DNA from: Roseobacter weihaiensis
GTDB lineage: Bacteria > Pseudomonadota > Alphaproteobacteria > Rhodobacterales > Rhodobacteraceae
NCBI RefSeq assembly: GCF_020622345.1
Contig: NZ_JACNMO010000009.1
Coordinates: forward strand, 1-64,000
Length of the DNA stretch: 64,000 nucleotides
Reading direction: 5' to 3'
Shown here: one piece after another, positions 1-64,000 of the stretch
Layout: each line of letters begins with the position of its first letter
Position numbering within the stretch: the stretch's first letter is position 1
Program-made: the position numbers and the translations under genes
The notes under the pieces: generated by a model
The model's database searches: none
Seen by the model: only the letters and a program-made list of their open reading frames with translations
What the model was told of the DNA's origin: nothing

Positions 1-126
1 CGGCCCAACCGAACAGGACCATCAATGACTGCGAAGAGAAGTGTGACCCGGATGAGAGACAAGGATTCCTACAGCACGGAAATGACACAATGAAATGAAC
101 TTGACCCAAACGCCCGATTAGAGAAG

Positions 127-543
127 TGCGAATTAGGAGATGCCTCCGTACCTTTCTTGTTCGATACCCATGCCATGATCTATTCAGAGGAAGCTCCTGC
201 GCTAGAGACGGCGTTACACAACCAGTTCGCAGATCGGCGGATCAACGCATCCAACATGCGCAAAGAATTTTTTACAGTGTCTCTGGAAGAAGTTGAGGCC
301 GCTGTGAACGATCTTGCCCCCGAGGCTGATTTTCATACCGACATCGAAGCCCAGGAGTATTACGAGACGCTTGCAAGACGGAAAGAATTGGCCGAGCGGC
401 TTGCACGCCAAGATTCCGAAGAATTGCTAGCGGAGATATCGGCAGCTCGGCTGGTCATATTCTGCACGCGTCAACGTCCGCTTCAGGAAAGCTGCGCTGC
501 AGCAATACCCACAAGCTCAACTTCCGCTCTGGGCCGTCCCTGA
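127..543 (+). pseudogene. T5orf172 (GIY-YIG-like) nuclease domain, C-terminal fragment
   Basis: The reading frame is open from about 103 and gives recognisable T5orf172/DUF4041-type sequence (LGDASVPF, then FDTHAMIYSEEAPALE, then RRINASNMRKEFFTVSLEEVE). This is the C-terminal part of the phage-type GIY-YIG-like domain found in DUF4041 proteins. No start codon or N-terminal half precedes it; the annotated-looking start at 157 is an internal TTG. After about 475 the sequence no longer looks like the family and runs on to a stop at 543. It is followed immediately by other unrelated gene fragments. I read it as a truncated remnant, not a working gene; the family match is from memory of the motif. 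Confidence 0.55.
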
Positions 544-558
544 AGATGGCCCGCTTCG

Positions 559-729
559 TTAGATTTCAATGGCTTCTGCAATCGCAAGAGCATCTTCCAG
601 CTCAACATCCAGATACCGAACTGCGCTATCCATTTTCGTATAACCCAACAAGAGCTGAACCGCGCATAGGTTGCCTGTCTTCTTGTAGATCTTTGTGACC
701 TTGGTTCTCCGCATTGAATGGGTACCATA
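559..729 (-). pseudogene. Tyrosine recombinase/integrase, C-terminal catalytic fragment
   Basis: About 57 residues on the minus strand match the C-terminal end of a tyrosine recombinase. They show YGTHSMRRTK (the conserved His-x-x-Arg box), LLLGYTK (the box usually reading GHTK), then VRYLDVE with the nucleophilic tyrosine. Everything upstream of YGTH is missing, because the frame runs into an unrelated fragment encoded on the opposite strand. It cannot encode an active recombinase, but it marks past integration activity at this edge of the window. Confidence 0.6.
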
Positions 730-731
730 AG

Positions 732-869
732 GCCAAGCTGAAAATCTATCACACGCCGTGGTCACCCAACTACGGCAACACCAAAATCAACACTGACAAT
801 GACGAGCGCTGGTTCTGCTACGAAGCCGAAGCTCTCGCCGCAGGATGGCGACCCGTCGCAGGGCGGTAG
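732..869 (+). pseudogene. 'Sunset'-type C-terminal domain fragment
   Basis: The plus strand reads about 45 residues (AKLKIYHTPWSPNYGNTKI, then ERWFCYEAEALAAGWRPV) before a TAG stop at 867-869. This is the pattern of the small YHxPxSxxYxxTxI...ERWFCxxAEAxAAGWR domain often found at the C-terminus of thermonuclease-like secreted proteins. The frame has no start and begins exactly where the recombinase fragment on the other strand ends, so the junction near 730 is a rearrangement breakpoint. It is too short for the standard ORF cutoff. Confidence 0.45.
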
Positions 870-905
870 TCATTAAATATCGACACTACTGCCAAGCTCG
901 GACGT

Positions 906-2229
906 TCAAACCGATCTGTTCATCGTCTTGCCGGTATCCATTTCTCCAACTTTTGCACTGTATCTATCAATCTTGGTACCTGGCGGCAGTGTCTGGCGAA
1001 CAGGTGGAGCAGAGAAACCATCAGGAAATCCGGTGGTCTGAGTATTTGGCCATATGAGTTCTCCCGTTTTAGGATCATACCATTCGTCACCCAAACCCGG
1101 CTTGTGCCAAGGCTCTCGTTTCAGCGGCACATGGGGCTTTATCTTGCCCATGATCCTGGATTTTGCGACGACCCTCGCAATCAGCACACCAGCTTCTGAG
1201 AGGACGGCACCCGCGAGGCCTCCGGTGGCCGCACCCAGGGCCGCGCCGTCGAGGCGGTCGAGCACGCCGCCTTCGTCGTGGCCCGCGCCCGAGAGGCCGC
1301 CTGTTGCAGCACCGGTGCGGGCACCGGCTGGGACAGCGCCACGCACGCCTTGCCTGGCGCGGGCGGCGTTGGCGGCGACCCCTCCGACGGGAACAACGAT
1401 CGTGGGCACGGCCACCGCGAGTTCGCCGCCGACAAACCAGTTCGGGTTGGCAAGCCGTTCCACATTCATCAGTTGTCGACGTTCTGCAACAAGTTTCTCG
1501 TAAGAGCGGTCGGTGAACAGCGTCTCCAGCCGCGCCATGCCTTCTTCGCCAAATCCAAAGGTCAGACCCTGGTCGCCGCCGCCCCAAAAGCTCTCGGAAT
1601 CCGATGCGCGCCGTGCGTTGGTGGCCAGCTGATATTGCTCGAAGTTCCTGCGTGGGTCGTCGAGATAGAGTTCGTTGAGCATGTGCTGGGAATCAAAACC
1701 CGAAGAGACATAATCCCACAGCATATTTGCGCCGTAGCCCGCGCCTTCGAAGAGACCCACGCCGGGATTATCGTGTCTGCCAGACTCGCGCGCGGCCTGA
1801 TCATAGGCCTGGTTGAAGCCTTGTTCGTCAAGGTCTGCGGGAATACCGCGCCAGTCGGACACCGCGTTTTGCTGCAACGCCTGCTCGCGTTGGCGCTCTC
1901 CGATCTGCTCCTCGGCCTTGGCCATGGCGGCTTCAGTGCCGAAGATCACATAGAGTTGTGTGACGGGCAGCGGAATATTGTGGCGGGGCGACTGGCCTTC
2001 GTCGTTCAAAATGCCCGAGGCGACACGGTCTCCGTTGGTCATGTCGTAGATGCGGTAGCCTTATGCCGGGAAGCGGCTGGCCGGTGCTGTCATCCACGGC
2101 CTCCGCTTCGACCCAGTTGTCAGGGCAGTCCTCGCAGATCTGCCCCACATCGCCGCCGGGTTGGCCGTCTGTGGCGGCAAGACCCTGCCGGAGCAGCGCG
2201 GGGTTGTTCGGGTTGCCATTTGGTCCCAT
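906..2229 (-). pseudogene. Truncated, frameshifted polymorphic-toxin-like gene with partial TNT domain
   Basis: The gene starts at ATG 2229 (MGPNGNPNNPALL) and reads to GQPLPGI. It then needs a one-base shift near 2058-2066 to continue into YRIYDMTNGDRVASG and the long second frame that ends at 906. The first part looks like a carboxypeptidase-regulatory-like segment, as found in secreted effector leaders. The middle has a glycine/alanine-rich stretch of the glycine-zipper kind. The C-terminus (EWYDPKTGELIWP, then DGF, then LPPGTKIDRYS) matches the beginning of the tuberculosis necrotizing toxin NAD-glycohydrolase family, but the rest of that domain is absent. I infer a dead effector gene; secretion by a type VI system is only a guess from the general layout. 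No immunity gene is recognisable next to it. Confidence 0.5.
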
Positions 2230-2471
2230 CAGGCGAAGCCCGCATAAAAGTCGGTCATCTGCGTGTGCATCAGATCGACCGTCTCACCTTGGGCGACGAT
2301 CCGGCGGAGCGCGCCCATCAGCGGATCATCGAACCAGTAAATGCCGTGGATCAGCGCCGCGCCGACGTAGGCCAAACGTCGCTCCGCTGCGCGCAGGCCA
2401 TAGCCATCCGCATGAGAGAGACAGGCATCGAGAAACGCCTGCACGAAAGCGGCCTGCCGCCTTGCAACCAA
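2229..2471 (-). CDS. Hypothetical protein, probably N-terminally truncated
   Basis: This 80-residue frame ends in a TGATG overlap with the start of the toxin-like gene at 2229, so it was probably co-translated with it. It opens at a TTG directly after an in-frame TAG, with no ribosome binding site, which suggests the N-terminus is lost. The sequence is mostly helical in character (AAERRLAYVGAALIHGIYWF). I do not recognise a family. Its position suggests an accessory protein (chaperone or adaptor) of the downstream toxin-like gene, without direct evidence. Confidence 0.35.
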   Translation of the reverse strand: MVARRQAAFVQAFLDACLSHADGYGLRAAERRLAYVGAALIHGIYWFDDPLMGALRRIVAQGETVDLMHTQMTDFYAGFA

Positions 2472-2517
2472 CTACTGCGCCGATGTCGTCTGATCACCAT
2501 GCTGAAAAAAGGAAACG

Positions 2518-2763
2518 ATGTGTCCGAAAAAGGGAAGATGTCGTGGCAAACGTTGGGAAGACGCGGAAAACTGGCTGTTCTGCATGGATAAAGCGCTGGA
2601 TGACGAAGACCACACCGGGCCGCATGTTGACAGGTTGCGGGTTGTCTTTCGCCGTGTTGCCGCGATCCTCATCAATGATATGCCGGACTGGGAAGAGGGC
2701 AATGCCGCCGACGGTATGACGGGCAGCAAGTTCAGCAGGGCCAGAGGGCGATCAGGGTCCTGA
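2518..2763 (+). CDS. Hypothetical small protein, doubtful
   Basis: An 81-residue open frame with an acidic centre (KALDDEDHTGPHVDRLR, INDMPDWEEG). It has no recognised domain, no clear ribosome binding site and no partner gene in the same direction. It lies between the toxin-like remnants and the amidotransferase gene. It may be real, but it is equally likely to be a chance frame in GC-rich DNA. Confidence 0.25.
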   Translation: MCPKKGRCRGKRWEDAENWLFCMDKALDDEDHTGPHVDRLRVVFRRVAAILINDMPDWEEGNAADGMTGSKFSRARGRSGS

Positions 2764-2787
2764 TCGCATCGACCGCGGTTGGGGCGG

Positions 2788-3537
2788 TCAGCCGGGCCGG
2801 GGAGGTGCACGGCCAATAGGGGTCTGGGCGGGGACGCTCCTTCGCAATCCTTCATAAAGCGTGGCAGATTGCACCAGAGCATCGCCGCTATGTGCGTCGC
2901 ACTCTGTCACGAAGGCTTCGGTCGCGTTCTGTGATCCGAACCATTGCACGGCAGCGGCCATATTGGCCGGATCTGTGAGCCACCCGCGCACCAGACCTGC
3001 AGTGATCTCGGGGTGAAACTGCACGCCCCAGGCATGGGGACCGACCCGGATCGCCTGATGACGGCAGGCCGGTGAGCCGGCGAGCGTGATGCTGTCTGGT
3101 GGCAGGCGGGTCGCCGCCACCCCGTGCCACTGCAACACCGGAAACCGTGCGGGCAGAGTGTCGAAGACCAGGTCCGGGGCACCGGTGCGGGCAACGGGGC
3201 CGATGGCCACGGTCGGGGTCGCGAGCGGTTGGCATGTGCCGCCAAGGGCATCGACAAGCAATTGGTGACCGAGGCAAATGCCCAGATACGGCTTGCCCAA
3301 ATCTCGCACCCATCGGGCGATTGCGGCCTTTTCGGCGATCAACCAACGATGGCTGTGGCTCTCCCAGACATCCATCGGACCGCCCATCACAATGAGCGCG
3401 TCAAAAGCGGTCAAGGCCGGGATCGGATCACCCTGATAGAACCGGACAACATGGGCGGTGTCGCCCGCTGCCGCGATATGGTCCGAGAAGGCAGCAGGTC
3501 GTTCGCTCGCAACATGCTGAAAGATCAGCACCTGCAT
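2788..3537 (-). CDS. Type 1 glutamine amidotransferase
   Basis: A 249-residue class I glutamine amidotransferase domain protein of the stand-alone type (GMP-synthase-like or gamma-glutamyl hydrolase-like). The nucleophile elbow is GICLGHQLL, with the cysteine near residue 93, and the His-Glu pair lies in GVQFHPE. The start at ATG 3537 overlaps the stop of tmm as TGATG, so the two are translationally coupled and last in this minus-strand run. The family hydrolyses glutamine to deliver ammonia, or cleaves gamma-glutamyl bonds. Since the neighbouring pathway makes gamma-glutamylmethylamide and N-methylglutamate, a role in gamma-glutamyl intermediate turnover is plausible but unproven. Confidence 0.8.
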   Translation of the reverse strand: MQVLIFQHVASERPAAFSDHIAAAGDTAHVVRFYQGDPIPALTAFDALIVMGGPMDVWESHSHRWLIAEKAAIARWVRDLGKPYLGICLGHQLLVDALGGTCQPLATPTVAIGPVARTGAPDLVFDTLPARFPVLQWHGVAATRLPPDSITLAGSPACRHQAIRVGPHAWGVQFHPEITAGLVRGWLTDPANMAAAVQWFGSQNATEAFVTECDAHSGDALVQSATLYEGLRRSVPAQTPIGRAPPRPG

Positions 3538-4871
3538 CAGTTCTGGAGATAGACCTCCAGGCTGTCGTCGAGCGCGTCCTTCCAGGGAGTATGATGTACC
3601 GGGGCCATGGTGCCGGTGATCACGGATTTGTAGCTGTTGTTGCGGAAAGTCATGATGCCCTTTTTCTTATGGCCTTTCCATTCCTTGAAGGCTTGGCAAG
3701 CCCCTTCGACATCAAAGGTGGGGTAGTCGGTTTCTTCGATCAGCTCTTTGACATAGTCGCCCTGATACCAGATGGCGTCGTAGTCATCCTCGCCCGCGTC
3801 CTCGCGGGCCACGCGGTCTGCCACATCGGCCTGCATGGTGGCCAGATCCGGCATTTCGATCCGCCCCATGATCGCGTCGCGCACCCACCAGGCCTGCGCA
3901 TCGAACATGTTGAAGGTGAACCACTGGTCCTGCATCCCGATGTAGAACAGTGCAGGTTCGTGGATATAGGCGACCCCTTTGTAGAGGTCCGCCGTGGCCA
4001 GCCGGTTGGCCGTTTTCAGACGCAGCCTGTCGGGCAGGAAGGGGAAGTGATGTTTGTAGCCGGTGCAGAGGATCACCGCCTCCACGTCCTTGGATGTCCC
4101 GTCTTTGAAGTGCGCGGTATTGCCATCCACATGGATCAGCAGCGGCACCTCCTGCCAGTTGCTGGGCCAGTCATACCCCATCGGGGCGGTGCGGTGGCTG
4201 ACGGTCACGCTCTTGCAGCCGTATTTCCAGCATTGCGAGCCGATGTCTTCGGCCGAATAGGAGGTGCCGACGATCAGGATATCCTTGTCCTTGAATTCCA
4301 TCGCATCGCGGAAGTCATGAGCGTGCAGCACCCGTCCCTTGAAGCTCTCAAAGCCCGCAAAATAGGGAACATTCGGGGTGGAGAAATGGCCCGAGCAGAC
4401 GATCACATGGTCGAATTCCTCGGTATAGGTGTGATCTTCGGGCAGGTTGCAGACCGTGACCTTGAAAGTATCGCCGTCCTTCTCGACCCAGCGCACGGCA
4501 GTCTCGAACCGGATCCAGTCGCGCACCCCGGCCTTTTTTACCCGCCCTTCGATATAGTCGAACAGCACCGCCCGCGGCGGATAAGAGGCGATCTGTTTGC
4601 CGAAATGTTCCTCGAAGGAGTAATCCGCGAACTCCAGCCCTTCCTTGGGGCCGTTCGACCACAGGTAGCGGTACATGGAGCCGTGCACGGGCTCGCCATA
4701 CTCATCAAGCCCGGTGCGCCAGGTGTAATTCCACAAACCGCCCCAGCCGGATTGTTTTTCGAAACAGACAATCTCGGGAATATCTGCGCCTTTTGCCGCA
4801 GCGGATTGAAAGGCGCGCAGCTGCGCAAGGCCCGAGGGGCCAGCGCCGATGACAGCGATGCGTTTTGTCAT
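3537..4871 (-). CDS. tmm: Trimethylamine monooxygenase (flavin monooxygenase family)
   Basis: A 444-residue flavin-containing monooxygenase. The FAD motif is [11 protein letters not shown] near residue 7. The second dinucleotide (NADPH) site is [16 protein letters not shown], the form typical of bacterial Tmm. The FMO identifying stretch reads [11 protein letters not shown]. Bacterial Tmm oxidises trimethylamine (also dimethylsulfide and other amines) to the N-oxide using NADPH and oxygen in the cytoplasm. ATG 4871 is preceded by GGAG at good spacing. It sits downstream of gmaS on the same strand with a 143-base gap that contains its own candidate regulatory motif. Its place among methylamine genes makes Tmm more likely than a generic FMO. 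Confidence 0.88.
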
Positions 4872-4949
4872 AGTGATACTCCCGGAACGTTTTATTTATG
4901 TCTGCCCGATTGGGCGCGATGCACGACCTTTAAGTCAATATTTTTTCAC

Positions 4950-4958
4950 AACAGGAAA
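4950..4958 (-). promoter_or_regulatory. Candidate shared operator motif upstream of tmm
   Basis: The plus strand reads AACAGGAAA here (TTTCCTGTT towards tmm). The same nine bases occur as TTTCCTGTT at 15923-15931, between the two regulator genes, and closely related copies lie upstream of amt and dmmD. A binding site for a pathway regulator is inferred from recurrence only. Confidence 0.3.
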
Positions 4959-5014
4959 CAGGCAGTGGCCGAGCATTTCTGTACACAGCCTTTGTTTTCG
5001 GCGTTTCCGACCCC

Positions 5015-6337
5015 TCAGATGTCAAGTGTGTTGGCTTTCTCCCAAGCTGAGAAATGTGCACAGAAATCCAGCCATTCCTGGTGCTTCATCTTCAGATAGG
5101 CCTTTGAGAACTCCTCGCCCATCGCGGCCTTGAGCCCCTTGTCCTTGTCGTATTCGCGCAAAGCATCCAGCATGTTGAGCGGCAGTTTCGGGGCCCCTCG
5201 CACCTTGTGGCCGTCGGCATACATATCGATGTCATAGCGTTTGCCCGGATCCGCCTGGCTGCGGATTCCCGACAGCCCCGCCGCGATGATGACCGCTTGC
5301 AGCAGATAGGGGTTGGTGGCCCCATCGGGCAGGCGCAATTCAAACCGACCGGGGCCGGGGACGCGGACCATGTGGGTGCGGTTGTTGCCCGTCCAGGTGA
5401 CAGTGTTTGGCGCCCATGTCGCCCCGGAGGTGGTGCGCGGCGCATTGATGCGTTTGTAGCTGTTCACCGTCGGGTTGGTGATGGCGGCGAGCGCCGAGGC
5501 GTGTTTCATGATCCCGCCCAGAAAGAACTTGCCCTGCTCGGAGAGGCCCAGTTCTCCCGTCGGCCCCTCGGCCTTGTCCGTGGCAAAGACGTTGGTCTTG
5601 CCCTCCCTGTCCCAGACCGAAATGTGAGCATGACAGCCATTGCCGGTCAGCCCTTCGATGGGCTTTGGCATGAAGGTCGCCCGCAGCCCGTGTTTCTCGG
5701 CCACCGATTTGACCATGAACTTGAAAAACGAATGTTTGTCGGCGGTGGCCAGTGCATCGTCGAACGCCCAGTTCATCTCGAACTGACCGTTGGCGTCTTC
5801 GTGGTCGTTCTGGTAGGGGCCCCAGCCCAGGGCCAGCATGTGGTCGCAGATCTCGGCCACCACGTCATAGCGGCGCATCACCGCCTGTTGATCGTAACAG
5901 GGCTTGGCGGCGGTATCGAATTCATCGCTGATCTCGCTGCCATCGGGGGTCAGCAGGAAGAACTCCGCCTCGATGCCGGTTTTGACACGCAGGCCTTCCT
6001 CAGCAGCCTCTGCCACCAGGCGGCGCAGCACGTTGCGGGGGGCTTGCGCCACATCTTCGCCTTCCATAACGCAATTGCCCGCCACCCAAGCGACCTCGGG
6101 CTTCCACGGCAGCTGGATCACCGAGGCCGGGTCCGGCACCGCCAGCATATCAGGGTGCGCGGGCGTCATATCGAGCCAGGTAGCGAAGCCGGCAAAGCCC
6201 GCGCCCTCCTCCTGCATATCGGCGATGGCCTGCGCGGGCACCAGCTTGGCGCGTTGCCCGCCAAAGAGGTCGGTAAAGGAGATCATGAAGTATTTTACGC
6301 CGTTGTCGGCTGCAAATCTGGCGAGATCAAGTGTCAT
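5015..6337 (-). CDS. gmaS: Gamma-glutamylmethylamide synthetase (glutamine synthetase type III-like, GlnT)
   Basis: A 440-residue glutamine-synthetase-fold enzyme, shorter and distinct at the N-terminus from GlnA (VKYFMISFTDLFGGQRAK). The catalytic beta-barrel signatures are present: IEAEFFLL for metal binding, NGCHAHISVWD for the ATP/glutamate site, and a PGRFELRLPDGATNPYLL segment. GmaS joins monomethylamine to glutamate with ATP to give gamma-glutamylmethylamide, the entry step of the N-methylglutamate route. It lies 63 bases downstream of mgsC in one minus-strand unit mgsA-mgsB-mgsC-gmaS-tmm, the usual roseobacter arrangement. A general glutamine synthetase is unlikely given these neighbours. 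Confidence 0.9.
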   Translation of the reverse strand: MTLDLARFAADNGVKYFMISFTDLFGGQRAKLVPAQAIADMQEEGAGFAGFATWLDMTPAHPDMLAVPDPASVIQLPWKPEVAWVAGNCVMEGEDVAQAPRNVLRRLVAEAAEEGLRVKTGIEAEFFLLTPDGSEISDEFDTAAKPCYDQQAVMRRYDVVAEICDHMLALGWGPYQNDHEDANGQFEMNWAFDDALATADKHSFFKFMVKSVAEKHGLRATFMPKPIEGLTGNGCHAHISVWDREGKTNVFATDKAEGPTGELGLSEQGKFFLGGIMKHASALAAITNPTVNSYKRINAPRTTSGATWAPNTVTWTGNNRTHMVRVPGPGRFELRLPDGATNPYLLQAVIIAAGLSGIRSQADPGKRYDIDMYADGHKVRGAPKLPLNMLDALREYDKDKGLKAAMGEEFSKAYLKMKHQEWLDFCAHFSAWEKANTLDI

Positions 6338-6400
6338 GCGTGTTCCCTGTCATCGATGTTGTAAGGGCGCGTCCGATGCTCCGGCGCGCCCCTTTTGCGG

Positions 6401-7747
6401 TTAGTAGGATGTGCCTGGTTTACCGGGATACCAGTCGGTGCCGGCAAGGGGGATCTTGGCCATCGCCGCCGCCTCCAGCGTCAGTGCACAAAGGTCTTCC
6501 GGCTCCAGGTTATGAAGGTGGTTCTTGCCGCAGGCCCGCGCGATGGTCTGTGCCTCCAAGGTCATGACCTTGAGGTAGTTGTGCAGACGTCGCCCGCCTT
6601 CGACGGGATCGAGCCGCGCCATCAGGTCGGGATCCTGCGTGGTGATGCCGGCGGGGTCCTGACCCTCGTGCCAGTCATCATAGGCCCCTGCGGTGGTCCC
6701 CAAGGCCTGATAGTCTTCCTCCCACTTGGGGTCGTTGTCCCCCAAAGCGATGAGGGCCGCGGTCCCGATGGCCACCGCATCTGCTCCCATGGCCATGGCC
6801 TTGGCCACATCGGCTCCCGTACGGATGCCGCCGGAGACGACAAGCTGTACCTCGCGGTGCATGCCAAGGTCTTGAAGGGCGCGCACGGCTTCGCGGATGC
6901 AGGCGATGATCGGTTGGCCCACATGTTCGATGAAGACATCTTGCGTGGCGGCTGTGCCCCCCTGCATGCCGTCCAGCACCACCACATCCGCGCCCGCCTT
7001 GACCGCCAGCGTCGTGTCGAAATAGGGCCGCGCGCCGCCGACCTTGATGTAGATCGGGACCTTCCAGCCGGTGATCTCGCGCAGCTCAAGGATCTTGATC
7101 TCCAGATCGTCGGGTCCCGTCCAGTCCGGGTGCCTGCAGGCAGAGCGCTGGTCGATCCCCTTGGGCAGGTTGCGCATCTCCGCCACCCGGTCCGAGATTT
7201 TCTGACCCAGCAACATGCCACCGCCCCCCGGTTTTGCCCCTTGGCCCACGACAATCTCAATGGCGTCCGCGCGGCGCAGGTCATCGGGGTTCATCCCGTA
7301 GCGGGAGGGCAGGTACTGGTAGACCAGCTTGTCGGAATGGCCGCGTTCCTCATCGGTCATGCCGCCATCGCCGGTGGTGGTCGAGGTCCCCGCCAGCGTG
7401 GCGCCCCGCCCCAGCGCTTCCTTGGCCGGGCCCGAGAGGGCGCCGAAAGACATCCCAGCAATGGTGATCGGAATGTCCAACTCGATGGGGTTTGTCGCGT
7501 GGCGGGTGCCCAGCGTGACGGCGGTTTCGCATTTCTCCCGATAGCCTTCGAGCGGGTAACGCGAGATCGAGGCCCCCAGAAACAGCAGATCGTCAAAATG
7601 CGGCAGCTTGCGTTTGGCTCCGCCGCCGCGAATGTCGTAGATGCCGGTCGCCGCGGCCCGGCGAATTTCCGCATTCACAGGGTTCGAAAAAGTGGCCGAT
7701 TGTATGGGAACGGTGCGGGGAATGCCGCGTGTTTCATCGTCTTTCAT
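6401..7747 (-). CDS. mgsC: N-methylglutamate synthase subunit C (glutamate-synthase large-subunit FMN domain)
   Basis: A 448-residue protein corresponding to the FMN-binding/synthase domain of glutamate synthase: GMSFGALSGPAKEALGRG, VGQGAKPGGGGMLLG, VVLDGMQGGTAATQ and SGGIRTGADVAKAMAMGAD. A cysteine cluster expected for an iron-sulfur centre follows only partially. With MgsA and MgsB it forms the three-part enzyme that turns gamma-glutamylmethylamide plus glutamate into N-methylglutamate. I chose the second ATG (7747) because AGGA stands six bases before it, whereas the first ATG at 7753 would touch the AGGA directly. It follows mgsB with a nine-base gap. Confidence 0.88.
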   Translation of the reverse strand: MKDDETRGIPRTVPIQSATFSNPVNAEIRRAAATGIYDIRGGGAKRKLPHFDDLLFLGASISRYPLEGYREKCETAVTLGTRHATNPIELDIPITIAGMSFGALSGPAKEALGRGATLAGTSTTTGDGGMTDEERGHSDKLVYQYLPSRYGMNPDDLRRADAIEIVVGQGAKPGGGGMLLGQKISDRVAEMRNLPKGIDQRSACRHPDWTGPDDLEIKILELREITGWKVPIYIKVGGARPYFDTTLAVKAGADVVVLDGMQGGTAATQDVFIEHVGQPIIACIREAVRALQDLGMHREVQLVVSGGIRTGADVAKAMAMGADAVAIGTAALIALGDNDPKWEEDYQALGTTAGAYDDWHEGQDPAGITTQDPDLMARLDPVEGGRRLHNYLKVMTLEAQTIARACGKNHLHNLEPEDLCALTLEAAAMAKIPLAGTDWYPGKPGTSY

Positions 7748-7756
7748 CGCCATTCC

Positions 7757-8434
7757 TCAATATGCGTTGTCGATGTGGAAGTTATAGAGCTTGCGGGCCG
7801 AGCCGTAGCGCCGGAATTCCTCGGGCTTGGCCGTAGAGCTGCCGCGCGCCAGCAGGTCGGCGAGGATTTCGAGATGTTCGGGCCGCATCTCTTTTTCGAT
7901 GCAATCGGCGCCGAGCGATTTGACCGATCCGCGCACGAACAGGCGCGCTTCATAGAGCGAATCGCCCAAGGCCTCGCCGGCATCGCCGCAGACCACCAGA
8001 TTGCCCGACTGCGCCATGAAGGCGCTCATATGTCCGATGTTGCCGTGCACCACGATGTCGATGCCCTTCATCGAGATCCCGCAGCGCGAAGAGGCATTGC
8101 CCTTGATGACCAGCAAGCCGCCATGGCCCGTGGCCCCTGCGTATTGGCTGGCGTCCCCGTCGATCACGACTGTGCCGCTCATCATGTTCTCGGCCACGCC
8201 CGGCCCGGCAGAGCCCTTGATGTTGACCGTCGCCTGCTTGTTCATCCCCGCACAGTAGTAGCCTGTGTGCCCGTTGACCGTGACCTCAATGGGCGCATCG
8301 AGCCCGCAGGCCAGCGCATGCGCCCCGCGCGGGTTTTCAATGGTCCAGGTGGTCTGGTTTGTGGTTTCGGCCTGCGCATGCAGGGTGGCATTCAAGGTCC
8401 GCAAATCGGTCTGTTGCAGATCAATCGTTTGCAT
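7757..8434 (-). CDS. mgsB: N-methylglutamate synthase subunit B (GXGXG domain)
   Basis: A 225-residue protein equal to the C-terminal GXGXG beta-helix domain of glutamate synthase. It shows turns of the type VNIKGSAGPGVAENMMSG, VIDGDASQYAGATGHGGLL and GNASSRCGISMKGID. In glutamate synthase this domain is structural, holding the synthase and amidotransferase domains in position; here it is a separate subunit. ATG 8434 lies two bases beyond the end of mgsA, so mgsA and mgsB are coupled. The family split (A amidotransferase, B GXGXG, C FMN domain) is characteristic of the N-methylglutamate pathway. Confidence 0.88.
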   Translation of the reverse strand: MQTIDLQQTDLRTLNATLHAQAETTNQTTWTIENPRGAHALACGLDAPIEVTVNGHTGYYCAGMNKQATVNIKGSAGPGVAENMMSGTVVIDGDASQYAGATGHGGLLVIKGNASSRCGISMKGIDIVVHGNIGHMSAFMAQSGNLVVCGDAGEALGDSLYEARLFVRGSVKSLGADCIEKEMRPEHLEILADLLARGSSTAKPEEFRRYGSARKLYNFHIDNAY

Positions 8435-8435
8435 A

Positions 8436-9365
8436 TCAGGCGGCCTTTTCGCTGCTGGTGGGGGCCGCGTTATGGCTCCAGAAATAGACCGTTGCGGGCT
8501 CCGGTTCCCAGACGCGGGCCGCCTCGATGCCCGGCAGGTCCACCAGCGCGCGATATTCCGAGCCGAAGGCCACATATTGGTCGGTTTCCGCCATCACCGC
8601 AGGTTTGCACGCAATCGGGTCGCGCAGCACACCGAAGCCATCCTTGGTGCCGACCACGAAGGTGAAAAAGCCGTCGAGGTCTTCAAGGCTGCTTTGCAGA
8701 GCCTCCCCCAGTGTCGCGCCGTTCTGCATCTTCCAGGTCAGATAGGCGGCGCCCACCTCGGTGTCGTTTTCGGTTTCGATATGGATGCCCTCGCGGCGCA
8801 GTTTGCGGCGCAGGGAGTTGTGGTTGCTCAGCGAGCCATTGTGCACAAGGCACTGATCGTCGCCTGTGTTGAACGGATGCGCGCCCATCGTGGTGACGGC
8901 TGATTCGGTCGCCATGCGGGTATGGCCGATGCCATGCGTGCCGCGCATTTTTTCAATCTCAAAGCGAGCTGCCACATTTTTGGGCAGGCCGACTTCCTTG
9001 TAAATCTCGATGCTGTCGCCTCTGCTCATGACCCTCAGGGACGGGTCGATATCCGTCAAAACGGCCCGTGCAGCGGCCGTCTGACCCGCTGGTAGCGTCA
9101 CCACCGCATGGGTGCTTTTCACGCGCACGTCGACGGGTATGCCGAGGGGCGCGCCCAGCCGCGCCGCAAGGTCCTCAAAGCTGGTTTCAGGTGTCTCCGA
9201 CTGAAGGGTGAGCTTGGTCTTATCCTCTTGTTCTCCAGAATAAATCGCAATCCCCGCGCTGTCCGGACCGCGATCTGTCATGGTAATGAGCATTTGCGTC
9301 AGCAGCGCGCCCAGCTGAGGTTCGAGACGGCTGTCTTTCAGAAACAGTCCAACTATTCCGCACAT
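8436..9365 (-). CDS. mgsA: N-methylglutamate synthase subunit A (class II amidotransferase)
   Basis: A 309-residue class II glutamine amidotransferase that begins MCGIVGLF, so that Cys2 becomes the N-terminal nucleophile. The start at 9365 is fixed by this requirement and preceded by GGGGAA. Further family motifs are GIGHTRMATES and HNGSLSNH. It would release the methylamine group from gamma-glutamylmethylamide for the FMN subunit MgsC. It is the first gene of the minus-strand run and is divergent from the ammonium transporter, sharing a 210-base control region. Confidence 0.88.
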   Translation of the reverse strand: MCGIVGLFLKDSRLEPQLGALLTQMLITMTDRGPDSAGIAIYSGEQEDKTKLTLQSETPETSFEDLAARLGAPLGIPVDVRVKSTHAVVTLPAGQTAAARAVLTDIDPSLRVMSRGDSIEIYKEVGLPKNVAARFEIEKMRGTHGIGHTRMATESAVTTMGAHPFNTGDDQCLVHNGSLSNHNSLRRKLRREGIHIETENDTEVGAAYLTWKMQNGATLGEALQSSLEDLDGFFTFVVGTKDGFGVLRDPIACKPAVMAETDQYVAFGSEYRALVDLPGIEAARVWEPEPATVYFWSHNAAPTSSEKAA

Positions 9366-9448
9366 GGTGAATTCCCCGAAAAAACACCGCCCCTCGGGCG
9401 GCATACGAATCCGACGCTAGCACCAAAAAAATCACGGCTCAACTGTTG

Positions 9449-9459
9449 GGAAACTTTTT
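9449..9459. promoter_or_regulatory. Candidate operator in the mgsA-amt divergent region
   Basis: The 210-base region between mgsA and amt (9366-9575) holds no gene. It contains GGAAACTTTTT, identical over 11 bases to 11252-11262 upstream of dmmD, about 117 bases before the amt start. A control site for the methylamine genes is inferred; no protein is known to bind it. Confidence 0.35.
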
Positions 9460-9575
9460 TTCATGTTGGGCAAAAAATACTAGTCAGATGCGGCATCTCG
9501 TGGTTCTGTTCCGACAGTGGCGCGAAAACGCAAAGCAGCCACATCCAACAGATAGCCGACACGGGGGTCAAAAAC

Positions 9576-10991
9576 GTGGAACAACAACTTGCAGAACTCG
9601 CAGCCAAAGTGGCCGAGTTAGAGGCGGCAAGTGCGGTGGCTGCGGTCACCAACACGATGTTCGCCGAGACATTCTATTATCTAACCATCCCGCTGATGAT
9701 TATCATCCACGCGGGCTTTCTTGCCTATGAGATGGGGGCCTCGCGGCTCAAAAATGTCCTGTCGTCGGGGGTCAAGAACATCCTCGCCTTCGCCTTCATG
9801 ATCCCCACATTCTACTTCTTTGGCTGGTGGGTCTACTGGGGCTTCCCCACGGGTCTGCCGGGGGCACCCGGGCCTGCGGGCATCTCCGGTGTGGAATATG
9901 CCAATGCCATTGCGTGGGGCTGGGGGGAAAGTGCTCAGTACATGGGGCCAAATATAGCGGATCAGGCCTCGGGTGTTTTCTTTGGCGCCTTTGCGCTCTT
10001 TGCGGCAACAACGGCGTCGATCATGTCGGGGGCTGTCATTGAACGCATCCAGACCGTGGGCTTTGTGATCCTTGCGGTTGTGCTGGGCTCTTTTGCCTGG
10101 GTCGTTGCGGCGGCCTGGGGCTGGCATGCGGACGGCTGGCTGGTCACCCAATGGGGCGTACATGACTTTGGCGCGGCGGGCCTTGTGCACGCGGTTGCGG
10201 GCTTCTTTGCCCTGGGCGTGCTCATCAACCTTGGGCCCCGTATCGGCAAGTTCAACGCGGACGGCTCGGCGAATCACATTCCGGGCCACAACCTGCCGCT
10301 GACGGTCACGGGCCTGATGCTTATCATCGTCGGGTTCTGGGGCTTTCTGATGGCCTGCGTGATCGTACCGGGTGAAGCGTGGAGCTGGTCTGCCAGCACG
10401 CCGACCACCATATACGGCACGCCGATCACGCTGTCTGCGCTGTCCTTCAACATCCTGATGGGCATTTCGGGCGGTATCATCGGCAGCTGGGTTCTCACCC
10501 GCGATCCGTTCTGGATGATGTCGGGCGCGCTGGCGGGGATCATCTCGGTCGCCTCCGGCCTTGATATCTATTATCCGGCGCTGGCCTTCATCATCGCGTT
10601 TTCGGCCGGCATTCTGCTCAAGCCCTGTGCGGATTTCCTTGAAAACCGGGGCATCGACGATGCGGTTGGTGCGGTGACGGTGCATGGCACAATCGGTCTC
10701 TACGGTCTGATTATGCTCGGCATCTGGGGTTCTGGTTTTCCGGCGCTTCAGGGGGAGGCAGGCAGTGTGCCGACGATTTCTTTGATGGGGCAGATCGTGG
10801 GCGCCGTGGTGTTTTTCCTGATCGGCTTTGTGCCGGGCTACGTGGTTTCGCTGGTTCTGAAAATGCTGGGCATGCTGCGTATTCCGCAAGGGGCGGAAGA
10901 GGCCGGCATGGACCTCGTCAAGGTCCCTGCACGGGGCTACCCGGAATGGGGGGATGACGCCCCTGTGACACCTGCGCATCCCGCCGAATAA
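9576..10991 (+). CDS. amt: Ammonium (methylammonium) transporter, Amt family, with N-terminal coiled coil
   Basis: A 471-residue Amt/Mep/Rh channel. I chose the GTG at 9576 because a GGGGG ribosome site stands upstream and the segment EQQLAELAAKVAELEA is a heptad coiled coil that precedes the first membrane helix. About eleven membrane helices follow. The two pore histidines are visible in DFGAAGLVHAVAG and VHGTIGLYG. The protein carries ammonium, and possibly methylammonium, across the inner membrane. Next to gmaS/mgs, methylamine uptake or recapture of released ammonium fits. An internal ATG at 9659 is an alternative start that would remove the coiled coil. It is followed by a small membrane protein with a good ribosome site. 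Confidence 0.87.
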   Translation: MEQQLAELAAKVAELEAASAVAAVTNTMFAETFYYLTIPLMIIIHAGFLAYEMGASRLKNVLSSGVKNILAFAFMIPTFYFFGWWVYWGFPTGLPGAPGPAGISGVEYANAIAWGWGESAQYMGPNIADQASGVFFGAFALFAATTASIMSGAVIERIQTVGFVILAVVLGSFAWVVAAAWGWHADGWLVTQWGVHDFGAAGLVHAVAGFFALGVLINLGPRIGKFNADGSANHIPGHNLPLTVTGLMLIIVGFWGFLMACVIVPGEAWSWSASTPTTIYGTPITLSALSFNILMGISGGIIGSWVLTRDPFWMMSGALAGIISVASGLDIYYPALAFIIAFSAGILLKPCADFLENRGIDDAVGAVTVHGTIGLYGLIMLGIWGSGFPALQGEAGSVPTISLMGQIVGAVVFFLIGFVPGYVVSLVLKMLGMLRIPQGAEEAGMDLVKVPARGYPEWGDDAPVTPAHPAE

Positions 10992-11015
10992 CGACAAACC
11001 TGAAAGGAGAAAGAT

Positions 11016-11186
11016 ATGTTTCCATACGAAGAAGCCAGCTGGTCGGTTGTTGACGGTGCCATGTTCATGGGCTGGGGATCTGCCCTGCCGGGGGGTGCAA
11101 CACTTGTCGCGGGGCTGCTCTGCGTGCTCGTGCTGGTCTATGGCCAGCGGTCTGAGGCGCAAAAGGCCAAACGCTTCGACAAGTAA
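11016..11186 (+). CDS. 56-residue single-helix membrane protein following amt
   Basis: ATG 11016 is preceded by AAAGGAGA at ideal distance. The protein starts MFPYEEASWSVVDGAMFMGW, has one hydrophobic helix (LVAGLLCVLVLVYG) and ends in a basic tail (QRSEAQKAKRFDK). It lies 24 bases after amt and just before a terminator, so it is the last gene of the amt transcript. The strong ribosome site and placement make it real although it is below usual ORF length limits. An accessory subunit or stabiliser of the transporter is a reasonable guess; no family function is known to me. Confidence 0.75.
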   Translation: MFPYEEASWSVVDGAMFMGWGSALPGGATLVAGLLCVLVLVYGQRSEAQKAKRFDK

Positions 11187-11203
11187 GCGAGCGCGCATCC
11201 AGA

Positions 11204-11228
11204 GGGGCCGTCAGCGCGGCCCCTTTTT
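11204..11228 (+). terminator. Rho-independent terminator of the amt unit
   Basis: Perfect seven-base stem GGGGCCG / CGGCCCC with a six-base loop, followed by five T, 18 bases after the stop of the 56-residue gene. It separates amt from dmmDABC. Confidence 0.9.
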
Positions 11229-11251
11229 CCTGTCGTTTCATTTGCCCAGCA

Positions 11252-11262
11252 GGAAACTTTTT
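11252..11262. promoter_or_regulatory. Candidate operator upstream of dmmD
   Basis: GGAAACTTTTT, identical to 9449-9459, lies 75 bases before the dmmD start and is extended on its left as AGCAGGAAA, similar to the copies at 4950 and 15923. Recurrence within one pathway is the only evidence. Confidence 0.35.
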
Positions 11263-11336
11263 CTACTGACAGTCTTGATTTTGAGGCTGTCCTGAGTCTC
11301 AATCAAGGCAACAAACACATCAAGTGGGAGATCGGA

Positions 11337-12482
11337 ATGGCCATTCTTTGGAGAACATCAGCACTGGCGCAGCGCCACGCGGAAATCGGCGGCGAGCTGG
11401 AAGACTGGAATGGCATGGGCACCGCGTGGTTCTACGATCATACGCCTGAACGCGCCAAGGCCGACTACGAGGCGATCCGCACCAAGGCGGGGCTGATGGA
11501 TGTCTCGGGGCTCAAGAAATGCCACGTGGTCGGGCCCGATGCGGCCTATGTGATCGACCGGGTCACAACGCGGAACGTGGAAAAGATCATGCCCGGCCGC
11601 TCCACCTACGCCTCGATCCTGAACGATCAGGGCAAGTTCGTTGACGACTGCATTATCTACCGGCTGTCGGTGAATTCCTGGCTGGTGGTGCATGGCACCG
11701 GTACAGGCATGGAGCAACTGACAACGGTGGCCGCCGCCAAAAACTGTTCTGTTCTGTTTGACGACGACATGCATGATATGTCCCTGCAAGGGCCTGTCGC
11801 CGTTGATTTTCTGGCCAAGCACGTCGAGGGCATCCGCGATCTGGCCTATTTCGGTATGATGCAGACCAAACTTTTTGGCTGCCCCGTGATGATCTCGCGC
11901 ACCGGGTATACGGGAGAGCGCGGGTACGAGATTTTCTGCCAGCGCAAACATGCGGTGCACCTTTGGGACAACATCCTTTCGGAAGGGGCGTCGATGGGCA
12001 TCCAGCCGGTGCAGTTCAGCACGCTCGATCTGCTGCGCACCGAGAGCTATCTGCTGTTTTATCCCGGCGACAACTCCGAGACCTATCCCTTCGACGGTGA
12101 GACCTGCGGCGATACGCTGTGGGAACTAGGTCTGGAGTTCACTGTTTCTCCCGGCAAGACAGGGTTCATCGGGGCCGAGAACCATTATGCCTCCGAGGGC
12201 AAGGAACGCTTCAAGATTTACGGTGTCCTGCTGGACGGGACGACCCCCGCCGACGAAGGCGCGGACCTGCTCAAAGACGGTGAAAAGGTCGGTGTTGTCA
12301 CCTTCGGTATGTATTCGGAGCTCAACCAGCACAACGTGGGCATTGCCCGCATGCCCGTTTCTTGTGCAACGCCCGGCACCGCATTGACAGTGCGTAACGC
12401 GGACGGGGCCGAAATTGCTGCAACCGCGCAGGAAATGCCTTTCTATGACAAGGACAAGTCCATTCGAACCGCCAAGGGCTGA
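11337..12482 (+). CDS. dmmD: GcvT-like protein of dimethylamine catabolism
   Basis: A 381-residue aminomethyltransferase (GcvT) fold protein of the tetrahydrofolate-binding kind: YEAIRTKAGLMDVSGLKK, ISRTGYTGERGYEIF and HNVGIARMPV. In Ruegeria pomeroyi, dmmD stands first in dmmDABC and is needed for growth on methylated amines although not for the monooxygenase itself. It probably handles the formaldehyde or C1 unit released by demethylation via tetrahydrofolate. The order here, dmmD then A, B and C, is the same. A TMAO demethylase (Tdm) is excluded, because that enzyme is roughly twice as long with an extra N-terminal domain. Confidence 0.85.
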   Translation: MAILWRTSALAQRHAEIGGELEDWNGMGTAWFYDHTPERAKADYEAIRTKAGLMDVSGLKKCHVVGPDAAYVIDRVTTRNVEKIMPGRSTYASILNDQGKFVDDCIIYRLSVNSWLVVHGTGTGMEQLTTVAAAKNCSVLFDDDMHDMSLQGPVAVDFLAKHVEGIRDLAYFGMMQTKLFGCPVMISRTGYTGERGYEIFCQRKHAVHLWDNILSEGASMGIQPVQFSTLDLLRTESYLLFYPGDNSETYPFDGETCGDTLWELGLEFTVSPGKTGFIGAENHYASEGKERFKIYGVLLDGTTPADEGADLLKDGEKVGVVTFGMYSELNQHNVGIARMPVSCATPGTALTVRNADGAEIAATAQEMPFYDKDKSIRTAKG

Positions 12483-12527
12483 ACCGGATCAGCCCCAAGT
12501 GTGACCAGCATCAGCCAGAGGAACCCA

Positions 12528-13130
12528 ATGTCGACCTTCGCTTTTCCACCCAGCATCAAGAGCCGCCCGGTCTGGGGCAGCTTTGAGCCGCAGTCAGGCT
12601 CGGCGTACCTGTTCGTGGCCGACGCAGAGGGGGCCGAGGCCATCCTTGATCTGGCCAAGGTGGCGCCCGCGCTGATGGCGTCCGCGCATATCATCTACAT
12701 CCCCAAAGGAACCGATTTCGAAACGGCCCTGCGTGCCCTGAACCCCGCGCAGCTTTATGTCGGGCCCAGCTATGCGGCCTCCCTGCCACGGCTGCGCAAG
12801 ACGCTTGAGGATGCCAAGATGGGGCTTCAGGTGTATCTGTCGGGCAGCGAAGGGCTGATGGGACAGGCGATGCGCGAGGCGGCAGAAGCGGGCATTCCGC
12901 ACGCCGCCATCCAGACTGAGCATCGCGGGTCCGTCGCGCGGCGCATGCAATGTGTGCACTGCAAGGGCATCACCGAAGATGTGGCGGTTGACCCCTTTGT
13001 CTGCTCCCACTGCGGGTTGAACCTGTTTGTGCGCGATCACTATTCGCGCCGACTGGCCGCCTATCAGGGCGTGTGTATCGACGCCGAAGCGCCTGGATGC
13101 GTGCCGGAGCCAAAGGGGATTTACGAATGA
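12528..13130 (+). CDS. dmmA: Dimethylamine monooxygenase subunit DmmA
   Basis: A 200-residue protein of the DmmA family. The N-terminal two thirds has an alpha/beta character (SGSAYLFVADAEGAEAILDLA, LYVGPSYAASLPRLRK). The C-terminal part has two CxxC pairs (CVHCKG and CSHCGLN) that look like a small metal-binding knuckle. In R. pomeroyi DmmA, B and C together oxidise dimethylamine to monomethylamine. The start has GAGGAA before it. The stop overlaps the dmmB start as ATGA. What DmmA does chemically is not obvious from sequence; the cysteine pairs suggest zinc or iron binding. Confidence 0.83.
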   Translation: MSTFAFPPSIKSRPVWGSFEPQSGSAYLFVADAEGAEAILDLAKVAPALMASAHIIYIPKGTDFETALRALNPAQLYVGPSYAASLPRLRKTLEDAKMGLQVYLSGSEGLMGQAMREAAEAGIPHAAIQTEHRGSVARRMQCVHCKGITEDVAVDPFVCSHCGLNLFVRDHYSRRLAAYQGVCIDAEAPGCVPEPKGIYE

Positions 13131-14089
13131 GTGGCGCAGAAAAAATCGCCGTCAAGGTGACCGAGATCGTGCCGGTCAACGATCTGGTGACGCGCTTTCG
13201 GTTCGAGCGGGTAGACGGTGGCGCTTTGCCCACCTTCTCTGGCGGTGCACACACCGTGGTTGAGATGCAGGATGGTGAGATCACGCGGCTCAACCCCTAT
13301 TCGCTGATGTCCGATCCGATGGACCCATCCGCCTATACGATCTCGGTGCGGCGCGATGATAAAGGACGCGGTGGCTCGCTCTTCATGCATCAAAAAGTGC
13401 AGGTCGGGGACGAGATGACGATCAGCTACCCGGTCAACCTCTTTCCACTCGATCTGCGGGCCAAAAAGCATCTGTTTCTGGCCGGGGGCATCGGGATCAC
13501 GCCGTTTCTGGCTCAGATCAAGCAGCTTGAGCGTTTGGGGGGCCATTGGGAGCTGCATTACGCCTGCCGTACCCCGGCGCTGGGGTCTTACGTGGATGAG
13601 CTGACAGCGCATCACCCGAATGAGACCCATGTCTATTACGATGATCAGGATCAGGCGATTGACCTGAAAAACCTGCTGGATGGCCAGCCGCTGGGCACCC
13701 ATGTCTATGTCTGCGGGCCGAAAGGCATGATCGACTGGGTGCGCTCCACCGCCCAAGCCGAGGGCTGGCCGCGGGAGATGGTGCATTACGAGGAGTTCCT
13801 CGCCCCACAGCCTGGCAAACCCTTTGAGGTCAAGCTGGCTGTGTCGAACAAGGTCATCGCGGTGGGCGAGCACGAAAGCCTGCTCGAGGCGATTGAACGC
13901 GCCGGTGTCGATGCGCCCTATCTGTGCCGGGGCGGTGCTTGTGGTCAGTGCGAGACGGATGTGATCGACTATGCAGGCAAATTCATTCACCGCGATCACT
14001 GGCTGGAAGAGGAACAACAGGCGAGCGGCAAAAAGATCATGCCCTGCGTGTCACGATTTGAGGGCAGAACCCTCGTGCTGGACCGATAA
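13127..14089 (+). CDS. dmmB: Dimethylamine monooxygenase reductase subunit DmmB
   Basis: A 320-residue oxidoreductase of the phthalate-dioxygenase-reductase (VanB) type. Its domains are an N-terminal flavin-binding barrel (NPYSLMSDPMDPSAYTISVR), a nucleotide domain (LFLAGGIGITPFLAQIKQL) and a C-terminal plant-type 2Fe-2S ferredoxin with CRGGACGQC and a final cysteine in IMPCVSR. It would pass electrons from NAD(P)H through flavin and the iron-sulfur cluster to the haem subunit DmmC. Its ATG overlaps the dmmA stop, and dmmC follows after nine bases. Its position inside dmmDABC decides the partner. Confidence 0.88.
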   Translation: MSGAEKIAVKVTEIVPVNDLVTRFRFERVDGGALPTFSGGAHTVVEMQDGEITRLNPYSLMSDPMDPSAYTISVRRDDKGRGGSLFMHQKVQVGDEMTISYPVNLFPLDLRAKKHLFLAGGIGITPFLAQIKQLERLGGHWELHYACRTPALGSYVDELTAHHPNETHVYYDDQDQAIDLKNLLDGQPLGTHVYVCGPKGMIDWVRSTAQAEGWPREMVHYEEFLAPQPGKPFEVKLAVSNKVIAVGEHESLLEAIERAGVDAPYLCRGGACGQCETDVIDYAGKFIHRDHWLEEEQQASGKKIMPCVSRFEGRTLVLDR

Positions 14090-14098
14090 GGAGCCCTC

Positions 14099-15166
14099 AT
14101 GACAATTCAATTCAACGACGAGACCTTTCGCGACGATTACACCTTTCGGAATTCCGATTGGGCGCTCAAGCGGTTTCCCTTTCCGTTCCACGAAGACAGC
14201 TACATGTATTCGGTCAACATGGAGCAACACCGGGGCGGGCCCGAAGGATCGGTCTACGAAAAACGCTTTGACGTGGACGAGCATTACGTGAGCGAAATGC
14301 GCGACCGCGCGCAGGTCCTGAGTGAAGATCCTTTGCGCTGCCAGTCGCTGCCTCATATGACGCTGGCGGGCTGGGATGTGCTGGAGCTTATCATGGTCAG
14401 CAAGTCCGAGGATTACCCGGATCTTTTTGAGCTGCACCGCGATGGCAATCGCTGGCGCTGGATCAACAAGCCGCTGGGCATTGACGATACCTTCACGTTT
14501 CTGGATGAAGCGACGCTGCCCTACGGTCCACTGGAATACATCACGCGGCAGACGCAGGGCGATTTTGCCGTATTGGATCAGCGTGACGACAACCTGTGGA
14601 TGGACGCGGGCATGGTTACCACCCAGGCGGACTGGAGCCTCGATTTCGACATCGGCATGAACTTTTTCGAATGGCACGCGCCGGTGCCGATGGCGCATGA
14701 AAAGGGCATCTTTGTGCGCGCGCTCAAGTTCCTGATGAACATCCAGCAGGGCGCGCCGGCGCGTCGGCTGAACTGGACGATGACGGTGAACCCGCTACTC
14801 GACACCAGCCCCGAGAACTACCACAAATGGGGCATCCAGAAGACCACGCTCACACCTGAAAACATCGGCGCAAAACAGCATCTGCGGGTTGAGTTGCAGA
14901 CATTTTTCCGCCTGCCGAGATCGAATGCGCTGGTGTTTCCGATCCGGTGTTACCTGTGCAGTTTTCAGGATCTGATGACCGTCCCGAAATGGGGGCGGCG
15001 GCTGCACCGGGTGGTGCGCGATCTGCCAGCGGAACTGGCGACATACAAGGGCTTCATCGACAATCGTCCGCTGATGCTGGACTACCTGTCAGGTTTTGAC
15101 GACGGGCTGCCAACCTCGCCCGGCATCTGGCCGGATCTAGAGACCGAACCGCCACTGGCCAAATAG
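14099..15166 (+). CDS. dmmC: Dimethylamine monooxygenase haem subunit (heme-dependent oxidative N-demethylase, DUF3445)
   Basis: A 355-residue DUF3445 protein. This family contains the haem-dependent oxidative N-demethylases that convert secondary amines such as dimethylamine to the primary amine plus formaldehyde. Family-like segments include the aromatic-rich N-terminus and the central ADWSLDFDIGMNFFEWH and VRALKFLMNIQQGAPARRLN. AAGGAG stands eight bases before ATG 14099. It is the last gene of dmmDABC, converging on the XRE-cupin regulator gene 21 bases away. Confidence 0.86.
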   Translation: MTIQFNDETFRDDYTFRNSDWALKRFPFPFHEDSYMYSVNMEQHRGGPEGSVYEKRFDVDEHYVSEMRDRAQVLSEDPLRCQSLPHMTLAGWDVLELIMVSKSEDYPDLFELHRDGNRWRWINKPLGIDDTFTFLDEATLPYGPLEYITRQTQGDFAVLDQRDDNLWMDAGMVTTQADWSLDFDIGMNFFEWHAPVPMAHEKGIFVRALKFLMNIQQGAPARRLNWTMTVNPLLDTSPENYHKWGIQKTTLTPENIGAKQHLRVELQTFFRLPRSNALVFPIRCYLCSFQDLMTVPKWGRRLHRVVRDLPAELATYKGFIDNRPLMLDYLSGFDDGLPTSPGIWPDLETEPPLAK

Positions 15167-15186
15167 CCCCGCGCGAGCAGAGCGAG

Positions 15187-15843
15187 TCAGGTCATCTGCG
15201 GGTAGGAAATCACCGCAAGATACTTGGCGGGCAGTTTCACCAGCACCTCAGGGCCGTGGGGCGCATCCGCGTCGAAAAACAGGGTGTCTCCGGGCTGCAT
15301 CTTAAAGACATTGTCGCCATGCCGGTAATCCACCTCGCCTTCGAGCATATAGATCATCTCTATGCCGCCATGCTGGAATGTCGGAAAGACGTCCGACTTA
15401 TCCGACAGGGTGATGAGATAGGGCTCCACGATCACGCCGCTGGCGTTGGACCCGATGTGGCCCAACAGATTATACTGATGGTTGGCGCGGGTCCCCTCGC
15501 GCTCCAGCTCCACACCTTCGCCGGCTTTGGTATGAACTGCCTCGCGCTTTTCCTCGAAGCCTTTGAAAAAAGCGGTGAGCGGCACGGACAGCGCATTTGC
15601 AAGGGTCTGGAGCGTGGTCAGCGAGGGGGAGGTATTCCCGTTCTCGATCTTGGAGAGCATGCCGATCGACAGCCCCGTGTTCGCCGAAAGCTCCGCAACG
15701 GTAATGTCTTTTTGCCTGCGATGGCTCCGCACTTCGCGGCCAATCGCGATCTCAAGAACCTTTTCGCGCGCCTCACGCACCCTGTGAGGGTCCTGGGCAA
15801 GCTTGATCGTGCCGGGTGCACGCGTCTTTTTCAGGTCTTTCAA
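15187..15843 (-). CDS. XRE-family HTH regulator with C-terminal cupin domain
   Basis: A 218-residue regulator. The helix-turn-helix lies near residues 35-90 (ITVAELSANTGLSIGMLSKIE, SPSLTTLQTLANAL). The cupin effector domain lies near residues 130-215 (GGIEMIYMLEGEVDYRHGD, MQPGDTLFFDADAPHGPE). I set the start at TTG 15843 because AAGGAAAG lies six bases upstream and no ATG fits the family length. Such PuuR-like regulators sense small amines, amino acids or glutamyl intermediates. It stands between dmmC and the divergent AraC-type gene, so control of the methylamine genes is likely. Confidence 0.82.
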   Translation of the reverse strand: MKDLKKTRAPGTIKLAQDPHRVREAREKVLEIAIGREVRSHRRQKDITVAELSANTGLSIGMLSKIENGNTSPSLTTLQTLANALSVPLTAFFKGFEEKREAVHTKAGEGVELEREGTRANHQYNLLGHIGSNASGVIVEPYLITLSDKSDVFPTFQHGGIEMIYMLEGEVDYRHGDNVFKMQPGDTLFFDADAPHGPEVLVKLPAKYLAVISYPQMT

Positions 15844-15922
15844 CGTGTCTTTCCTTTTGCGCCCAGAGGCTCTGGTCCAATTTTGGCAGACAGTCGCACA
15901 ACTGGCTATCAAGGTGCAATTA

Positions 15923-15931
15923 TTTCCTGTT
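15923..15931. promoter_or_regulatory. Candidate operator between the two regulator genes
   Basis: TTTCCTGTT in the 100-base divergent region between the XRE-cupin and AraC genes, identical (inverted) to 4950-4958 upstream of tmm. It could be an autoregulatory site. It lies only 12 bases before the AraC-type start. Confidence 0.3.
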
Positions 15932-15943
15932 AGTATAAAAAAG

Positions 15944-16951
15944 ATGACGGAGAATAAAAAAACCAAGATCGGATTTCTGGTCTTTCCAGGCTTTCCGATG
16001 GCCTGCCTGACCTCGATGATCGAACCCTTGCGCGCGGCCAATGAAATCGTGGGATTCACCGCCTTTGACTGGGCCATTCTGTCGGAGCAGGGCAGCACCG
16101 TCACCTCCAGCGCGAGGGTCGTTTTCCAGGCCGATGCCGCGCTGTCGGAGGCGGAGGGTTTTGCCCAGCTCTTTCTTCTGTCGGCCCCGACAAGCGAGTT
16201 CACGGACCCCACCCTGTCGCGGGGCCGGTTGCGCAGGCTTGACCGGCACGGCACGCTTTTGGGCGCGGTGAGCGGGGGCGTTTTCCCGCTTGCGCGGGCC
16301 GGGCTGCTGGACAGCGCCAAGACCTCGGTGCATTGGTGCTACGCGGCGGCTTTTGCGCAGGAGTTTCCGCAGATTGCCGGCACCAATGAAGTGATTTCCA
16401 TTGACGGGCGTCGTATCACCGTCTCCGGGGCGGCGGCGGCCTTTGATCTGGCGCTGCATCTTGTCAGCGACAAGCTGGGCCAAGGCGTTGCGACCGAGGT
16501 TGCGTGCTGGTTCCAGCATGCGATTGTCCGGGGGCAGGGGGTCGATCAGAAGGTGCCGACCGTGCGGGCGGAAAGCACAGATGACATGCTGCCGCAGATC
16601 GTGCGGGAGGCGGTGGATATCTTTGCCAGCCACATTGAGGATCCGATCAAGGTTGCGGATGCTGCTGATATCATTGGTGTTTCCGCGCGGCAGTTGGAGC
16701 GGATGTTTCGCAAGGCAACGGGGCGCAGTCCGCTGCATTACTATCGCGCGATGCGCATGAATGCCGCCCGGCAACTGGTGCTCTATTCCAACGAAAACAT
16801 GACAGATATTGCGCTCGCCGTCGGCTATGCCTCAGCCACGCCGATGATCCAGAACTACAAGGAAATCTTTGGCATCCACCCTGCGGCAGACCGCGACAAG
16901 ATCAATCTATTCCGGGTGCGCAAGAATGCGGCGGTCCCGACCGCGCATTAG
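15944..16951 (+). CDS. GATase1-like AraC family transcriptional regulator (GlxA/GbdR type)
   Basis: A 335-residue regulator. It has an N-terminal DJ-1/PfpI-like amidotransferase-fold sensor domain (IGFLVFPGFPMACLTSMIEPLRAANEI) without an obvious catalytic cysteine, and a C-terminal AraC double helix-turn-helix (ADIIGVSARQLERMFRKATGRSP, MTDIALAVGYASATPMIQNYKE). GbdR and related proteins of this architecture control betaine, dimethylglycine and sarcosine breakdown. Here it lies convergent with, and overlaps by four bases, the sarcosine-oxidase-type genes, so it probably controls that operon or the whole methylamine set. ATG 15944 fits family length. Confidence 0.82.
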   Translation: MTENKKTKIGFLVFPGFPMACLTSMIEPLRAANEIVGFTAFDWAILSEQGSTVTSSARVVFQADAALSEAEGFAQLFLLSAPTSEFTDPTLSRGRLRRLDRHGTLLGAVSGGVFPLARAGLLDSAKTSVHWCYAAAFAQEFPQIAGTNEVISIDGRRITVSGAAAAFDLALHLVSDKLGQGVATEVACWFQHAIVRGQGVDQKVPTVRAESTDDMLPQIVREAVDIFASHIEDPIKVADAADIIGVSARQLERMFRKATGRSPLHYYRAMRMNAARQLVLYSNENMTDIALAVGYASATPMIQNYKEIFGIHPAADRDKINLFRVRKNAAVPTAH

Positions 16952-17514
16952 ACAATGGCGTCTGCTGCCGTGACCAGCGCATGGTACAGCGATCCGGCAG
17001 AGGACCGCGGGCCGATGAACCGCATTTCCTCACTTTGTTTCAGACAAACCAGAAAGCAGCCCATCTGATGCACGGTCGTCCGTTGCGCGTCCCCGGTCTG
17101 CATCCGGCGGGCAGGGGCCGGGCACAGCCGCTCACACAGATCAACCACCCTGTCGCCCGACACGTCGAAACAGACCCAGGCATCGGTTTGCTCCGTGATC
17201 GAGGCCGCCTGTTTCAGCTTTGCCTTGAGCTCATCCGCGAGCCGCTCATGCGCGTCATAATCGGCGGCCACAATCCATTGATCCGGCCCCATCCAAAGCG
17301 CCGAGAACGGGTCGCGCAGCAGCGCTTTGCCGGGTGGCGGTGGCCCATCGCCGAGCCATGTCGTCAGAGTTTGACGGCAGGTCGGTTCACGCCCCTGCCG
17401 CGCTGTAACCGAGGCCAGCGCAATCTGCGGCCTCTCGGTGATGGCCATCCCGCCGATCTGATCGGTCCAGGGGGCCGCGTGCCCAAGGGCGGTGAGGGGG
17501 GCAAGATCATGCAC
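16948..17514 (-). CDS. mgdD: Sarcosine-oxidase-type gamma subunit, probable N-methylglutamate dehydrogenase
   Basis: A 188-residue homologue of the SoxG subunit, including the WLGDGPPPPG and YDAHERLADEL segments of the folate-domain-like fold. I chose the GTG at 17514 (GTGCATGA overlapping the end of the alpha gene by eight bases) with GGAGAG upstream; the next ATG would remove conserved N-terminal sequence. In the tetramer it helps bind tetrahydrofolate. Assignment to N-methylglutamate dehydrogenase rather than sarcosine oxidase rests on neighbours and on the unusual delta subunit. Confidence 0.7.
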   Translation of the reverse strand: MHDLAPLTALGHAAPWTDQIGGMAITERPQIALASVTARQGREPTCRQTLTTWLGDGPPPPGKALLRDPFSALWMGPDQWIVAADYDAHERLADELKAKLKQAASITEQTDAWVCFDVSGDRVVDLCERLCPAPARRMQTGDAQRTTVHQMGCFLVCLKQSEEMRFIGPRSSAGSLYHALVTAADAIV

Positions 17515-20452
17515 GCAGACGCTCTCCTTCAGGATCGATGAAATGGGCGCTGACAACTTCGACCCGGGTCTCGACACCGGTCAACGGGCTGACAAGGCGC
17601 AGCACCTCGCCGAGGCGCGCGGCCCCGCCCTTGAGAAAGCCCAGGGCGATGTGATGTCCCAGGTTGGGCGAATAGCATGCCGAGGTGACATAGCCCTGAT
17701 CGTGGGCGGCATCGATGGGCCCGGTTGCCGCCATCAGATGCGCCCCGGCGGGAACGGTATCGTCCGGGTTCAGCGGCTTGAGACCCACCTGATGCAGCGC
17801 GTCCGGCGCCGTCAGACCTTCGCGCTGGGACAGGACAGAGCCGATGCTGTCCTTGGCCTTGCTGACCATCCGGCCCATGCCGAGATTGAGCGCCGTGGTT
17901 GTCCCGTTCAGCTCGTTCCCCGTGGCATGGCCTTTTTCGATCCGCATCACGCCAAGGGCTTCGGTGCCGTAGGGCACGATATCGAATTCCGCCCCGGCGG
18001 CCATGATCCGCCGGATCAGCGCATCCCCATAGCGGGTGGGGACCGCGATTTCATAAGCCAGCTCACCACTGAAGGAGATGCGGAAAAGCCGCGCGCGCAA
18101 GCCGCCGCAGACGGTGATGCTGCCGCAGGCCATGAAGGGGAAGGCCTCGTTTGATAGGTCAAATTCCGGGTCCACGATCTTTTGCAGCACCCGGCGCGCG
18201 TTCGGCCCCGCCACGGCAAATTGTGCCCAGGCTTCGGTGGTCGAGATCAGCTGCACATCGAGGTCCGGAAACAGACATTGGCGTACGAACTCCATATGCC
18301 GGTAGACGCTGACCGCATTGGCCGTCGTGGTGGTGATAACAAAATGGTCCTCGGCCAGCCGGGCAGCCGTCCCGTCGTCCATGGCGATGCCGTCCTCGCG
18401 CAGCATCAGACCATAGCGCGTCCTGCCAACCGCCAGCTTGGCAAAGCCATTGCAGTAGACCCTGTTGAGGAAGGTCGCCGCATCCTCGCCCTGCACGTCG
18501 ATCTTGCCCAATGTCGTGACATCGCAGACCCCGACGGACGCGCGGGTGCCTAGCACCTCGCGGTCGACACTTTCGCGCCAGTGGGTTTCATGCGGCAGGG
18601 GGAACCACTGCGCCCGCAGCCAATTGCCCACTTCGACAAAGACCGCCCCCCGCTCTTTGGCCCAGAAATGGCTGGGGGTTTTCCGGGTCGGATGAAAATC
18701 CTGTCCCACCGCCCGCCCGGCAAAGGCAGCAAGGGCCACAGGCGTGTAGGGCGGACGAAAGATCGTGGTGCCCACCTCGGGGATGGATTTTCCCGCCAGC
18801 TCCGCCATGATCGCCAGCCCGCCGAGGTTGGAGGTTTTGCCCTGATCGGTCGCCATGCCCAGCGTCGTATAGCGCTTGAGGTGCTCGACAGCGCGAAAGC
18901 CCTCCTGATGGCTCAGTTTGACGTCCTTGACGGTAACGTCATTTTGCTGATCCAGCCAGGCGCGCTCCGCCCCCTGCACGTACCAGAAGGGGGGGGCGGT
19001 GACATCTGCATCCTCGGCCTCGGGCAGGACCGGCAAGCGCCCCTTGAGCCCGAGCGCCTTTCGGGCCGCCTGCGCGCCGCTGCGCAGGGCGGCGGCGGTG
19101 GACATCTCACCCTTGGCGGCCCCCGCGACCAGCATGCCGGGGGGCAGGGATTCGCCGGGCACGAAGGCTGACAAAGCGTTGTTCCAGATCGGGCGGCCGC
19201 GCTGATGGCAGGTAAGATGCACGTTCGGGTTCCAGCCCCCCGATACCCCCAGAGCCCCACATTCGATCAGGCGCGTGTCGCCCCCGGGCAGCCGGACCTC
19301 GACAAAGGTCAGTCCCATCCGCCCCCTTGTGTCAACCACCTGCGCGCCGGGGAGCGTTTCATAGGCGCCGTCGCGGGGAGCCTCTTTGCGCACATCGATG
19401 ACGGCGGCCACCTTGATCCCCTTGGCGATCAGATCGCGTGCGGTCCGATGCCCGTCATCCGACTGGGTGAAAAGCGCGATCCGTTGCGCCGGAGCGGCCC
19501 CGAAACGGTTCACATAGGTCCGCACCGCCGCGCCCAGCATGATGCCGGGCCGGTCGTTGTTGTCAAAGGCGATGGGGCGCTCTGTTGCCCCGGCGCACAG
19601 CACGGTATCGCGGCTGTAGATGCGCCACAGGATTTGGCGGGGCTTGCCGGGATCAGGGCTGTGCAGGTGGTCGCTGACCCGCTCCACCGCGCTATAGATG
19701 CCGTGATCGAACGCCCCGATCACCGTGGTGCGCGGCATCAGCCGCACGTTGGGCAGGCCTGCCAGTTCCGCCACCGCCCCGGCGGCCCAATCGGCACCGG
19801 GCTGATCCGCGATGCTCAGCGTTTCACTGTTGAGCCGCCCGCCAAAGCGAAAATCCTCGTCCGCGAGGATCACATCCGCCCCCGCGCGCCCCGCCGTCAG
19901 CGCCGCCATCAGGCCGGAGGGCCCCGCGCCGATCACCAGCAGATCGCAATGCAAAAACCCTTTGTCATAGCTGTCCGGGTCGGCCTTTAGGGACAGTGAC
20001 CCAAGTCCGGCGGCCCTGCGAATGATCGGCTCGTAGAGCTTTTCCCAGAAAGCTGCGGGCCACATGAAGGTCTTGTAGTAGAACCCGGCGGTCAGAAAGT
20101 TCGAAAACCGGTCGTTGATCGCCAAAAGATCAAACCGCAAGGACCCGAGCCGGTTCTGGCTGCGTGCCCATAGGCCATCGTAAAGCTCGGTTGTGGTAGC
20201 GCGGGTGTTGGGCTCCTGTCGCGCACCGCCACGCAATTCGACCAGCGCATTGGGCTCTTCGGATCCGGCGGTCAGCGGGCCGCGCGGGCGGTGGTATTTA
20301 AAAGAGCGGCCCATCAGACGTATGCCATTGGCCAGCAGGGCGGAGGCCAGCGTATCGCCGGGATGGCCGGTGTATTGCTTGGCATCGAAGTTGAATTTCA
20401 GGGTTTTGCTGCGGTCGATCTGTCCTCCGGGGACGCGGTTCGCTTGGGTCAT
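17507..20452 (-). CDS. mgdC: Sarcosine-oxidase-type alpha subunit, probable N-methylglutamate dehydrogenase large subunit
   Basis: A 981-residue subunit with the classical layout. The N-terminal ferredoxin-like region reads KFNFDAKQYTGHPGDTLASALLANG. The FAD/NAD domain is seen in [23 protein letters not shown]. The C-terminal half is a GcvT-like tetrahydrofolate domain (SVGVCDVTTLGKIDVQG, YGTEALGVMRIEKGH). The complex oxidises an N-methyl amino acid and passes the methyl carbon to tetrahydrofolate as methylene-THF. Within a cluster that has gmaS and mgsABC but no other N-methylglutamate dehydrogenase, N-methylglutamate is the likeliest substrate and sarcosine the alternative. ATG 20452 overlaps the delta gene stop as ATGA. 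Confidence 0.75.
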   Translation of the reverse strand: MTQANRVPGGQIDRSKTLKFNFDAKQYTGHPGDTLASALLANGIRLMGRSFKYHRPRGPLTAGSEEPNALVELRGGARQEPNTRATTTELYDGLWARSQNRLGSLRFDLLAINDRFSNFLTAGFYYKTFMWPAAFWEKLYEPIIRRAAGLGSLSLKADPDSYDKGFLHCDLLVIGAGPSGLMAALTAGRAGADVILADEDFRFGGRLNSETLSIADQPGADWAAGAVAELAGLPNVRLMPRTTVIGAFDHGIYSAVERVSDHLHSPDPGKPRQILWRIYSRDTVLCAGATERPIAFDNNDRPGIMLGAAVRTYVNRFGAAPAQRIALFTQSDDGHRTARDLIAKGIKVAAVIDVRKEAPRDGAYETLPGAQVVDTRGRMGLTFVEVRLPGGDTRLIECGALGVSGGWNPNVHLTCHQRGRPIWNNALSAFVPGESLPPGMLVAGAAKGEMSTAAALRSGAQAARKALGLKGRLPVLPEAEDADVTAPPFWYVQGAERAWLDQQNDVTVKDVKLSHQEGFRAVEHLKRYTTLGMATDQGKTSNLGGLAIMAELAGKSIPEVGTTIFRPPYTPVALAAFAGRAVGQDFHPTRKTPSHFWAKERGAVFVEVGNWLRAQWFPLPHETHWRESVDREVLGTRASVGVCDVTTLGKIDVQGEDAATFLNRVYCNGFAKLAVGRTRYGLMLREDGIAMDDGTAARLAEDHFVITTTTANAVSVYRHMEFVRQCLFPDLDVQLISTTEAWAQFAVAGPNARRVLQKIVDPEFDLSNEAFPFMACGSITVCGGLRARLFRISFSGELAYEIAVPTRYGDALIRRIMAAGAEFDIVPYGTEALGVMRIEKGHATGNELNGTTTALNLGMGRMVSKAKDSIGSVLSQREGLTAPDALHQVGLKPLNPDDTVPAGAHLMAATGPIDAAHDQGYVTSACYSPNLGHHIALGFLKGGAARLGEVLRLVSPLTGVETRVEVVSAHFIDPEGERLRA

Positions 20453-20736
20453 CTGCTGCGTCCTCTGGCGCGCGCCACGTCGCGGGCAAGTTCTACGGAG
20501 ATGATTTCGTGGGTCACCGTATCGCGGGTCACCACCAGCCATGATCTGTCGCCCGCCTCGTGATACCACAGCTCGCGGTGCAGACCGGCGGGGTTGTCGC
20601 GCAGATACTGGTAGGCGTAGAACGCTTCTGCCGCAGTCTCGGCCATCCCATCGGGGCGGTCGATCAGGCTTGCATCGCCCAGGTAAGTGAATTCGGCGCT
20701 GTCCCGGGGGCCAAGCAAAGGATGGTCAATAATCAT
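20449..20736 (-). CDS. mgdB: Sarcosine-oxidase-type delta subunit lacking the zinc cysteines
   Basis: A 95-residue SoxD homologue (GPRDSAEFTYLGDA, RDNPAGLHRELWYHEAGDRSWLVVTRDT). True SoxD proteins carry a CPxCG zinc motif at the start. Here the equivalent stretch reads HPLLGPRD and the protein has no cysteine at all. This fits my recollection of the N-methylglutamate dehydrogenase small subunit and is the best sequence evidence that the operon is mgd rather than sox. It overlaps the beta gene stop by one base (TGATG) and the alpha gene by four bases. Confidence 0.72.
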   Translation of the reverse strand: MIIDHPLLGPRDSAEFTYLGDASLIDRPDGMAETAAEAFYAYQYLRDNPAGLHRELWYHEAGDRSWLVVTRDTVTHEIISVELARDVARARGRSR

Positions 20737-21986
20737 CAGTGCAAATTGGGCTGTGCACCCACCCCCTTTTCATCAATCATCAAACCCTTTTCAAAGCGGT
20801 CAAACCGGAAGGCTGTCGCCATCGGGTGCGATGCGTCGCGGGCCAGCAGATGGGCAAAGCAGAAGCCCGAGGCCGGTGTCGCCTTGAACCCGCCGTAGCA
20901 CCAGCCCCCGTTGAAATAGAGCCCGTCGATGTGGGTCCGGTCGATGATCGGCGAGCCATCCATCGACATGTCCATGATGCCGCCCCACATGCGCAGCAGA
21001 CGCGCGCGGCCCAGCATGGGAAAGATCGCCATGCCGCCTTCGCAGACGTCTTCGACGACGGGCAGGTTGCCGCGTTGCGCATAGGAATTGTAGCCATCGA
21101 GATCGCCGCCAAACACCAGCCCGCCCTTGTCGGACTGGCTGCAATAGAAATGCCCGGCTCCGAATGTAATGACCCCCGGCAGCACCGGCTTGAGCCCTTC
21201 GGAGACGAAGGCTTGCAGCACATGGCTCTCGAGGGGCAGGCGCATTTCTGCCTTGGCCATCAGGCGGCTGGAGGCGCCCGCAACCGCGCAGCCGACCTTC
21301 CCGGCACCGATAAAGCCGCGCGATGTTTCCACCCCGAGGCATCTGCCGTTCCGGGTCCGAAACCCGGTAACTTCGCAATTCTGGATGATGTCCACGCCCC
21401 GGCTGTCGGCCCCGCGCGCATAGCCCCAGGCCACGGCATCGTGCCGCACCGTGCCACCGCGATGCTGCGCCAGCCCGCCCTTGATCGGGAAGCGGGCGTC
21501 GTTGACGTTGAGGAAGGGGTACCGCGCCTTGATCTGGTCCACGCTTAGCAGTTCGGCGTCCGCACCGTTCAGGATCATGGCATTGCCGCGCCGGATGAAG
21601 GCATCCCGCTGCGCATCGCTGTGGATGAGGTTGAGAATGCCGCGCTGGCTGACCATGGCGTTGTAGTTGAAATCCTGCTCCAGCCCCTCCCAGAGCTTGA
21701 GCGAGAACTCATAGAACGGCTCATTGCCGTTCAGCAGGTAGTTGGAGCGAATGATCGTGGTATTCCGGCCCACGTTACCGCCGCCGATCCAGCCTTTTTC
21801 CAGCACGGCGATCTTTTTCTGGCCGAACTCTTTCGCAAGATAATAGGCCGTGGCGAGCCCATGGCCGCCGCCGCCGATAATCACGATATCATAGTGATCC
21901 TGCGGCTCAGGGTCGCGCCACGCGGGGGTCCAGCCCTTGTGGCCTGTCAGGGCCTCTTTGATGACCCGGAAACCTGAATAACGCAT
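20736..21986 (-). CDS. mgdA: Sarcosine-oxidase-type beta subunit, probable N-methylglutamate dehydrogenase
   Basis: A 416-residue FAD-dependent D-amino-acid-oxidase-fold subunit. The FAD motif is IVIIGGGGHGLATAYYLAKEFG near residue 34. Others are GGNVGRNTTIIRSNY and the C-terminal FNGGWCYGGFKATPASG. It holds the amine oxidation site. ATG 21986 has GAGGG upstream; the earlier ATG at 22007 does not. First gene of the four-gene unit, in the order beta-delta-alpha-gamma. Sarcosine oxidase beta is the alternative name. The cluster with gmaS, mgsABC and dmmDABC supports a role in splitting N-methylglutamate to glutamate and a C1 unit. Confidence 0.75.
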   Translation of the reverse strand: MRYSGFRVIKEALTGHKGWTPAWRDPEPQDHYDIVIIGGGGHGLATAYYLAKEFGQKKIAVLEKGWIGGGNVGRNTTIIRSNYLLNGNEPFYEFSLKLWEGLEQDFNYNAMVSQRGILNLIHSDAQRDAFIRRGNAMILNGADAELLSVDQIKARYPFLNVNDARFPIKGGLAQHRGGTVRHDAVAWGYARGADSRGVDIIQNCEVTGFRTRNGRCLGVETSRGFIGAGKVGCAVAGASSRLMAKAEMRLPLESHVLQAFVSEGLKPVLPGVITFGAGHFYCSQSDKGGLVFGGDLDGYNSYAQRGNLPVVEDVCEGGMAIFPMLGRARLLRMWGGIMDMSMDGSPIIDRTHIDGLYFNGGWCYGGFKATPASGFCFAHLLARDASHPMATAFRFDRFEKGLMIDEKGVGAQPNLH

Positions 21987-22195
21987 GGCACACCCTCTTT
22001 GGGACAAGGTGTCATATCCCTAAGATATTACCACGGCGAAACCGGACATGGTGCTTTTCAAATGCGACATGCGCGGTTGTGCATGCCGGATGCCGCACCG
22101 CCTGCTAGGGTGGATCATCCGATCTGCATGTTCCTTGTACCGACACCCAATCCTGCGCAGCATTCACCAGTGCCCAGCAAGAGGTTGCCGTCGGG

Positions 22196-22540
22196 ATGAT
22201 CTTGACCGAGGAGGAAAGCGCGCAGCTTGTGGGGCAACCAACTCCCGCTGGCAGCCCGATCGCGATGCGGATTGTGACCGAGGCGGCATGTTGCCCCCGG
22301 GGAGCCGGTTGCCGTGGCCTTTTGCAATGCGGTTCTGGAGGCCCGGACAAACCGTCATGGCGGTTTTTCGGACCTTGCCTGCAGCGTCAGCGGGGGGGCA
22401 GCATACGACGGGTTGCATATTGCTGAAAACCGACATGCGCGGCGGGTGATCGACATAAGATCGCTGCCCTGCGCAGGCAATCTGAGGACATCTGTTTACC
22501 CGGAGCCCGGGGGCCTTAATCGGGCACCTTGCAGACGCGG
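22196..22540 (+). pseudogene. Aconitase X (AcnX) remnant with internal deletion
   Basis: After an AGAGG site, ATG 22196 reads MILTEEESAQLVGQPTPAG then AMRIVTEAA, the AcnX N-terminal pattern (LTxEExAxLxG...AMxIVxxxAEA). About 40 codons later, in a frame shifted by one base, comes GEPVAVAFCNAVLEARTNRH then GLHIAENRHAR, which matches the AcnX segment around SVLGARTNRYGD...GLHxxENR. Roughly 120 residues between them and most of the C-terminal half are absent. AcnX enzymes act on cis-3-hydroxyproline or mevalonate phosphate depending on subgroup. This is a decayed gene; past 22540 similarity fades. Confidence 0.55.
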
Positions 22541-22681
22541 GGGAGAGGGGGCTGGCAGGGGCTGCCGCTATTTTTACTGGCTGAATCGCCGTTTCCGACC
22601 GGCGAGGTGTTCGCTTTGGCCGAGGATGGGAGGATCCGCCGATCCGATGCGCCCCATGCCGGTCACCGACCTTGGTGACAC

Positions 22682-23737
22682 CTAAGACGATGTGACAAAC
22701 CCGGTGATGAGCTGGCGCAGTCCCAGCGCGGCCCCGGCAAAGATCGCCAGGAAAGTGATCGGCGCGCTCAGCGCAAAGAGCGAGAAGGCAGAGATGCCCT
22801 GTCCAATGGTGCATCCCAGCGCCAACACCGCTCCAAACCCCATGCAGATGGCGCCAAGGCACTGACGTTTCAACTCCCGCGGGTCTTCGCAGGCTTCCCA
22901 GCGAAAATGCCCCTTGATCAGGCTGCCGCCAAAGGCACCGGCCAGCACACCGGCGATCGACCCCACGGCAAAAGACAGCCCGCCCCCGCTGGAGGTCATC
23001 AGAAACAACAGACTTTCGCCAATCGGTGCTGTGAAGGTGAAACTGTGCACATCCTGATATCCAAAGCCTTCACGGGCAATCCACTGCGTGCCGGCCCATC
23101 CGGCGGCGATTGTCAGACCAACAACGCCCCCCCAGGCAAGCGCGCTGCGGTTGGCGCGAAACGCGCGAGGCCAGAGCGCCCAGATCAGCAGACCGCCGCT
23201 GAGCACCAGCCCAATGGCCGTGCTTGGCAGCGGGATGACCCGTGCGAGCGCATCCGGATAACTGCGCAAGGATGTCTCGAGAGCCGTGGCTTCGATCAAC
23301 CCGACCCGCAGCGCCCCGAGCGGCCCGGACAGCATGATGTAGGACGAGATGCCCATAACCAGTACGATCACGAAGGCGCGCAAATCCCCACCGCCGGTGC
23401 GCGCCAAAGCGCCAAAACCGCAGGTGCCCGCAAGCGACATGCCATAGCCAAACAAAAGGCCGCCGATGATGCTCGCCAGCGGGGAAAAGGGGGCCTGGAA
23501 ATAGACCGTATCGCCTGGGGTCAGGTGCCCGGTCGCGATCAGCAGGAAGGTGGCCGCACTTGCGACACCGATGGCCAGAAGCCACATGCGCATGCGCTGA
23601 TCATTTCCCTGATAGAGGTAGTCCTCTATCGCGCCCAAGGTGCAAAAGCGGCCAAGACGCGCGGCCAGCCCAAGCGCTATGCCCCCGCACAGGCCAATGA
23701 GTGCGGACAGTCCCGCATCGGATATCCCCTCGATCAT
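22682..23737 (-). CDS. YeeE/YedE family sulfur-compound transporter (TsuA/SoxT-like)
   Basis: A 351-residue polytopic inner membrane protein of the YeeE/YedE family. Three cysteines stand in the positions important in the thiosulfate transporter TsuA: Cys32 in RFCTLGA, Cys106 in GTCGFGA and Cys309 in LGCTIGQG. The family moves thiosulfate or related sulfane-sulfur compounds. It lies 44 bases downstream of the ArsR-type gene on the same strand, the same pairing seen for SoxT and persulfide-responsive repressors. No Sox oxidation enzymes are in the window. Confidence 0.83.
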   Translation of the reverse strand: MIEGISDAGLSALIGLCGGIALGLAARLGRFCTLGAIEDYLYQGNDQRMRMWLLAIGVASAATFLLIATGHLTPGDTVYFQAPFSPLASIIGGLLFGYGMSLAGTCGFGALARTGGGDLRAFVIVLVMGISSYIMLSGPLGALRVGLIEATALETSLRSYPDALARVIPLPSTAIGLVLSGGLLIWALWPRAFRANRSALAWGGVVGLTIAAGWAGTQWIAREGFGYQDVHSFTFTAPIGESLLFLMTSSGGGLSFAVGSIAGVLAGAFGGSLIKGHFRWEACEDPRELKRQCLGAICMGFGAVLALGCTIGQGISAFSLFALSAPITFLAIFAGAALGLRQLITGFVTSS

Positions 23738-23781
23738 GAAAGCTCCCCCCAGTCATGAACGCAATTCTTTGTCTGGCTGAC

Positions 23782-24138
23782 CTAGTGCTCCTTGCAGAAC
23801 AGGTCGTAGACCACATCCAGTATCTGAACCGCGCGTTTGTCTGTCAAACGGTAATAGATCGCCTTGCCTTCCCGCCGGGGGGACACCAACCCTTCGGTGC
23901 GCAGACGCGAAAGCTGTTGCGACACAGCCGCCTGACGCGCCGAGAGCAGCTCTTCCAACTCTGTCACCGATTTTTCGCCCGACGCGAGATGGCACAAGAT
24001 CATCAGCCGACCTTCATGGCTGATCGCCTTGAGGAAGTTCGACGCCTTGCAGGCGCTTTGCATCATCCGCTCGATTTCGTCTGCAGACATGTCATTGGTG
24101 ATAACAGGAAGGCTCATGGCGGGTGATTGATCCAGCAT
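23782..24138 (-). CDS. ArsR-family regulator, SqrR/BigR/SoxR-like persulfide sensor
   Basis: A 118-residue winged-helix ArsR protein (LSARQAAVSQQLSRLRTEGLV recognition helix, then REGKAIYYRL wing). Two cysteines, Cys49 in LMILCHL and Cys115 in DLFCKEH, occupy the places of the pair that forms a sulfur bridge in SqrR and BigR when reactive sulfur is present. An extra cysteine, Cys30, lies in SACKAS. It would repress the following YeeE-type transporter gene, and probably its own, until sulfide or persulfide accumulates. ATG 24138 is used; ATG 24117 is a less likely alternative. Confidence 0.8.
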   Translation of the reverse strand: MLDQSPAMSLPVITNDMSADEIERMMQSACKASNFLKAISHEGRLMILCHLASGEKSVTELEELLSARQAAVSQQLSRLRTEGLVSPRREGKAIYYRLTDKRAVQILDVVYDLFCKEH

Positions 24139-24234
24139 TTCGTTACCCGCGCTCCTTAACCCAGAATGCCGCAGCGCCGCAAACGACTACACCGTCGGGG
24201 AGATAAAATTTCCGCGAACGGTTACAATTTAGGC

Positions 24235-24603
24235 TCATTGCGAAACCTGGGCAGCCTCGGGATGTTCCGCGAGAAGCTTTTCAAGCAAAAACCAGAAGAA
24301 TTCGTCGCCCGCATATCCCTCAAGACGCCCCAACTCCTTGCCATCTGCCACCAGCACAAAGGTTGGTGTAAAGACCGGCCTGCTGGTAAATGCGATGTCG
24401 TCCGGCAGGTCCCGCAGATCAACCCGGCGCAGCGGTGCGCGCACGCCCTCCGCGGTCTTGGGATAGATATGCGCGATATCCTTGTTCCATTGTGCGCACC
24501 AGTGGCAGCCATCCTGCTCGACCATGACAAGCTCATCCGCGCTTGCGGGGCCGAAGACACTCCAGATCAATGCTGCTGCGATAAGGGGTCGGGCGGTGCG
24601 CAT
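24235..24603 (-). CDS. Periplasmic thioredoxin-like protein (SoxS-like)
   Basis: A 122-residue protein with a signal peptide (residues 1-22, ending FGPASA) and a thioredoxin-fold domain with active site CHWC (Cys33, Cys36) and a cis-proline segment FTPTFVLV. Similar small proteins, SoxS, sit next to the ArsR repressor SoxR in roseobacters and Paracoccus and keep sulfur-carrier cysteines reduced. It is the first gene of the minus-strand run thioredoxin-ArsR-YeeE, with a 96-base gap to the repressor. Confidence 0.78.
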   Translation of the reverse strand: MRTARPLIAAALIWSVFGPASADELVMVEQDGCHWCAQWNKDIAHIYPKTAEGVRAPLRRVDLRDLPDDIAFTSRPVFTPTFVLVADGKELGRLEGYAGDEFFWFLLEKLLAEHPEAAQVSQ

Positions 24604-24819
24604 GAGGCGTCCCTGTGCTGAATATCAAAGATATACAATAAATTGAATGTGTAAATCAAACTATTCTTCTGTGAGCAGATGCATCAAGGCAGAACATGGC
24701 GCACCGCGCAGCCAGGACCATGCGCCTTCGCAAGGCTTCAGCGAACCGCGCCGATGTGGACGAAAGCGGCTGTGAGCGACTTGCCTTGACTGGATCAACC
24801 TGACAGGTTTTGTACCATC

Positions 24820-25437
24820 ATGGCCCCTGTGTTTTATTCCTTTCGCCGGTGTCCTTACGCCATGCGTGCGCGGCTTGCGCTGGTATCGTCGCAGGTGCCG
24901 GTTGCTCTGCGCGAGGTGGTCCTGCGGGACAAGCCCGCCGCTTTTCTGGCAGCATCCCCCAGTGGTACGGTGCCCTGCTTGGTGACGTCTGATCGCGTGA
25001 TAGACGAGAGCCTCGACATCATGATCTGGGCGCTGGAGCAGAATGACCCCGAGGGGTGGTTGCAGATGCCAGCCGGGGGCTGGGACTGGATCGCGCGCTG
25101 CGATGGGCCCTTCAAAGAGGCGCTGGATAAAACCAAATATGCGACCCGCTATCCCGACAGCGATCCGGCCGAGGCGCGGGCCGCTGCGGTCGGTTTTTTG
25201 ACCGATCTGGACCGCCGGCTGGAGACCTGGATGTTTGAAACGCCGTCGGGTGCCGATTTTGCCATCCTTCCTTTTGTGCGGCAGTTTGCCTTTATCGACA
25301 TGAATTGGTTTGAGGCGCAGGACTGGCCGGCGCTGCAACGTTGGCTTGCGGATTTTCTGGCCAGCAGGGGCTTTGCCGCGATCATGCCGAAATTCCCGCA
25401 ATGGCAGCCCGGTACGCCGGAGGTTGCCTTTCCCTGA
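24820..25437 (+). CDS. Glutathione S-transferase family protein
   Basis: A 205-residue GST with an N-terminal thioredoxin-like domain (VFYSFRRCPYAMRARLAL, then GTVPCLV with the cis-proline, then VIDESLDIMIW) and an all-helical C-terminal domain. The CPYAMR active-site cysteine is of the kind seen in glutaredoxin-2-like and beta/omega-type bacterial GSTs. The substrate is unknown. It stands alone between the thioredoxin gene (divergent) and glucokinase. The ribosome site before ATG 24820 is weak. Confidence 0.8.
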   Translation: MAPVFYSFRRCPYAMRARLALVSSQVPVALREVVLRDKPAAFLAASPSGTVPCLVTSDRVIDESLDIMIWALEQNDPEGWLQMPAGGWDWIARCDGPFKEALDKTKYATRYPDSDPAEARAAAVGFLTDLDRRLETWMFETPSGADFAILPFVRQFAFIDMNWFEAQDWPALQRWLADFLASRGFAAIMPKFPQWQPGTPEVAFP

Positions 25438-25549
25438 TCTGAGCTTTTCGCTTGCGTGTTGCGTTGACCTCGGGCCAAGCCGCCCCTAGAACGCAGAGGC
25501 TTTGAAACTGTCGACGCTCTGTCGGCTCTATCTTTCGGATCTGCACATC

Positions 25550-26536
25550 ATGGCACATGCAACGCCGCCGGTTTTTCTGGTTGCCGATATTGGGGGCACG
25601 AATACGCGCGTCGCGCTCAGCGATGGCGAAAACGTGCTGTCCGGGACGATCCGCCGGTACCGCAATGCCGAACATCCCGGACTTGAGGTCGTGCTGAAGC
25701 AGTACCTGGCCGCCGAAGGCGATATCGTGCCGCGCGCGGCATGCATTGCGGTTGCCGGACCTGTGCGCGACGGCAAAGGACATCTGACCAATCTCGACTG
25801 GGATATGGACGAGGCAGGCCTTGCCAAATCAATCGGCGCGGGCCATGTGGCGATGCTGAACGACCTGCAGGCACAGGGATATGCGCTGGATCATGTCTCG
25901 GACGCGGATATGATGCTGGTCCGGCAGGGGTCGGACGGCCCTGACGGTGCCCCGAGGCTTGTGGTCAATCTGGGCACCGGATTTAACGCAAGCCCTGTTT
26001 TCGTCGCCCCTTCGGGTCCGTTTGTGGCAACCTCTGAGAGTGGCCATGCGACAATGCCGGTCCGAACGGAGCAGGACATGCGGCTGTGCGGTTTTGTGGC
26101 CCGCCAGCACGGGTTCGCGGCGATTGACGACATTCTGTCAGGGCGCGGGTTGGCGCATATCTATGCCTTCCTGTCTCATGAGGCGGGCAAGAACGACACG
26201 CTCACCTCAGCGGCGATCATGGAGGGCTGTGCGTCTCGTGCTGACCCCTTGGCCGTTGAAACTGTGGCATATTTTACACGGCTGACGGCCATGGTGATGG
26301 GTAATCTTGCGCTGGTACAGCTTCCGTTCGGTGGGATTTACATGGTGGGCGGTCTGTCCAGCGCCATCGCGCCCTACATGGCCGAATTCGGCTTTGATAC
26401 CGCGTTTCGCGACAAGGGGCGGTTTGCAGATTTCATGGATGATTTCAGCATTTACGTGTTGCAGGACGACTATGCGGCTCTCAAGGGGACCGCAGCTTAT
26501 CTGCACGGGCTTGTGGCACAGCAGGAACAGGCCTAG
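25550..26536 (+). CDS. glk: Glucokinase
   Basis: A 328-residue ROK-independent (Glk-type) glucokinase: phosphate-binding DIGGTNTRVAL near residue 11, AVAGPVRDGKGHLTNLDW, and VNLGTGFNAS. It phosphorylates glucose with ATP at the start of Entner-Doudoroff use. ATG 25550 was chosen on family alignment, although its ribosome site is poor; an in-frame TTG at 25502 with AGAGG just before it is the alternative. The stop overlaps the convergent pca remnant. Confidence 0.85.
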   Translation: MAHATPPVFLVADIGGTNTRVALSDGENVLSGTIRRYRNAEHPGLEVVLKQYLAAEGDIVPRAACIAVAGPVRDGKGHLTNLDWDMDEAGLAKSIGAGHVAMLNDLQAQGYALDHVSDADMMLVRQGSDGPDGAPRLVVNLGTGFNASPVFVAPSGPFVATSESGHATMPVRTEQDMRLCGFVARQHGFAAIDDILSGRGLAHIYAFLSHEAGKNDTLTSAAIMEGCASRADPLAVETVAYFTRLTAMVMGNLALVQLPFGGIYMVGGLSSAIAPYMAEFGFDTAFRDKGRFADFMDDFSIYVLQDDYAALKGTAAYLHGLVAQQEQA

Positions 26537-27204
26537 ACGTCGAAAAAGACGGTTTCCTCCGGTCTCTTCAGCCGGATGTCGCACCGGTAGCTGTCACCGT
26601 CTTTGCGGGCAATCAGCGTGATGCGGCGTGTGTCCTGTTCTATCATGCGCAACACGGGGTCTGTCGTATTCGCAGCCGCTTCACCTTCGACGTAAAGCCT
26701 TCTATGCAGGCCCAGATTGATGCCGCATGCCACCAGCCAAAGGTTCAGATGCGGTGCCATCGCCTGACCGTCCGGCGCCATGACAGGCTCTGGCTTGATG
26801 GTCTCAAAGCGGAAAACGCCGCTGTCGAAATCTGGCACGACACGGCCCCAACCGGTAAATCCCGCCTCAGCCTGCGCCGTGCCCGCCTAGCGCCCCGCCG
26901 CATCCGCCTGCCAGATTTCCACCAGCGTCTGCGGCACGGGCCGTCCGTTTTCGTCAAGAACGCAGCCATGGATGATGATGCGCTCTCTGATCGGATCGCC
27001 CGAGGCGACATGATTTCGTAGCAAATCGCGGTCAATCTCGGCGATATCCTCTGTCCGAAAGGTCGGGCCGGTCAGTTCACTGGCGGTCTGATCGAGCGAG
27101 AGTTTTGGATACTGCGGCGCACGCGTGATGCTTGTCTTGTAGTCGGGCGCGAGGCCCAGGGGGTGCCACCGGTGATCGTGCGGATAAAGCGGGCGTTGGC
27201 TCAT
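26533..27204 (-). pseudogene. pcaH/pcaG: pcaH'-'pcaG in-frame fusion remnant (protocatechuate 3,4-dioxygenase) with a TAG stop at the joint
   Basis: From ATG 27204 the frame reads PcaH (beta subunit) N-terminal sequence (YPHDHRWHPLGLAPDYKTS, RAPQYPKLSL) up to VEIWQADAAGR, then a TAG at 26887-26889. The same frame continues without shift as AEAGFTGWGRVVPDFDSG and the rest of PcaG (alpha subunit), through HLNLWLVACGINLGLH to the family end ETVFFDV. The distal part of pcaH and the proximal part of pcaG are missing. Both paralogues normally contain a xEIWQADAxG motif, so a deletion by recombination between these motifs explains the joint. The iron ligands in distal PcaH are lost, so the enzyme cannot work. 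Confidence 0.8.
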
Positions 27205-27580
27205 GAGGTTTGCGTTTCCATCTCCGCATAGGTCTCTTTGGCGAGTCTGATAGAGCAGTTGGTGGGGGGCACACCTGCGTAAACGGCCACATGCATCAAG
27301 GCCTCCATGACATCCTTTGGGCTTGCGCCGGTACGTGCTGTAGCCCGGATATGCATTGGAATCTCGTCGAAATTTCTGGTGGCTGCCAGAATCGCAAGCG
27401 TCAGCATCGACCGTTCCCGGAGGCTGATCGCCTCGCTTTCCCAAAGCCTGCCACAGGCACTTTCGGTGATAAAGGCCTGAAAACAGGCATCAAAAGCCGT
27501 TGTCTGCGTTTCTGCCGCACATGCGCGTCCCCCAGAACCGCGCGGTGCAAGGTCATGCCCTTGTCGGACCGATCTGACAT
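27201..27580 (-). pseudogene. pcaC: 4-carboxymuconolactone decarboxylase gene with frameshift
   Basis: ATG 27580 follows a perfect AGGAGG and reads MSDRSDKGMTLHRAVLGDAHV. Near 27515-27519 one base is missing. The next frame then continues AETQTTAFDACFQAFITE through LRERSMLTLAILAA to NFDEIPMHIRATARTGA and VAVYAGVPPTN, the PcaC signature, ending at 27201. Without the shift it is a normal PcaC of about 125 residues. Its stop overlaps the pcaH start as ATGA, so this was a pcaC-pcaH-pcaG operon. Together with the fused pcaH/pcaG it shows the protocatechuate branch is inactive here. Confidence 0.8.
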
Positions 27581-27807
27581 CTGGCCTCCTCTCACCAAGT
27601 GGCGGGTGAAAGATCGCGCAGCCTTGGGGGGTACGTTCTCAAAAAGCGCCGTGATTGGATAGCGGGAAGCCCGCATTTTGTCGGATCGCTTTCCCCGGCG
27701 CGTGTCTTGAACATTCGATCCCGAAATCCGGCGGGTTTGATGTAACGCAAAGACGGTACCGCCAAATACCGGCTTGGCTGTTCCTGGAAAACTGTATTGG
27801 AGAAAAC

Positions 27808-28185
27808 ATGTTCCGCTCAATTGTCGTGGCCGTAGACGGGTCAGAACCGGCCTCTCGCGCGCTGGAGGCCGCCTGCCAGCTTGCCGGTGCGTTTGATGGC
27901 GAAATCCACCTGATCCACGTGACCGAAAACCGGAACGATCCGCAGGGAACGTCGGTCATGGCCGCCGCTGCGGCACAGGTGCAAACAGCGGGCATTACCC
28001 CCTCCAGCACGACCGTGGGTGAGGGCGACGCCTTTGAGGAGATCATGACCATCGTCGGGCTTTACGGCGCGGACCTCGTGGTGACCGGACGGCGCGGTCT
28101 GGGCAATATCAGCGGATTGTTCGCAGGCAGCACATCACAGCAGATCGCCAAACACGCAAAATGCGCTTTCTTATCGGTTCGGTGA
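27808..28185 (+). CDS. Universal stress protein (UspA family)
   Basis: A 125-residue single-domain Usp: FRSIVVAVDGSEPASRALE at the start and the ATP-binding signature VVTGRRGLGNISGLFAGSTSQQI near the end (G-2x-G-9x-G-S/T type). GGAG stands close before ATG 27808. Such proteins bind ATP and are induced under stress or starvation. Single gene, convergent with the glycosyltransferase gene. Confidence 0.88.
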   Translation: MFRSIVVAVDGSEPASRALEAACQLAGAFDGEIHLIHVTENRNDPQGTSVMAAAAAQVQTAGITPSSTTVGEGDAFEEIMTIVGLYGADLVVTGRRGLGNISGLFAGSTSQQIAKHAKCAFLSVR

Positions 28186-28253
28186 CGCAAGGGCAGGTCC
28201 CAGCAGCATCGGCGGCGGCCTGTCTTTCCTAGGCTTGTTCTGCCGATTTGCGA

Positions 28254-29159
28254 TCAAAACAGGGATGTGAACCTGTCCGGCAAACGGTAGAGAACCTTGC
28301 TGCGGCCCCCGCCAAAGAAGGTGACCTTGCCGTCGTGCAGATCCTTGGCCTCGGCCGTCATCTTGTCGCGGAATTCGGGGAAATCAATCGTTGTCGCCTG
28401 CGGTTCCTGGAGGGCGAGCCTTTTGTAGGTCGCGATGCTCTTGGCCCATGTATCTTTCTTTTTCGCGTCCGGCTTGTTGTAGATATCGTCGCGCAACGTG
28501 GCGCGGCCTTCCAGTCGCGTCCGGCTTCTTTCAAAGTCGTAGAACCGCAAGTGCATCAGATAAAGATGAGGGGCGAGATGGCGCGGCTGATGGTTGTTGG
28601 CATGTCCGCCGTTGGTAAAGCTGACGTCGTGCCGAACAATGCAGGGTTTGGCATAATTTGCGTTCAGCCGGAACAGCCGCCGTTTTTCCAGAACGGGACC
28701 CGGGTCGGTGAGTGCCAAAGGTTCCAGGTCGGGATTGTGGACGATCTCTATCCCGAAAGGAGAGAGGGACTTGGGCGTAGACGGGCCGGTGTTTGCCTTG
28801 AGATAGGCGCGCAGGCTGGTGCCTTGGTCGGGATCAAGCACCACGATCTCGTCGACATCTCCGGCAATCATCCAGTTGTAGTAGCGCAGAAAACCATTGG
28901 TAAACTGGGTGATCAAAAACCAGCGACGCCTTTCGAACTGAAAGAGCGCGGGATCACGGGGGATATGGATGACATTTGCGCCTTCGGCAATGCGATGGTG
29001 CTCGGGATCGTTGCCATGACTGAGAATGTAGAGGTGCTGCCGTCCAACCTGTTTCTCATAATAACGCACCCAGGTGTCCAGAAGATCATAGTCCTCATAC
29101 GCCATGGTCAGGATGCCCAGTGGTTCCTTTGTCGGGTCAAAGATCGGGCGGGGCGGCAT
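28254..29159 (-). CDS. Glycosyltransferase family 2-like protein, paralogue A
   Basis: A 301-residue protein of the GT2-like kind: GILTMAYEDYDLLDTWVRYY at the start and GDVDEIVVLD carrying the DxD-type metal motif. It is clearly paralogous to the gene at 35829-36725 along its whole length: both have YYNW..(A/T)GDVDEIV, RLNANY.KPCI, and the closing GGGRSK.LY.LPDRF..F. It lacks membrane helices, so it is a cytoplasmic or peripheral enzyme using an unknown sugar nucleotide. It ends a minus-strand series (34-28 kb) of glycan-like genes. ATG at 29105 is an alternative start. Confidence 0.75.
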   Translation of the reverse strand: MPPRPIFDPTKEPLGILTMAYEDYDLLDTWVRYYEKQVGRQHLYILSHGNDPEHHRIAEGANVIHIPRDPALFQFERRRWFLITQFTNGFLRYYNWMIAGDVDEIVVLDPDQGTSLRAYLKANTGPSTPKSLSPFGIEIVHNPDLEPLALTDPGPVLEKRRLFRLNANYAKPCIVRHDVSFTNGGHANNHQPRHLAPHLYLMHLRFYDFERSRTRLEGRATLRDDIYNKPDAKKKDTWAKSIATYKRLALQEPQATTIDFPEFRDKMTAEAKDLHDGKVTFFGGGRSKVLYRLPDRFTSLF

Positions 29160-29220
29160 GTCGAGGCTCTCAGTTCAGCACGCTGTCACGCACCGGGTTT
29201 TTCAGTTGTTCCGCAGGGTT

Positions 29221-29958
29221 TCAGGCCCGACGCAGCATGTCCAGTGCCGTTGTTAAAATCCGCGCGCCGTACCGGGCATTTTTGTGCGTCCTATCGTTCC
29301 GTTCACGGTGCTTCTGTACGGCGTAGGCGGGATCGGTACAGCAGCCGTCAATGACCGTTTCATCCGGCTGCCGGAGCAGTTCGATCCCGTCGGTGCGGGC
29401 AATTCCCTGCACCACATGCCAAGCCGCATCGCGCTCTTGGGGCCGGGCGTTTCTGGCTTCCGAAAACCGGGGCGGAATGGTTTCATCAAACCCCGCCGTG
29501 TCAAATGAAATGGGGGCCAAGACCACGCGGCTGTCGGCTGACGCGGCAGAGTGCCGGGCGAAATGATAGGGCTGCAGCCGGTGCAGAAAGTCGTGAATCC
29601 AGCGCCGCTCGACACCGGGTGACAGGCGCTGATCACCCGTGCGGCGGCGATGCAGCAGTTCAGGAAACAGCCGGTAAAGATCGATCCGGCAACCCATGAA
29701 CAGCACCATGTCGAAATCGGCCGCGGTCAGTGTCCTGCGACCGTGCCGGTTGGTCTTGGCGAAGCGCCCGGCGGTATAATCGTCCAGCGGCTCGATCCGA
29801 TCATTGCGCCAGGCCAGATGCCGAAATTGCGCGCCCGCATTGCCCCAGAACTCGATATCGACCCCCGTCGCATCGACCAGCCCGCTCTTAACGGCCTGTC
29901 TGGTGCAAATGAAATGACTGTCCCCAAAAACGCAAAGCCGTTTATTTTCCAAAAGCAT
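29221..29958 (-). CDS. SGNH/GDSL-like hydrolase fold protein
   Basis: A 245-residue protein with an N-terminal CVFGDSHF block, the GDS nucleophile motif of SGNH esterases in its GDSH variant, followed by FWGNAGAQFRHL and VLFMGCRIDLYRLF. A late CxDPAYAVQKHRERND segment could hold the Asp-x-x-His pair. It overlaps the end of the GSCFA gene by 17 bases. Related proteins modify surface polysaccharides (acetyl removal or transfer). No signal peptide is seen. Function is inferred from fold motif and neighbours. Confidence 0.6.
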   Translation of the reverse strand: MLLENKRLCVFGDSHFICTRQAVKSGLVDATGVDIEFWGNAGAQFRHLAWRNDRIEPLDDYTAGRFAKTNRHGRRTLTAADFDMVLFMGCRIDLYRLFPELLHRRRTGDQRLSPGVERRWIHDFLHRLQPYHFARHSAASADSRVVLAPISFDTAGFDETIPPRFSEARNARPQERDAAWHVVQGIARTDGIELLRQPDETVIDGCCTDPAYAVQKHRERNDRTHKNARYGARILTTALDMLRRA

Positions 29959-31059
29959 TCAGCATCTCTTCTTCGCACAAGAGAGCCTCCGTCGCGTCCT
30001 CGGCGTCCTGTTCTTCATCGATGATCTTTTTGGGAAGCGCCTGCTCGGGGCCAATGGTTTTTTCCTCGATCACACCGTAGGGGCGTTGCACCTTGACGGT
30101 TTTGGAAAAGGCAGCGGCCTGATCGCTGAAAAAGCTCTCCATGACAAAACCGACACCGCTGCCCGTCACCGTGCGCATATTCGGGTCAAAGAACATGCCG
30201 CGAAAGGCGGGTTGGGTGATGATCTCATAGGATGGAAAATAATCCACATGCGGGCTGATCGTTTTCATTTGGTCTGCAACCGCGCGCAACACCGATTTTG
30301 ACAGGCTGCTTGCCGTCAGCACGTGTTCACCCGACGCGGTGGCCGTCAGAGGTACCGGAGACACGGTCAGCAGCACCTTGAGGCGCGGGTTCAGCCTGCG
30401 TGCCAGTTGCACCGCGCTCTTGAGGTTTTTGTAGGTGCTTTGAAACCCATGGTTCACGAAGCTGTGGCGCGCGGCGTCGAATTCCCCCGCGGCCACGCCG
30501 GGGCAGATTGCAAATTCGATGCCGCTTTCGATGTCTTGCCAGGCTTCGGTCAGACCGAGGGTGAAAACAAGAACATCCGCCTCTTTGAGGGCCCGGTACA
30601 CGGCAGCGGTGGTGACCTGCCGCGAGGCAAAGACCTCTTCCGGCGCGGCAAATCCGTTCAATTCGACGGCGGGGCGGAAAGGGTCGTAGAACCGCCCCTC
30701 CTTTTCCCAGACGATTTGTGGGGGCTCGGTCTTGCCCGAGGCCCATTGCAGCCATTGATGCAGCATCTTGGTGGTGTAGATGTTCCCGGTTCGAAAGCTG
30801 AAGATGCCGTAGTGATAATCGCGCTTGGCAGCGTCGTCATGTGTTCGGGCGCGGGTTCTGCATCAATCCAACTGTAGCCTTGCGCGGTGAGGGCGCGGCT
30901 GATGTGCTGGGCAAAACAGGATCCCGCCGTGGCGATGCGGGATCGTTTCTTGATCTGAAAACGGGGCTTCCAAAGGCCTTTGATCTCAAAGGCTGATCTT
31001 TCTGCCACGGCTGCGCGCCAGAAACTGTCGTCTCCGAGGGTCTCATAGGGATGTGCCAT
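29942..31059 (-). pseudogene. GSCFA-domain protein with a one-base frameshift
   Basis: ATG 31059 reads MAHPYETLGDDSFWRAAV and reaches the family hallmark ATAGSCFAQHISRAL and SWIDAEPAPEH. Around 30834-30840 one base (probably a G of an ATGGAC) is missing. Restoring it gives DDAAKRDYHYGIFSFRTGNIYTTKMLHQW and then the long second frame (VYRALKEADVLVFTLGLTEAWQ, LLTVSPVPLTATA) to the stop at 29942. Restored length is about 370 residues, normal for GSCFA proteins, an SGNH-like family. Either a recent pseudogene or a sequencing error; the rest of the gene looks well kept. Confidence 0.75.
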
Positions 31060-31098
31060 GGTGAAAACCTTTCCTTGTTCTGTCCCCGGCCAACAGGA

Positions 31099-33432
31099 TC
31101 ACTCGCCCCGTGCAGGCAAGAGGTCCGGATGCAGGAGTGCTGACCGGATCACCTCCGTGTCCGTTACTGCTTTGAGGAACACAAAAGACAGGCCCAATCG
31201 GAGCACTGTGCCGGTGCGCGAAACTTCCATTTCGGGGACAGCGGGCCAGGCCGACAGGTCAATCTGGTAGCTATCGTGCCACTTCCTGATCCGCGTCACA
31301 CCGCCATAGGCAATGACAAAGCGGACAGCCCCCGGCCCGGTGGTGATTTCGTTCTGCCCGGAGCCCACGGTGATCTCATCGTCCCCGCTGACGGATACGA
31401 CCTTGTTGCGCCCCGGCCCGGTTGAGATTTTCGAGCCACCAGGGCCATCAAAGATACGGTCGTTGCCCGCGCCACCAATCAACGTGTTGCCGTTGCTGTT
31501 GCCTTGGATGAGGTCGTTCCCGGTGCCGCCATCAAGGTAATCCCGGCCGCTACCGCCGATCAGGGTGTCATTGCCGGCCCCCCCGTAAAACCGGTTGCGC
31601 GCCTTGTTGACCGAGAGTGCTGTGAGCCGATCATCGCCGGCCCCCCCGTAAAAGGTTGAGGCTGCGTATTTGGAACCGATCATCACGTCATTGCCAAGCG
31701 TGCCCCTGACGTCAACAGCAACCCGCTCTGACGTCTCAAAATGCATCGGAGAGCTGGGGTGGCCGACCACGTGTATCTTGCGGCCGGGCCTGTCGTCCCG
31801 GCTCGTCTCTGCGTCGGCCTCGGGTCGGGCGACCACTGTACCGATGCGGATTTTTTCAATGTTTGCAGGCATGTGCACCACATAGTCATTCGGCCCGCCC
31901 ATGTACCAAAGCGTGTCGGTGCCGCCATGCTTGTCTTCCTTGATGCGTTCCACATCCGCGCCGTAGGCCCAGTAGTCATTGTCCCCGGCACCGCCTTCCA
32001 GCACCACGGTGCCATCAACGGCCATCATCGCGTTCACCCCGTCGGCAGGGTTCTCGAAACCGCGCAAATCAAGCCCCAGATCCAGCGCGCCTTGCACCAG
32101 CTCGCGCCGCAGGGTTTCCAGCGGGGCGCTGTCCACAAGGTTGGTCGTCTCGCCTGGATCATTGACCAGATCGTAGACGTGTTCTTCGCCGTTCGGATAG
32201 CGAAAGTAGCGATACTGGCTCAGACCCTCGACCGACGGACGCACGGAGAGCGTGCCAAAGACCGAAGTGATCGGGGATTTGCTGGTGTCATAGGTGCCAA
32301 AAGCGGGGTCGATCAGCGGCAGGAGGCTTTGTCCCGAGGTCCAGTGATAGCGCGGCGGCAGACCGGCAAGATCAAAGATGGTCTTGGGCAGGTTATGCAG
32401 GGAAACCGGCAGGTCGATGACTGCGCCTCCGGCCATGCGCGGGCTTGAGATCGTGAGCGGGATGTGGGCGGCGCTGTCCCACTGGCTCATCTTGTGAAAG
32501 CTGTCGTGATTGCCCAGATTAAAACCATTGTCCGACAACAGGATCACGGTTGTGTTCTGACCCAGCTCTGACGCCTCCAGCGCCTCCAGAAAGCGCCCGA
32601 TCTCATGATCCACGTGGCTGATCGCGGCAAAATAGGCCCGCACAACCTGCCGCCAGCCATTGTCGCCCGCGCGTTCAGGCGTCCAACTGCCATTGGCGAT
32701 GTAGGCGGCCTCGTAGACAGCGAAACCGGGCTGCGGGCCGTAGAAATCCTCCGGGGCGGCGATGCTGGGCCAGACGATCTGTGCGGGGTCATACATCTGG
32801 TAGAAACGGTCCGGGCATTCCAGGCTGTAGTGGGGATGCTTATAGCCCAACTGTATCAGGTGCCGGCGTTTCGGATCTGCCTCGGCAAGGTAGCGGATGG
32901 CATTCTCGGTGACGTCATGATCGTAAAAGCGGTCATCTTGCGCGCCGTCGTCATCGGGATGGTTGATGCCGCGAATGCCGGGGCCACGATCGAGGTAATC
33001 CTTGGTTTTGTAGCGATCGCCCTTGTCTGAGCACTTCCATTCCTCGTGAAAGAGCAGGCGTTTGTAATCCGCCTTCATGGGTTTGTAATTGCCGTCGACC
33101 TTGCCGGTCTGAAAGGTCCGAAACCCCGCGCGCCGCAGATCGAACTGCCAGCCCGCGGTAGGGGGCAGGGCGTCGCGCCAGATGCGGTTGAGATCGACCA
33201 GACCGGTGCGGAAGGGGGACATGCCGGTGGCCAGCTCCGCCCGGCAGGGCGCACAAAGCGGGATGGTTGCATAGGCATTGCTGAAGCGGACCCCCCTGGC
33301 CATCAATCTGTCAATATTGGGGGTCTCTATCCTCAGCCCGAAGGTGTCGCGCCAGGTAAAGACATCGATCATGTCATCAATCCAGATGACACAGATATTG
33401 TCGCCCTGAAGCGTCTGGGGGGTAAAGCTCAT
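31099..33432 (-). CDS. Sulfatase with C-terminal RTX calcium-binding repeats
   Basis: A 777-residue protein. Residues 10-480 form a sulfatase of the alkaline-phosphatase superfamily. The formylglycine motif is CAPCR, with Cys60 the residue to be oxidised. VILLSDNGFNLGNHDSFHK carries the metal-binding Asp-Asn, and GYKHPHYS holds active-site histidines. From about residue 575 come nonapeptide repeats of the GGxGxDxLx type, then a hydrophobic-rich tail (LRLGLSFVFLKAV). The tail suggests type I secretion, so the enzyme would act on sulfated polysaccharide outside the cell. ATG 33432 overlaps the preceding stop as ATGA. The maturing enzyme (anaerobic or aerobic FGE) is not in the window. Confidence 0.85.
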   Translation of the reverse strand: MSFTPQTLQGDNICVIWIDDMIDVFTWRDTFGLRIETPNIDRLMARGVRFSNAYATIPLCAPCRAELATGMSPFRTGLVDLNRIWRDALPPTAGWQFDLRRAGFRTFQTGKVDGNYKPMKADYKRLLFHEEWKCSDKGDRYKTKDYLDRGPGIRGINHPDDDGAQDDRFYDHDVTENAIRYLAEADPKRRHLIQLGYKHPHYSLECPDRFYQMYDPAQIVWPSIAAPEDFYGPQPGFAVYEAAYIANGSWTPERAGDNGWRQVVRAYFAAISHVDHEIGRFLEALEASELGQNTTVILLSDNGFNLGNHDSFHKMSQWDSAAHIPLTISSPRMAGGAVIDLPVSLHNLPKTIFDLAGLPPRYHWTSGQSLLPLIDPAFGTYDTSKSPITSVFGTLSVRPSVEGLSQYRYFRYPNGEEHVYDLVNDPGETTNLVDSAPLETLRRELVQGALDLGLDLRGFENPADGVNAMMAVDGTVVLEGGAGDNDYWAYGADVERIKEDKHGGTDTLWYMGGPNDYVVHMPANIEKIRIGTVVARPEADAETSRDDRPGRKIHVVGHPSSPMHFETSERVAVDVRGTLGNDVMIGSKYAASTFYGGAGDDRLTALSVNKARNRFYGGAGNDTLIGGSGRDYLDGGTGNDLIQGNSNGNTLIGGAGNDRIFDGPGGSKISTGPGRNKVVSVSGDDEITVGSGQNEITTGPGAVRFVIAYGGVTRIRKWHDSYQIDLSAWPAVPEMEVSRTGTVLRLGLSFVFLKAVTDTEVIRSALLHPDLLPARGE
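31330..31704 (-). repeat. RTX-type GGxGxDxxx repeats inside the sulfatase gene
   Basis: Encodes sulfatase residues about 577-700, with repeated units such as GTLGNDVMI, GGAGDDRLT, GGAGNDTLI, GGSGRDYLD, GGTGNDLIQ and GGAGNDRIF, decaying into GPGG/GPGR units. Each pair of units binds calcium in a parallel beta-roll. Confidence 0.85.
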
Positions 33433-34196
33433 GCGCGCGCGCCCCAAAGTTCGGGATGATCGAACAGATCGAGCGTCTCTTTGTGGTCCGGGTCAAGAAT
33501 GTTCGTGTCGGGCCAGAGGATCGCGTCGTGCAAAAAGAAGTGCCCAAGTGTCTTGAGCAGCCGTGCCTTGTTGCTGCGACACCCGATATAGAGGGTCAAC
33601 GGGTTGGTGAGGGGGATGTCGGCCTGCGTCCCGGTGGTCTGGACCGGGCCATTATCCACGCGGAGCCAAAGGCGTTGGTCAGAAAACGCCGCGTAGAGCG
33701 TTGTGACTGGTCGAGAGGTCGGCTCTTGTGCGGCGGTGATCTCGAGGGTGGATTGCTGGTCCTTGAAGATAACCTGCCCCATAATCTGCTGGAGGAACAT
33801 GTAGTTGTCGACTGTGCCCGAATTCAGTGTCAGGAGCGTCCGGGCGCTGTTTTGAGGTGCCTCGAACCGCAGAGCACAGGACCAGTTCTGCGCATTGAGT
33901 GTAAGGTTCGAAAGGTAAAACCCGCAGTGCGTGCCGCTGATGAATTCGATCCCGCCGCCCTGAATTTCGGGGCGGAAGGCGCTGTTGTTCTTGTTTGGAT
34001 GCGTTTTTTGCATCACCGCATCGCTGGTCCGGCTGCGCCACATCTGAATCGCGGGGACTGGGTCCTCTGACAGCGTTGCATGCTCTGGCCGCGCCGCGAA
34101 CCAATGCGCCCCGTCAGCGATCAGCCGGGCGGGCAAGGCTTTGTTGGGATCTTTCAGGATCAGCGCCTCGGGGACGGTGGTTTTGAGCACGAGCAT
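33429..34196 (-). CDS. Unrecognised protein, possible lectin-like jelly-roll
   Basis: A 255-residue protein with no motif I can name. The middle part (FISGTHCGFYLSNLTLNAQNW, FEAPQNSARTLLTLNSG, LWLRVDNGPVQTTG, PLTLYIGCRSNKAR) alternates short hydrophobic strands and polar turns and has the feel of a concanavalin/LamG-like sandwich. I start at ATG 34196 because GGGGA lies before it. The stop overlaps the sulfatase start (ATGA), so it is coupled with the sulfatase. A substrate-binding partner for the secreted sulfatase is speculation; no signal peptide is visible. Confidence 0.6.
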   Translation of the reverse strand: MLVLKTTVPEALILKDPNKALPARLIADGAHWFAARPEHATLSEDPVPAIQMWRSRTSDAVMQKTHPNKNNSAFRPEIQGGGIEFISGTHCGFYLSNLTLNAQNWSCALRFEAPQNSARTLLTLNSGTVDNYMFLQQIMGQVIFKDQQSTLEITAAQEPTSRPVTTLYAAFSDQRLWLRVDNGPVQTTGTQADIPLTNPLTLYIGCRSNKARLLKTLGHFFLHDAILWPDTNILDPDHKETLDLFDHPELWGARA

Positions 34197-34207
34197 CCTG
34201 TCCCCTT

Positions 34208-35683
34208 TCACCATACCGGCAGCACCGCGGGCAGCGCCCAGCGATGTAGCACGCTTCCGGTGCTGCTTTTGTGGGTCCAGTCGTCGCGCAGGGCACCGCA
34301 GGCAGAAGGGTAATCCACCTCGTCCCGATCCGCCGACAGACCAAAGGCGTAGAGAATTTCAAGATCTTCACCCTTTGGCGGTTTGTCAAAGGTCAGGATA
34401 GCATCCTGCGGGTCATCCTCGGCAATCGTGACGGACAACAGCTGGGGGTCGTTTGTAGCGCCCCGCAGGCTAAAGCCACAGGCGTCGCCCGCGCCAAAAG
34501 GGTCTGCGGCGTCGATCACCAGATCGCTCAGCGCTCTGGCGCGGACCCTGATCTTTTTGCGGTCAGGCTCAGTCTCGGCCAGCAGAAAGACCGGGCAGGT
34601 CCAATCCTTGGCACCCTGCAGGGCGGTGAGCGCGCAGGCGTCCATTTCAGCCATTTGGTGCAGGGCGTCTTTGTCCGGGCGGCCAAACCGATCCTGTCGG
34701 AACATGTAACCGGGGGCCGTGAAGTGCAGACCGTGCTCCGGGCCCTGCCAGGCCAGTTCCCACTGGGCGCGCAGAACGGGGTGGTCGTTTATCCGATGCG
34801 TGCCACAGTCAAAGATCGACAGGATCGGCGGACAGCGCAGCCCCAGCCTGGCGATATCCGCGGTGAGCCTGGCGATCAGATCGAACACGCCGTTGCGGTA
34901 GGTGGTGCCGTCGCTGCGTACATCCTCAAGCGTATAGTCCAACCCCAGCGCATGGAGGCTCGCGGGACGCCCCAGTCGGCCCGCGCAAGCTTTCAATGAT
35001 CGTATCGCGGTCAGCAGATTGTCATAGGCGGGGCCTGTGGCGAGCTCTGAGATCGAGGCGGCTGTGTCCGTCTCCGTTCGCGCGACGAAGAGCGGCAGGG
35101 CCTTGTGGGCGCTGTGGCGTCGTCGCACCAGCGCATCTGCAAGTGCCGCATCCCGCGTCATCTCGCGCAGGGTCTCAAGAGCTGTCTGCATTTTGGCGGT
35201 TTCCACACCGGCATGGCCGACCGCCCCCAGATCGTCCGCAGGGGCCAGTACATGCCATGGAAAATCCAAGGGGACGTCAAAACCCGTGGCCCGCCGCGCG
35301 CCTCCAAGGCTGAACACCCCGCAGAGCGGCCCCGCCCCGTCGGCGATGATGCCCGGCTCGCTCTCAGCGTCGTCAGGTTCTGCCAGCCTGCGGAACTGGC
35401 GGGGGCCCTGCAAACCGGGCAGATTGGCGTTGAAGACGTACCATTCTCCATCGCGCCGCAGGTCCCAGGCATCCACATCACCAAGGACGCCGGGATCAAT
35501 CCACTCATAGGCCTGCGGGTCCTTGGGCGTGGGGTCAGGCAGCCGGCGGGCGATATCGTCGATGACCTGATCGGACAGCACCATGACCATCCCGGTGCTG
35601 TCAAACCGCAGGATGTCCCCGTTTTCGGCGCGAATGATGGTGCCGGACGGGGCGCTTGGCGCGTCGTTTGTCTTGTCGTTCAT
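34208..35683 (-). CDS. Unrecognised 491-residue protein, SGNH-esterase-like in part
   Basis: Starts at ATG 35683 (MNDKTNDAPSAPSG) with AAGGG upstream. The centre reads HALGLDYTLEDVRSDGTTYRNGVFDLIARLT, then LSIFDCGTHRINDHPVLRAQWELAW and HFTAPGYMFRQDRFG. This resembles the arrangement of sialate-O-acetylesterase-like proteins, but a clear GDS block is not visible. The C-terminal 130 residues look like a beta-sandwich. It lies eleven bases before the next gene, at the head of the minus-strand run that includes the sulfatase, and diverges from paralogue glycosyltransferase B. No signal peptide. Function unknown. Confidence 0.65.
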   Translation of the reverse strand: MNDKTNDAPSAPSGTIIRAENGDILRFDSTGMVMVLSDQVIDDIARRLPDPTPKDPQAYEWIDPGVLGDVDAWDLRRDGEWYVFNANLPGLQGPRQFRRLAEPDDAESEPGIIADGAGPLCGVFSLGGARRATGFDVPLDFPWHVLAPADDLGAVGHAGVETAKMQTALETLREMTRDAALADALVRRRHSAHKALPLFVARTETDTAASISELATGPAYDNLLTAIRSLKACAGRLGRPASLHALGLDYTLEDVRSDGTTYRNGVFDLIARLTADIARLGLRCPPILSIFDCGTHRINDHPVLRAQWELAWQGPEHGLHFTAPGYMFRQDRFGRPDKDALHQMAEMDACALTALQGAKDWTCPVFLLAETEPDRKKIRVRARALSDLVIDAADPFGAGDACGFSLRGATNDPQLLSVTIAEDDPQDAILTFDKPPKGEDLEILYAFGLSADRDEVDYPSACGALRDDWTHKSSTGSVLHRWALPAVLPVW

Positions 35684-35828
35684 GCGCGAATGCCCTTGAA
35701 CAATCGTTCCAGCTAAATACGATCCTCGCACGGCGAAAGACAATCGAAAACCCGTCCGCGTTTACAAATACCGATCCGGTGGGCTAGATCGACGTCAAAG
35801 AAAGAGAAAAATTCAGGGCGCAGGCGAC

Positions 35829-36725
35829 ATGGATGACACAAAGGCCCCGATGGCTGCGATGACCATGGTGGGCGGCGATCATTTCTTTCTCAGGCGCTGG
35901 GTTGACTATTACGGCAGGCACCTGGGGCGCGAGCATCTCTATGTCCTCAGCCACGGGGGCGATCCTGAACATCGCAAGATCGCCGAAGGGTGCAATGTCA
36001 TCTACCTGCCGCATGACGCCACGCGCTATTGTTTCAACCAGCGCCGCTGGCAGATGCTGTCGATGTTTACCTCCGGGTTCACCCGCTATTACAACTGGAT
36101 TTTGACCGGGGACGTGGATGAAATCGTGGCGGTTGATCCAGCGGTGTCGGACAACCTGGTAGAGTATCTCAAACGCTTTGACGCGGATGCCCGGCCGCCG
36201 GTGATCTCGCCGCTTGCCATCGAGATGGTGCATAATCCGACGCTGGAGCCGGAGCCGATTACCGAGGACCGCAACGTGCTGGATGTGCGGCGTATCTACC
36301 GGCTGAATGCCAATTACAACAAGCCCTGCATCACCCGCAACAAGATCACCTTTGCGCCGGGCGGCCATTTCGCCAACGAGCGGCGCAAGTTTCTCGACCC
36401 AGACCTTTATCTCTTTCACTTGCGGTTCGTCGACTACGATATGACTGAAGAGCGGCTTTCCCTGCGCAAATCCCAACGCACCCGACAAAGCGGCGCGCTG
36501 GAGCAGACCAGCCGCAAGGTGACAGGATGGGACAACGCCTGGGAGACCTACAAGCAGCTCAGCGTGAAAGAACCGGTGGCCGAGACGGTTGATTTCCCCG
36601 ATCTGCGCCAGAAACTGAATGATGGATGGCGGCGCAAGGACGAAAAAAGCCCGTTTTTCACCTTTGGCGGCGGACGCAGCAAAGAGCTCTACAAGCTGCC
36701 TGATCGTTTTGCACAGGTCTTTTGA
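35829..36725 (+). CDS. Glycosyltransferase family 2-like protein, paralogue B
   Basis: A 298-residue protein paralogous to 28254-29159. It has the same metal motif block GDVDEIVAVD, the same RLNANYNKPCITRNK, and the same end GGGRSKELYKLPDRFAQVF. It begins a plus-strand run of four genes and is followed after one base by the alpha/beta-hydrolase-like gene. The two copies bracket the sulfatase region, so they look like an internal duplication whose members now work in two operons. The sugar and acceptor are unknown. Confidence 0.75.
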   Translation: MDDTKAPMAAMTMVGGDHFFLRRWVDYYGRHLGREHLYVLSHGGDPEHRKIAEGCNVIYLPHDATRYCFNQRRWQMLSMFTSGFTRYYNWILTGDVDEIVAVDPAVSDNLVEYLKRFDADARPPVISPLAIEMVHNPTLEPEPITEDRNVLDVRRIYRLNANYNKPCITRNKITFAPGGHFANERRKFLDPDLYLFHLRFVDYDMTEERLSLRKSQRTRQSGALEQTSRKVTGWDNAWETYKQLSVKEPVAETVDFPDLRQKLNDGWRRKDEKSPFFTFGGGRSKELYKLPDRFAQVF

Positions 36726-36726
36726 C

Positions 36727-37656
36727 ATGGCACAGCCTGCCGACACGCCAGCGCCACTGCACCTGCCGCCCTCGGTCCCGCTGGAGCAGGTCTGCCAGTC
36801 TGACCGTTTTCTGCTCGAAGGTGCGCATGGCAACCTGTGGTTCGAATACCGCAGCCCCACGCTGTTTGTCACCTTCGACAATCTGGCCACGCTCGATGAT
36901 CCCTATCCGCGCCTGCCTTGGATGTACCGACGGGTCGAGATGCTGGGCTACTCGCTTCTTGGGGTGCAGTCCTTTCGCAAGGACTGGTTCCGCCAGCCGA
37001 CCAGTTCCGCGCAGATTGCCGCCCTGGCGGAACGCGGGTTTTTCGACCGGTTTGAACGGGTTGTGTTCATGGGGGCCTCCATGGGCGCGTTTGCGGCGCT
37101 GAACTTTGCGCCGCTGGTTCGCAATGCCTGGGTTCTGGTCTTTAGCCCGCAATCGACGATGAGCCGCAAGATTGCACCTTTTGAAAAGCGCTTTCAGTAC
37201 TCCGTGAAACGGTCCGACTGGGCGGAGATGCCGTTTCTGGATGCCGCCGCGGCGGTGCCCTACATCCCGAAAATTGCCATGTTCTATGATCCGCTTGAGA
37301 TGGAGGACAAACGCCATGCGGCGCGCCTTGATGGACCAAACGTGCAGCATCTGGCGTTTCCCAATGCGACCCATCAGGCCATCCGGCTGGTGGTGAAATG
37401 TGACGCGCTTCCCCAGATGATGCGCGAGTTTGCGCAAACCGGCAGGCTGGAGCAGGCGTTTTACCGCACCATGCGCGCCCGCAAGGAGATACGCAGTTGG
37501 CGGCGTGCCATGATCGGCAACCTGGAAAAGCGCAATCACCCGCTGTTGCTGATGCGGGCGTGCGAATTCATGCTGGCAGATAACGACTATCTGTTTGCGC
37601 GCAAGGCGCTACAAGGTCTCAGGAAAACGCACCCCGAACTGATGGAGAACGACTAG
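36727..37656 (+). CDS. Alpha/beta-hydrolase-like protein
   Basis: A 309-residue protein with a nucleophile elbow in VVFMGASMGAFAALNFAP (GxSxG type) and a possible late histidine in AFPNATHQAIRLV. The first part (LLEGAHGNLWFEYRS, LFVTFDNL) is the strand-rich start of an alpha/beta hydrolase. The C-terminal 90 residues are helical and basic. ATG 36727 begins one base after the glycosyltransferase stop, so both belong to one transcript. An esterase or acyl-transfer role on a glycan is inferred only from the neighbours. Confidence 0.65.
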   Translation: MAQPADTPAPLHLPPSVPLEQVCQSDRFLLEGAHGNLWFEYRSPTLFVTFDNLATLDDPYPRLPWMYRRVEMLGYSLLGVQSFRKDWFRQPTSSAQIAALAERGFFDRFERVVFMGASMGAFAALNFAPLVRNAWVLVFSPQSTMSRKIAPFEKRFQYSVKRSDWAEMPFLDAAAAVPYIPKIAMFYDPLEMEDKRHAARLDGPNVQHLAFPNATHQAIRLVVKCDALPQMMREFAQTGRLEQAFYRTMRARKEIRSWRRAMIGNLEKRNHPLLLMRACEFMLADNDYLFARKALQGLRKTHPELMEND

Positions 37657-37757
37657 GCACGTTTTCGTCTTTATCGCGCCGCACGGCTTTTGCTAGACTG
37701 CGCGGATCACACCAGATGACGCAGGCCTCCGCGTCTCAGAGCAAAGCAGGACATCAC

Positions 37758-38567
37758 ATGCAGACCAGACGCGCCGTTGCCTCTCTCTGGATCGGAGAGA
37801 AGCTGCACTACATCAACCAATTGTGTCTGAAATCGCATCTGCTGCAGGGCCATCCGACCACGCTTTACTGTACCCACGACGTGACCAACGCGCCCGAGGG
37901 CGTCGAGATCCGCCCAGCCGCCGAGATCATGGACATCGACATGGAGTTGGTCGCGGTCACCAGCGCTTCGTTTTTGTCGAATGTCTTTCGCTACAAGATG
38001 ATCCAGAAGACCGGCGCGATCTGGATCGATTGTGATGCCTTTTGTCACAAGCCCTTTGATGCGGATCAGCATTTTATCTTTGCGGGTCATGGCATGCTGG
38101 GCAATCTGAATTGCGGGGTCGTGGCCATTCCACAGGCCTGTGATCTGATGGACCAACTGCTGGACTACTATGAAAATCTGCCGGACTACCCACCCTGGTG
38201 GAACAAGAACCAGCGCAGAAAGATGGACCGGCTGCAACATCAGAACCTCAGCCATGCCGCGCGTATCTACAAAGCCGAACGCACCGCGTTTGGCCCACAG
38301 GCCTTTACCTATTTCTGCAAGCAGACCGGCGATTTTGACAGGGCGATGACGCCTGATGTGCTCTACCCGGTTCCGTTCCAGCTCAACGATGTCTTTTATG
38401 ATCCGTATGGGCGTGTCGAAGGGCATTTCACCGAAAAGACCATCTCGGTGCACCTCTACACCAATGGGACAAAGCCGTGGTGGCGCAAGAATCCGCCCCT
38501 GCCGAATTCTTACATGGCGCGCATGTGCGACAGGATCGGGATCGACCCAAAGGCCGCCTTGCACTAG
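37758..38567 (+). CDS. Glycosyltransferase with DxD motif (capsular/alpha-1,4-GlcNAc-transferase-like)
   Basis: A 269-residue protein. IWIDCDAFCHKPF carries the DxD sugar-nucleotide metal motif, and AVASLWIGEKLHYINQLCLKS and VFRYKMIQKTG are typical of the Gb3-synthase/OCH1-like glycosyltransferase group. ATG 37758 follows AGCAGGA; the in-frame ATG at 37716 has no ribosome site. No membrane segment. It belongs to the same direction as paralogue B and the hydrolase but is separated by about 100 bases. Confidence 0.7.
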   Translation: MQTRRAVASLWIGEKLHYINQLCLKSHLLQGHPTTLYCTHDVTNAPEGVEIRPAAEIMDIDMELVAVTSASFLSNVFRYKMIQKTGAIWIDCDAFCHKPFDADQHFIFAGHGMLGNLNCGVVAIPQACDLMDQLLDYYENLPDYPPWWNKNQRRKMDRLQHQNLSHAARIYKAERTAFGPQAFTYFCKQTGDFDRAMTPDVLYPVPFQLNDVFYDPYGRVEGHFTEKTISVHLYTNGTKPWWRKNPPLPNSYMARMCDRIGIDPKAALH

Positions 38568-38635
38568 GGCGCGTGATCCGGGGCGAAATTGACCCCGGAA
38601 AAGAGGATGATACTGTCCCCGCATGGAGGCGCGCG

Positions 38636-39442
38636 ATGACCCACGCTGAAGCGATCAAGACGATTACGGATGCCACAAGCGACGCACCGGGCATCCGGGC
38701 CTTGTTTCTGAGCGGCAGCTATGGAAACGGCATGGCGGATGCCTATAGCGATATCGATTTTGTCATGGTTGCAGAGGCGGGCGCGACCGATGCGGTGGCG
38801 GACATCTGGCGCCAGGCCGTCGCGCAAACCGGTGAGATCGTCCTGTGGTGGGACCGGACCACCGTCCCCGTTCTTATAAACGCCATCACCGCAGACTGGA
38901 CCCGCACGGATGTTCTGATCCTCAAGCCGGAACAGATGGCGGCACAGGCCCAAAGCAGACTGAAACCGCTGTTCGACCACGACGGCATTTTTGATCGTCT
39001 GGCAGAGACGCCCAAGGATACCGGGCCGAATCTGAAGAAATTCAAGTATCAGGTCGAGGAGTTCATCCGGATACTCGGCCTTTTGCACCTTGCGGCAGGC
39101 CGCGAGGAATACATCAACGGCGTCCTTGGGGTCTTTCATCTGCGCAACCTTCTTGTCGATCTCATGATCGAAGACACAAACGCACCCAATCGCGGGGGGG
39201 TGTTGCACCTCAATCGGCTTATTACCGACGAGCAGAAGGCAGTTCTGACATCGCTTCCCCCCGCAGTCCCCACGCGGGAGGCGATGCTCACGGCACATCT
39301 TGCCTATGCCAAGGTCTATCTGCCCCTCGCCCGAAAACGCGTGGCGGAATTGGGTCTGGCCTGGCCGGAGAGGTTTGAGGCCGTAACATGGGCCAAACTG
39401 CGCGATACCTTGTCTATTGAGCGGCCCTACAGTCCGCAGTGA
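38636..39442 (+). CDS. Nucleotidyltransferase-domain protein
   Basis: A 268-residue protein with the polymerase-beta-type nucleotidyltransferase motif LFLSGSYGNGMADAYSDIDF (Gly-Ser with two acidic residues) near residue 24, followed by a helical C-terminal part (KYQVEEFIRILGLLHLA, VFHLRNLLVDLMIEDTN). This looks like aminoglycoside adenylyltransferase-type proteins, though without a resistance-specific signature. GGAGG lies six bases before ATG 38636. It could modify a small molecule; substrate unknown. Confidence 0.65.
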   Translation: MTHAEAIKTITDATSDAPGIRALFLSGSYGNGMADAYSDIDFVMVAEAGATDAVADIWRQAVAQTGEIVLWWDRTTVPVLINAITADWTRTDVLILKPEQMAAQAQSRLKPLFDHDGIFDRLAETPKDTGPNLKKFKYQVEEFIRILGLLHLAAGREEYINGVLGVFHLRNLLVDLMIEDTNAPNRGGVLHLNRLITDEQKAVLTSLPPAVPTREAMLTAHLAYAKVYLPLARKRVAELGLAWPERFEAVTWAKLRDTLSIERPYSPQ

Positions 39443-39638
39443 TGCGGGTGGCAAAGAGTTGCCGATCTTGCGGGCCTCCCAGGGCGGCAACTGCAACTGG
39501 TTGATCTGTCTTGTTTAATCGTCCGCACCTCCGGCGGATTTTAGCTGCCGGCGCGCGACTGACAACACAGGAGTTTCCCTTACGTCAAAAACACGTTAAC
39601 CTTCGGTTGCGTCGGCATTTTAATGGCGCGTTTTGTTT

Positions 39639-39667
39639 TTGACATTCTGTTTTTGTTTTACGCAATA
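39639..39667 (+). promoter_or_regulatory. Weak candidate promoter for the SARP-like gene
   Basis: A perfect TTGACA at 39639-39644 followed, 17 bases on, by GCAATA, a poor -10 element. It lies in a T-rich 240-base gene-free stretch (39443-39683) ahead of the regulator gene at 39684. Only the -35 is convincing. Confidence 0.25.
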
Positions 39668-39683
39668 GACGCGGTACACGCTT

Positions 39684-41351
39684 ATGGACACACGGCCTGA
39701 ATTTGAACTACGTCTTTTGGGAACCTTGGAATTGTTCTCTTCAGATGGTGAAAACCTGACACCAAGGCTCGAAAAATCCAAAGGTTTGCTGGCGTATCTT
39801 GCTGTGGCAGAAGGGCGCGCAGTGGCCCGGACGGTATTGCAGGCGCTGCTATGGAGCGACCGAGGCGAGATACAGGCCCGCGAAAGCCTCAAGAAAGGGC
39901 TGAAAGATCTGCGGCGCAGTTTTGGGACGCGGGCGGGGGACGTCCTGATTGCTCAGAACGGGACCCTTCGGCTGGATCTGTCACGGCTGCGCGTTGATCT
40001 GTTTGCCGAGGCATTCTCCCAGCAATCGCTTTACACACCGGTCTTTCTCGACGGCATCAATATCCGCGACGAGTGTTTCGAAGAGTGGCTGCGCATGACC
40101 CGCGCCCGCTTGAGTGACCGCCCAAAGGTACCCGCCGTCACGGCGCCAACCGCAGCTGCTGAGGAGCCGCCACGCCCCAACCTGCATCGCATCGGGATAG
40201 GCTTTCTGGAGACCACGCCGCCGTCTTGCAAGGTCGCAGGCGCGCTGGCGTTCAGGCTGCGGCAGGCCTTGCAGCAAAAGTTCACGCAGAGCGGTTTTTT
40301 CGATGTGCACGATTACGCAATCGGCCAAAGCGATATTGGCGGCACGCCGCGGGTCTCTGATCTGATGTTCCGCGTTGACTGTCAGCAGATCGGGCATGAA
40401 TTCAGCCTTGCGCCCAACCTTTTTGATGTGGCCGGCCGGCGGCTCCTGTGGTCGGACGCACTGAGTTTTGATGGTCGCACGGTCACGCTGGACGATGCGC
40501 AAATCTACGCAAATCAGGTCTTTGACCAGCTCTGCGAACGGATTTTCAAATGTGGTGCATTGCAGTCAGACGCCCATCTTGCGGCCCGCCATGCCTTTGT
40601 GGCCATCGACCATATCTTTCGGCTGTCGCGCACCGATCTGACCGCGGCTGAGCGCGCGTTGAACCAGGCGATAGATTGTGTCGAGGGGGCTACGTTTTAT
40701 GCTTGGCAGGCCTTTCTTTCGGCGTTTCAGGTTGAAAAGATGGGGCGCGTGAACTCGCCTGATATTCTCGAAAAGGCGCATTTCTATGTCAAACGCGCCT
40801 TGGAGCTTGACCGTCACAACCCGTTGGTTGTGGCTCTTGTCGCGCATATTCAGAGCTTTGTCCTGCGCGAACGCGAGCAGGCGGTGGAGCTGCTGCGGGG
40901 CTGGGACAAGCGGGGGCCGACCAACCCGATGCTGTCGGACACGCTGGCGATGCTGAATTTCTACGAGGGCCGTTTCGCGCAGGCCGAAATCCATGCGCGG
41001 CAGGCTTGCCGGTTGGGGGCGAACAACCCGTTCCGCTACAGTTTCACCACATCGCTCGCGATGAGCCAGTTGATGCAAAAGGACTATGCACGCGCGGCCA
41101 GAACATCGCAGCGTGCCCTCGCCCAGCATCCTTTCGCAACCGGGCACCGGTATGAGCCGACGCTGCGCACCCTTGCTGCGGCCTGCAGCTTTTCGGACCG
41201 CAAAGCGGAAGGACGCAGCGCGCTCGAGACACTCAATGCCCAAAGCGGGCAAGACACCCTGGCGGTGTTGCAGTCGGGGTCTGACACACCCTTTCCCAAT
41301 ACCGACGTTCTGACGGTCGTGCGCAGTGGTTTGGAGGGGCTTTATGCCTGA
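39684..41351 (+). CDS. SARP-like transcriptional regulator with TPR-type C-terminus
   Basis: A 555-residue protein. Residues 8-100 are the winged-helix of the SARP/OmpR type (ELRLLGTLELFSSDGE, SKGLLAYLAVAEGRAVAR, LQALLWSDRGEIQARESL). The middle may carry an adenylate-cyclase-regulator-like sensor segment. The last 230 residues are helical repeats (KAHFYVKRALELDRHNPLV, AEIHARQACRLGANNP) of the tetratricopeptide kind. It is the first gene of a plus-strand run and overlaps the next gene by eight bases (ATGCCTGA), so it is translated together with its presumed target genes. Confidence 0.75.
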   Translation: MDTRPEFELRLLGTLELFSSDGENLTPRLEKSKGLLAYLAVAEGRAVARTVLQALLWSDRGEIQARESLKKGLKDLRRSFGTRAGDVLIAQNGTLRLDLSRLRVDLFAEAFSQQSLYTPVFLDGINIRDECFEEWLRMTRARLSDRPKVPAVTAPTAAAEEPPRPNLHRIGIGFLETTPPSCKVAGALAFRLRQALQQKFTQSGFFDVHDYAIGQSDIGGTPRVSDLMFRVDCQQIGHEFSLAPNLFDVAGRRLLWSDALSFDGRTVTLDDAQIYANQVFDQLCERIFKCGALQSDAHLAARHAFVAIDHIFRLSRTDLTAAERALNQAIDCVEGATFYAWQAFLSAFQVEKMGRVNSPDILEKAHFYVKRALELDRHNPLVVALVAHIQSFVLREREQAVELLRGWDKRGPTNPMLSDTLAMLNFYEGRFAQAEIHARQACRLGANNPFRYSFTTSLAMSQLMQKDYARAARTSQRALAQHPFATGHRYEPTLRTLAAACSFSDRKAEGRSALETLNAQSGQDTLAVLQSGSDTPFPNTDVLTVVRSGLEGLYA

Positions 41352-42405
41352 ATACGTCATTGAAAACGTCATGATGACGCCCGAGGGTGATCTGATCCCA
41401 CCTGATTGCGAACTGACCCCGATCAATACCGAAAACTTCACGCCGGACGATGAGCAAGCCTTCGTGGAGACCCTGCGGGTCAACCTTGAGCCGGTACAAA
41501 GGGTATTGGAGTCCTACAACAGCAAGGAGATCTGCCTCGACAGGGTTTTTGAGGCGCTGACCCCGCTGGTCACCGAGAGCTTTGAGGTCAGAAGCCTGAC
41601 CGCCGCGCGGACCCGGGCCAGCTTTAGTTTCGGGGCTTTTTCGAAATCGAAAAGCAAGTCCAAGTCAAAATCGAAGAGCAAGTCGAAGTCGAAAAGTAAA
41701 TCAAAGGGTACGGTTAACGTCACCGGCGCCGCTGACATCATATCGACCAGCAATGCGGTCTGGGAGGAACTGCGCGAGCTCACCTTCATCATCATTGACA
41801 AACCGGATCGCCCCGCCGCGCTGCCGTGGGAGAGCCTCGCGCTGCCGCCGCCGCCGGGCGTGCGCCATACGGTGGAGGAGATTGCGGAAATCCTCCGGCA
41901 GGAGATCGCGCTTTACGACGATGAACCCCGCAAACGCGAGATCGTGGATCAGGTGTCCTCGGCGGACATCACCGAAGTACTGCGTCCTTTGGGGATTTCA
42001 GACCCCACAGAGGCTCCGCATACGGTCGCGCTCATCGAAACCGTCATCGATATCGCAGAGCGGGTCGGGCTGCTTTACAAGGACAAATTCGCCCGTCTGC
42101 GTCCGAACCTCTTTGACCCGGGGCTGCGGCCCTACCTCGATAATCCACCGCATGATGCCTATCCCTCCAACCACAGCTTTCAGCTTTTCTCGGTGGCGGA
42201 GATGATGACGCGGCTCTTGCCGGAAAACCCCTCCACCACCGAGCTGTTTTTCGTGGCCCAGCGGGTGGCGGAGAACCGCGAGGCGGCGGGCCTGCATTAT
42301 CCCTCTGACAGCTTTGCCGGGCGCGAGCTGGCACGGCTCTTTTCGCCGTATCTTTTTGTGGCCTGCCGCAGGCTGATGCGCGCGGCTCTCAACGAGTGGG
42401 TGTAG
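41344..42405 (+). CDS. PAP2/haloperoxidase-fold phosphatase-like protein with Ser-Lys repeat
   Basis: A 353-residue protein. The C-terminal half has all three vanadate/phosphate-site motifs of the PAP2 superfamily: Lys246-x6-Arg253-Pro254 (KDKFARLRP), Pro-Ser-Asn-His at 274-277 (YPSNHS), and Arg312-x5-His318-x3-Asp322 (NREAAGLHYPSD). Residues 100-121 are eleven consecutive Ser-Lys pairs. No signal peptide or membrane helix is seen, unlike lipid phosphatases. It could be a soluble acid phosphatase or a small vanadium peroxidase. It overlaps the SARP-like gene and is followed two bases later by a subtilase gene, and a large haloperoxidase homologue lies 2 kb on. Confidence 0.75.
   Translation: MPEYVIENVMMTPEGDLIPPDCELTPINTENFTPDDEQAFVETLRVNLEPVQRVLESYNSKEICLDRVFEALTPLVTESFEVRSLTAARTRASFSFGAFSKSKSKSKSKSKSKSKSKSKSKGTVNVTGAADIISTSNAVWEELRELTFIIIDKPDRPAALPWESLALPPPPGVRHTVEEIAEILRQEIALYDDEPRKREIVDQVSSADITEVLRPLGISDPTEAPHTVALIETVIDIAERVGLLYKDKFARLRPNLFDPGLRPYLDNPPHDAYPSNHSFQLFSVAEMMTRLLPENPSTTELFFVAQRVAENREAAGLHYPSDSFAGRELARLFSPYLFVACRRLMRAALNEWV
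41641..41706 (+). repeat. Eleven Ser-Lys codon pairs
   Basis: Sixty-six bases encode (Ser-Lys)x11 with mixed codons (TCG, AGC, TCC, TCA and AGT for Ser; AAA and AAG for Lys). The codon mixture shows the peptide, not the DNA, is what has been kept. It forms a positively charged linker between an N-terminal domain and the PAP2-type domain. Confidence 0.9.
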
Positions 42406-42407
42406 CC

Positions 42408-43811
42408 ATGTCCAACGATCCGATTTTCCCAGGTATCCCGAACTTCAACACGCAAGCCAGCCCACTGGACGAGGCGTCGATCTTTTGGCATCTGGATGCG
42501 ATTGGCGTTTTGAACAACAACAACGATGGCACGTTTGATGCCCCGCAATGGCCGGATCAGGGGGATGCCCCCGCCAATCCCGCAACCGTCGCGATCATCG
42601 ATACAGGTATCGACACCGGCCACCCGAACCTCGAAGGCGCCATTGACCCCGGCACCGAGATCGATTTTGCAACCCGTCTGTTGGGCGCGCGCTATCAGGG
42701 CGCACCCGCCGGTATTCCGAACACGCCGGCGCAAAAGGCCGAGCTTTCGGCGCTCTTTGCAGCCGACCCGGCGATGCAGGCCGAATTTGACACCCTCTAT
42801 GACAGGCTTGTCGTTGATCCGGTGGAGGTTCTGCCGGTGGATGATCCGTCGCGCTATTTCGGCGCGCATGGCACCGCCTGCGCGGGTCTTGTGGGGGGGC
42901 GGCCCAAGCTCGTGCCGCAAGAGGGGATCTTGCAATACTACGGGGCCAATCCCTTTTGCAGGATCGTGCCGATCACCACCCCCTACAGCCACGAGATCCG
43001 GCCCATGATCCACGCGCTGATCTATGCCTATCTACAAGGGGCCGAGGTCATCTATATCCCGCGCGGGATGCCCGACTACGACGCGCTGACGGACCGTGCC
43101 GCGCTCTCGCCCCGCAAAACGCGGATATTGAATGATCCGGTTACAATGGCAGCGCCGCTTGATACCGCCTATGTCCCCGTGGAGGGGGATCTGGCGGTCA
43201 AGGAAAGATTGCTGAAAGACAAAACGATCTTTGAGACGCTGCTGCAGGGCATCAGCACGATCCGCTATGTCGTGCTGGCGGCGGGCAATGACGGGCGGCC
43301 TGATGCGGTTTCCTACCCCGCCGCTGTCAGCGGTTTTGCCACCGATGCCATGCCGATTGTGGTGACAGCGCAGAACGCCGCCGGGCTGCCGTCGTCCTAT
43401 GCAAATGGTGCCGATTTCGCCGATGCGTTGCTCGATATGCCCAGCGATGACGGTTTTGCCATCGATCAGGAGCGTCTGGCCCTGAACCCAAGGGAGCGCG
43501 AGACGCGCGATTACAATTACCTTCCCCACCTTGGCGATCAGGAGACCTCGACCTTTTCCTACTGGGGGGTGCTGAGCCTCGATGTGCGGGGCAGCTACGG
43601 CTATGCCGTGGGGTTGCGGCCCGATCCCCCCGATCTGGATGACGACGAAGCGACCGAGGGGCTCTATACCATCTTTGGCGGGACATCCGCAGCCTCGGCG
43701 ATTGCTGCGGGGCTGGTATCCTTGCTGGTCCAGAACGGAAAACTTGCGCCAACGCCGATAACGCTGGCGCAACTCAAGGCCGTGTTGGCGGCTGAAAGCC
43801 TGGGCCTTTAG
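42408..43811 (+). CDS. Subtilisin-like (S8) serine protease
   Basis: A 467-residue S8 peptidase with the triad in normal order: Asp in VAIIDTGIDTGHPNL, His in FGAHGTACAGLVGG, Ser in FGGTSAASAIAAGLVSLL. The oxyanion Asn lies in VVLAAGNDG. A long insertion (LFAADPAMQAEFDTLYDRL) separates Asp and His. There is no signal peptide or propeptide, so it either acts in the cytoplasm or leaves by an unknown route. It starts two bases after the PAP2-like stop and its stop overlaps the convergent two-helix protein gene. Confidence 0.82.
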   Translation: MSNDPIFPGIPNFNTQASPLDEASIFWHLDAIGVLNNNNDGTFDAPQWPDQGDAPANPATVAIIDTGIDTGHPNLEGAIDPGTEIDFATRLLGARYQGAPAGIPNTPAQKAELSALFAADPAMQAEFDTLYDRLVVDPVEVLPVDDPSRYFGAHGTACAGLVGGRPKLVPQEGILQYYGANPFCRIVPITTPYSHEIRPMIHALIYAYLQGAEVIYIPRGMPDYDALTDRAALSPRKTRILNDPVTMAAPLDTAYVPVEGDLAVKERLLKDKTIFETLLQGISTIRYVVLAAGNDGRPDAVSYPAAVSGFATDAMPIVVTAQNAAGLPSSYANGADFADALLDMPSDDGFAIDQERLALNPRERETRDYNYLPHLGDQETSTFSYWGVLSLDVRGSYGYAVGLRPDPPDLDDDEATEGLYTIFGGTSAASAIAAGLVSLLVQNGKLAPTPITLAQLKAVLAAESLGL

Positions 43812-44110
43812 TTCTGGGTGACAATCCCGGCGAGCGCCCCCAGTGCCCCGGCGTTGGCCGCAACCAGCAGGTCGGGGATGTCGATCTGGCCGTAGGAGAG
43901 CGTAATCGTCCCCGCCAGCGACACGATCAGCGTGGCGCCAAGCGCCCAGACGACCATGCGGTAGACCTGTGTGTTCGGCAGCTCATTGCGCATGACCTGT
44001 TCGATGGCCCCCACGGGATCGTTCCTGACCTCTTCCAGAATGGTTTCGTCGGCACGCATCGCTTTCGATAATCCGCGAATGCTTTGAACTTTTGAAAGTG
44101 ATTGGTCCAT
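43808..44110 (-). CDS. Small two-helix membrane protein
   Basis: A 100-residue protein. Residues 1-50 are soluble and helical (VQSIRGLSKAMRADETILEEV). Two membrane helices follow (VVWALGATLIVSLAGTITL and LLVAANAGALGALAGIV). It lies downstream of the haloperoxidase homologue on the same strand, but a terminator separates them, so it may have its own promoter. No family recognised. Its association with the protease and haloperoxidase is positional only. Confidence 0.65.
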   Translation of the reverse strand: MDQSLSKVQSIRGLSKAMRADETILEEVRNDPVGAIEQVMRNELPNTQVYRMVVWALGATLIVSLAGTITLSYGQIDIPDLLVAANAGALGALAGIVTQN

Positions 44111-44138
44111 GAAAAATACCTCTCAAATAAGTCATCGT

Positions 44139-44173
44139 AAAAAGATCAGGGCCCCCGTACACTTGGGGACCCT
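44139..44173 (-). terminator. Terminator after the vanadium-haloperoxidase-like gene
   Basis: On the minus strand a GC-rich hairpin (AGGGTCCCC, eight-base loop, GGGGGCCCT, with one mismatch) is followed by GATCTTTTT, just beyond the stop at 44189. Confidence 0.8.
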
Positions 44174-44188
44174 GAAGTGGCGGAGCCT

Positions 44189-46156
44189 TTAAACGAGGCT
44201 ACTGGTTACCTCTTCACCAAACTCCGCGATATTGCGGACCCACCACTCTTCGTATGGCATCTGGGTTCCATCCTTGTCTTCGATGGTGACCGTGACGCCA
44301 GAAACAAGACCGTCTCCATTGGTGCTGAGGACGATGATCTCGCCGTCAAACCCGGTCAGCGTCATGCTGACACATTCGGTATAGCCGAGCAGTTGCTCTT
44401 CGAGCATGCCGACGGCGATGCGTTCCCCCATCCGCAGACTGTCGTAATAGTCGGTGTAGTAATGCACCCCGGCCATATTGCGCCCGATGGAGATATTTGC
44501 CGCCAGCTTGTCCAGCTCCTGCGCGACGGTTGTGCGCGCGAAATCCGCCTGATCCGCTGCGGCGACCAGATTGCCCTCGGCGTCGGGGACGACAAACCCG
44601 TCCATCGACGTGCCCTCGGAAAGTTTCCAATCGGGATCGAAGAACGCCTTGAGGATCGTCACGCAGGCGCCCGCAACGGTCGCATGTCCTGCGCCGTAGG
44701 CGGCGTGCATGGGCGATCCTTCGCGGAAGGCCATGGGCAGCAGATAGGTGTATTCCGCCTTGATGGTGTCGCATTCGATGTCGTGATCCTCTGCGGCATT
44801 CATCTCGGCGATCCAGGTCAGCAGCATGGCGGGCTTTTGCGGATGGTACTTGCTGCCATGCCCCAGTTCCTTCAGCATCGCGTGCAGCTTGGCCTTTGCC
44901 ATCTGGTCCATCGAGCCTGCGGCGTTATTCGCCACCTGTGTCAGACGCGCGGCCAGCACTTCCGGGCGGGCGCGGCGGTGCACCTGGAACTTCTGGCGGC
45001 GCACGGCGCGCAGGGCGCGGCTGGCAACCTCGGGCATGATGCTCAGAATGTGCGGCCCGCCAAAGGTTGCGAAGCCTTCACTGTTGTGGCCGCGTCTGCT
45101 CTCGATCGGAAAGCCGGGATCCATTTTCGGGCTGTTGCCCAGCAGGATCAGACAAGCGCTCAGATAGGCCTGATAGAGCTGGTCGAAATGCACATAGGTC
45201 GCCATGTCCCGCGGTGTCTTGATAAAGCGGGTGCCGACGAAATCGCCCTCTTCGGTTGCGGGGCGCGCGCCGCGCTGGATGGCGAGCCAGTCTGTCCAGC
45301 TGCGCATGAAGTCCAGACCTTCTGCAGCAAGATCAACACGCTGGTCGATGCTTTGCGCGCCATCCTCGATGTAGCCGTCTTCGGGCGTCCGCGTCTCGTC
45401 CTGGCGGCTCCCGGTCCCGAGCAGCATGAACTGAGACACAATCGGCCCCCGTTTTGCGCCTTCGGTCGATCCGCGGAACAGGCTTTTGACGGAGAAGGTG
45501 CGCTTTTCATCCCAGTTGGCTTCGCGGCGGCGCTGCTCATGTTCGGTCGGGGCATCCCCAAAGAACCAGATCGGATTGCCGTTGGGGTTGATCCACGAGA
45601 GTTTGCAAAGCTCATCCACCAGATGCTGAACGGTGGCGGGCGCGCCGGCATTGGGATGGCCTGCGGGCAGGGTAAAGCCGATCTCTGTGGCAGGATCCTG
45701 CAGGTCGGCAAAGGGAATGTCTCGGGTCAGCGCCATGGCGTAGACCATCGCCATCTCGGCACAAAGCTCACTGCTGCCCAGACGGGGTGCGGGGGCCATC
45801 GCAACAGCATCAGGGTCCGGTCCAAGGCCGGTGAAATAGTGACCGGCCAGCGGGCTTTCCCAGCGGCGCTGGCTCTGCGGCGCGGTAGGCACGGGGAAAT
45901 CATATTTCGGCTCAACCAGGGCGTCGCGAAAGCTCTGATAATCCGCCCGCGCTGCCAGCCCATAGGCGTCATGGGGCAGGCCCTTGGTGAAATTCATCGG
46001 CTGCGACGTCATCTTGTCGTCCTCGCCGTTGGAGGGCACCGCGACGACTGGCCGGCGTGCCGCCAGCTTGGCCATTTCGATGCGCCGGCTATAGGCTTCT
46101 TGGCGTCTTTGCTCAGTGGCGCTGAGGTAGTGTTTTGAATCAGTTGACTTATTCAT
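44189..46156 (-). CDS. Vanadium-dependent haloperoxidase homologue
   Basis: A 655-residue protein whose C-terminal 280 residues hold the vanadate-binding motifs. They are Lys389-x7-Arg397-Pro398 (KFQVHRRARP), His484 then GAGH with His491 (SPMHAAYGAGHATVAG), and Arg559-x5-His565-x3-Asp569 (GRNMAGVHYYTDYYD). Algal-type bromoperoxidases show the same GxGH and R-x5-H-x3-D layout. These enzymes oxidise halide with hydrogen peroxide. There is no signal peptide. Nearby upstream lies a 170-residue unknown gene with a strong ribosome site. The PAP2-like gene 2 kb away has the same active-site fold. Confidence 0.83.
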   Translation of the reverse strand: MNKSTDSKHYLSATEQRRQEAYSRRIEMAKLAARRPVVAVPSNGEDDKMTSQPMNFTKGLPHDAYGLAARADYQSFRDALVEPKYDFPVPTAPQSQRRWESPLAGHYFTGLGPDPDAVAMAPAPRLGSSELCAEMAMVYAMALTRDIPFADLQDPATEIGFTLPAGHPNAGAPATVQHLVDELCKLSWINPNGNPIWFFGDAPTEHEQRRREANWDEKRTFSVKSLFRGSTEGAKRGPIVSQFMLLGTGSRQDETRTPEDGYIEDGAQSIDQRVDLAAEGLDFMRSWTDWLAIQRGARPATEEGDFVGTRFIKTPRDMATYVHFDQLYQAYLSACLILLGNSPKMDPGFPIESRRGHNSEGFATFGGPHILSIMPEVASRALRAVRRQKFQVHRRARPEVLAARLTQVANNAAGSMDQMAKAKLHAMLKELGHGSKYHPQKPAMLLTWIAEMNAAEDHDIECDTIKAEYTYLLPMAFREGSPMHAAYGAGHATVAGACVTILKAFFDPDWKLSEGTSMDGFVVPDAEGNLVAAADQADFARTTVAQELDKLAANISIGRNMAGVHYYTDYYDSLRMGERIAVGMLEEQLLGYTECVSMTLTGFDGEIIVLSTNGDGLVSGVTVTIEDKDGTQMPYEEWWVRNIAEFGEEVTSSLV

Positions 46157-46180
46157 TATCTTTCCCTTGAAATTCAGATG

Positions 46181-46690
46181 TTAAAGGTACTCTTCGAGCC
46201 AAGGCACGCGACTGGCTGAATAGTGCCAGCTCTGACCTTGGGACGACCTTGGCGCGGGGTAGGGCACATCAATGAGAACCCTGGCACCGCTGTCGTTCGA
46301 TCCGACCGTGTGGTGGTGCCGTCCGGCGGCCACCAACGCCAGTTCGTCTGCGGATCCGCACAGGTTCAGATACCCTTCCGCCGGGAAAAACTGGTCTTCA
46401 CCGATAAATCCCGCCCCCTGCCTGCGCATGAACAGAAAGGTGGCCTCTGCGGTGCTCCCGGTGGCGTCGATCTGGACGCCAAAGAGCTTTTGGGTCGGTC
46501 TGAGCGTTGCAGGGGCAATGATGTCATCCACCCCGGCAGCGACGCCTGTATGTGCAAGCGAGATGTAGCGCCCCGCTTGTCCGATCCGCTCTGCGATCAG
46601 CCATTCGCTTTTGACGAATGACGTTTCCCAGGGCTGGTCATATGGACCGATCCTGATGGTGCCCCGGACCGCAATCTTGAAAGCGCGCAA
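46181..46690 (-). CDS. Hypothetical 169-residue protein with TTG start
   Basis: The TTG at 46690 is preceded by a perfect AGGAGGT at seven bases, which settles the start. The protein begins MRAFKIAVRGTIRIGPYDQ and is strand-rich (SEWLIAERIGQAGRYISL, EATFLFMRRQGAGFIGEDQF, ALVAAGRHHHTVGS). No family is recognised. It lies 24 bases before the haloperoxidase homologue on the same strand, so the two form an operon; a partner or substrate-handling protein for that enzyme is a guess. The strong ribosome site suggests high expression. Confidence 0.65.
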   Translation of the reverse strand: MRAFKIAVRGTIRIGPYDQPWETSFVKSEWLIAERIGQAGRYISLAHTGVAAGVDDIIAPATLRPTQKLFGVQIDATGSTAEATFLFMRRQGAGFIGEDQFFPAEGYLNLCGSADELALVAAGRHHHTVGSNDSGARVLIDVPYPAPRSSQGQSWHYSASRVPWLEEYL

Positions 46691-47042
46691 TGGTTTACCT
46701 CCTTTACCAGATCACCTTACCGGATGTGGGGGGAACGGAGGGGGACCTGGGGAGGGAAAAGATCAGGAATTAAGGGGGAAATATTCCCAAAGCTTGAGGG
46801 TTACGGGGTTTTTGAGCGGACAAGGCTGCTGCTTTGAGCGCCCGACCGGGTGTTTTGTTCGACGAAGCGTGCCGGACCCGGTGCCGTGGCATCGGGTCAG
46901 GGGGAGCTGGCGACCGAAGGGTTTAAAATGCCCCCCGCCACATCCGCTTTGGTCCTCACCCTTCGGCAGGATGGACAAGCGCCGTTGAGCGGCGGTTGTC
47001 TGATTGCCTTGAGCGTTGCTGCGGCGCGCCGATCCGCCCCGC
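46691..47042. other. Gene-free stretch between the haloperoxidase operon and dabA
   Basis: About 350 bases without a supportable gene. It must hold the promoter of the 46181-46690 gene (minus strand, ending in AGGAGGT) and the downstream region of dabA. An imperfect inverted repeat (CCCGGTGCC / GGCATCGGG) lies near 46875-46895, with no T-run. Confidence 0.5.
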
Positions 47043-49448
47043 TCAGCCAGCTTCTTTCAGTTCAGGGTGCTGCCCGGCATCTTCCGTCATCGCGGACCAG
47101 TTCAGCTCCCCCTCATAGCGCCAGGCCATCTGTCCGCTTTCATCAAGGACGAAGAGATGCAGCCAGCGATTGTCAAACAGCGCCCGGACACCGTCGTGCC
47201 GTTTGAGAATATCGCTCATCGCCGCGCGCGGAGCTTCGATACAGACCGAGAGGCGCAGCGGGTCATGCGCGTAACCTTCGCCCTCATGTACGGATTGCCA
47301 GGGCAGACCGGCCCGCAGGATGCCCCCGTTCCCCTCGACCACGCCGATCCCGCCGGTGACATTGTGCAAGAGCTTGTTGCCTGCCCCAAAGGCCTGGGGT
47401 GCGACGGTTGACCCGTAGTATTGCAGGCTGATCCAGCTGGCCACCACCACGGGGGCCGTCATGATCAGCTCCAGCACGCCGAAATCCTTGTCCTGATGCC
47501 AGTCGTAGTCATGCAGGAAAGCGCGCCCGGCAAGGCTCTTGCCCGCCGTGCGCTGGCGGGGGGCGGCCACAAAGGCCTTGCAGCCCGCCAGCGCCCATTC
47601 GGGCCGCGTTTCGGCCCAGTCCCGGCTGCGCTGCGCGATATCCGCAGCACCCTCTGCCCGTGGCAACCGCAGGGCGCGTTCTGTGCGGGTCATCGCGCCA
47701 GCCTTGACGAACCAGTTCTCGGCCTGTTTCAGATCCGCCGTGTGATCCGCTGAGGGATGGTCGCTGGCGTAAAGCGTGATCGCATCGGTGGTGGTGTCAT
47801 GCAGCGCACCGACGAAAAGCGTATCAGCGGGAATTGCGATGCCCCGCGTCCCCAGACCCTTGCGCACCTCGGCACTGTTCAAGAGGCCTGCCAGCAGCCG
47901 GGCGTTTACCTCGCCGGAATATCCGCCACAGGCCCCGCAATGCAATCCGCTGGCAAAGGGGTTGTTGACCACATTGCCACCATGCCCCGCCACGACAACC
48001 AGCCGGGCAAAGTTGTCGGTAAAGGACATGGCCCGCAGGATGGTTTCGGCCGCATCGGTCTGTGCCGCAAGATCAAGCGCTGGTTCTAATTGTGGGGCGG
48101 GATCCTCCGGTCGGTCGTTTGGCGCGATACTCAGCGCATCCCGCACCAGCTTGGCCGCATAGATGGGCCCGGTGGCCTCGACAAAAGCAAAGGAGGAGAC
48201 CGCCGCCAGTTTGAACCGGCCCCAGGCGCGGCTGGCGCGGGCCTTGAACCGGGCGGTCTGATCCGCGTCCGGGTTATCCCCGTGCGCGGTCGACGTCACA
48301 CCGGGATTGAGAAGGACCGGCAGGCGCAGTTCCTCCACGTCAGAGGCAAACCCCTTGTGCGATGCGGTCAGGCCGAAAAAGCCCGCAAAGCCCAGTGTCC
48401 GGATGTTCGGATCTACCGCTTCGAGCGCCCGCCGAAACACCTCTGAGCGGACATCAATGCAGAAGGCTGCCTGAAGGGCCGGGCGGGTTGGCTCGGCCTC
48501 GGAGGTCGGGGTGGCAAAGGTCCGGGCCAGATCCCGCTGCACCGCGCGTTCCCAGGCCTCCTGCAGGACAGCGTCGACCACAAGGTCCGTCTGGGGCGTC
48601 AGCGGGGCTGCATGGGCGTCTTTCACCGCCTCCCAGGCCTCGGCGATCTGGTCGTGGTACTGGGCAAGTATGGCCTCTTCCCACAAAAGCCGGACCGTCA
48701 GGAGATCGGTGAGTGTCTCATCGCCGCCGCCAGCCAGTTCCGCCTGCCAGAGATGATAGCGCGCAACCTGGGCCCAGCCGCCAAGGGAAAACAACAGCTG
48801 ATGCAGATAGGTCTCAAGCGTCTGCGCGCGCAGCCCAAGCCGGCTTGAGGCCCGCGTTCGGGCCTCGCCAGCCGTATCAGGGGTTTCGCTGACAAACTGG
48901 GCAAATCCGCGCAGTCCTGCGATCTCCGGCGTGAGGTCGTGGGTCGCATACTGGCGCCAGGCATCATAGGCCCCGCGCCTGCGGGGGGCTGCCCAAAGCG
49001 CCTGACCCTGATCGAAGTACCCCGCGGCCCAGACCCCGAAGCGGTCCGCGATCATGCCGGGCCAGTCTATGCCGGAGGCTTCTGCCGCGAGATTGGCAAT
49101 GGTGGGTTGCGCCGCAGGTGTGGCTGTGGCCTTGCCCGCCAGGCGTTTGAGGTCCGCGAGGGCCGGCAGGTCGGCTGCGCTCTGCGCTTCCAAGGCGGCG
49201 GCGATATCTGCATCCGCGATTGTGCCATCATCGATCCGGGTTTTGTACCAGGCCCGCGGCATCGTGACCGGCACACCACCCACCCGAGCCAGCCGGGCCC
49301 CGGCCTCGGTCAGCGTCTCGCCGGTTTGACCCAGAAACGGGTTCACCGCAACCGACGAGGCCAAAGGCCAGACCGGCGGGATCGCGCGGGCGGCTTCGTC
49401 AATGGCTTTGCCGAGGCGGGAGGGTGAAAGCTTTGAAGGGGTCTTCAT
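47043..49448 (-). CDS. dabA: DabA, carbonic-anhydrase-like subunit of the DAB inorganic carbon pump (DUF2309)
   Basis: An 801-residue DUF2309 protein. The zinc-site motifs are present: [13 protein letters not shown] (Cys and Asp) and [20 protein letters not shown] (His and Cys), as in characterised DabA, which resembles beta-carbonic anhydrases. With the membrane partner DabB it converts CO2 to bicarbonate inside the cell, driven by the cation gradient. ATG 49448 follows AAGGAA. It is 22 bases downstream of dabB. No RuBisCO or carboxysome genes are present, so the likely purpose is bicarbonate supply for anaplerotic carboxylation. Confidence 0.87.
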
Positions 49449-49470
49449 GGAATATGTTCCTTTGCCGCGA

Positions 49471-51030
49471 TTAGGAGTGATGCCTGCTGGACCAGCCGCG
49501 CAGCAGCTTGTCGAAGACGGCGTTGGCATAAAGCCCGTTGGACAGGTGAACGCGCAGGCCTGCCGCAGCGGGGTGGTAGGCCCAGAGCGGGAACATCGCC
49601 TGTGCGACCGCCACCAGACCGAAGCTCAGCAGGGCCAGCACGATCAACGCCCATTCCAGTGGTCCGGGGGCCGGTGTGGCGGGCAAGGTGCCCTGCATCA
49701 GTCCCTCGGCCCCGGTCTGGAGTGCAAAATAGCCCACTGCCGCCGCCACCGAATAGACTGCGGTGCGTTGCGTCAGCACCCGTGGCGCCGCGTCCGCCAG
49801 ACCCTGCGCCAGCAGGTAGGCCACGCCAAAGATCAAGATCGCCCCCAATGCGACGGCCTGTGGGGATTTGTCTGCCACCCCAAAGAGAAACCCGACCACG
49901 GCATAAATCACCAGCGCGATCAGAAACGCGCGGCCCACGGCGACGCCATTGGGGATTGCCACCGGCCCCGGACGCCGGATCGTGGCCACGCCGTCCACCG
50001 CCATGCCGGAGGCCAGGAAAGCATGTGCCTTGTAAAGCGAATGCGCCACGATATGCAGCAGTGCGAGCGGAAAGAGCGCCAGACCGCATTGCAGAATCAT
50101 GAACCCCATCTGCGCCACCGTCGACCAGGCCAGCGAGGTTTTCACGGCCGATTGGGTCAGCATCACCAGCCCGCCAAAGAGCGCCGTAAACCCGCCGACC
50201 ATCACCAGAAGAGCCAGCACGGCGGGGGACAGCAGCATCACGTCTGCAAAGCGGATCAGCAGGAACCCTCCGGCGTTTATCACACCGGCGTGCAGCAGGG
50301 CGGAAACCGGGGTAGGCGTCTCCATCACTTCGGTCAGCCAGCCGTGCATCGGAAACTGGGCGGATTTCAGGATCGCCGCGATGGCCAGGGCGGCGGCGAT
50401 CCACGCAGCCTCCGGACCGCTCGCTACAATTCGCGCCGCCGCCAGAATCTCCGAGATGTCGCCTGTGCCGTAGTGGACAAACAGGGTGAGCACCGCGATC
50501 ATCAAGGCCGCATCCCCGAGCCGCGCGGTTACCCATTTCTTGCGCGCGGCTCTCTGCGCGGCCACACGTTCGGGATAATGCAGCAGGAGCTTGTGCAAAA
50601 GGATACTGGTTGCGATCCAGGCGCCGGCCAGTTGCAAAAGGTTCCCCGCGATCACCAGCAGCATGACAACGGCAAGGGTGGCACAAAGCCAGCCGGTGAA
50701 CGCGCCCTGCTGGGCTTCACCGTCCATATAGGTGGCGGCAAATCGGATCACGACCCAGCCCACGAAGGACACCAGCAGCAGCATGACGGCACTGACCGCA
50801 TCGAGTCGCGCGGAAAGCCCCATGCCGTTCAGACCCAGCAGCGGGCTGGTCGCAGGGCCGTGCGCCAGAAGCAGGACGCCCGACAGCCCAGCGACCGCGA
50901 CCGCGACAAGCGCGGCCCTCTCGACCCATTTCAGGGGTTGCAGAGGGCGCATCTGTGGGCCGCGAAAGGCCAGCAGGGCCGCCAGAATGAGGACAGCCGG
51001 TGCGAGAAAGGACAGGAGAGCGATGGACAC
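49471..51030 (-). CDS. dabB: DabB, proton-conducting membrane subunit (NuoL/MrpA-like)
   Basis: A 519-residue membrane protein of the complex I/antiporter subunit family with about thirteen helices. The proton-channel region is seen in [21 protein letters not shown], and lysines lie in broken helices ([32 protein letters not shown]). In this pairing it couples cation influx to DabA. It is the first gene of dabB-dabA on the minus strand. No LysR-type regulator, which often accompanies dab genes, is found next to it. Confidence 0.86.
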
Positions 51031-51551
51031 GGGGGCGGTTTCCTTCGGGCTGATTTGCTATTCCGGCAACCGGTACCATTTCATATGCATCTAAAAAAAT
51101 TCATTTATTAGCTGCATCTGTTCAGTTTTGTGTATGAATAGACCTGCCGTCACACTTCACCGACTGCACGGCCTGTTGTCTTGCAAAGGACGGCAATGCA
51201 AAGACGAGGCTCCAGACTGCCGGGCCTGCTGAGGTCATCAAGGCTTTGGAACCGGGCGCTCAAGTCAGCTGCGCCGCAGCAGACGCAATCTCATGCTTCT
51301 CTCGTTGCTTCGCTTCTGGACCATCAACCAGATCGCCTGGGCACCGCGTGGCCAACCCATTGCTGAAGGTTCCAGCCGGTCGGCCAAATCACCGCCTGAC
51401 CATCGGGCCGCCCCGTTCAGAAACCCTGCTCAAAAGTGGCCCATGGAAATGGGGCTGGACAAAGTGTATGTGGTTTGCAGGAGCGGTTTGGGAGCAAGTT
51501 GGATTTCGCTGGGTCTCTGCCACCTGCGAAAATCGGGAAAGATGTAACACT
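51031..51551. other. Gene-free stretch upstream of dabB
   Basis: About 520 bases without a supportable gene. The part next to dabB (51060-51150) is AT-rich, with two TGCAT-containing half-sites (ATATGCATCT and GCTGCATCTG) about 20 bases apart, which may be the dabB promoter region. Frames further right (to 51551) have no recognisable family and may be decayed coding DNA. Confidence 0.4.
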
Positions 51552-51872
51552 ATGAATCCGATGCAAAGCCGGTCTGCGCAGAGTCACCGCGAAACCATTA
51601 CTTTCAGGCTGCTCGGGCAGGTGGAAGCGGCTGATTTTTTCACCTGGATGGAGAGACACGCCGGCAAACTTGGCGTTGAATTCGACATGATCGAAGCGCT
51701 GCCACATCGCGTCAGCATTCGTGCAAGCGGCGCTGAAGAGATGGTTGACGCCTTTGCTTTGGCATGCAGCCTGGGCCCCCAAAGCGTCTGTGTTGAGGTG
51801 TTGCAGTTCATTGGCATGTCAGCCAATGCGCCGCGTGACGAAAAATCAGGCATTTCACGAAAAACCACGTAA
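51552..51872 (+). CDS. Acylphosphatase-like small protein without catalytic residues
   Basis: A 106-residue protein whose residues 15-90 follow the acylphosphatase pattern (ITFRLLGQVEAADFFTWMERHAGKLGV, then RVSIRASGAEEMVDAFALACSLGP, then VCVEVLQF). In true acylphosphatases the loop reads GxVQGVGFR with a catalytic arginine, and a conserved Asn follows in the next strand. Here the loop is QVEAADFF and both residues are missing. It therefore cannot work as an acylphosphatase and may be a ligand-binding version. It lies 90 bases ahead of the Rieske-protein operon in the same direction. Confidence 0.6.
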   Translation: MNPMQSRSAQSHRETITFRLLGQVEAADFFTWMERHAGKLGVEFDMIEALPHRVSIRASGAEEMVDAFALACSLGPQSVCVEVLQFIGMSANAPRDEKSGISRKTT

Positions 51873-51962
51873 CCTTGAGTGGAAACTTGAGGCGGGCCAT
51901 TGGGACGACTTGATTTTGCGCGGTGCGCCCTCCTAGAGTGCGTCCTGCGCGAAAGGGGTGCT

Positions 51963-52565
51963 GTGGACTGGATTGCTGTTGGATTGAGTGTGGATGTTCC
52001 TGCGGGTACTGTTGTGCCGCGCCGGGTAAATGACACCGATATGGCCATTTGGTGCAGTGCGGCGGGCAAGCTTCATGCCTGGGGTGATCGGTGCCCGCAC
52101 CGCGGCATGCGGTTGTCGCATGGGTTCGTGCGCGGCGAAACGCTGTCTTGTATCTATCACGGCTGGCAATATGGCATGGACGGTACGTGCAGCTACATTC
52201 CGGCGCATCCGCAGCTTGAGCCGCCTAAAACGATCTGCGCCAGGAGTTATGCCTGCAACGAGCAGGACCAGATGATCTGGGTGGCTTTGGCGCCGACACA
52301 GGCAAAAACACCCGACGCCGAAGGACGCCGCCCGGTCCGGTCACTGGAGATCACCCTGCCGGTCGCCAAGGTGGCAGAAGGCTTGGGCCATCCAATGTCG
52401 TCTTTGATGGTGCTGGGTGGCGTTTATGACCTGGCCGTGGCGCTGCAGCCCAGCACGCAACACAGTTGTGTCCTGCACGCATTTGCAGGAGCGGACCAGG
52501 AGCGCAAACAGGTATCGCGGCATTTGGAAAAGATGCGAGCAGAACTGGAGAGCGCAGATGCGTGA
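51963..52565 (+). CDS. Stand-alone Rieske 2Fe-2S protein
   Basis: A 200-residue protein starting at GTG 51963 with GAAAGGGG upstream. Residues 1-110 are a Rieske domain as found at the N-terminus of ring-hydroxylating oxygenase alpha subunits: Cys44-Pro-His46 (RCPHRGMRLSHG) and Cys63-x2-His66 (CIYHGWQYGMDG). The last 80 residues (SLEITLPVAKVAEGLG, HLEKMRAELESADA) are not recognised. It overlaps the next gene, an oxygenase subunit that lacks its own Rieske cluster, by eight bases (ATGCGTGA), so the two together supply what is normally one polypeptide. No reductase gene is nearby. Confidence 0.83.
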   Translation: MDWIAVGLSVDVPAGTVVPRRVNDTDMAIWCSAAGKLHAWGDRCPHRGMRLSHGFVRGETLSCIYHGWQYGMDGTCSYIPAHPQLEPPKTICARSYACNEQDQMIWVALAPTQAKTPDAEGRRPVRSLEITLPVAKVAEGLGHPMSSLMVLGGVYDLAVALQPSTQHSCVLHAFAGADQERKQVSRHLEKMRAELESADA

Positions 52566-53394
52566 AGCGGTTGACGACCATTGGTACCCGGTGGGGTTAC
52601 TGTCGGGCCTGGAGGATACGCGCAAGACATTGCTGCTGGGCCGGGAGATTGCGGTGGGGCGCAACGGTGCCGGTGTCTTTGTCCGTGACGCTGCGGGCCG
52701 GGCGTTGCCCACGGTTGCACGGTTTGGCCATCTCTGGACAAGCCCCGGCCAGCCGACCCGCGATCTCTTCACGATCCCGGAGGCAGATACGCCGGGCCGG
52801 CAACTGGTTGATGTGGGGTCTGTCCGGGTGAAATGCTCCCCCTTGCGGGCTGTTGAGAACTTTCTCGACATTGCGCATTTCCCCTTTGTGCATACGGATA
52901 TTCTTGGGGCGGAGCCGCATACCGAAGTTGAGCGTTATCAGGTGGATATCCGTGAGGAGGTGGATGAGGTCTGGGCCACGGAGGTGAAGTTTTTCCAGCC
53001 CCAGGCCGCCAGATCCGCCGAAGGTGGTATCAAGACAGAATACATGTACCGGGTGCCCGCCCCCACCTGTGCGGTGCTCTACAAGACCTGTCCACCGCGA
53101 CCGGGGGAGTGGGACGTGATCACCCTCTTTGTCCAGCCCCTGACAGAGGAATGGTGCGAGGTCTGGCCTTGGATGGCGCTTTATGATGACCAGTCCACCA
53201 TGGCTGAGATGGTCAGTTTTCAGCAGATGATCTTCATGCAGGATCGCTCGATCCTGGAAAACCAGATCCCGCGCAAACTGCCGCTCGATCCGGGCATGGA
53301 GGTGCCGACCCAGGCGGATATGACATCGGTCGCGTATCGGCGCTGGCTCAAGCGGATCGGCTACACCTATGGGGCGCAACTGGTAGCCGCATGA
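52558..53394 (+). CDS. Rieske-type oxygenase catalytic subunit without Rieske cluster (NdmC-like architecture)
   Basis: A 278-residue protein. It starts like a Rieske oxygenase (DDHWYPVGLLSGLED, LLLGREIAVGRNGAG) but the CxH and CxxH cluster ligands are gone; the region reads RALPTVARFGHLWTSPG. The mononuclear iron site is intact: Asp104-x2-His107-x4-His112 in NFLDIAHFPFVH, and Asp229 in MQDRSILENQ as third ligand. This is the architecture of NdmC in methylxanthine degradation, where the Rieske cluster comes from another protein. The partner here would be the overlapping Rieske gene. The operon's purine transport and deaminase genes suggest a purine substrate, perhaps N-demethylation. Confidence 0.8.
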   Translation: MREAVDDHWYPVGLLSGLEDTRKTLLLGREIAVGRNGAGVFVRDAAGRALPTVARFGHLWTSPGQPTRDLFTIPEADTPGRQLVDVGSVRVKCSPLRAVENFLDIAHFPFVHTDILGAEPHTEVERYQVDIREEVDEVWATEVKFFQPQAARSAEGGIKTEYMYRVPAPTCAVLYKTCPPRPGEWDVITLFVQPLTEEWCEVWPWMALYDDQSTMAEMVSFQQMIFMQDRSILENQIPRKLPLDPGMEVPTQADMTSVAYRRWLKRIGYTYGAQLVAA

Positions 53395-54002
53395 TCCTCT
53401 ACGACTATATTCTCAGCGCCAGTTGTTACCAGGTGCGCTTGATGGCGGCGCTTCTCGGGCAGCCCCTCACAACGCGGGCGGTGAACTTTCACCCCGCAAA
53501 AGAGCATAAATCGCCTGAGATGCTCAAACTGAACCCGAAGGGAACGCTTCCGGTCCTGCAAGACGGCGATCTGGTGCTGACCGAGAGCGCTGAAATCCTG
53601 CGCTATCTGACCAGGGATACGCCGGACTGGCGCGGGCAGGACGAGGTGTGGTTGTCCTTTGCAGCGGCGCTGAACGGCAGTATCGGGACGGCCCGCCTGC
53701 ACGATATCCTGAGCTACGATGCCGATATCGATGCGGTGCGCCGCGCTGGGGTGCAGCACCTGCGCCAGCTTGAGGCGCATCTGGTTGAGCAACGGTTTGA
53801 CGGGATGATCTTTCTGACCGGTCACACGCCGACCATTGCCGATATTGCCTGTTTCCCGACCACGGCTCTTGCGCCGGATGGCGGTGTCAGCCTCGATGTA
53901 TATCCCTCCATCCGCCTGTGGATGCGGGCGATCCGCTCGCTGCCCGGATTTATCGAAATGCCTGGCATCCATCGCCTGCATGAGTTGGAGGCGGCCCCAT
54001 GA
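53391..54002 (+). CDS. Glutathione S-transferase-like protein (NdmE-like position)
   Basis: A 203-residue GST. The thioredoxin-like domain (ILYDYILSASCYQVRLMAALLG, then NPKGTLPVLQDGDLVLTES) is followed by a helical domain (TPTIADIACFPTTAL). It overlaps the oxygenase gene and the deaminase gene by four bases each (ATGA). In caffeine degradation, NdmE is a GST homologue needed for assembly of the NdmC/NdmD complex. The same gene combination here makes a structural or stabilising role likely; an ordinary glutathione-conjugating role remains possible. Confidence 0.8.
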   Translation: MILYDYILSASCYQVRLMAALLGQPLTTRAVNFHPAKEHKSPEMLKLNPKGTLPVLQDGDLVLTESAEILRYLTRDTPDWRGQDEVWLSFAAALNGSIGTARLHDILSYDADIDAVRRAGVQHLRQLEAHLVEQRFDGMIFLTGHTPTIADIACFPTTALAPDGGVSLDVYPSIRLWMRAIRSLPGFIEMPGIHRLHELEAAP

Positions 54003-55384
54003 CGGCGCTTTTGCTCCGGAACTGCGACGCGATTGTGACCTCCGCCTCCGATCCGGTTCTGCACGGCCAGGATATTCTGTGCGACAACGGGGCGATCACG
54101 GCCATCGGGCCAGATCTTGACCGCGATATCCCGGCGGGCACCGACATCATCAGCGGGGCGGGCCTTTTCATCTATCCCGGTCTGGTGAACACCCACCACC
54201 ATTTCTTTCAATGCTTCGTGCGCAACCGCGCCGAGCTGGACTGGACCCGCTACAGCGTCATTGAATGGCTGGACCGGATCTATCCGGTTTTCTCGCGCTT
54301 GACCGAAGAGTGCTTCTATCACTCCTCCATTGTTGCGATGGCCGAGCTGATCAAGCACGGCTGCACCACCGCCTTCGATCATCAGTATTGCTTTCCAAAA
54401 CACGCAGGCTCGCGCATCATCGACCGTCAGTTCGAGGCGGCGGAGCTGATGGGGATGCGCTTTCATGCCGGGCGCGGTGGCAACACCCTGCCCAGATCCG
54501 AGGGCAGCACGATCCCCGACGCGATGCTGGAGACCACGGATGCCTTCATCGCCGACTGTGCCCGCGTGATCGAAGCTTACCACGATCCAGACCCGCTTGC
54601 GATGCGCCAGGTCGCCGTCGCACCCTGCCAGCCGGTGAATTGCTACCGCGAGACCTTCGTGGAATCCGTTGCACTGGCCCGCGACAAGGGCGTGATTTTG
54701 CACAGCCATGTGGGCGAGGGCGAAAGCCCGGTGATCGCGCAGGTCCATGGGATGCGCACGGTCGACTATTGTGAAAGCCTTGGTTTTGCGGGCCCCGACA
54801 CGTTCTATGCCCATGGCTGGGAATTGACGCATGATGAGCTGAGGAAAATGGCGGCCTCCGGCACCGGTGTGTCCCATTGTTCTGAGCCCGTCTATCTGGT
54901 CGGTGCGGAGGTCACGGATATCCCCGCGATGGACGCGCTTGGGGTGCGCCTGGGGTTGGGATGTGATGGCGCGGCCTCCAACGACAATTCCAACCTGATG
55001 CACTGCGTGCATTCGTCCTACATGCTGCAATGTTTGGCGGCCCGCACGCGTGATGATCCCGTGCCTGCACCTGCCGCGTTCCTGTCTTACGCGACCGAAG
55101 GCGGCGCATCTTTGCTGGGCCGCACGGATATCGGTGCGTTGCAGCCCGGCAGGGCGGCAGACCTCTTTGCCATCGACACGCGCAAGCTTGACTATGTCGG
55201 TACGCGGCATGACCCGATCAGCCTGATCGCCAAAGTGGGCATCGGCGCGGCTGTCGATCTGACCGTGATCAACGGGCGCATCGTCTGGCGCAACGGCGCC
55301 TTTCCGCATCTGGACGAGGGCGCGCTTTTTGCCGCCGCCGAAGACACACTTCACACCATACTGCCAAAAACAGGGGGACTCTAA
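53999..55384 (+). CDS. Amidohydrolase, 8-oxoguanine deaminase / TrzA family
   Basis: A 461-residue amidohydrolase-superfamily enzyme. Metal ligands are visible in GLVNTHHHFFQ, ILHSHVGEGE, YAHGWELTHDE and LGLGCDGAASND. Closest family by motif is 8-oxoguanine/isoguanine and chlorotriazine-type deaminases (COG0402). It would remove the exocyclic amino group of a (modified) purine in the cytoplasm. It lies between the oxygenase/GST genes and the purine-type transporter with overlapping or touching starts, so all act on the same imported compound. The exact substrate cannot be read from the sequence. Confidence 0.82.
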   Translation: MTALLLRNCDAIVTSASDPVLHGQDILCDNGAITAIGPDLDRDIPAGTDIISGAGLFIYPGLVNTHHHFFQCFVRNRAELDWTRYSVIEWLDRIYPVFSRLTEECFYHSSIVAMAELIKHGCTTAFDHQYCFPKHAGSRIIDRQFEAAELMGMRFHAGRGGNTLPRSEGSTIPDAMLETTDAFIADCARVIEAYHDPDPLAMRQVAVAPCQPVNCYRETFVESVALARDKGVILHSHVGEGESPVIAQVHGMRTVDYCESLGFAGPDTFYAHGWELTHDELRKMAASGTGVSHCSEPVYLVGAEVTDIPAMDALGVRLGLGCDGAASNDNSNLMHCVHSSYMLQCLAARTRDDPVPAPAAFLSYATEGGASLLGRTDIGALQPGRAADLFAIDTRKLDYVGTRHDPISLIAKVGIGAAVDLTVINGRIVWRNGAFPHLDEGALFAAAEDTLHTILPKTGGL

Positions 55385-56479
55385 ATGTCACATACCGTTC
55401 AACGCCGCACGTTTCTGAAAGGATCGCTGGCCGCGACCACCGCCATCGCCTTGCCCATGCGGGCCATCGCCGACGATGTGCTGAAAATGGGTGTGGTGCT
55501 GCCATCCCCCGAAGCTGACGTGGGCTGGTCACACACCTTGATGGAAGGCGTACGCAGCGTGCAGGAGGCTTACGGCGACAAGATCGAAGTGACCGTGCTG
55601 GAAAACATTGCCGAAGGGCCAGATGCGGACCGGATCGCCAATGGGCTTGTGGCCGACGGGAACACCGTCCTGCTCCTGGGGTCGTTCGGCTATCAGAACG
55701 GCGGTATCCAGATTGCCAAGCGCCGGCGCGATATCTCGATCATTCACGCCTCGGGCTTCATGGTCGAGCCGAACTTTGCCCCGTTCACCGCCAAATACTG
55801 GCAGGGCACCTATCTGATGGGGATGGCGGCGGCCTCTCTTACCAAGACCAAGAAGCTCGGCTGCGTCGGGGCCTTTGCGATCCCGGAACTCATCACGTCG
55901 ATCAATGCCTACATGCTGGGGGCGCAATCCGTCGACCCCGAGATCGAGATGAGTGTGGTTTGGGTCAACAGCTGGTTTGATCCGGCCTCTGAGCAAGAGG
56001 CGGCGAAAGCGCTGATTTCGCAAGGGGCCGATGTGATCTTTTCGAACGCGCAAGACACGCCGTCCGTGATCGCGGTGGCCGAAGAGGCGGGCGTTTACGC
56101 CTGGAACCTGAATTCGTCGATGAAGACATATGCGCCGTCCAAGTATCTGGGCGTTGTGGGCACCGACTGGGGACCACATTTCAAACGTCTGGTCGATGCT
56201 CATGTGGCCGGGGATTATCCGGGTGAAAACTTCTGGCTCGGGATGGAAGACGACATCGTCTTTACCGCAGACTGGAACCCGGACATTCCCGCCGATGTGG
56301 TCGCCCAGATCGAAGCGCGCCAGGCCGAGATCAAGGCCGGTACCTTCGATGTCTTTAAGGGACCGCTGACGGATCAATCGGGTTCAGTACGTGTGGCGGA
56401 CGGTGTGACCATGACGGACGGCGAAATCCTCGGCATGGATTGGCATGTCGCGGGCGTGACAACGCCGCTCCCTTCATGA
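55385..56479 (+). CDS. BMP-family ABC transporter substrate-binding protein (purine nucleoside type)
   Basis: A 364-residue periplasmic binding protein. The N-terminus has a twin-arginine-like signal (RRTFLKGSLAATTAIALPM). The mature part belongs to the basic-membrane-protein (PnrA-like) family that binds nucleosides and purines: LKMGVVLPSPEADVGWSHTL, ILHASGF-like SIIHASGFMVEPN, and VWVNSWFDPASEQEAAKAL. The start abuts the deaminase stop with no gap, and the stop overlaps the ATPase gene by ATGA. It brings the operon's substrate to the permease pair. Confidence 0.85.
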   Translation: MSHTVQRRTFLKGSLAATTAIALPMRAIADDVLKMGVVLPSPEADVGWSHTLMEGVRSVQEAYGDKIEVTVLENIAEGPDADRIANGLVADGNTVLLLGSFGYQNGGIQIAKRRRDISIIHASGFMVEPNFAPFTAKYWQGTYLMGMAAASLTKTKKLGCVGAFAIPELITSINAYMLGAQSVDPEIEMSVVWVNSWFDPASEQEAAKALISQGADVIFSNAQDTPSVIAVAEEAGVYAWNLNSSMKTYAPSKYLGVVGTDWGPHFKRLVDAHVAGDYPGENFWLGMEDDIVFTADWNPDIPADVVAQIEARQAEIKAGTFDVFKGPLTDQSGSVRVADGVTMTDGEILGMDWHVAGVTTPLPS

Positions 56480-57975
56480 GAAAACAGGCCCTTTTGACCC
56501 TGTCGGGCGTCTCCAAACGCTACGGCACGGTTCAGGCCAACCAGGCGATCGACCTTGAGGTGAAATCGGGGTCGATCCACGCCATTCTGGGGGAGAATGG
56601 CGCCGGGAAATCCACCTTGATGAAGCTGATCTACGGGGTGGAGCATCCCGACGACGGCAGCATCGCGTGGAACGGTGCACCCGTACAATTGTCCCGCCCC
56701 TCCGACGCGCAAGCTTTGGGGATCGGCATGGTGTTTCAGCATTTTTCGTTGTTTGAGACGCTCAGCGTGGTTCAGAACGTGTCATTGATGGTGCCCGGCC
56801 GACCGGCTGAGATCGCGACAAAGATTGGCGATCTGGGGCGCAAGTTTGGACTGGTGGTGGACCCAGATGCGATGGTGCACACCCTGTCGGTCGGCGAACG
56901 GCAGCGGGTCGAAATCATCCGCTGCCTGCTGCTGAACCCCAAGCTTCTGATCCTCGATGAGCCCACATCGGTCCTGCCGCCGCAAAGTGTCAAACTGCTG
57001 TTTGAGACGTTGCGCAAGTTGCAGGCCGAGGGCACGGCGATCCTCTTTATCTCGCACAAGCTCGAAGAGATCCGCGCGCTCTGTGACGAGGCGACCGTCT
57101 TGCGCGATGGCAAGGTGACGGGCCGCGTGGACCCGCGGGCCCACAGCGCGCGCGACTTGGCGCAAATGATGATTGGTCGCGACATGCCGCATCTGGCGGT
57201 GTCAAACAGCGCGCAGCCTGGCGAGGTCCGATTGCGTTTGCACAATCTGAGCCATCCGCGCGCAACGCAGTTTGGTACGACACTCACAGACGTTAACCTG
57301 GACCTGCGCGCGGGTCAGGTCATTGGCATTGCGGGGATCTCTGGCAACGGCCAGCAAGAGCTGGCAGCTCTCATCTCGGGCGAGCTGCGCGCGCGTAAGC
57401 CTGAGATGGTCCAGATCATGGGGCAAGCGGTTGGCCGTCGCGGCCCGATGCATCGCCGCGCGCTTGGGTTCACCTTTGTGCCCGAAGAGCGGCTGGGGCG
57501 CGGGGCCGTGCCCGAGATGTCGTTGGCCGATAACAGCCTTTTGACGGCGCACGGGCAGGGCATGCTGCGGGGAGGGTTCATCAAGCGGCGGGTGGAGCAG
57601 AGCTTTACCCGCCGCTGTATGGAAGACTTCGATGTGCGCACCTCCGGCCCGGACGCGGAGGCCGGAGCGCTTTCTGGCGGCAACCTGCAAAAATTCATCC
57701 TGGGCCGCGAGATCATGCTGGCCCCCGACGTGATGCTGGTATCGCAGCCCACATGGGGGGTCGATATCGGGGCCGCCACAGCGATCCGGCGCCGTCTGAT
57801 CGAGATGCGGGACAACGGCGCCGCGATCCTGGTGATTTCCGAAGAACTCGAAGAACTGTTCGAGATTTGCGACATCCTCCATGTCCTTCACGAAGGGCGG
57901 CTGTCCACCGGCCTGCCCGCCGCCGACACCACCGCCGAAGAGGTCGGGGCCTATATGATCGGGGCAAGGCTGTGA
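56476..57975 (+). CDS. ABC transporter ATP-binding protein, two nucleotide-binding domains
   Basis: A 499-residue tandem ATPase. First domain: Walker A GENGAGKST, signature LSVGERQRVEI, Walker B LLILDEPTSVL. Second domain: degenerate Walker A GISGNGQQEL, signature LSGGNLQKFILGREI. This is the usual form for sugar/nucleoside (YufO/NupA, RbsA-like) importers, in which only one site hydrolyses ATP well. ATG 56476 overlaps the binding protein stop, and the stop overlaps the first permease start (GTGA). Confidence 0.88.
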   Translation: MRKQALLTLSGVSKRYGTVQANQAIDLEVKSGSIHAILGENGAGKSTLMKLIYGVEHPDDGSIAWNGAPVQLSRPSDAQALGIGMVFQHFSLFETLSVVQNVSLMVPGRPAEIATKIGDLGRKFGLVVDPDAMVHTLSVGERQRVEIIRCLLLNPKLLILDEPTSVLPPQSVKLLFETLRKLQAEGTAILFISHKLEEIRALCDEATVLRDGKVTGRVDPRAHSARDLAQMMIGRDMPHLAVSNSAQPGEVRLRLHNLSHPRATQFGTTLTDVNLDLRAGQVIGIAGISGNGQQELAALISGELRARKPEMVQIMGQAVGRRGPMHRRALGFTFVPEERLGRGAVPEMSLADNSLLTAHGQGMLRGGFIKRRVEQSFTRRCMEDFDVRTSGPDAEAGALSGGNLQKFILGREIMLAPDVMLVSQPTWGVDIGAATAIRRRLIEMRDNGAAILVISEELEELFEICDILHVLHEGRLSTGLPAADTTAEEVGAYMIGARL

Positions 57976-59042
57976 AGTTGCGCCTGGTCAGACGCGACGC
58001 CGCGTCTCGTCTGGCAATGTTCGGCGCGCCGGTGCTGGCGCTGATCCTCACCTGCCTGACCAGCCTGATCCTCTTTGCCCTCTTGGGCATCCCTGCGGGC
58101 AAGGCGCTGCATGCGCTTCTGCTCAAACCGTTCCTCAGTTGGTACAGCTTTTCCGAAGTGCTGCTGAAAATGGCCCCGCTGCTGCTGATTGCGCAGGGGC
58201 TGGCCATCGGGTTCCGCGCCAATGTGTTCAACATCGGCGCCGAGGGGCAATTCATCATCGGCGCGATTTGCGCCTCTGCCTTCCCGGTCTTTTACCCGGA
58301 CGGAAATCTGCCCTTCATGCTGCCTGCCATGATTGTCGCAGGCGGGCTCGGCGGCATGGCCTACGCAGGGATCGCGGCGGGGTTGCGGACGCGGTACGGA
58401 GCCTCGGAAATCCTCGTGACGCTGATGCTGAGCCTGATCGCGGTCCAAATCCTGAACTACCTGCTACTGGGGCCGTGGAAAGACCCGCGGGGCTTCAATT
58501 TTCCGCAAACGGTGATGTTCCCGGGCAACGCGCTCCTGCCGCTCCTGTTCGAGAATGTCCGGCCGAATATCTCCCTGATCTTTGCGCTGCTTGCGAGCCT
58601 CTTTGCCTATCTGATGATGGAGCGGCACTTTCGGGGCTACCAGCTGCGCACAGCAGGCCTCGCGCCGAAAGCCGCGCTTTATGCGGGGTTCAGTGCGCCG
58701 CGCATGATCTGGCTCAGCCTGGCGCTCAGTGGGCTGGCAGCCGGGATCGCAGGGGCCAGCGAAGTTGCAGGGCCTTTGGGCCAGTTGCAACGATCTGTCG
58801 CCACCGGCTACGGTTATGCGGCAATCATCGTGGCCTATGTCGGCGGTTTGCGTCCCTTTGGTATTGTCGCCTCAAGTTTCCTGATCTCGGTGCTGTACAT
58901 CGGCGGGGACAGTGCGACTGTCTCTGCAGGTCTGCCCGTCGCGGCGGTCGAGGTGTTCCAAGGTATGCTGCTGTCCTTCTATCTTCTCACCTTCACGTTG
59001 ATCCGGTTCAGGGTACACCTTGACCGAGAGGCAACGGCATGA
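57972..59042 (+). CDS. ABC transporter permease (YufP/NupB-like)
   Basis: A 356-residue permease of the branched-chain/sugar/nucleoside class. It has about eight to nine helices and the family stretch GFRANVFNIGAEGQFIIGA, with FRGYQLRTAGLAPKAALYAG as the cytoplasmic loop that contacts the ATPase. The start is GTG 57972, overlapping the ATPase stop; an upstream open frame is only shadow. It pairs with the following permease. Confidence 0.87.
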   Translation: MKLRLVRRDAASRLAMFGAPVLALILTCLTSLILFALLGIPAGKALHALLLKPFLSWYSFSEVLLKMAPLLLIAQGLAIGFRANVFNIGAEGQFIIGAICASAFPVFYPDGNLPFMLPAMIVAGGLGGMAYAGIAAGLRTRYGASEILVTLMLSLIAVQILNYLLLGPWKDPRGFNFPQTVMFPGNALLPLLFENVRPNISLIFALLASLFAYLMMERHFRGYQLRTAGLAPKAALYAGFSAPRMIWLSLALSGLAAGIAGASEVAGPLGQLQRSVATGYGYAAIIVAYVGGLRPFGIVASSFLISVLYIGGDSATVSAGLPVAAVEVFQGMLLSFYLLTFTLIRFRVHLDREATA

Positions 59043-59923
59043 GCGCCGTTGAATTCCTGCTGGCCGGGACACTTGCTGCGGCCTTGCCTCTCCTGCTGGC
59101 GGCGTTGGGGGAAATGGTGGTGGAGAAGACGGGTCTGCTGAACCTCGGGCTGGAAGGGATGATGGCTGTCGGTGCGGCCATTGCCTTTATCTGTGTCTAC
59201 CACACGGGTGCGCATGTTCTGGGGTTTATGGCCGCGGCCATCGTTAGCGCGATTCTGGCGATGGTCTTTGCCTTCCTCGTTATCTTGGTCAAGGCAAACC
59301 AGGTCGCGGCAGGTCTGGCGATTGGGGTTCTTGGGCTGGGGCTGTCCGCGCTTTTCGGCAAGACTTACGAAAGCCTGACCATTTCCGGGCTGCCGGAATA
59401 CGGCCTGCCGCTCTTGTCGCATATCCCGCTGATTGGGCCGACCTTGTTGACACAGGATATTGTTGTCTGGTTAGCGGTCATCGGGACGATAGCGTTGTGG
59501 TATGTGCTCAACAAAACCAAGTTGGGGCTGATCATCACGGCGGTGGGCGAAAATGCCGAAGCGGCCCGCGCGATCGGCTATCCGGTGGCGGTGATACGGT
59601 GTGCTGCGGTGGCCTTTGGCGGCACGATGTGCGGATTGGCGGGGGCGTATGCGTCAACCGTTTACACTCCGCTTTGGGCCGATGGGATGATCGCCGGGCG
59701 TGGCTGGATTGCGTTGGCGTTGGTCGTGTTTGGCACCTGGCAAACCGGAAGGGTCGCCTTCGGAGCGCTTCTCTTTGGCATCTTGTCATTGGGAGAACTC
59801 ACGGCACAGGCCATTGGCGTGGCCATCCCATCGCAGGTGCTTTCAAGCTTGCCGTATCTTGTCACGATCTTGATGCTTGTCGTGATTTCCCGCCATCAGT
59901 TCCGGGCCAGTAAGAGGCTTTGA
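59039..59923 (+). CDS. ABC transporter permease (YufQ/NupC-like)
   Basis: A 294-residue permease, partner of the preceding one: TGLLNLGLEGMMAVGAAIAF near the start and LGLIITAVGENAEAARAIGY as the ATPase-contact loop. Its ATG overlaps the stop of the first permease (ATGA). It is the last gene of the operon that starts with the Rieske protein at 51963. Together the four transport genes form a complete purine/nucleoside-type importer. Confidence 0.87.
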   Translation: MSAVEFLLAGTLAAALPLLLAALGEMVVEKTGLLNLGLEGMMAVGAAIAFICVYHTGAHVLGFMAAAIVSAILAMVFAFLVILVKANQVAAGLAIGVLGLGLSALFGKTYESLTISGLPEYGLPLLSHIPLIGPTLLTQDIVVWLAVIGTIALWYVLNKTKLGLIITAVGENAEAARAIGYPVAVIRCAAVAFGGTMCGLAGAYASTVYTPLWADGMIAGRGWIALALVVFGTWQTGRVAFGALLFGILSLGELTAQAIGVAIPSQVLSSLPYLVTILMLVVISRHQFRASKRL

Positions 59924-60220
59924 TTGCTGGATCACCTGTGCAAGAAGCCGGTTGCAGCAGAGGCCATCCATTCCATCAGCAATGGCCGGATCCAAGGCGA
60001 CAACTGAGTATTTTTATCCAGGTAAGGGATTTGGAATTCTCGAAAGGAAATCCTGGGCTCTGTCGCTTTGGGGAGTGGCCGTCAGGCCAAGAGCCGCGGT
60101 GCGACCCCTTCATTCTGTAAACGGAAGGCGGTTTTCGACCGCCTGGTGTGCCCCTAAGAAACATCGCTGAGACCAGCCGTTTCGAGCCTCGAAAGGCCCT
60201 GGACAAGAAATGCATTGTTC
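59924..60220. other. Gene-free stretch after the purine-type operon, with inverted repeats
   Basis: No gene is supported. Two small inverted repeats are visible: GGATTT ... AAATCC at about 60027-60053, and GGCGGT/ACCGCC with a TTTTCG loop at about 60127-60144. Neither is followed by a clear T-run, so they are not standard terminators. A structured RNA is possible but nothing matches a family I know. Confidence 0.35.
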
Positions 60221-60832
60221 TCAAGTGGCCGCTGACGGAAAGACCTGTGGCGCCTCGTCTCGCTGGAACATACCGTAGTCCCGAGAGACCAGGATAGACA
60301 TCGCGTTTGTGACGTTCGGCGTTCGGCTTGCCTTCAAAACCACCGCGCTGCCTTCAGCCCGGCTGTCTGCCACCCTGACGCTGAGATACATATCCTCGAA
60401 ATTGACGCTGCCAAATGCCTCACCCCCGTCCGGAAACGGGTCGCCTTTGGTTGCGACAATTGTCACGAAGCGATCAGCGCCAGAGGCGGTATCGCCATTC
60501 GCTTCGTCTCCGGAAAATGTCGTGATGGCTTCGTTTTCACGATAGTTCTGCAACACGCGAAAAACCCGAATCCGATAGTCCTTGAAATGCGTGTTCCGGC
60601 CTGCGACCTGGGATTTATGATGCTGCGCATCGCACCGCCATTTGGCAATCGACGCCTCATCCTGCCAATGTGAATGAGACAGAATGATGTTGGAACGGAC
60701 CAAGGACTTGTAACGATCAATGAAAAGCAATCCGGTATGTGCGTCCAGCAAAGGGCGCAAACGGGCAGCATGGTCAAAGTAGTGATCCTCGTGACCGGCG
60801 CGCGGCTCGACCTCAAAAAGCAGTGCTTGCAT
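60221..60832 (-). CDS. Antibiotic-biosynthesis-monooxygenase (ABM) domain protein
   Basis: A 203-residue protein whose first 100 residues form a dimeric alpha/beta-barrel ABM domain: ALLFEVEPRAGHEDHYFDHAARL, NIILSHSHWQDEASIAKWRCD, and GRNTHFKDYRIRVFRVL. The C-terminal half (RFVTIVATKGDPFPDG, YLSVRVADSRAEGSAVVL) is unrecognised. Such proteins act as small cofactor-free oxygenases or haem-binding proteins. Single gene, convergent with the purine-type operon. Confidence 0.7.
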   Translation of the reverse strand: MQALLFEVEPRAGHEDHYFDHAARLRPLLDAHTGLLFIDRYKSLVRSNIILSHSHWQDEASIAKWRCDAQHHKSQVAGRNTHFKDYRIRVFRVLQNYRENEAITTFSGDEANGDTASGADRFVTIVATKGDPFPDGGEAFGSVNFEDMYLSVRVADSRAEGSAVVLKASRTPNVTNAMSILVSRDYGMFQRDEAPQVFPSAAT

Positions 60833-61170
60833 GTTGCTTGCCTAGACGTGGCAGGTGGGGACAGTCAAGGCATTGCGATAGCTGCCCACGACTTGCGGCC
60901 CTGTCGCAAACGGCGCCGATTTCTGATTTTCTGAAAGGCTGCCTCTTGCGCGAACGGCCACTTGTCGCTGGGGCAGAAGCCGGGGTCCGGGACAGGACGC
61001 CTACACCTTTCTGCTCAGGTTTGGCGCTTTGATGCGGCGCAGGAAGGGTCCTGGCCAGTTTGCGGAGGCCCTCCGGTGAGATTGCGCGCAAGCCGCGGCG
61101 GGTCACTTGCCGATGACGTCGGGTAAAACCGTCGTTTTCAGGGGGCTCGAAACGTCTGAAAGATCAAATG
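60833..61170. other. Gene-free stretch
   Basis: About 340 bases. A 97-residue frame on the minus strand (60813-61106) overlaps the ABM gene start and has low-complexity, Arg/Pro/Ser-rich sequence. I do not accept it as a gene, and no other feature is seen. Confidence 0.4.
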
Positions 61171-61887
61171 TCAGACACGCCGGAAAACAAGCAACGCCCA
61201 GACAAGTACAATCGCCGCTGTGAACTCGACTGCTTCCTCCAGCAAAGAGACTTTTCTGGACGGCACGAGATCCAGAAGAACGCCGATCGCCAAGAGAATG
61301 ATGTGCAGCACAAGGGTGAAGTTGAACCTGTGCTGCAGGAAGCGTTCTATGGGATGGCGTGCTTTGTAGACCGCGGTCAGAAAGCAAATGAAAGCAAACA
61401 GCAGAGACAGCGCGACGATAAGGGATGTCACATCGCCTTTCTGCATCATCCTGAGCAGGATGATCGCGATATCATGCCCGCCGTCGAATTCCCCGCCACC
61501 TTCCATCGGGGGCATCTCGAAGTCAAAAAGGCGCGCGCCAAAACTGACTTCACTCAGAAAGAGCAGAAGCGAAAACAGCGAAATCCCGAGAATCAGCTTA
61601 AAATCGAGCTTGCTTGCCAATGCACGGGTTGCCAAGGTCCAGAAGCCGAGCAGGCTGGCATAGAGGAAAAGGGCTGCCGATGCATTCTCCACCGGCCCGT
61701 CTTCGACCATAATCGAGGGTCGGATCAGCCCTGCAAGAAAGAGCAGACAAACGAGGGCTGTTGCTGAAAGCACCAATACAGGGAAAGGGAAGGGGCGTTT
61801 AAGCCAAGCGGCCATCCCCCCTCGCCATATTGTCATATAGCTGTTTCGTTCGTGTGCTTTCATGAAATCATCCGAAGTAATGACCAT
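61171..61887 (-). CDS. Polytopic membrane protein of unknown function
   Basis: A 238-residue protein with about six hydrophobic segments, for example FPVLVLSATALVCLLFLAGL, LILGISLFSLLLFLSE, SLIVALSLLFAFICFLTAV and AAIVLVWALLVF. Conserved-looking polar residues lie between helices (VEDGPVENASA, FDFEMPPMEGGGEFDGGHD). The last of these is rich in acidic residues and glycine and could bind a metal. The start could also be ATG 61863. It stands alone. No family recognised. Confidence 0.65.
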   Translation of the reverse strand: MVITSDDFMKAHERNSYMTIWRGGMAAWLKRPFPFPVLVLSATALVCLLFLAGLIRPSIMVEDGPVENASAALFLYASLLGFWTLATRALASKLDFKLILGISLFSLLLFLSEVSFGARLFDFEMPPMEGGGEFDGGHDIAIILLRMMQKGDVTSLIVALSLLFAFICFLTAVYKARHPIERFLQHRFNFTLVLHIILLAIGVLLDLVPSRKVSLLEEAVEFTAAIVLVWALLVFRRV

Positions 61888-62173
61888 TCGGAAATATAGC
61901 TATTTCTGCGCCTTCGTAAGGCGCGGGGCATTCTGGGTGTTGTTTGGGCGGTTAACCGCCCTTTATACGCTCGTTTGATCGTGGCTGATATCCAGTATGA
62001 AGATCACGGCGACGGGTGCCTGCAGCATCTCATCACTCCCGACCTTTCGCGGTTTGATTGCGATCCTTTGATCCCAGCTATCTCACCCCGATAACGGCGT
62101 ATCACCTAGTTGTTTGCCGCAGAACGAGGTGTGCTGTAAGCGGTGCGCCACTCCCACAGTTACGACATGACGC

Positions 62174-62599
62174 GTGATCTGCGATTCAGAGGCTTCTTTG
62201 GTTTTGTGGGGAGTTTCTCGATGGGAGCTACAAGCGCGTTTCAGCACACAAATGGCGAAAGTGGTGGATTCCACGCCAGATGACAGGTTTCTTATCCTGA
62301 CGAATGCCAGCGGCGGGCAATTAACGGAACACCGCGCCTCTGAGGGCGTGCGCCAGTGGCGCGACAAGGTGGGACTGTCACCGGAAAAGATCGGCTATGA
62401 CTTGCGACTTTACGATGCCCGGGGCACCGCCGCGACACGTCTCCTACGCGCTGGGCTTTCTTTATCACAGATCGCGGGATGCATGGGCTGGTCGCTGCGC
62501 ACAGCGGCGGCCATGATTGAACGCTATGCGCAGGTTTCACCCAATGAATCCGATGATGTTTTGACCCTTTTGAACACTGCTAAAAGGGGTAAGTCGTGA
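62174..62599 (+). pseudogene. Tyrosine recombinase/integrase C-terminal remnant next to tRNA-Cys
   Basis: The last 80 residues of this 141-residue frame match an integrase C-terminus: DLRLYDARGTAATRLLRAG (Arg box, with the usual His of HDLRGT replaced by Tyr), IAGCMGWSLRTAAAMIERYAQV (Trp-for-His box and nucleophilic Tyr). The N-terminal binding and first catalytic domains are absent. It ends 74 bases from the 3' end of tRNA-Cys, which is where an integrase of an integrated element normally sits. I read it as the relic of such an element. Confidence 0.65.
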
Positions 62600-62672
62600 A
62601 CAGAATTGTAAAATGGTTTGTAAAATGCGGCCTCGCAGTCACGCAAAAATCAACTAAGTCATTGAAAATAAA

Positions 62673-62746
62673 TGGAGGCGAGTACCGGAATCGAACCGGT
62701 GTACACGGATTTGCAATCCGCTGCGTCACCACTCCGCCAACTCGCC
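62673..62746 (-). tRNA. tRNA-Cys (anticodon GCA)
   Basis: A 74-base cloverleaf on the minus strand. The acceptor stem GGCGAGT pairs with ACTCGCC, the anticodon stem is GCGGA...TCCGT with loop TTGCAAA (anticodon GCA), the T-arm is ACCGG-TTCGATT-CCGGT, and the discriminator U and CCA are encoded. All stems pair. Confidence 0.95.
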
Positions 62747-62892
62747 TCTGGTGGTGTGCCGAGACTGCTATCCGATATTCAAGGGTGCCGCAAGTGTCAC
62801 AGGTCGTCAAAATACTGCTCTCAAGCGTTGCTGGCCGCAGTCAGATGTGCCACACGGGTACAAGAGTTTTCTGGACAGATGAGTTTAGCCGA

Positions 62893-63546
62893 ATGCCCGA
62901 CTTTTCAGCGCGTCGTACAACTATGGTGGACACTCAGGTGCGCCCGGCAGATGTGACCAAATTTCCGATTATCGAGGCTATGCTGACGATCCAGCGGGAG
63001 GACTTCGTGCCCGCTGCCCAACGGGAGGCAGCCTATGTTGGCGAAAATCTGGAACTGGAGGAGGGCCGCGTGATCCTCGAACCCAGAACGCTGGCCAAGA
63101 TGCTGGACAATCTCGATATTTCGGTCGATGAGCTCGTTTTGGATGTCGGGTCCGCGCTGGGCTATTCAGCTGCGGTAATTGCGCGGATGGCCGAGGCGGT
63201 TGTTGCGGTTGAAGAAGACGAGGCGCTGGCAAGTGAAGCACAGGATGCCCTTTCGGCGGCAGGCATCGACAACGTGATCCTGCACAATGGCCCCCTGGTT
63301 GAGGGGGCGGCGCAGCATGGCCCCTACGATGTGATCGTGGTTCAGGGGGGAATCGTAAAGCTGCCAGATGCGTTGGTCGCGCAGCTGAAAGACGACGGTC
63401 GGATTGCATGCCTCTTCATGGACGGTCCTTTGGGGGAAGTTCGTATTGGCAGAAAGCAAAACGGCCTTATTTCCTGGCGCAGTGCCTTTAATGCAGGTGC
63501 GCCGGTATTGCCGGGCTTTGAGAGTGCGCCCGCGTTCCATTTCTGA
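62893..63546 (+). CDS. pcm: Protein-L-isoaspartate O-methyltransferase family protein
   Basis: A 217-residue methyltransferase of the PIMT family: QREDFVPAAQREAAYVGENLEL near residue 35, the S-adenosylmethionine motif ELVLDVGSALGYSAAVIARM, and VDEDE-type VVAVEEDEALA. The frame extends upstream across the tRNA without meaning, so ATG 62893 is taken as start. In alphaproteobacteria this gene commonly precedes a tolC-type gene, as here. PIMT repairs isoaspartyl residues, but this subgroup lacks some of the usual substrate-site sequence, so its true role is unsure. Confidence 0.8.
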   Translation: MPDFSARRTTMVDTQVRPADVTKFPIIEAMLTIQREDFVPAAQREAAYVGENLELEEGRVILEPRTLAKMLDNLDISVDELVLDVGSALGYSAAVIARMAEAVVAVEEDEALASEAQDALSAAGIDNVILHNGPLVEGAAQHGPYDVIVVQGGIVKLPDALVAQLKDDGRIACLFMDGPLGEVRIGRKQNGLISWRSAFNAGAPVLPGFESAPAFHF

Positions 63547-63582
63547 GATGGAACGATCCAGCACACAGGTGATCTTGGAGAG

Positions 63583-64000
63583 ATGACAAAGATGGCAGTC
63601 ATGATGGAAGTGCAGAAAGTGAAACGCGTCTTGCGCAGCGGTACGCTTGTGCTGGGTCTGTGGGCGGGCCTGATGGCGACGACGGCGCAGGCCGAGACAT
63701 TGGCTGACGCTCTGGTCGGGGCCTATCAGAACAGTGGCCTGCTGGATCAAAACCGTGCGTTGCTGCGTGCTGCTGACGAAGATGTCGCAGGCGCAGTGGC
63801 GGCGCTCAGGCCCATCATCACCTACACGGCTTCGATCTCACAGGAATATGGCGACAGGCGGACAACGACAAGTAGTGTCGGTTCATCATCGTCGGACATT
63901 AACAACACCGATGCCGATCTGGGGCTTGCCGCAAGTCTGTTGCTTTTTGATGGTGGGGCATCGGCGTTGTCGGTGGAGGCGGCAAAGGAAACCGTCCTCT
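63583..64000 (+). CDS. tolC: TolC-family outer membrane protein, N-terminal part (cut by window end)
   Basis: The frame is open to the window end. After a signal peptide (GTLVLGLWAGLMATTAQA) comes the TolC start ETLADALVGAYQNSGLLDQNRALLRAADE, then AVAALRPIITYTASISQEYG and LAASLLLFDGGASALSVEAAKETV, the usual first barrel strand and helix pattern. TolC forms the outer membrane channel for type I secretion and efflux. GGAG stands very close to ATG 63583, so ATG 63592 may be the real start. The RTX-sulfatase elsewhere in the window would need such a channel. Confidence 0.85.
   Translation, partial: MTKMAVMMEVQKVKRVLRSGTLVLGLWAGLMATTAQAETLADALVGAYQNSGLLDQNRALLRAADEDVAGAVAALRPIITYTASISQEYGDRRTTTSSVGSSSSDINNTDADLGLAASLLLFDGGASALSVEAAKETVL

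Follow-up and report, generated by a model that had tools for sequence, protein, structure and literature searches.

A putative split-Rieske N-demethylase operon for an N-methylated aminopurine, with a free-standing Rieske protein, in Roseobacter weihaiensis

An operon of the R. weihaiensis contig NZ_JACNMO010000009.1 probably encodes a catabolic, split-Rieske N-demethylase for an N-methylated aminopurine, with the reductase encoded elsewhere. Both the chemistry and the substrate are deduced, our best guess for the latter being 7-methylguanine, which arises in RNA turnover. The features that can be read from the sequences are the homology to NdmC, NdmD, and NdmE, the gene adjacency, the conservation of metal ligands, a gutted Rieske domain in the oxygenase, and a purine-type importer. 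The operon lies within the 64,000 nucleotides of DNA analyzed here, which we call the window.

As stated in the original prediction, eight open frames follow each other from the Rieske gene to that of the second permease (table 1), overlapping or touching, with successive overlaps of 8, 4, 4, 0, 4, 4, and 4 nt. They include all the components of the announced BMP-type importer: a PF02608 binding protein, a PF00005 ATPase, and two PF02653 permeases. We added a ninth gene, previously overlooked, which encodes a small acylphosphatase-fold protein. Consistent with the remark that no described system of this exact composition was known, we found no description in the open-licence papers searched, where absence is no proof for what is in print.

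Table 1. Genes of the Putative N-Demethylase Operon in the Window
Predicted product	Coordinates	Strand	Matches and remarks
Acylphosphatase-fold small protein, 106 aa	51552..51872	+	Homolog upstream in 78/80 relatives; PF00708 and profile matches; stop 90 nt 5′ of the Rieske start
Free-standing Rieske [2Fe-2S] protein, 200 aa	51963 (GTG)..52565	+	PF00355 1.9e-21; counterpart of the NdmD N-terminus
NdmC-family mononuclear-iron oxygenase, 278 aa	52558..53394	+	PF19112 VanA_C 9.4e-22; gutted, ligand-free Rieske N-terminus
GST-like protein, NdmE-like, 203 aa	53391..54002	+	GST_N/GST_C
Amidohydrolase, 461 aa, divergent within the 8-oxoguanine/AtzB deaminase group	53999..55384	+	PF01979
BMP-type (PnrA-like) binding protein, Tat signal, AtzT-like purine pocket	55385..56479	+	PF02608, PF10518
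ABC importer ATPase, two ABC stretches	56476..57975	+	PF00005 twice; start ATG overlaps the BMP stop
Importer permease 1	57972 (GTG)..59042	+	PF02653 8.8e-35
Importer permease 2	59039..59923	+	PF02653 5.6e-30

Rieske oxygenases are normally drawn as a single chain in which the active-site iron is combined with the cluster where electrons enter. Here, as predicted, the two sites are distributed over two overlapping genes, with C44, H46, C63, and H66 in the Rieske protein and D104, H107, H112, and D229 in the oxygenase. All these residues are invariant in the 81 rows of an alignment of the window proteins with their 80 best relatives retained from a scan of genomes. However, D104, which had been counted as part of the iron site, is presumably the electron-bridging Asp, and we take the ligands to be H107, H112, and D229. 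The oxygenase has no Rieske Pfam match. When compared by profile (hhalign) to five Rieske oxygenases of the single-chain type, its N-terminus aligned at a probability of 96.9 (E = 1.8e-10), both Rieske ligand loops falling into a gap. This bears out the predicted Rieske-like N-terminus devoid of cluster ligands. The oxygenase is 47–48% identical to a putative NdmC of the caffeine degrader Paraburkholderia caffeinilytica. The Rieske protein aligns with the N-terminal part of NdmD, the reductase portion being missing (28% identity over 234 aa with the NdmD-like protein of locus L012), and the GST-like protein shares 39–43% identity with GSTs adjoining NdmC/NdmD-like genes in loci L010, L011, and L012. 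At the sequence level, the comparison with NdmC, NdmD, and NdmE therefore holds for the three proteins on identities, alignment, and profile comparison. We also considered the C-terminus of the Rieske protein as a worn-down catalytic domain, the pair then representing two full oxygenases losing opposite halves. This idea was dropped and is not claimed, because the profile comparison was poor (probability 10.6, E = 0.003 over 33 columns with the oxygenase family; a single column with the single-chain oxygenases).

Two oxygenase positions, which presumably set regiospecificity, differ between the NdmA-like (N/F) and NdmB-like (Q/L) proteins of L010 and correspond to Q222/F226 in the window. The same pair occurs in the three NdmC that were sampled from gene clusters also encoding an NdmA/B-like protein, a resemblance that may be taken as weak support for N-demethylation. 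As the Q/F pair is the commonest state across the whole oxygenase family and is also found in a single-chain oxygenase of Mycetohabitans, it is not diagnostic.

NdmCDE is described as the 7-methylxanthine N7-demethylase of Pseudomonas putida CBB5 and as the first reported case of a Rieske domain split off, there fused to a reductase (PMC4408171). Our comparison was made with its relatives in L010–L012 and not with the CBB5 sequence. As in NdmCDE, a Rieske-less oxygenase is combined with a Rieske domain on another polypeptide and a GST-like partner, all homologous to the NdmC/D/E-like genes of L010–L012. In contrast to NdmD, described as a Rieske domain joined to an FMN/NADH reductase, the window Rieske protein is free (200 aa), with a reductase neither fused nor adjacent, and the operon adds the acylphosphatase-fold gene, an aminopurine-type deaminase, and the BMP importer. 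NdmCDE homologs were reported in Sinorhizobium, Mesorhizobium, and Klebsiella (PMC4408171), represented here by L011, L012, and L014. Their oxygenases belong to the same family as that of the window, and a BMP-type importer lies beside L011 and L014, but they encode a Rieske–reductase fusion and lack the acylphosphatase-like gene.

Searching other genomes for the same gene order, we found the Rieske gene 5′ and the GST gene 3′ of the oxygenase gene in 80/80 best relatives, with gaps of at most 26 nt with the chosen starts. All eight genes also recur on pRL10 of Rhizobium johnstonii 3841. Rieske and oxygenase genes are thus far from rarely going together, and since the trio is kept throughout, its adjacency is more than chance. 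No deaminase gene was found in nine of the 80 loci; one of the nine, L053, runs into the end of its contig. The operon has no reductase gene, and the Rieske protein varies in its C-terminal part (mean column identity 45% over the whole protein). Both would suit a detached Rieske protein that is a relic, the oxygenase being served by another Rieske protein or ferredoxin and the operon consisting of a purine importer and a deaminase with decaying redox genes. We regard this as very improbable: the cluster and iron ligands are invariant, the Rieske, oxygenase, and GST genes contain no stop in any of the 80 loci, their translational coupling is kept, and 11 genomes with two such oxygenases have retained one close free-Rieske gene.

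The acylphosphatase-fold gene is found upstream in 78/80 best relatives versus 0/15 fused-NdmD loci. Taken alone, the window protein matches PF00708 with an E value of 0.027, under the curated cut-off. Of the family members scanned, 38/42 match at E ≤ 0.1 (best 2.9e-10), and the family profile matches acylphosphatase 1v3z (E = 2.7e-6). In the alignment with 1v3z, the consensus lacks both the Arg and the Asn that we take to be the acylphosphatase catalytic residues, and none of 79 rows has the Arg in the aligned column.

Related loci are organized differently. In L145 and L227, the order is Rieske–oxygenase–GST–reductase–importer–acylphosphatase-like, the reductase being a separate gene of the same run and the Rieske likewise free. 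Further loci have a fusion of Rieske and plant-type ferredoxin (one locus) or a full NdmD. Among the viral contigs searched, two loci gave short 47% matches. A careful tree (76 rows, 9 of them single-chain outgroup rows; four long rows left out and split rows thinned) recovered a clade of 42 rows, all split (83/46), next to a mostly fused one (92/70) with 21 fused rows and 4 that were scored as not fused. Of these four, we read L142 as a Rieske–ferredoxin fusion, and in L144 the Rieske lies inside a 627-aa frame. An earlier tree of 81 rows, thinned from 158 by identity, was rooted on one very long row and set aside. As tree support is too weak to tell fusion-first from separation-first, we claim no evolutionary order.

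In line with a reductase encoded elsewhere, none is present in the operon, and searching the genome revealed no obvious dedicated one. NdmD-type reductase queries retrieved a DmmA-domain reductase at positions 13073–14089 of the window, the reductase part of a 1073-aa protein on contig C2, and weak matches on C79. We extended this survey to 22 genomes with a free Rieske gene directly beside the oxygenase and GST genes, this one included. Some match at E ≤ 1e-10 was obtained in 21 and none in one; only weak matches (best E above 1e-20) were obtained in six. No common reductase partner emerged across the 22 genomes.

The closest solved relatives of the binding protein are 3s99 (E = 1.9e-76), in which adenine is modelled, and AtzT (6pi5, E = 3.8e-76), reported to bind guanine (PMC6834077). 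Five of the six guanine contacts described for AtzT are kept in the window: Ser97, Phe98, Glu165, and Trp194 in 76/76 rows and Asn218 in 73/76. The sixth, Asn220, is replaced by Asp in 76/76 rows, and Asp is also found at this position in the 3s99 alignment. Tyr45 and Asn169 of AtzT are Trp and Ser, respectively. Because of the changes at Asn220 and Asn169, the ligand may differ from plain guanine. Purine uptake, the first half of the pathway originally proposed, is thus supported by these closest relatives and by the retention of most pocket residues.

The amidohydrolase had been assigned to the 8-oxoguanine deaminase family. It does fall in this group, the closest characterized one (8-oxoguanine deaminase/AtzB; 7ww2, 3hpa), and HxH, His, His, and Asp, which we take to be the metal/catalytic residues, align with those of 7ww2 and 3hpa. 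However, by the model it is not an 8-oxoguanine deaminase (NF006055, 365.1 bits for a curated cut-off of 532). At the place of the HCPCSNMRLASG motif of these enzymes it carries HC[PS]EPVYLVG, and HC[PS][EQ]P[VI]YLVG is found in 72/73 rows. The related chain 7ww2 bears two names, 8-oxoguanine deaminase and hydroxydechloroatrazine ethylaminohydrolase, and the window enzyme is also related to triazine hydrolases. This kinship, the binding of 2-hydroxyatrazine (2.2 µM) and ammeline (0.36 µM) reported for AtzT (PMC6834077), and the identity of the best-matching solved oxygenases (SxtT/SxtDIOX) would fit an N-heterocycle other than a purine, for example an s-triazine, pterin, or nicotinic alkaloid, as the compound that is demethylated or dealkylated. 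We consider such a substrate improbable. Guanine deaminases and adenine-deaminase homologs recur beside more distant relatives, some relatives having in their loci an enzyme that passes the model for guanine deaminase or that for 8-oxoguanine deaminase, and the 80 closest copies belong, according to record titles, to numerous Rhizobiales and Rhodobacterales from soil, plants, and water, unlike a herbicide plasmid.

For the second half of the proposed pathway, we favor N-demethylation over generic purine oxidation because a formaldehyde dehydrogenase gene adjoins several of the more distant relatives, though none of the 80 closest (flanks of up to 10 kb). In L145, it follows the run and is cut by the contig end, just passing TIGR02818 (545.2 vs. 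543.95 bits); L227 has none. FrmA is encoded in 6/15 fused-NdmD loci versus 2/41 split loci outside the 80. In this genome, no intact TIGR02818 copy above the cut-off was found: the best full-length match scores 218 bits, in addition to four fragments some 40 residues long, three of which lie at the start of a contig. Alternatively, the oxygenase could be a C8-hydroxylase making 8-oxoguanine from guanine, and the deaminase would convert the product to urate, a route that does without molybdenum, as with HpxDE. The group of the amidohydrolase, the guanine-contacting Glu kept throughout the binding proteins, and the lack of formaldehyde dehydrogenase at the 80 closest loci are compatible with this route. 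HpxD, which we take to be a molybdenum-cofactor-independent xanthine hydroxylase subunit, is also a Rieske oxygenase, a purine being the proposed substrate in the window, and HpxD-annotated proteins fall within the same broad family. Nevertheless, C8-hydroxylation seems unlikely. The window oxygenase is far nearer NdmC than HpxD (28–30% identity with Pantoea HpxD, named from plasmid annotation), which is not its closest relative. The deaminase does not reach the cut-off for 8-oxoguanine deaminases and has no HCPCSNMRLASG motif, whereas an enzyme passing that model adjoins L215. In addition, xdhB of xanthine dehydrogenase is present in this genome, and FrmA accompanies L145 and the fused-NdmD loci noted above.

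Under the N-demethylase reading, the BMP importer would take up the N-methylated aminopurine base. The separate Rieske protein would dock on the NdmC-type oxygenase where the latter's own Rieske subdomain was deleted, and the GST-like protein may keep the two together, as proposed for NdmE. We infer that electrons, whatever their source, would pass from the Rieske cluster through the conserved Asp104 to the mononuclear iron held by His107, His112, and Asp229. There, O2 would be activated and the N-methyl group hydroxylated, releasing formaldehyde and the demethylated purine. The acylphosphatase-fold protein might assist the detached-Rieske form as an accessory subunit, perhaps docking the external reductase. 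Before or after demethylation, the amidohydrolase would take off the exocyclic amino group, yielding a (methyl)xanthine on which the genome's xanthine dehydrogenase could act next.

Compared with NdmCDE, the novelty lies in a Rieske domain that is a protein of its own. More tentatively, the Rieske cluster might be a detachable, shared subunit, the Rieske, GST-like, and acylphosphatase-fold proteins forming a module that serves one or more cluster-less oxygenases and is charged by a general reductase. These operons might then constitute a widespread, undescribed route by which soil and marine Alphaproteobacteria salvage methylated guanines derived from RNA turnover. A modular cluster of this kind can be tested directly in the genomes that combine two oxygenases with a single close free-Rieske gene, and a free Rieske protein would be a convenient tool in mix-and-match biocatalysis. 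Should a methylated guanine indeed be the substrate, the operon would show which genes underlie the fate of a common product of RNA turnover.

The operon comprises eight open frames in one direction with successive overlaps of 8, 4, 4, 0, 4, 4, and 4 nt, in the order originally predicted. Their products match the Pfam families Rieske, VanA_C, GST, amidohydrolase, BMP, ABC ATPase, and BPD_transp_2 (two permeases). Among NCBIfam models, the four importer genes score best against those of the "putative B6" ABC transporter set, each of them under its cut-off. The original prediction, whose observation was correct and whose interpretation was mostly right, stopped at these eight genes and missed a conserved acylphosphatase-like gene beside them (see table). 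Upstream of the operon, two minus-strand genes read like DabA (DUF2309) and DabB, subunits of an inorganic-carbon transporter.

The Rieske cluster and the mononuclear iron site do reside on two genes, which overlap by 8 nt. C44, H46, C63, and H66 of the Rieske protein and D104, H107, H112, and D229 of the oxygenase are invariant in all 81 aligned sequences (the window and 80 relatives). Profile comparison by hhalign aligns the first 92 residues of the oxygenase to single-chain Rieske oxygenases (probability 96.9, E = 1.8e-10) and leaves a gap at both ligand loops, which upholds the claim of a Rieske-like N-terminus devoid of cluster ligands and indicates a gutted Rieske domain. Full-length alignment was obtained for eight oxygenases of the NdmC family; as those of fused systems have a similarly short N-terminus, the gutting is family-wide and the free Rieske protein is the only special feature. 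At the positions differing between NdmA-like and NdmB-like enzymes, which we take to set regiospecificity, the window oxygenase has Q222/F226; we found no text on NdmA/NdmB residues as regiospecificity determinants in the literature searched. The same pair occurs in the three NdmC sequences sampled where the cluster also has an NdmA/B-like gene, and because it is the commonest state across the whole oxygenase family, it carries little weight on substrate.

As judged by sequence similarity, the Rieske-oxygenase-GST trio corresponds to the NdmC/NdmD/NdmE set, in line with the proposed comparison. This comparison was made with relatives of the studied Pseudomonas putida enzymes (L010-L012, loci with NdmC/NdmD-like genes, and Paraburkholderia caffeinilytica). 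The window oxygenase is 47.8% identical over 276 aa to a plasmid-encoded oxygenase of P. caffeinilytica, a species from tea plantation soil and, judging from its name, a caffeine degrader. The plasmid gene shares its run with a pair of NdmA/B-like oxygenases, a GST, an NdmD-like reductase, and genes for formaldehyde detoxification. Residues 2-200 of the Rieske protein, nearly its whole length, align with the first ~235 residues of the L012 NdmD-like protein (28% over 234 aa), and the match to that of L011 is limited to residues 3-121 (37.5%). The GST shares 39-43% identity with those adjoining the NdmC/NdmD-like genes of L010-L012. Unlike NdmCDE itself, the window system is a reductase-free variant with a detached Rieske protein and an additional conserved gene beside it.

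A scan of one genome per species (84,980 species) revealed at least 564 encoded relatives, of which the best 80 were kept. Far from rarely occurring together, the Rieske and oxygenase genes are adjacent in all of these best 80 loci, with the Rieske gene directly upstream and the GST gene directly downstream of the oxygenase. With the start codons chosen, 63 Rieske-oxygenase and 70 oxygenase-GST junctions of the 80 show 4-nt overlaps. Some contigs of these best 80 end within or close to the operon; the deaminase was found in 71 loci, the binding protein in 75, and the acylphosphatase-like gene in 78. A reductase-family gene was detected in one locus (L042) and a formaldehyde dehydrogenase in none of the 80. 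Judging by record titles, most of the 80 come from Rhizobium, Mesorhizobium, and Rhodobacteraceae such as Marivita; the eight-gene order sought in other genomes recurs in full on Rhizobium johnstonii plasmid pRL10. Within the window's genus, a close full-length oxygenase was found in 2 of 19 genomes, including the window's own (two more have weak partial matches only), so the system is an accessory trait there. Broader samples gave 27/398 genomes for the phylum (E ≤ 1e-20, single-chain oxygenases included), 8/385 for the class and 6/369 for that of genome G436 (1e-40), and 42/199 and 11/198 for two families (1e-60).

Regions from wider genome samples were sorted into types by similarity searches (see table). 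In L145, a formaldehyde dehydrogenase (545.2 bits vs. a cut-off of 543.95) closes the run at the contig end. The L142 fusion gene adjoins an NdmC-type oxygenase and a GST and is possibly an intermediate between the free Rieske protein and NdmD. A guanine-deaminase-like gene occurs in six of the seven type F loci L146-L152. A separate type of large, type B-like cluster (L215-L223, L231, L232, L140/L141, and L013) has acylphosphatase-like, Rieske, and GST genes, in most cases an adenine-deaminase homologue, and usually two NdmC-type oxygenases; it carries a purine-type importer and, in many cases, a guanine deaminase.

Features and locus types
Feature	Position	Strand	Description
Ninth gene	window 51552-51872	+	acylphosphatase-like, 106 aa; stop 90 nt before Rieske start
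DabA/DabB-like genes	window 47043-51030	-	
Dimethylamine monooxygenase-like run	window 11337-15166	+	
DmmA-domain ferredoxin reductase	window 13073-14089	+	
N-demethylase alpha-like protein	window 14099-15166	+	haem-dependent, oxidative
1073-aa protein	L101 (contig C2) 3955-7176	-	
Rieske-domain frame	L144 10131-12011	-	627 aa; beside NdmC-type oxygenase, GST, FrmA
Type A			window's arrangement
Type B			a single acylphosphatase-like/Rieske/GST set, in most cases with adenine-deaminase homologue; as a rule two oxygenases at a distance of kilobases, in many cases next to guanine deaminase
Type C	L145, L227		Rieske, oxygenase, GST, and separate reductase in one run with importer and acylphosphatase-like gene
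Type D			fused NdmD
Type E	L142 8104-9360	-	Rieske fused directly to plant-type 2Fe-2S ferredoxin, no FMN/NAD domains; 418-aa frame (our reading)
Type F	L146-L152, L015		single-chain oxygenases beside BMP importers (annotated in L015)

Among 138 loci with an NdmC-type oxygenase (122 scored split, 15 fused, and one without Rieske), the acylphosphatase-like gene was found in 110 split loci and in no fused one. As some loci represent one genome under two identifiers and the split and fused groups largely follow the tree, this link is an association by clade. The 12 split-scored loci without the gene include L142, L144, and L241, a near relative of the window (81% oxygenase identity) in which no copy was detected. 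PF00708 is matched at E ≤ 0.1 by 38 of 42 family members (best 2.9e-10); the window protein's own value is 0.027, short of the curated cut-off. Comparison of the family profile with acylphosphatase 1v3z yields E = 2.7e-6. None of 79 rows has an arginine in the catalytic-arginine column (three have one in the next column), and we infer a binding or docking protein.

The operon contains no reductase gene, as predicted. The NdmD-type candidates elsewhere in the genome are the DmmA-domain reductase, part of the 1073-aa protein, and weak matches on contig C79. As one of 22 split-operon genomes has no NdmD-type match at E ≤ 1e-10 and six have only weak ones, the genomes are unlikely to share one dedicated partner of the NdmD type. 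The run containing the DmmA-domain reductase, which by our reading also encodes a GcvT-like protein, looks like a dimethylamine monooxygenase cluster. The 1073-aa protein, as we read its sequence, looks like a fusion of a reductive dehalogenase with an NAD(P)H/2Fe-2S reductase; frames exceeding 1000 aa with the same reductase match occur in four genomes (G018, G1206, G1446, and G1476). Whole-genome searches of 11 genomes with two NdmC-type oxygenases each gave one free-Rieske match at E ≤ 1e-15 in ten, and one strong match in the eleventh, plus a weak partial one (39% over 88 residues of a 367-aa frame). Both oxygenases may use the one Rieske protein.

Regarding downstream steps, the window's genome encodes the xanthine dehydrogenase subunit xdhB, with a score above cut-off. 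Whether it has a glutathione-dependent formaldehyde dehydrogenase is less certain: no full-length match scores higher than 218 bits against a cut-off of 544, and four pieces of ~40 residues (contigs C26, C39, C30, and C15) score 43-44 bits. Three of these lie at contig starts, and a repeated FrmA gene may have been lost in an assembly gap.

The importer appears to be of the purine type, as proposed, its binding protein having as closest solved relatives 3s99 (adenine modelled) and AtzT. According to PMC6834077, AtzT retained guanine through purification and binds it with an affinity of 110 nM. Of the AtzT contacts, Ser97, Phe98, Glu165, and Trp194 are kept in 76/76 type A rows and Asn218 in 73/76; Tyr45 is replaced by Trp and Asn220 by Asp (76/76 each) and Asn169 by Ser (71/76). 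Of ten sampled importers of the fused type, nine have Asp at the Glu position and one, that of L010, has Glu; the six type B importers all have Ser. The window's branch thus retains the guanine-type Glu, which is not confined to it. The deaminase, originally assigned to the 8-oxoguanine-deaminase family, shares its catalytic residues with the 8-oxoguanine/AtzB group, but misses that model's cut-off and carries a motif of its own in 72/73 rows. Elsewhere, guanine deaminases (L013, L091, and L224) and an 8-oxoguanine deaminase (L215) score above cut-off, and an adenine-deaminase homologue (L013) below it. Taken together, the binding-protein contacts, the deaminase, and the deaminases of other loci point to an N-methylated aminopurine as substrate. 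NdmCDE removes an N7-methyl group (PMC4408171), and 7-methylguanine is therefore the best guess, by analogy, with perhaps an even chance of being the exact substrate; this is the weakest point. The operon as a whole probably encodes a split-Rieske N-demethylase for an N-methylated aminopurine.
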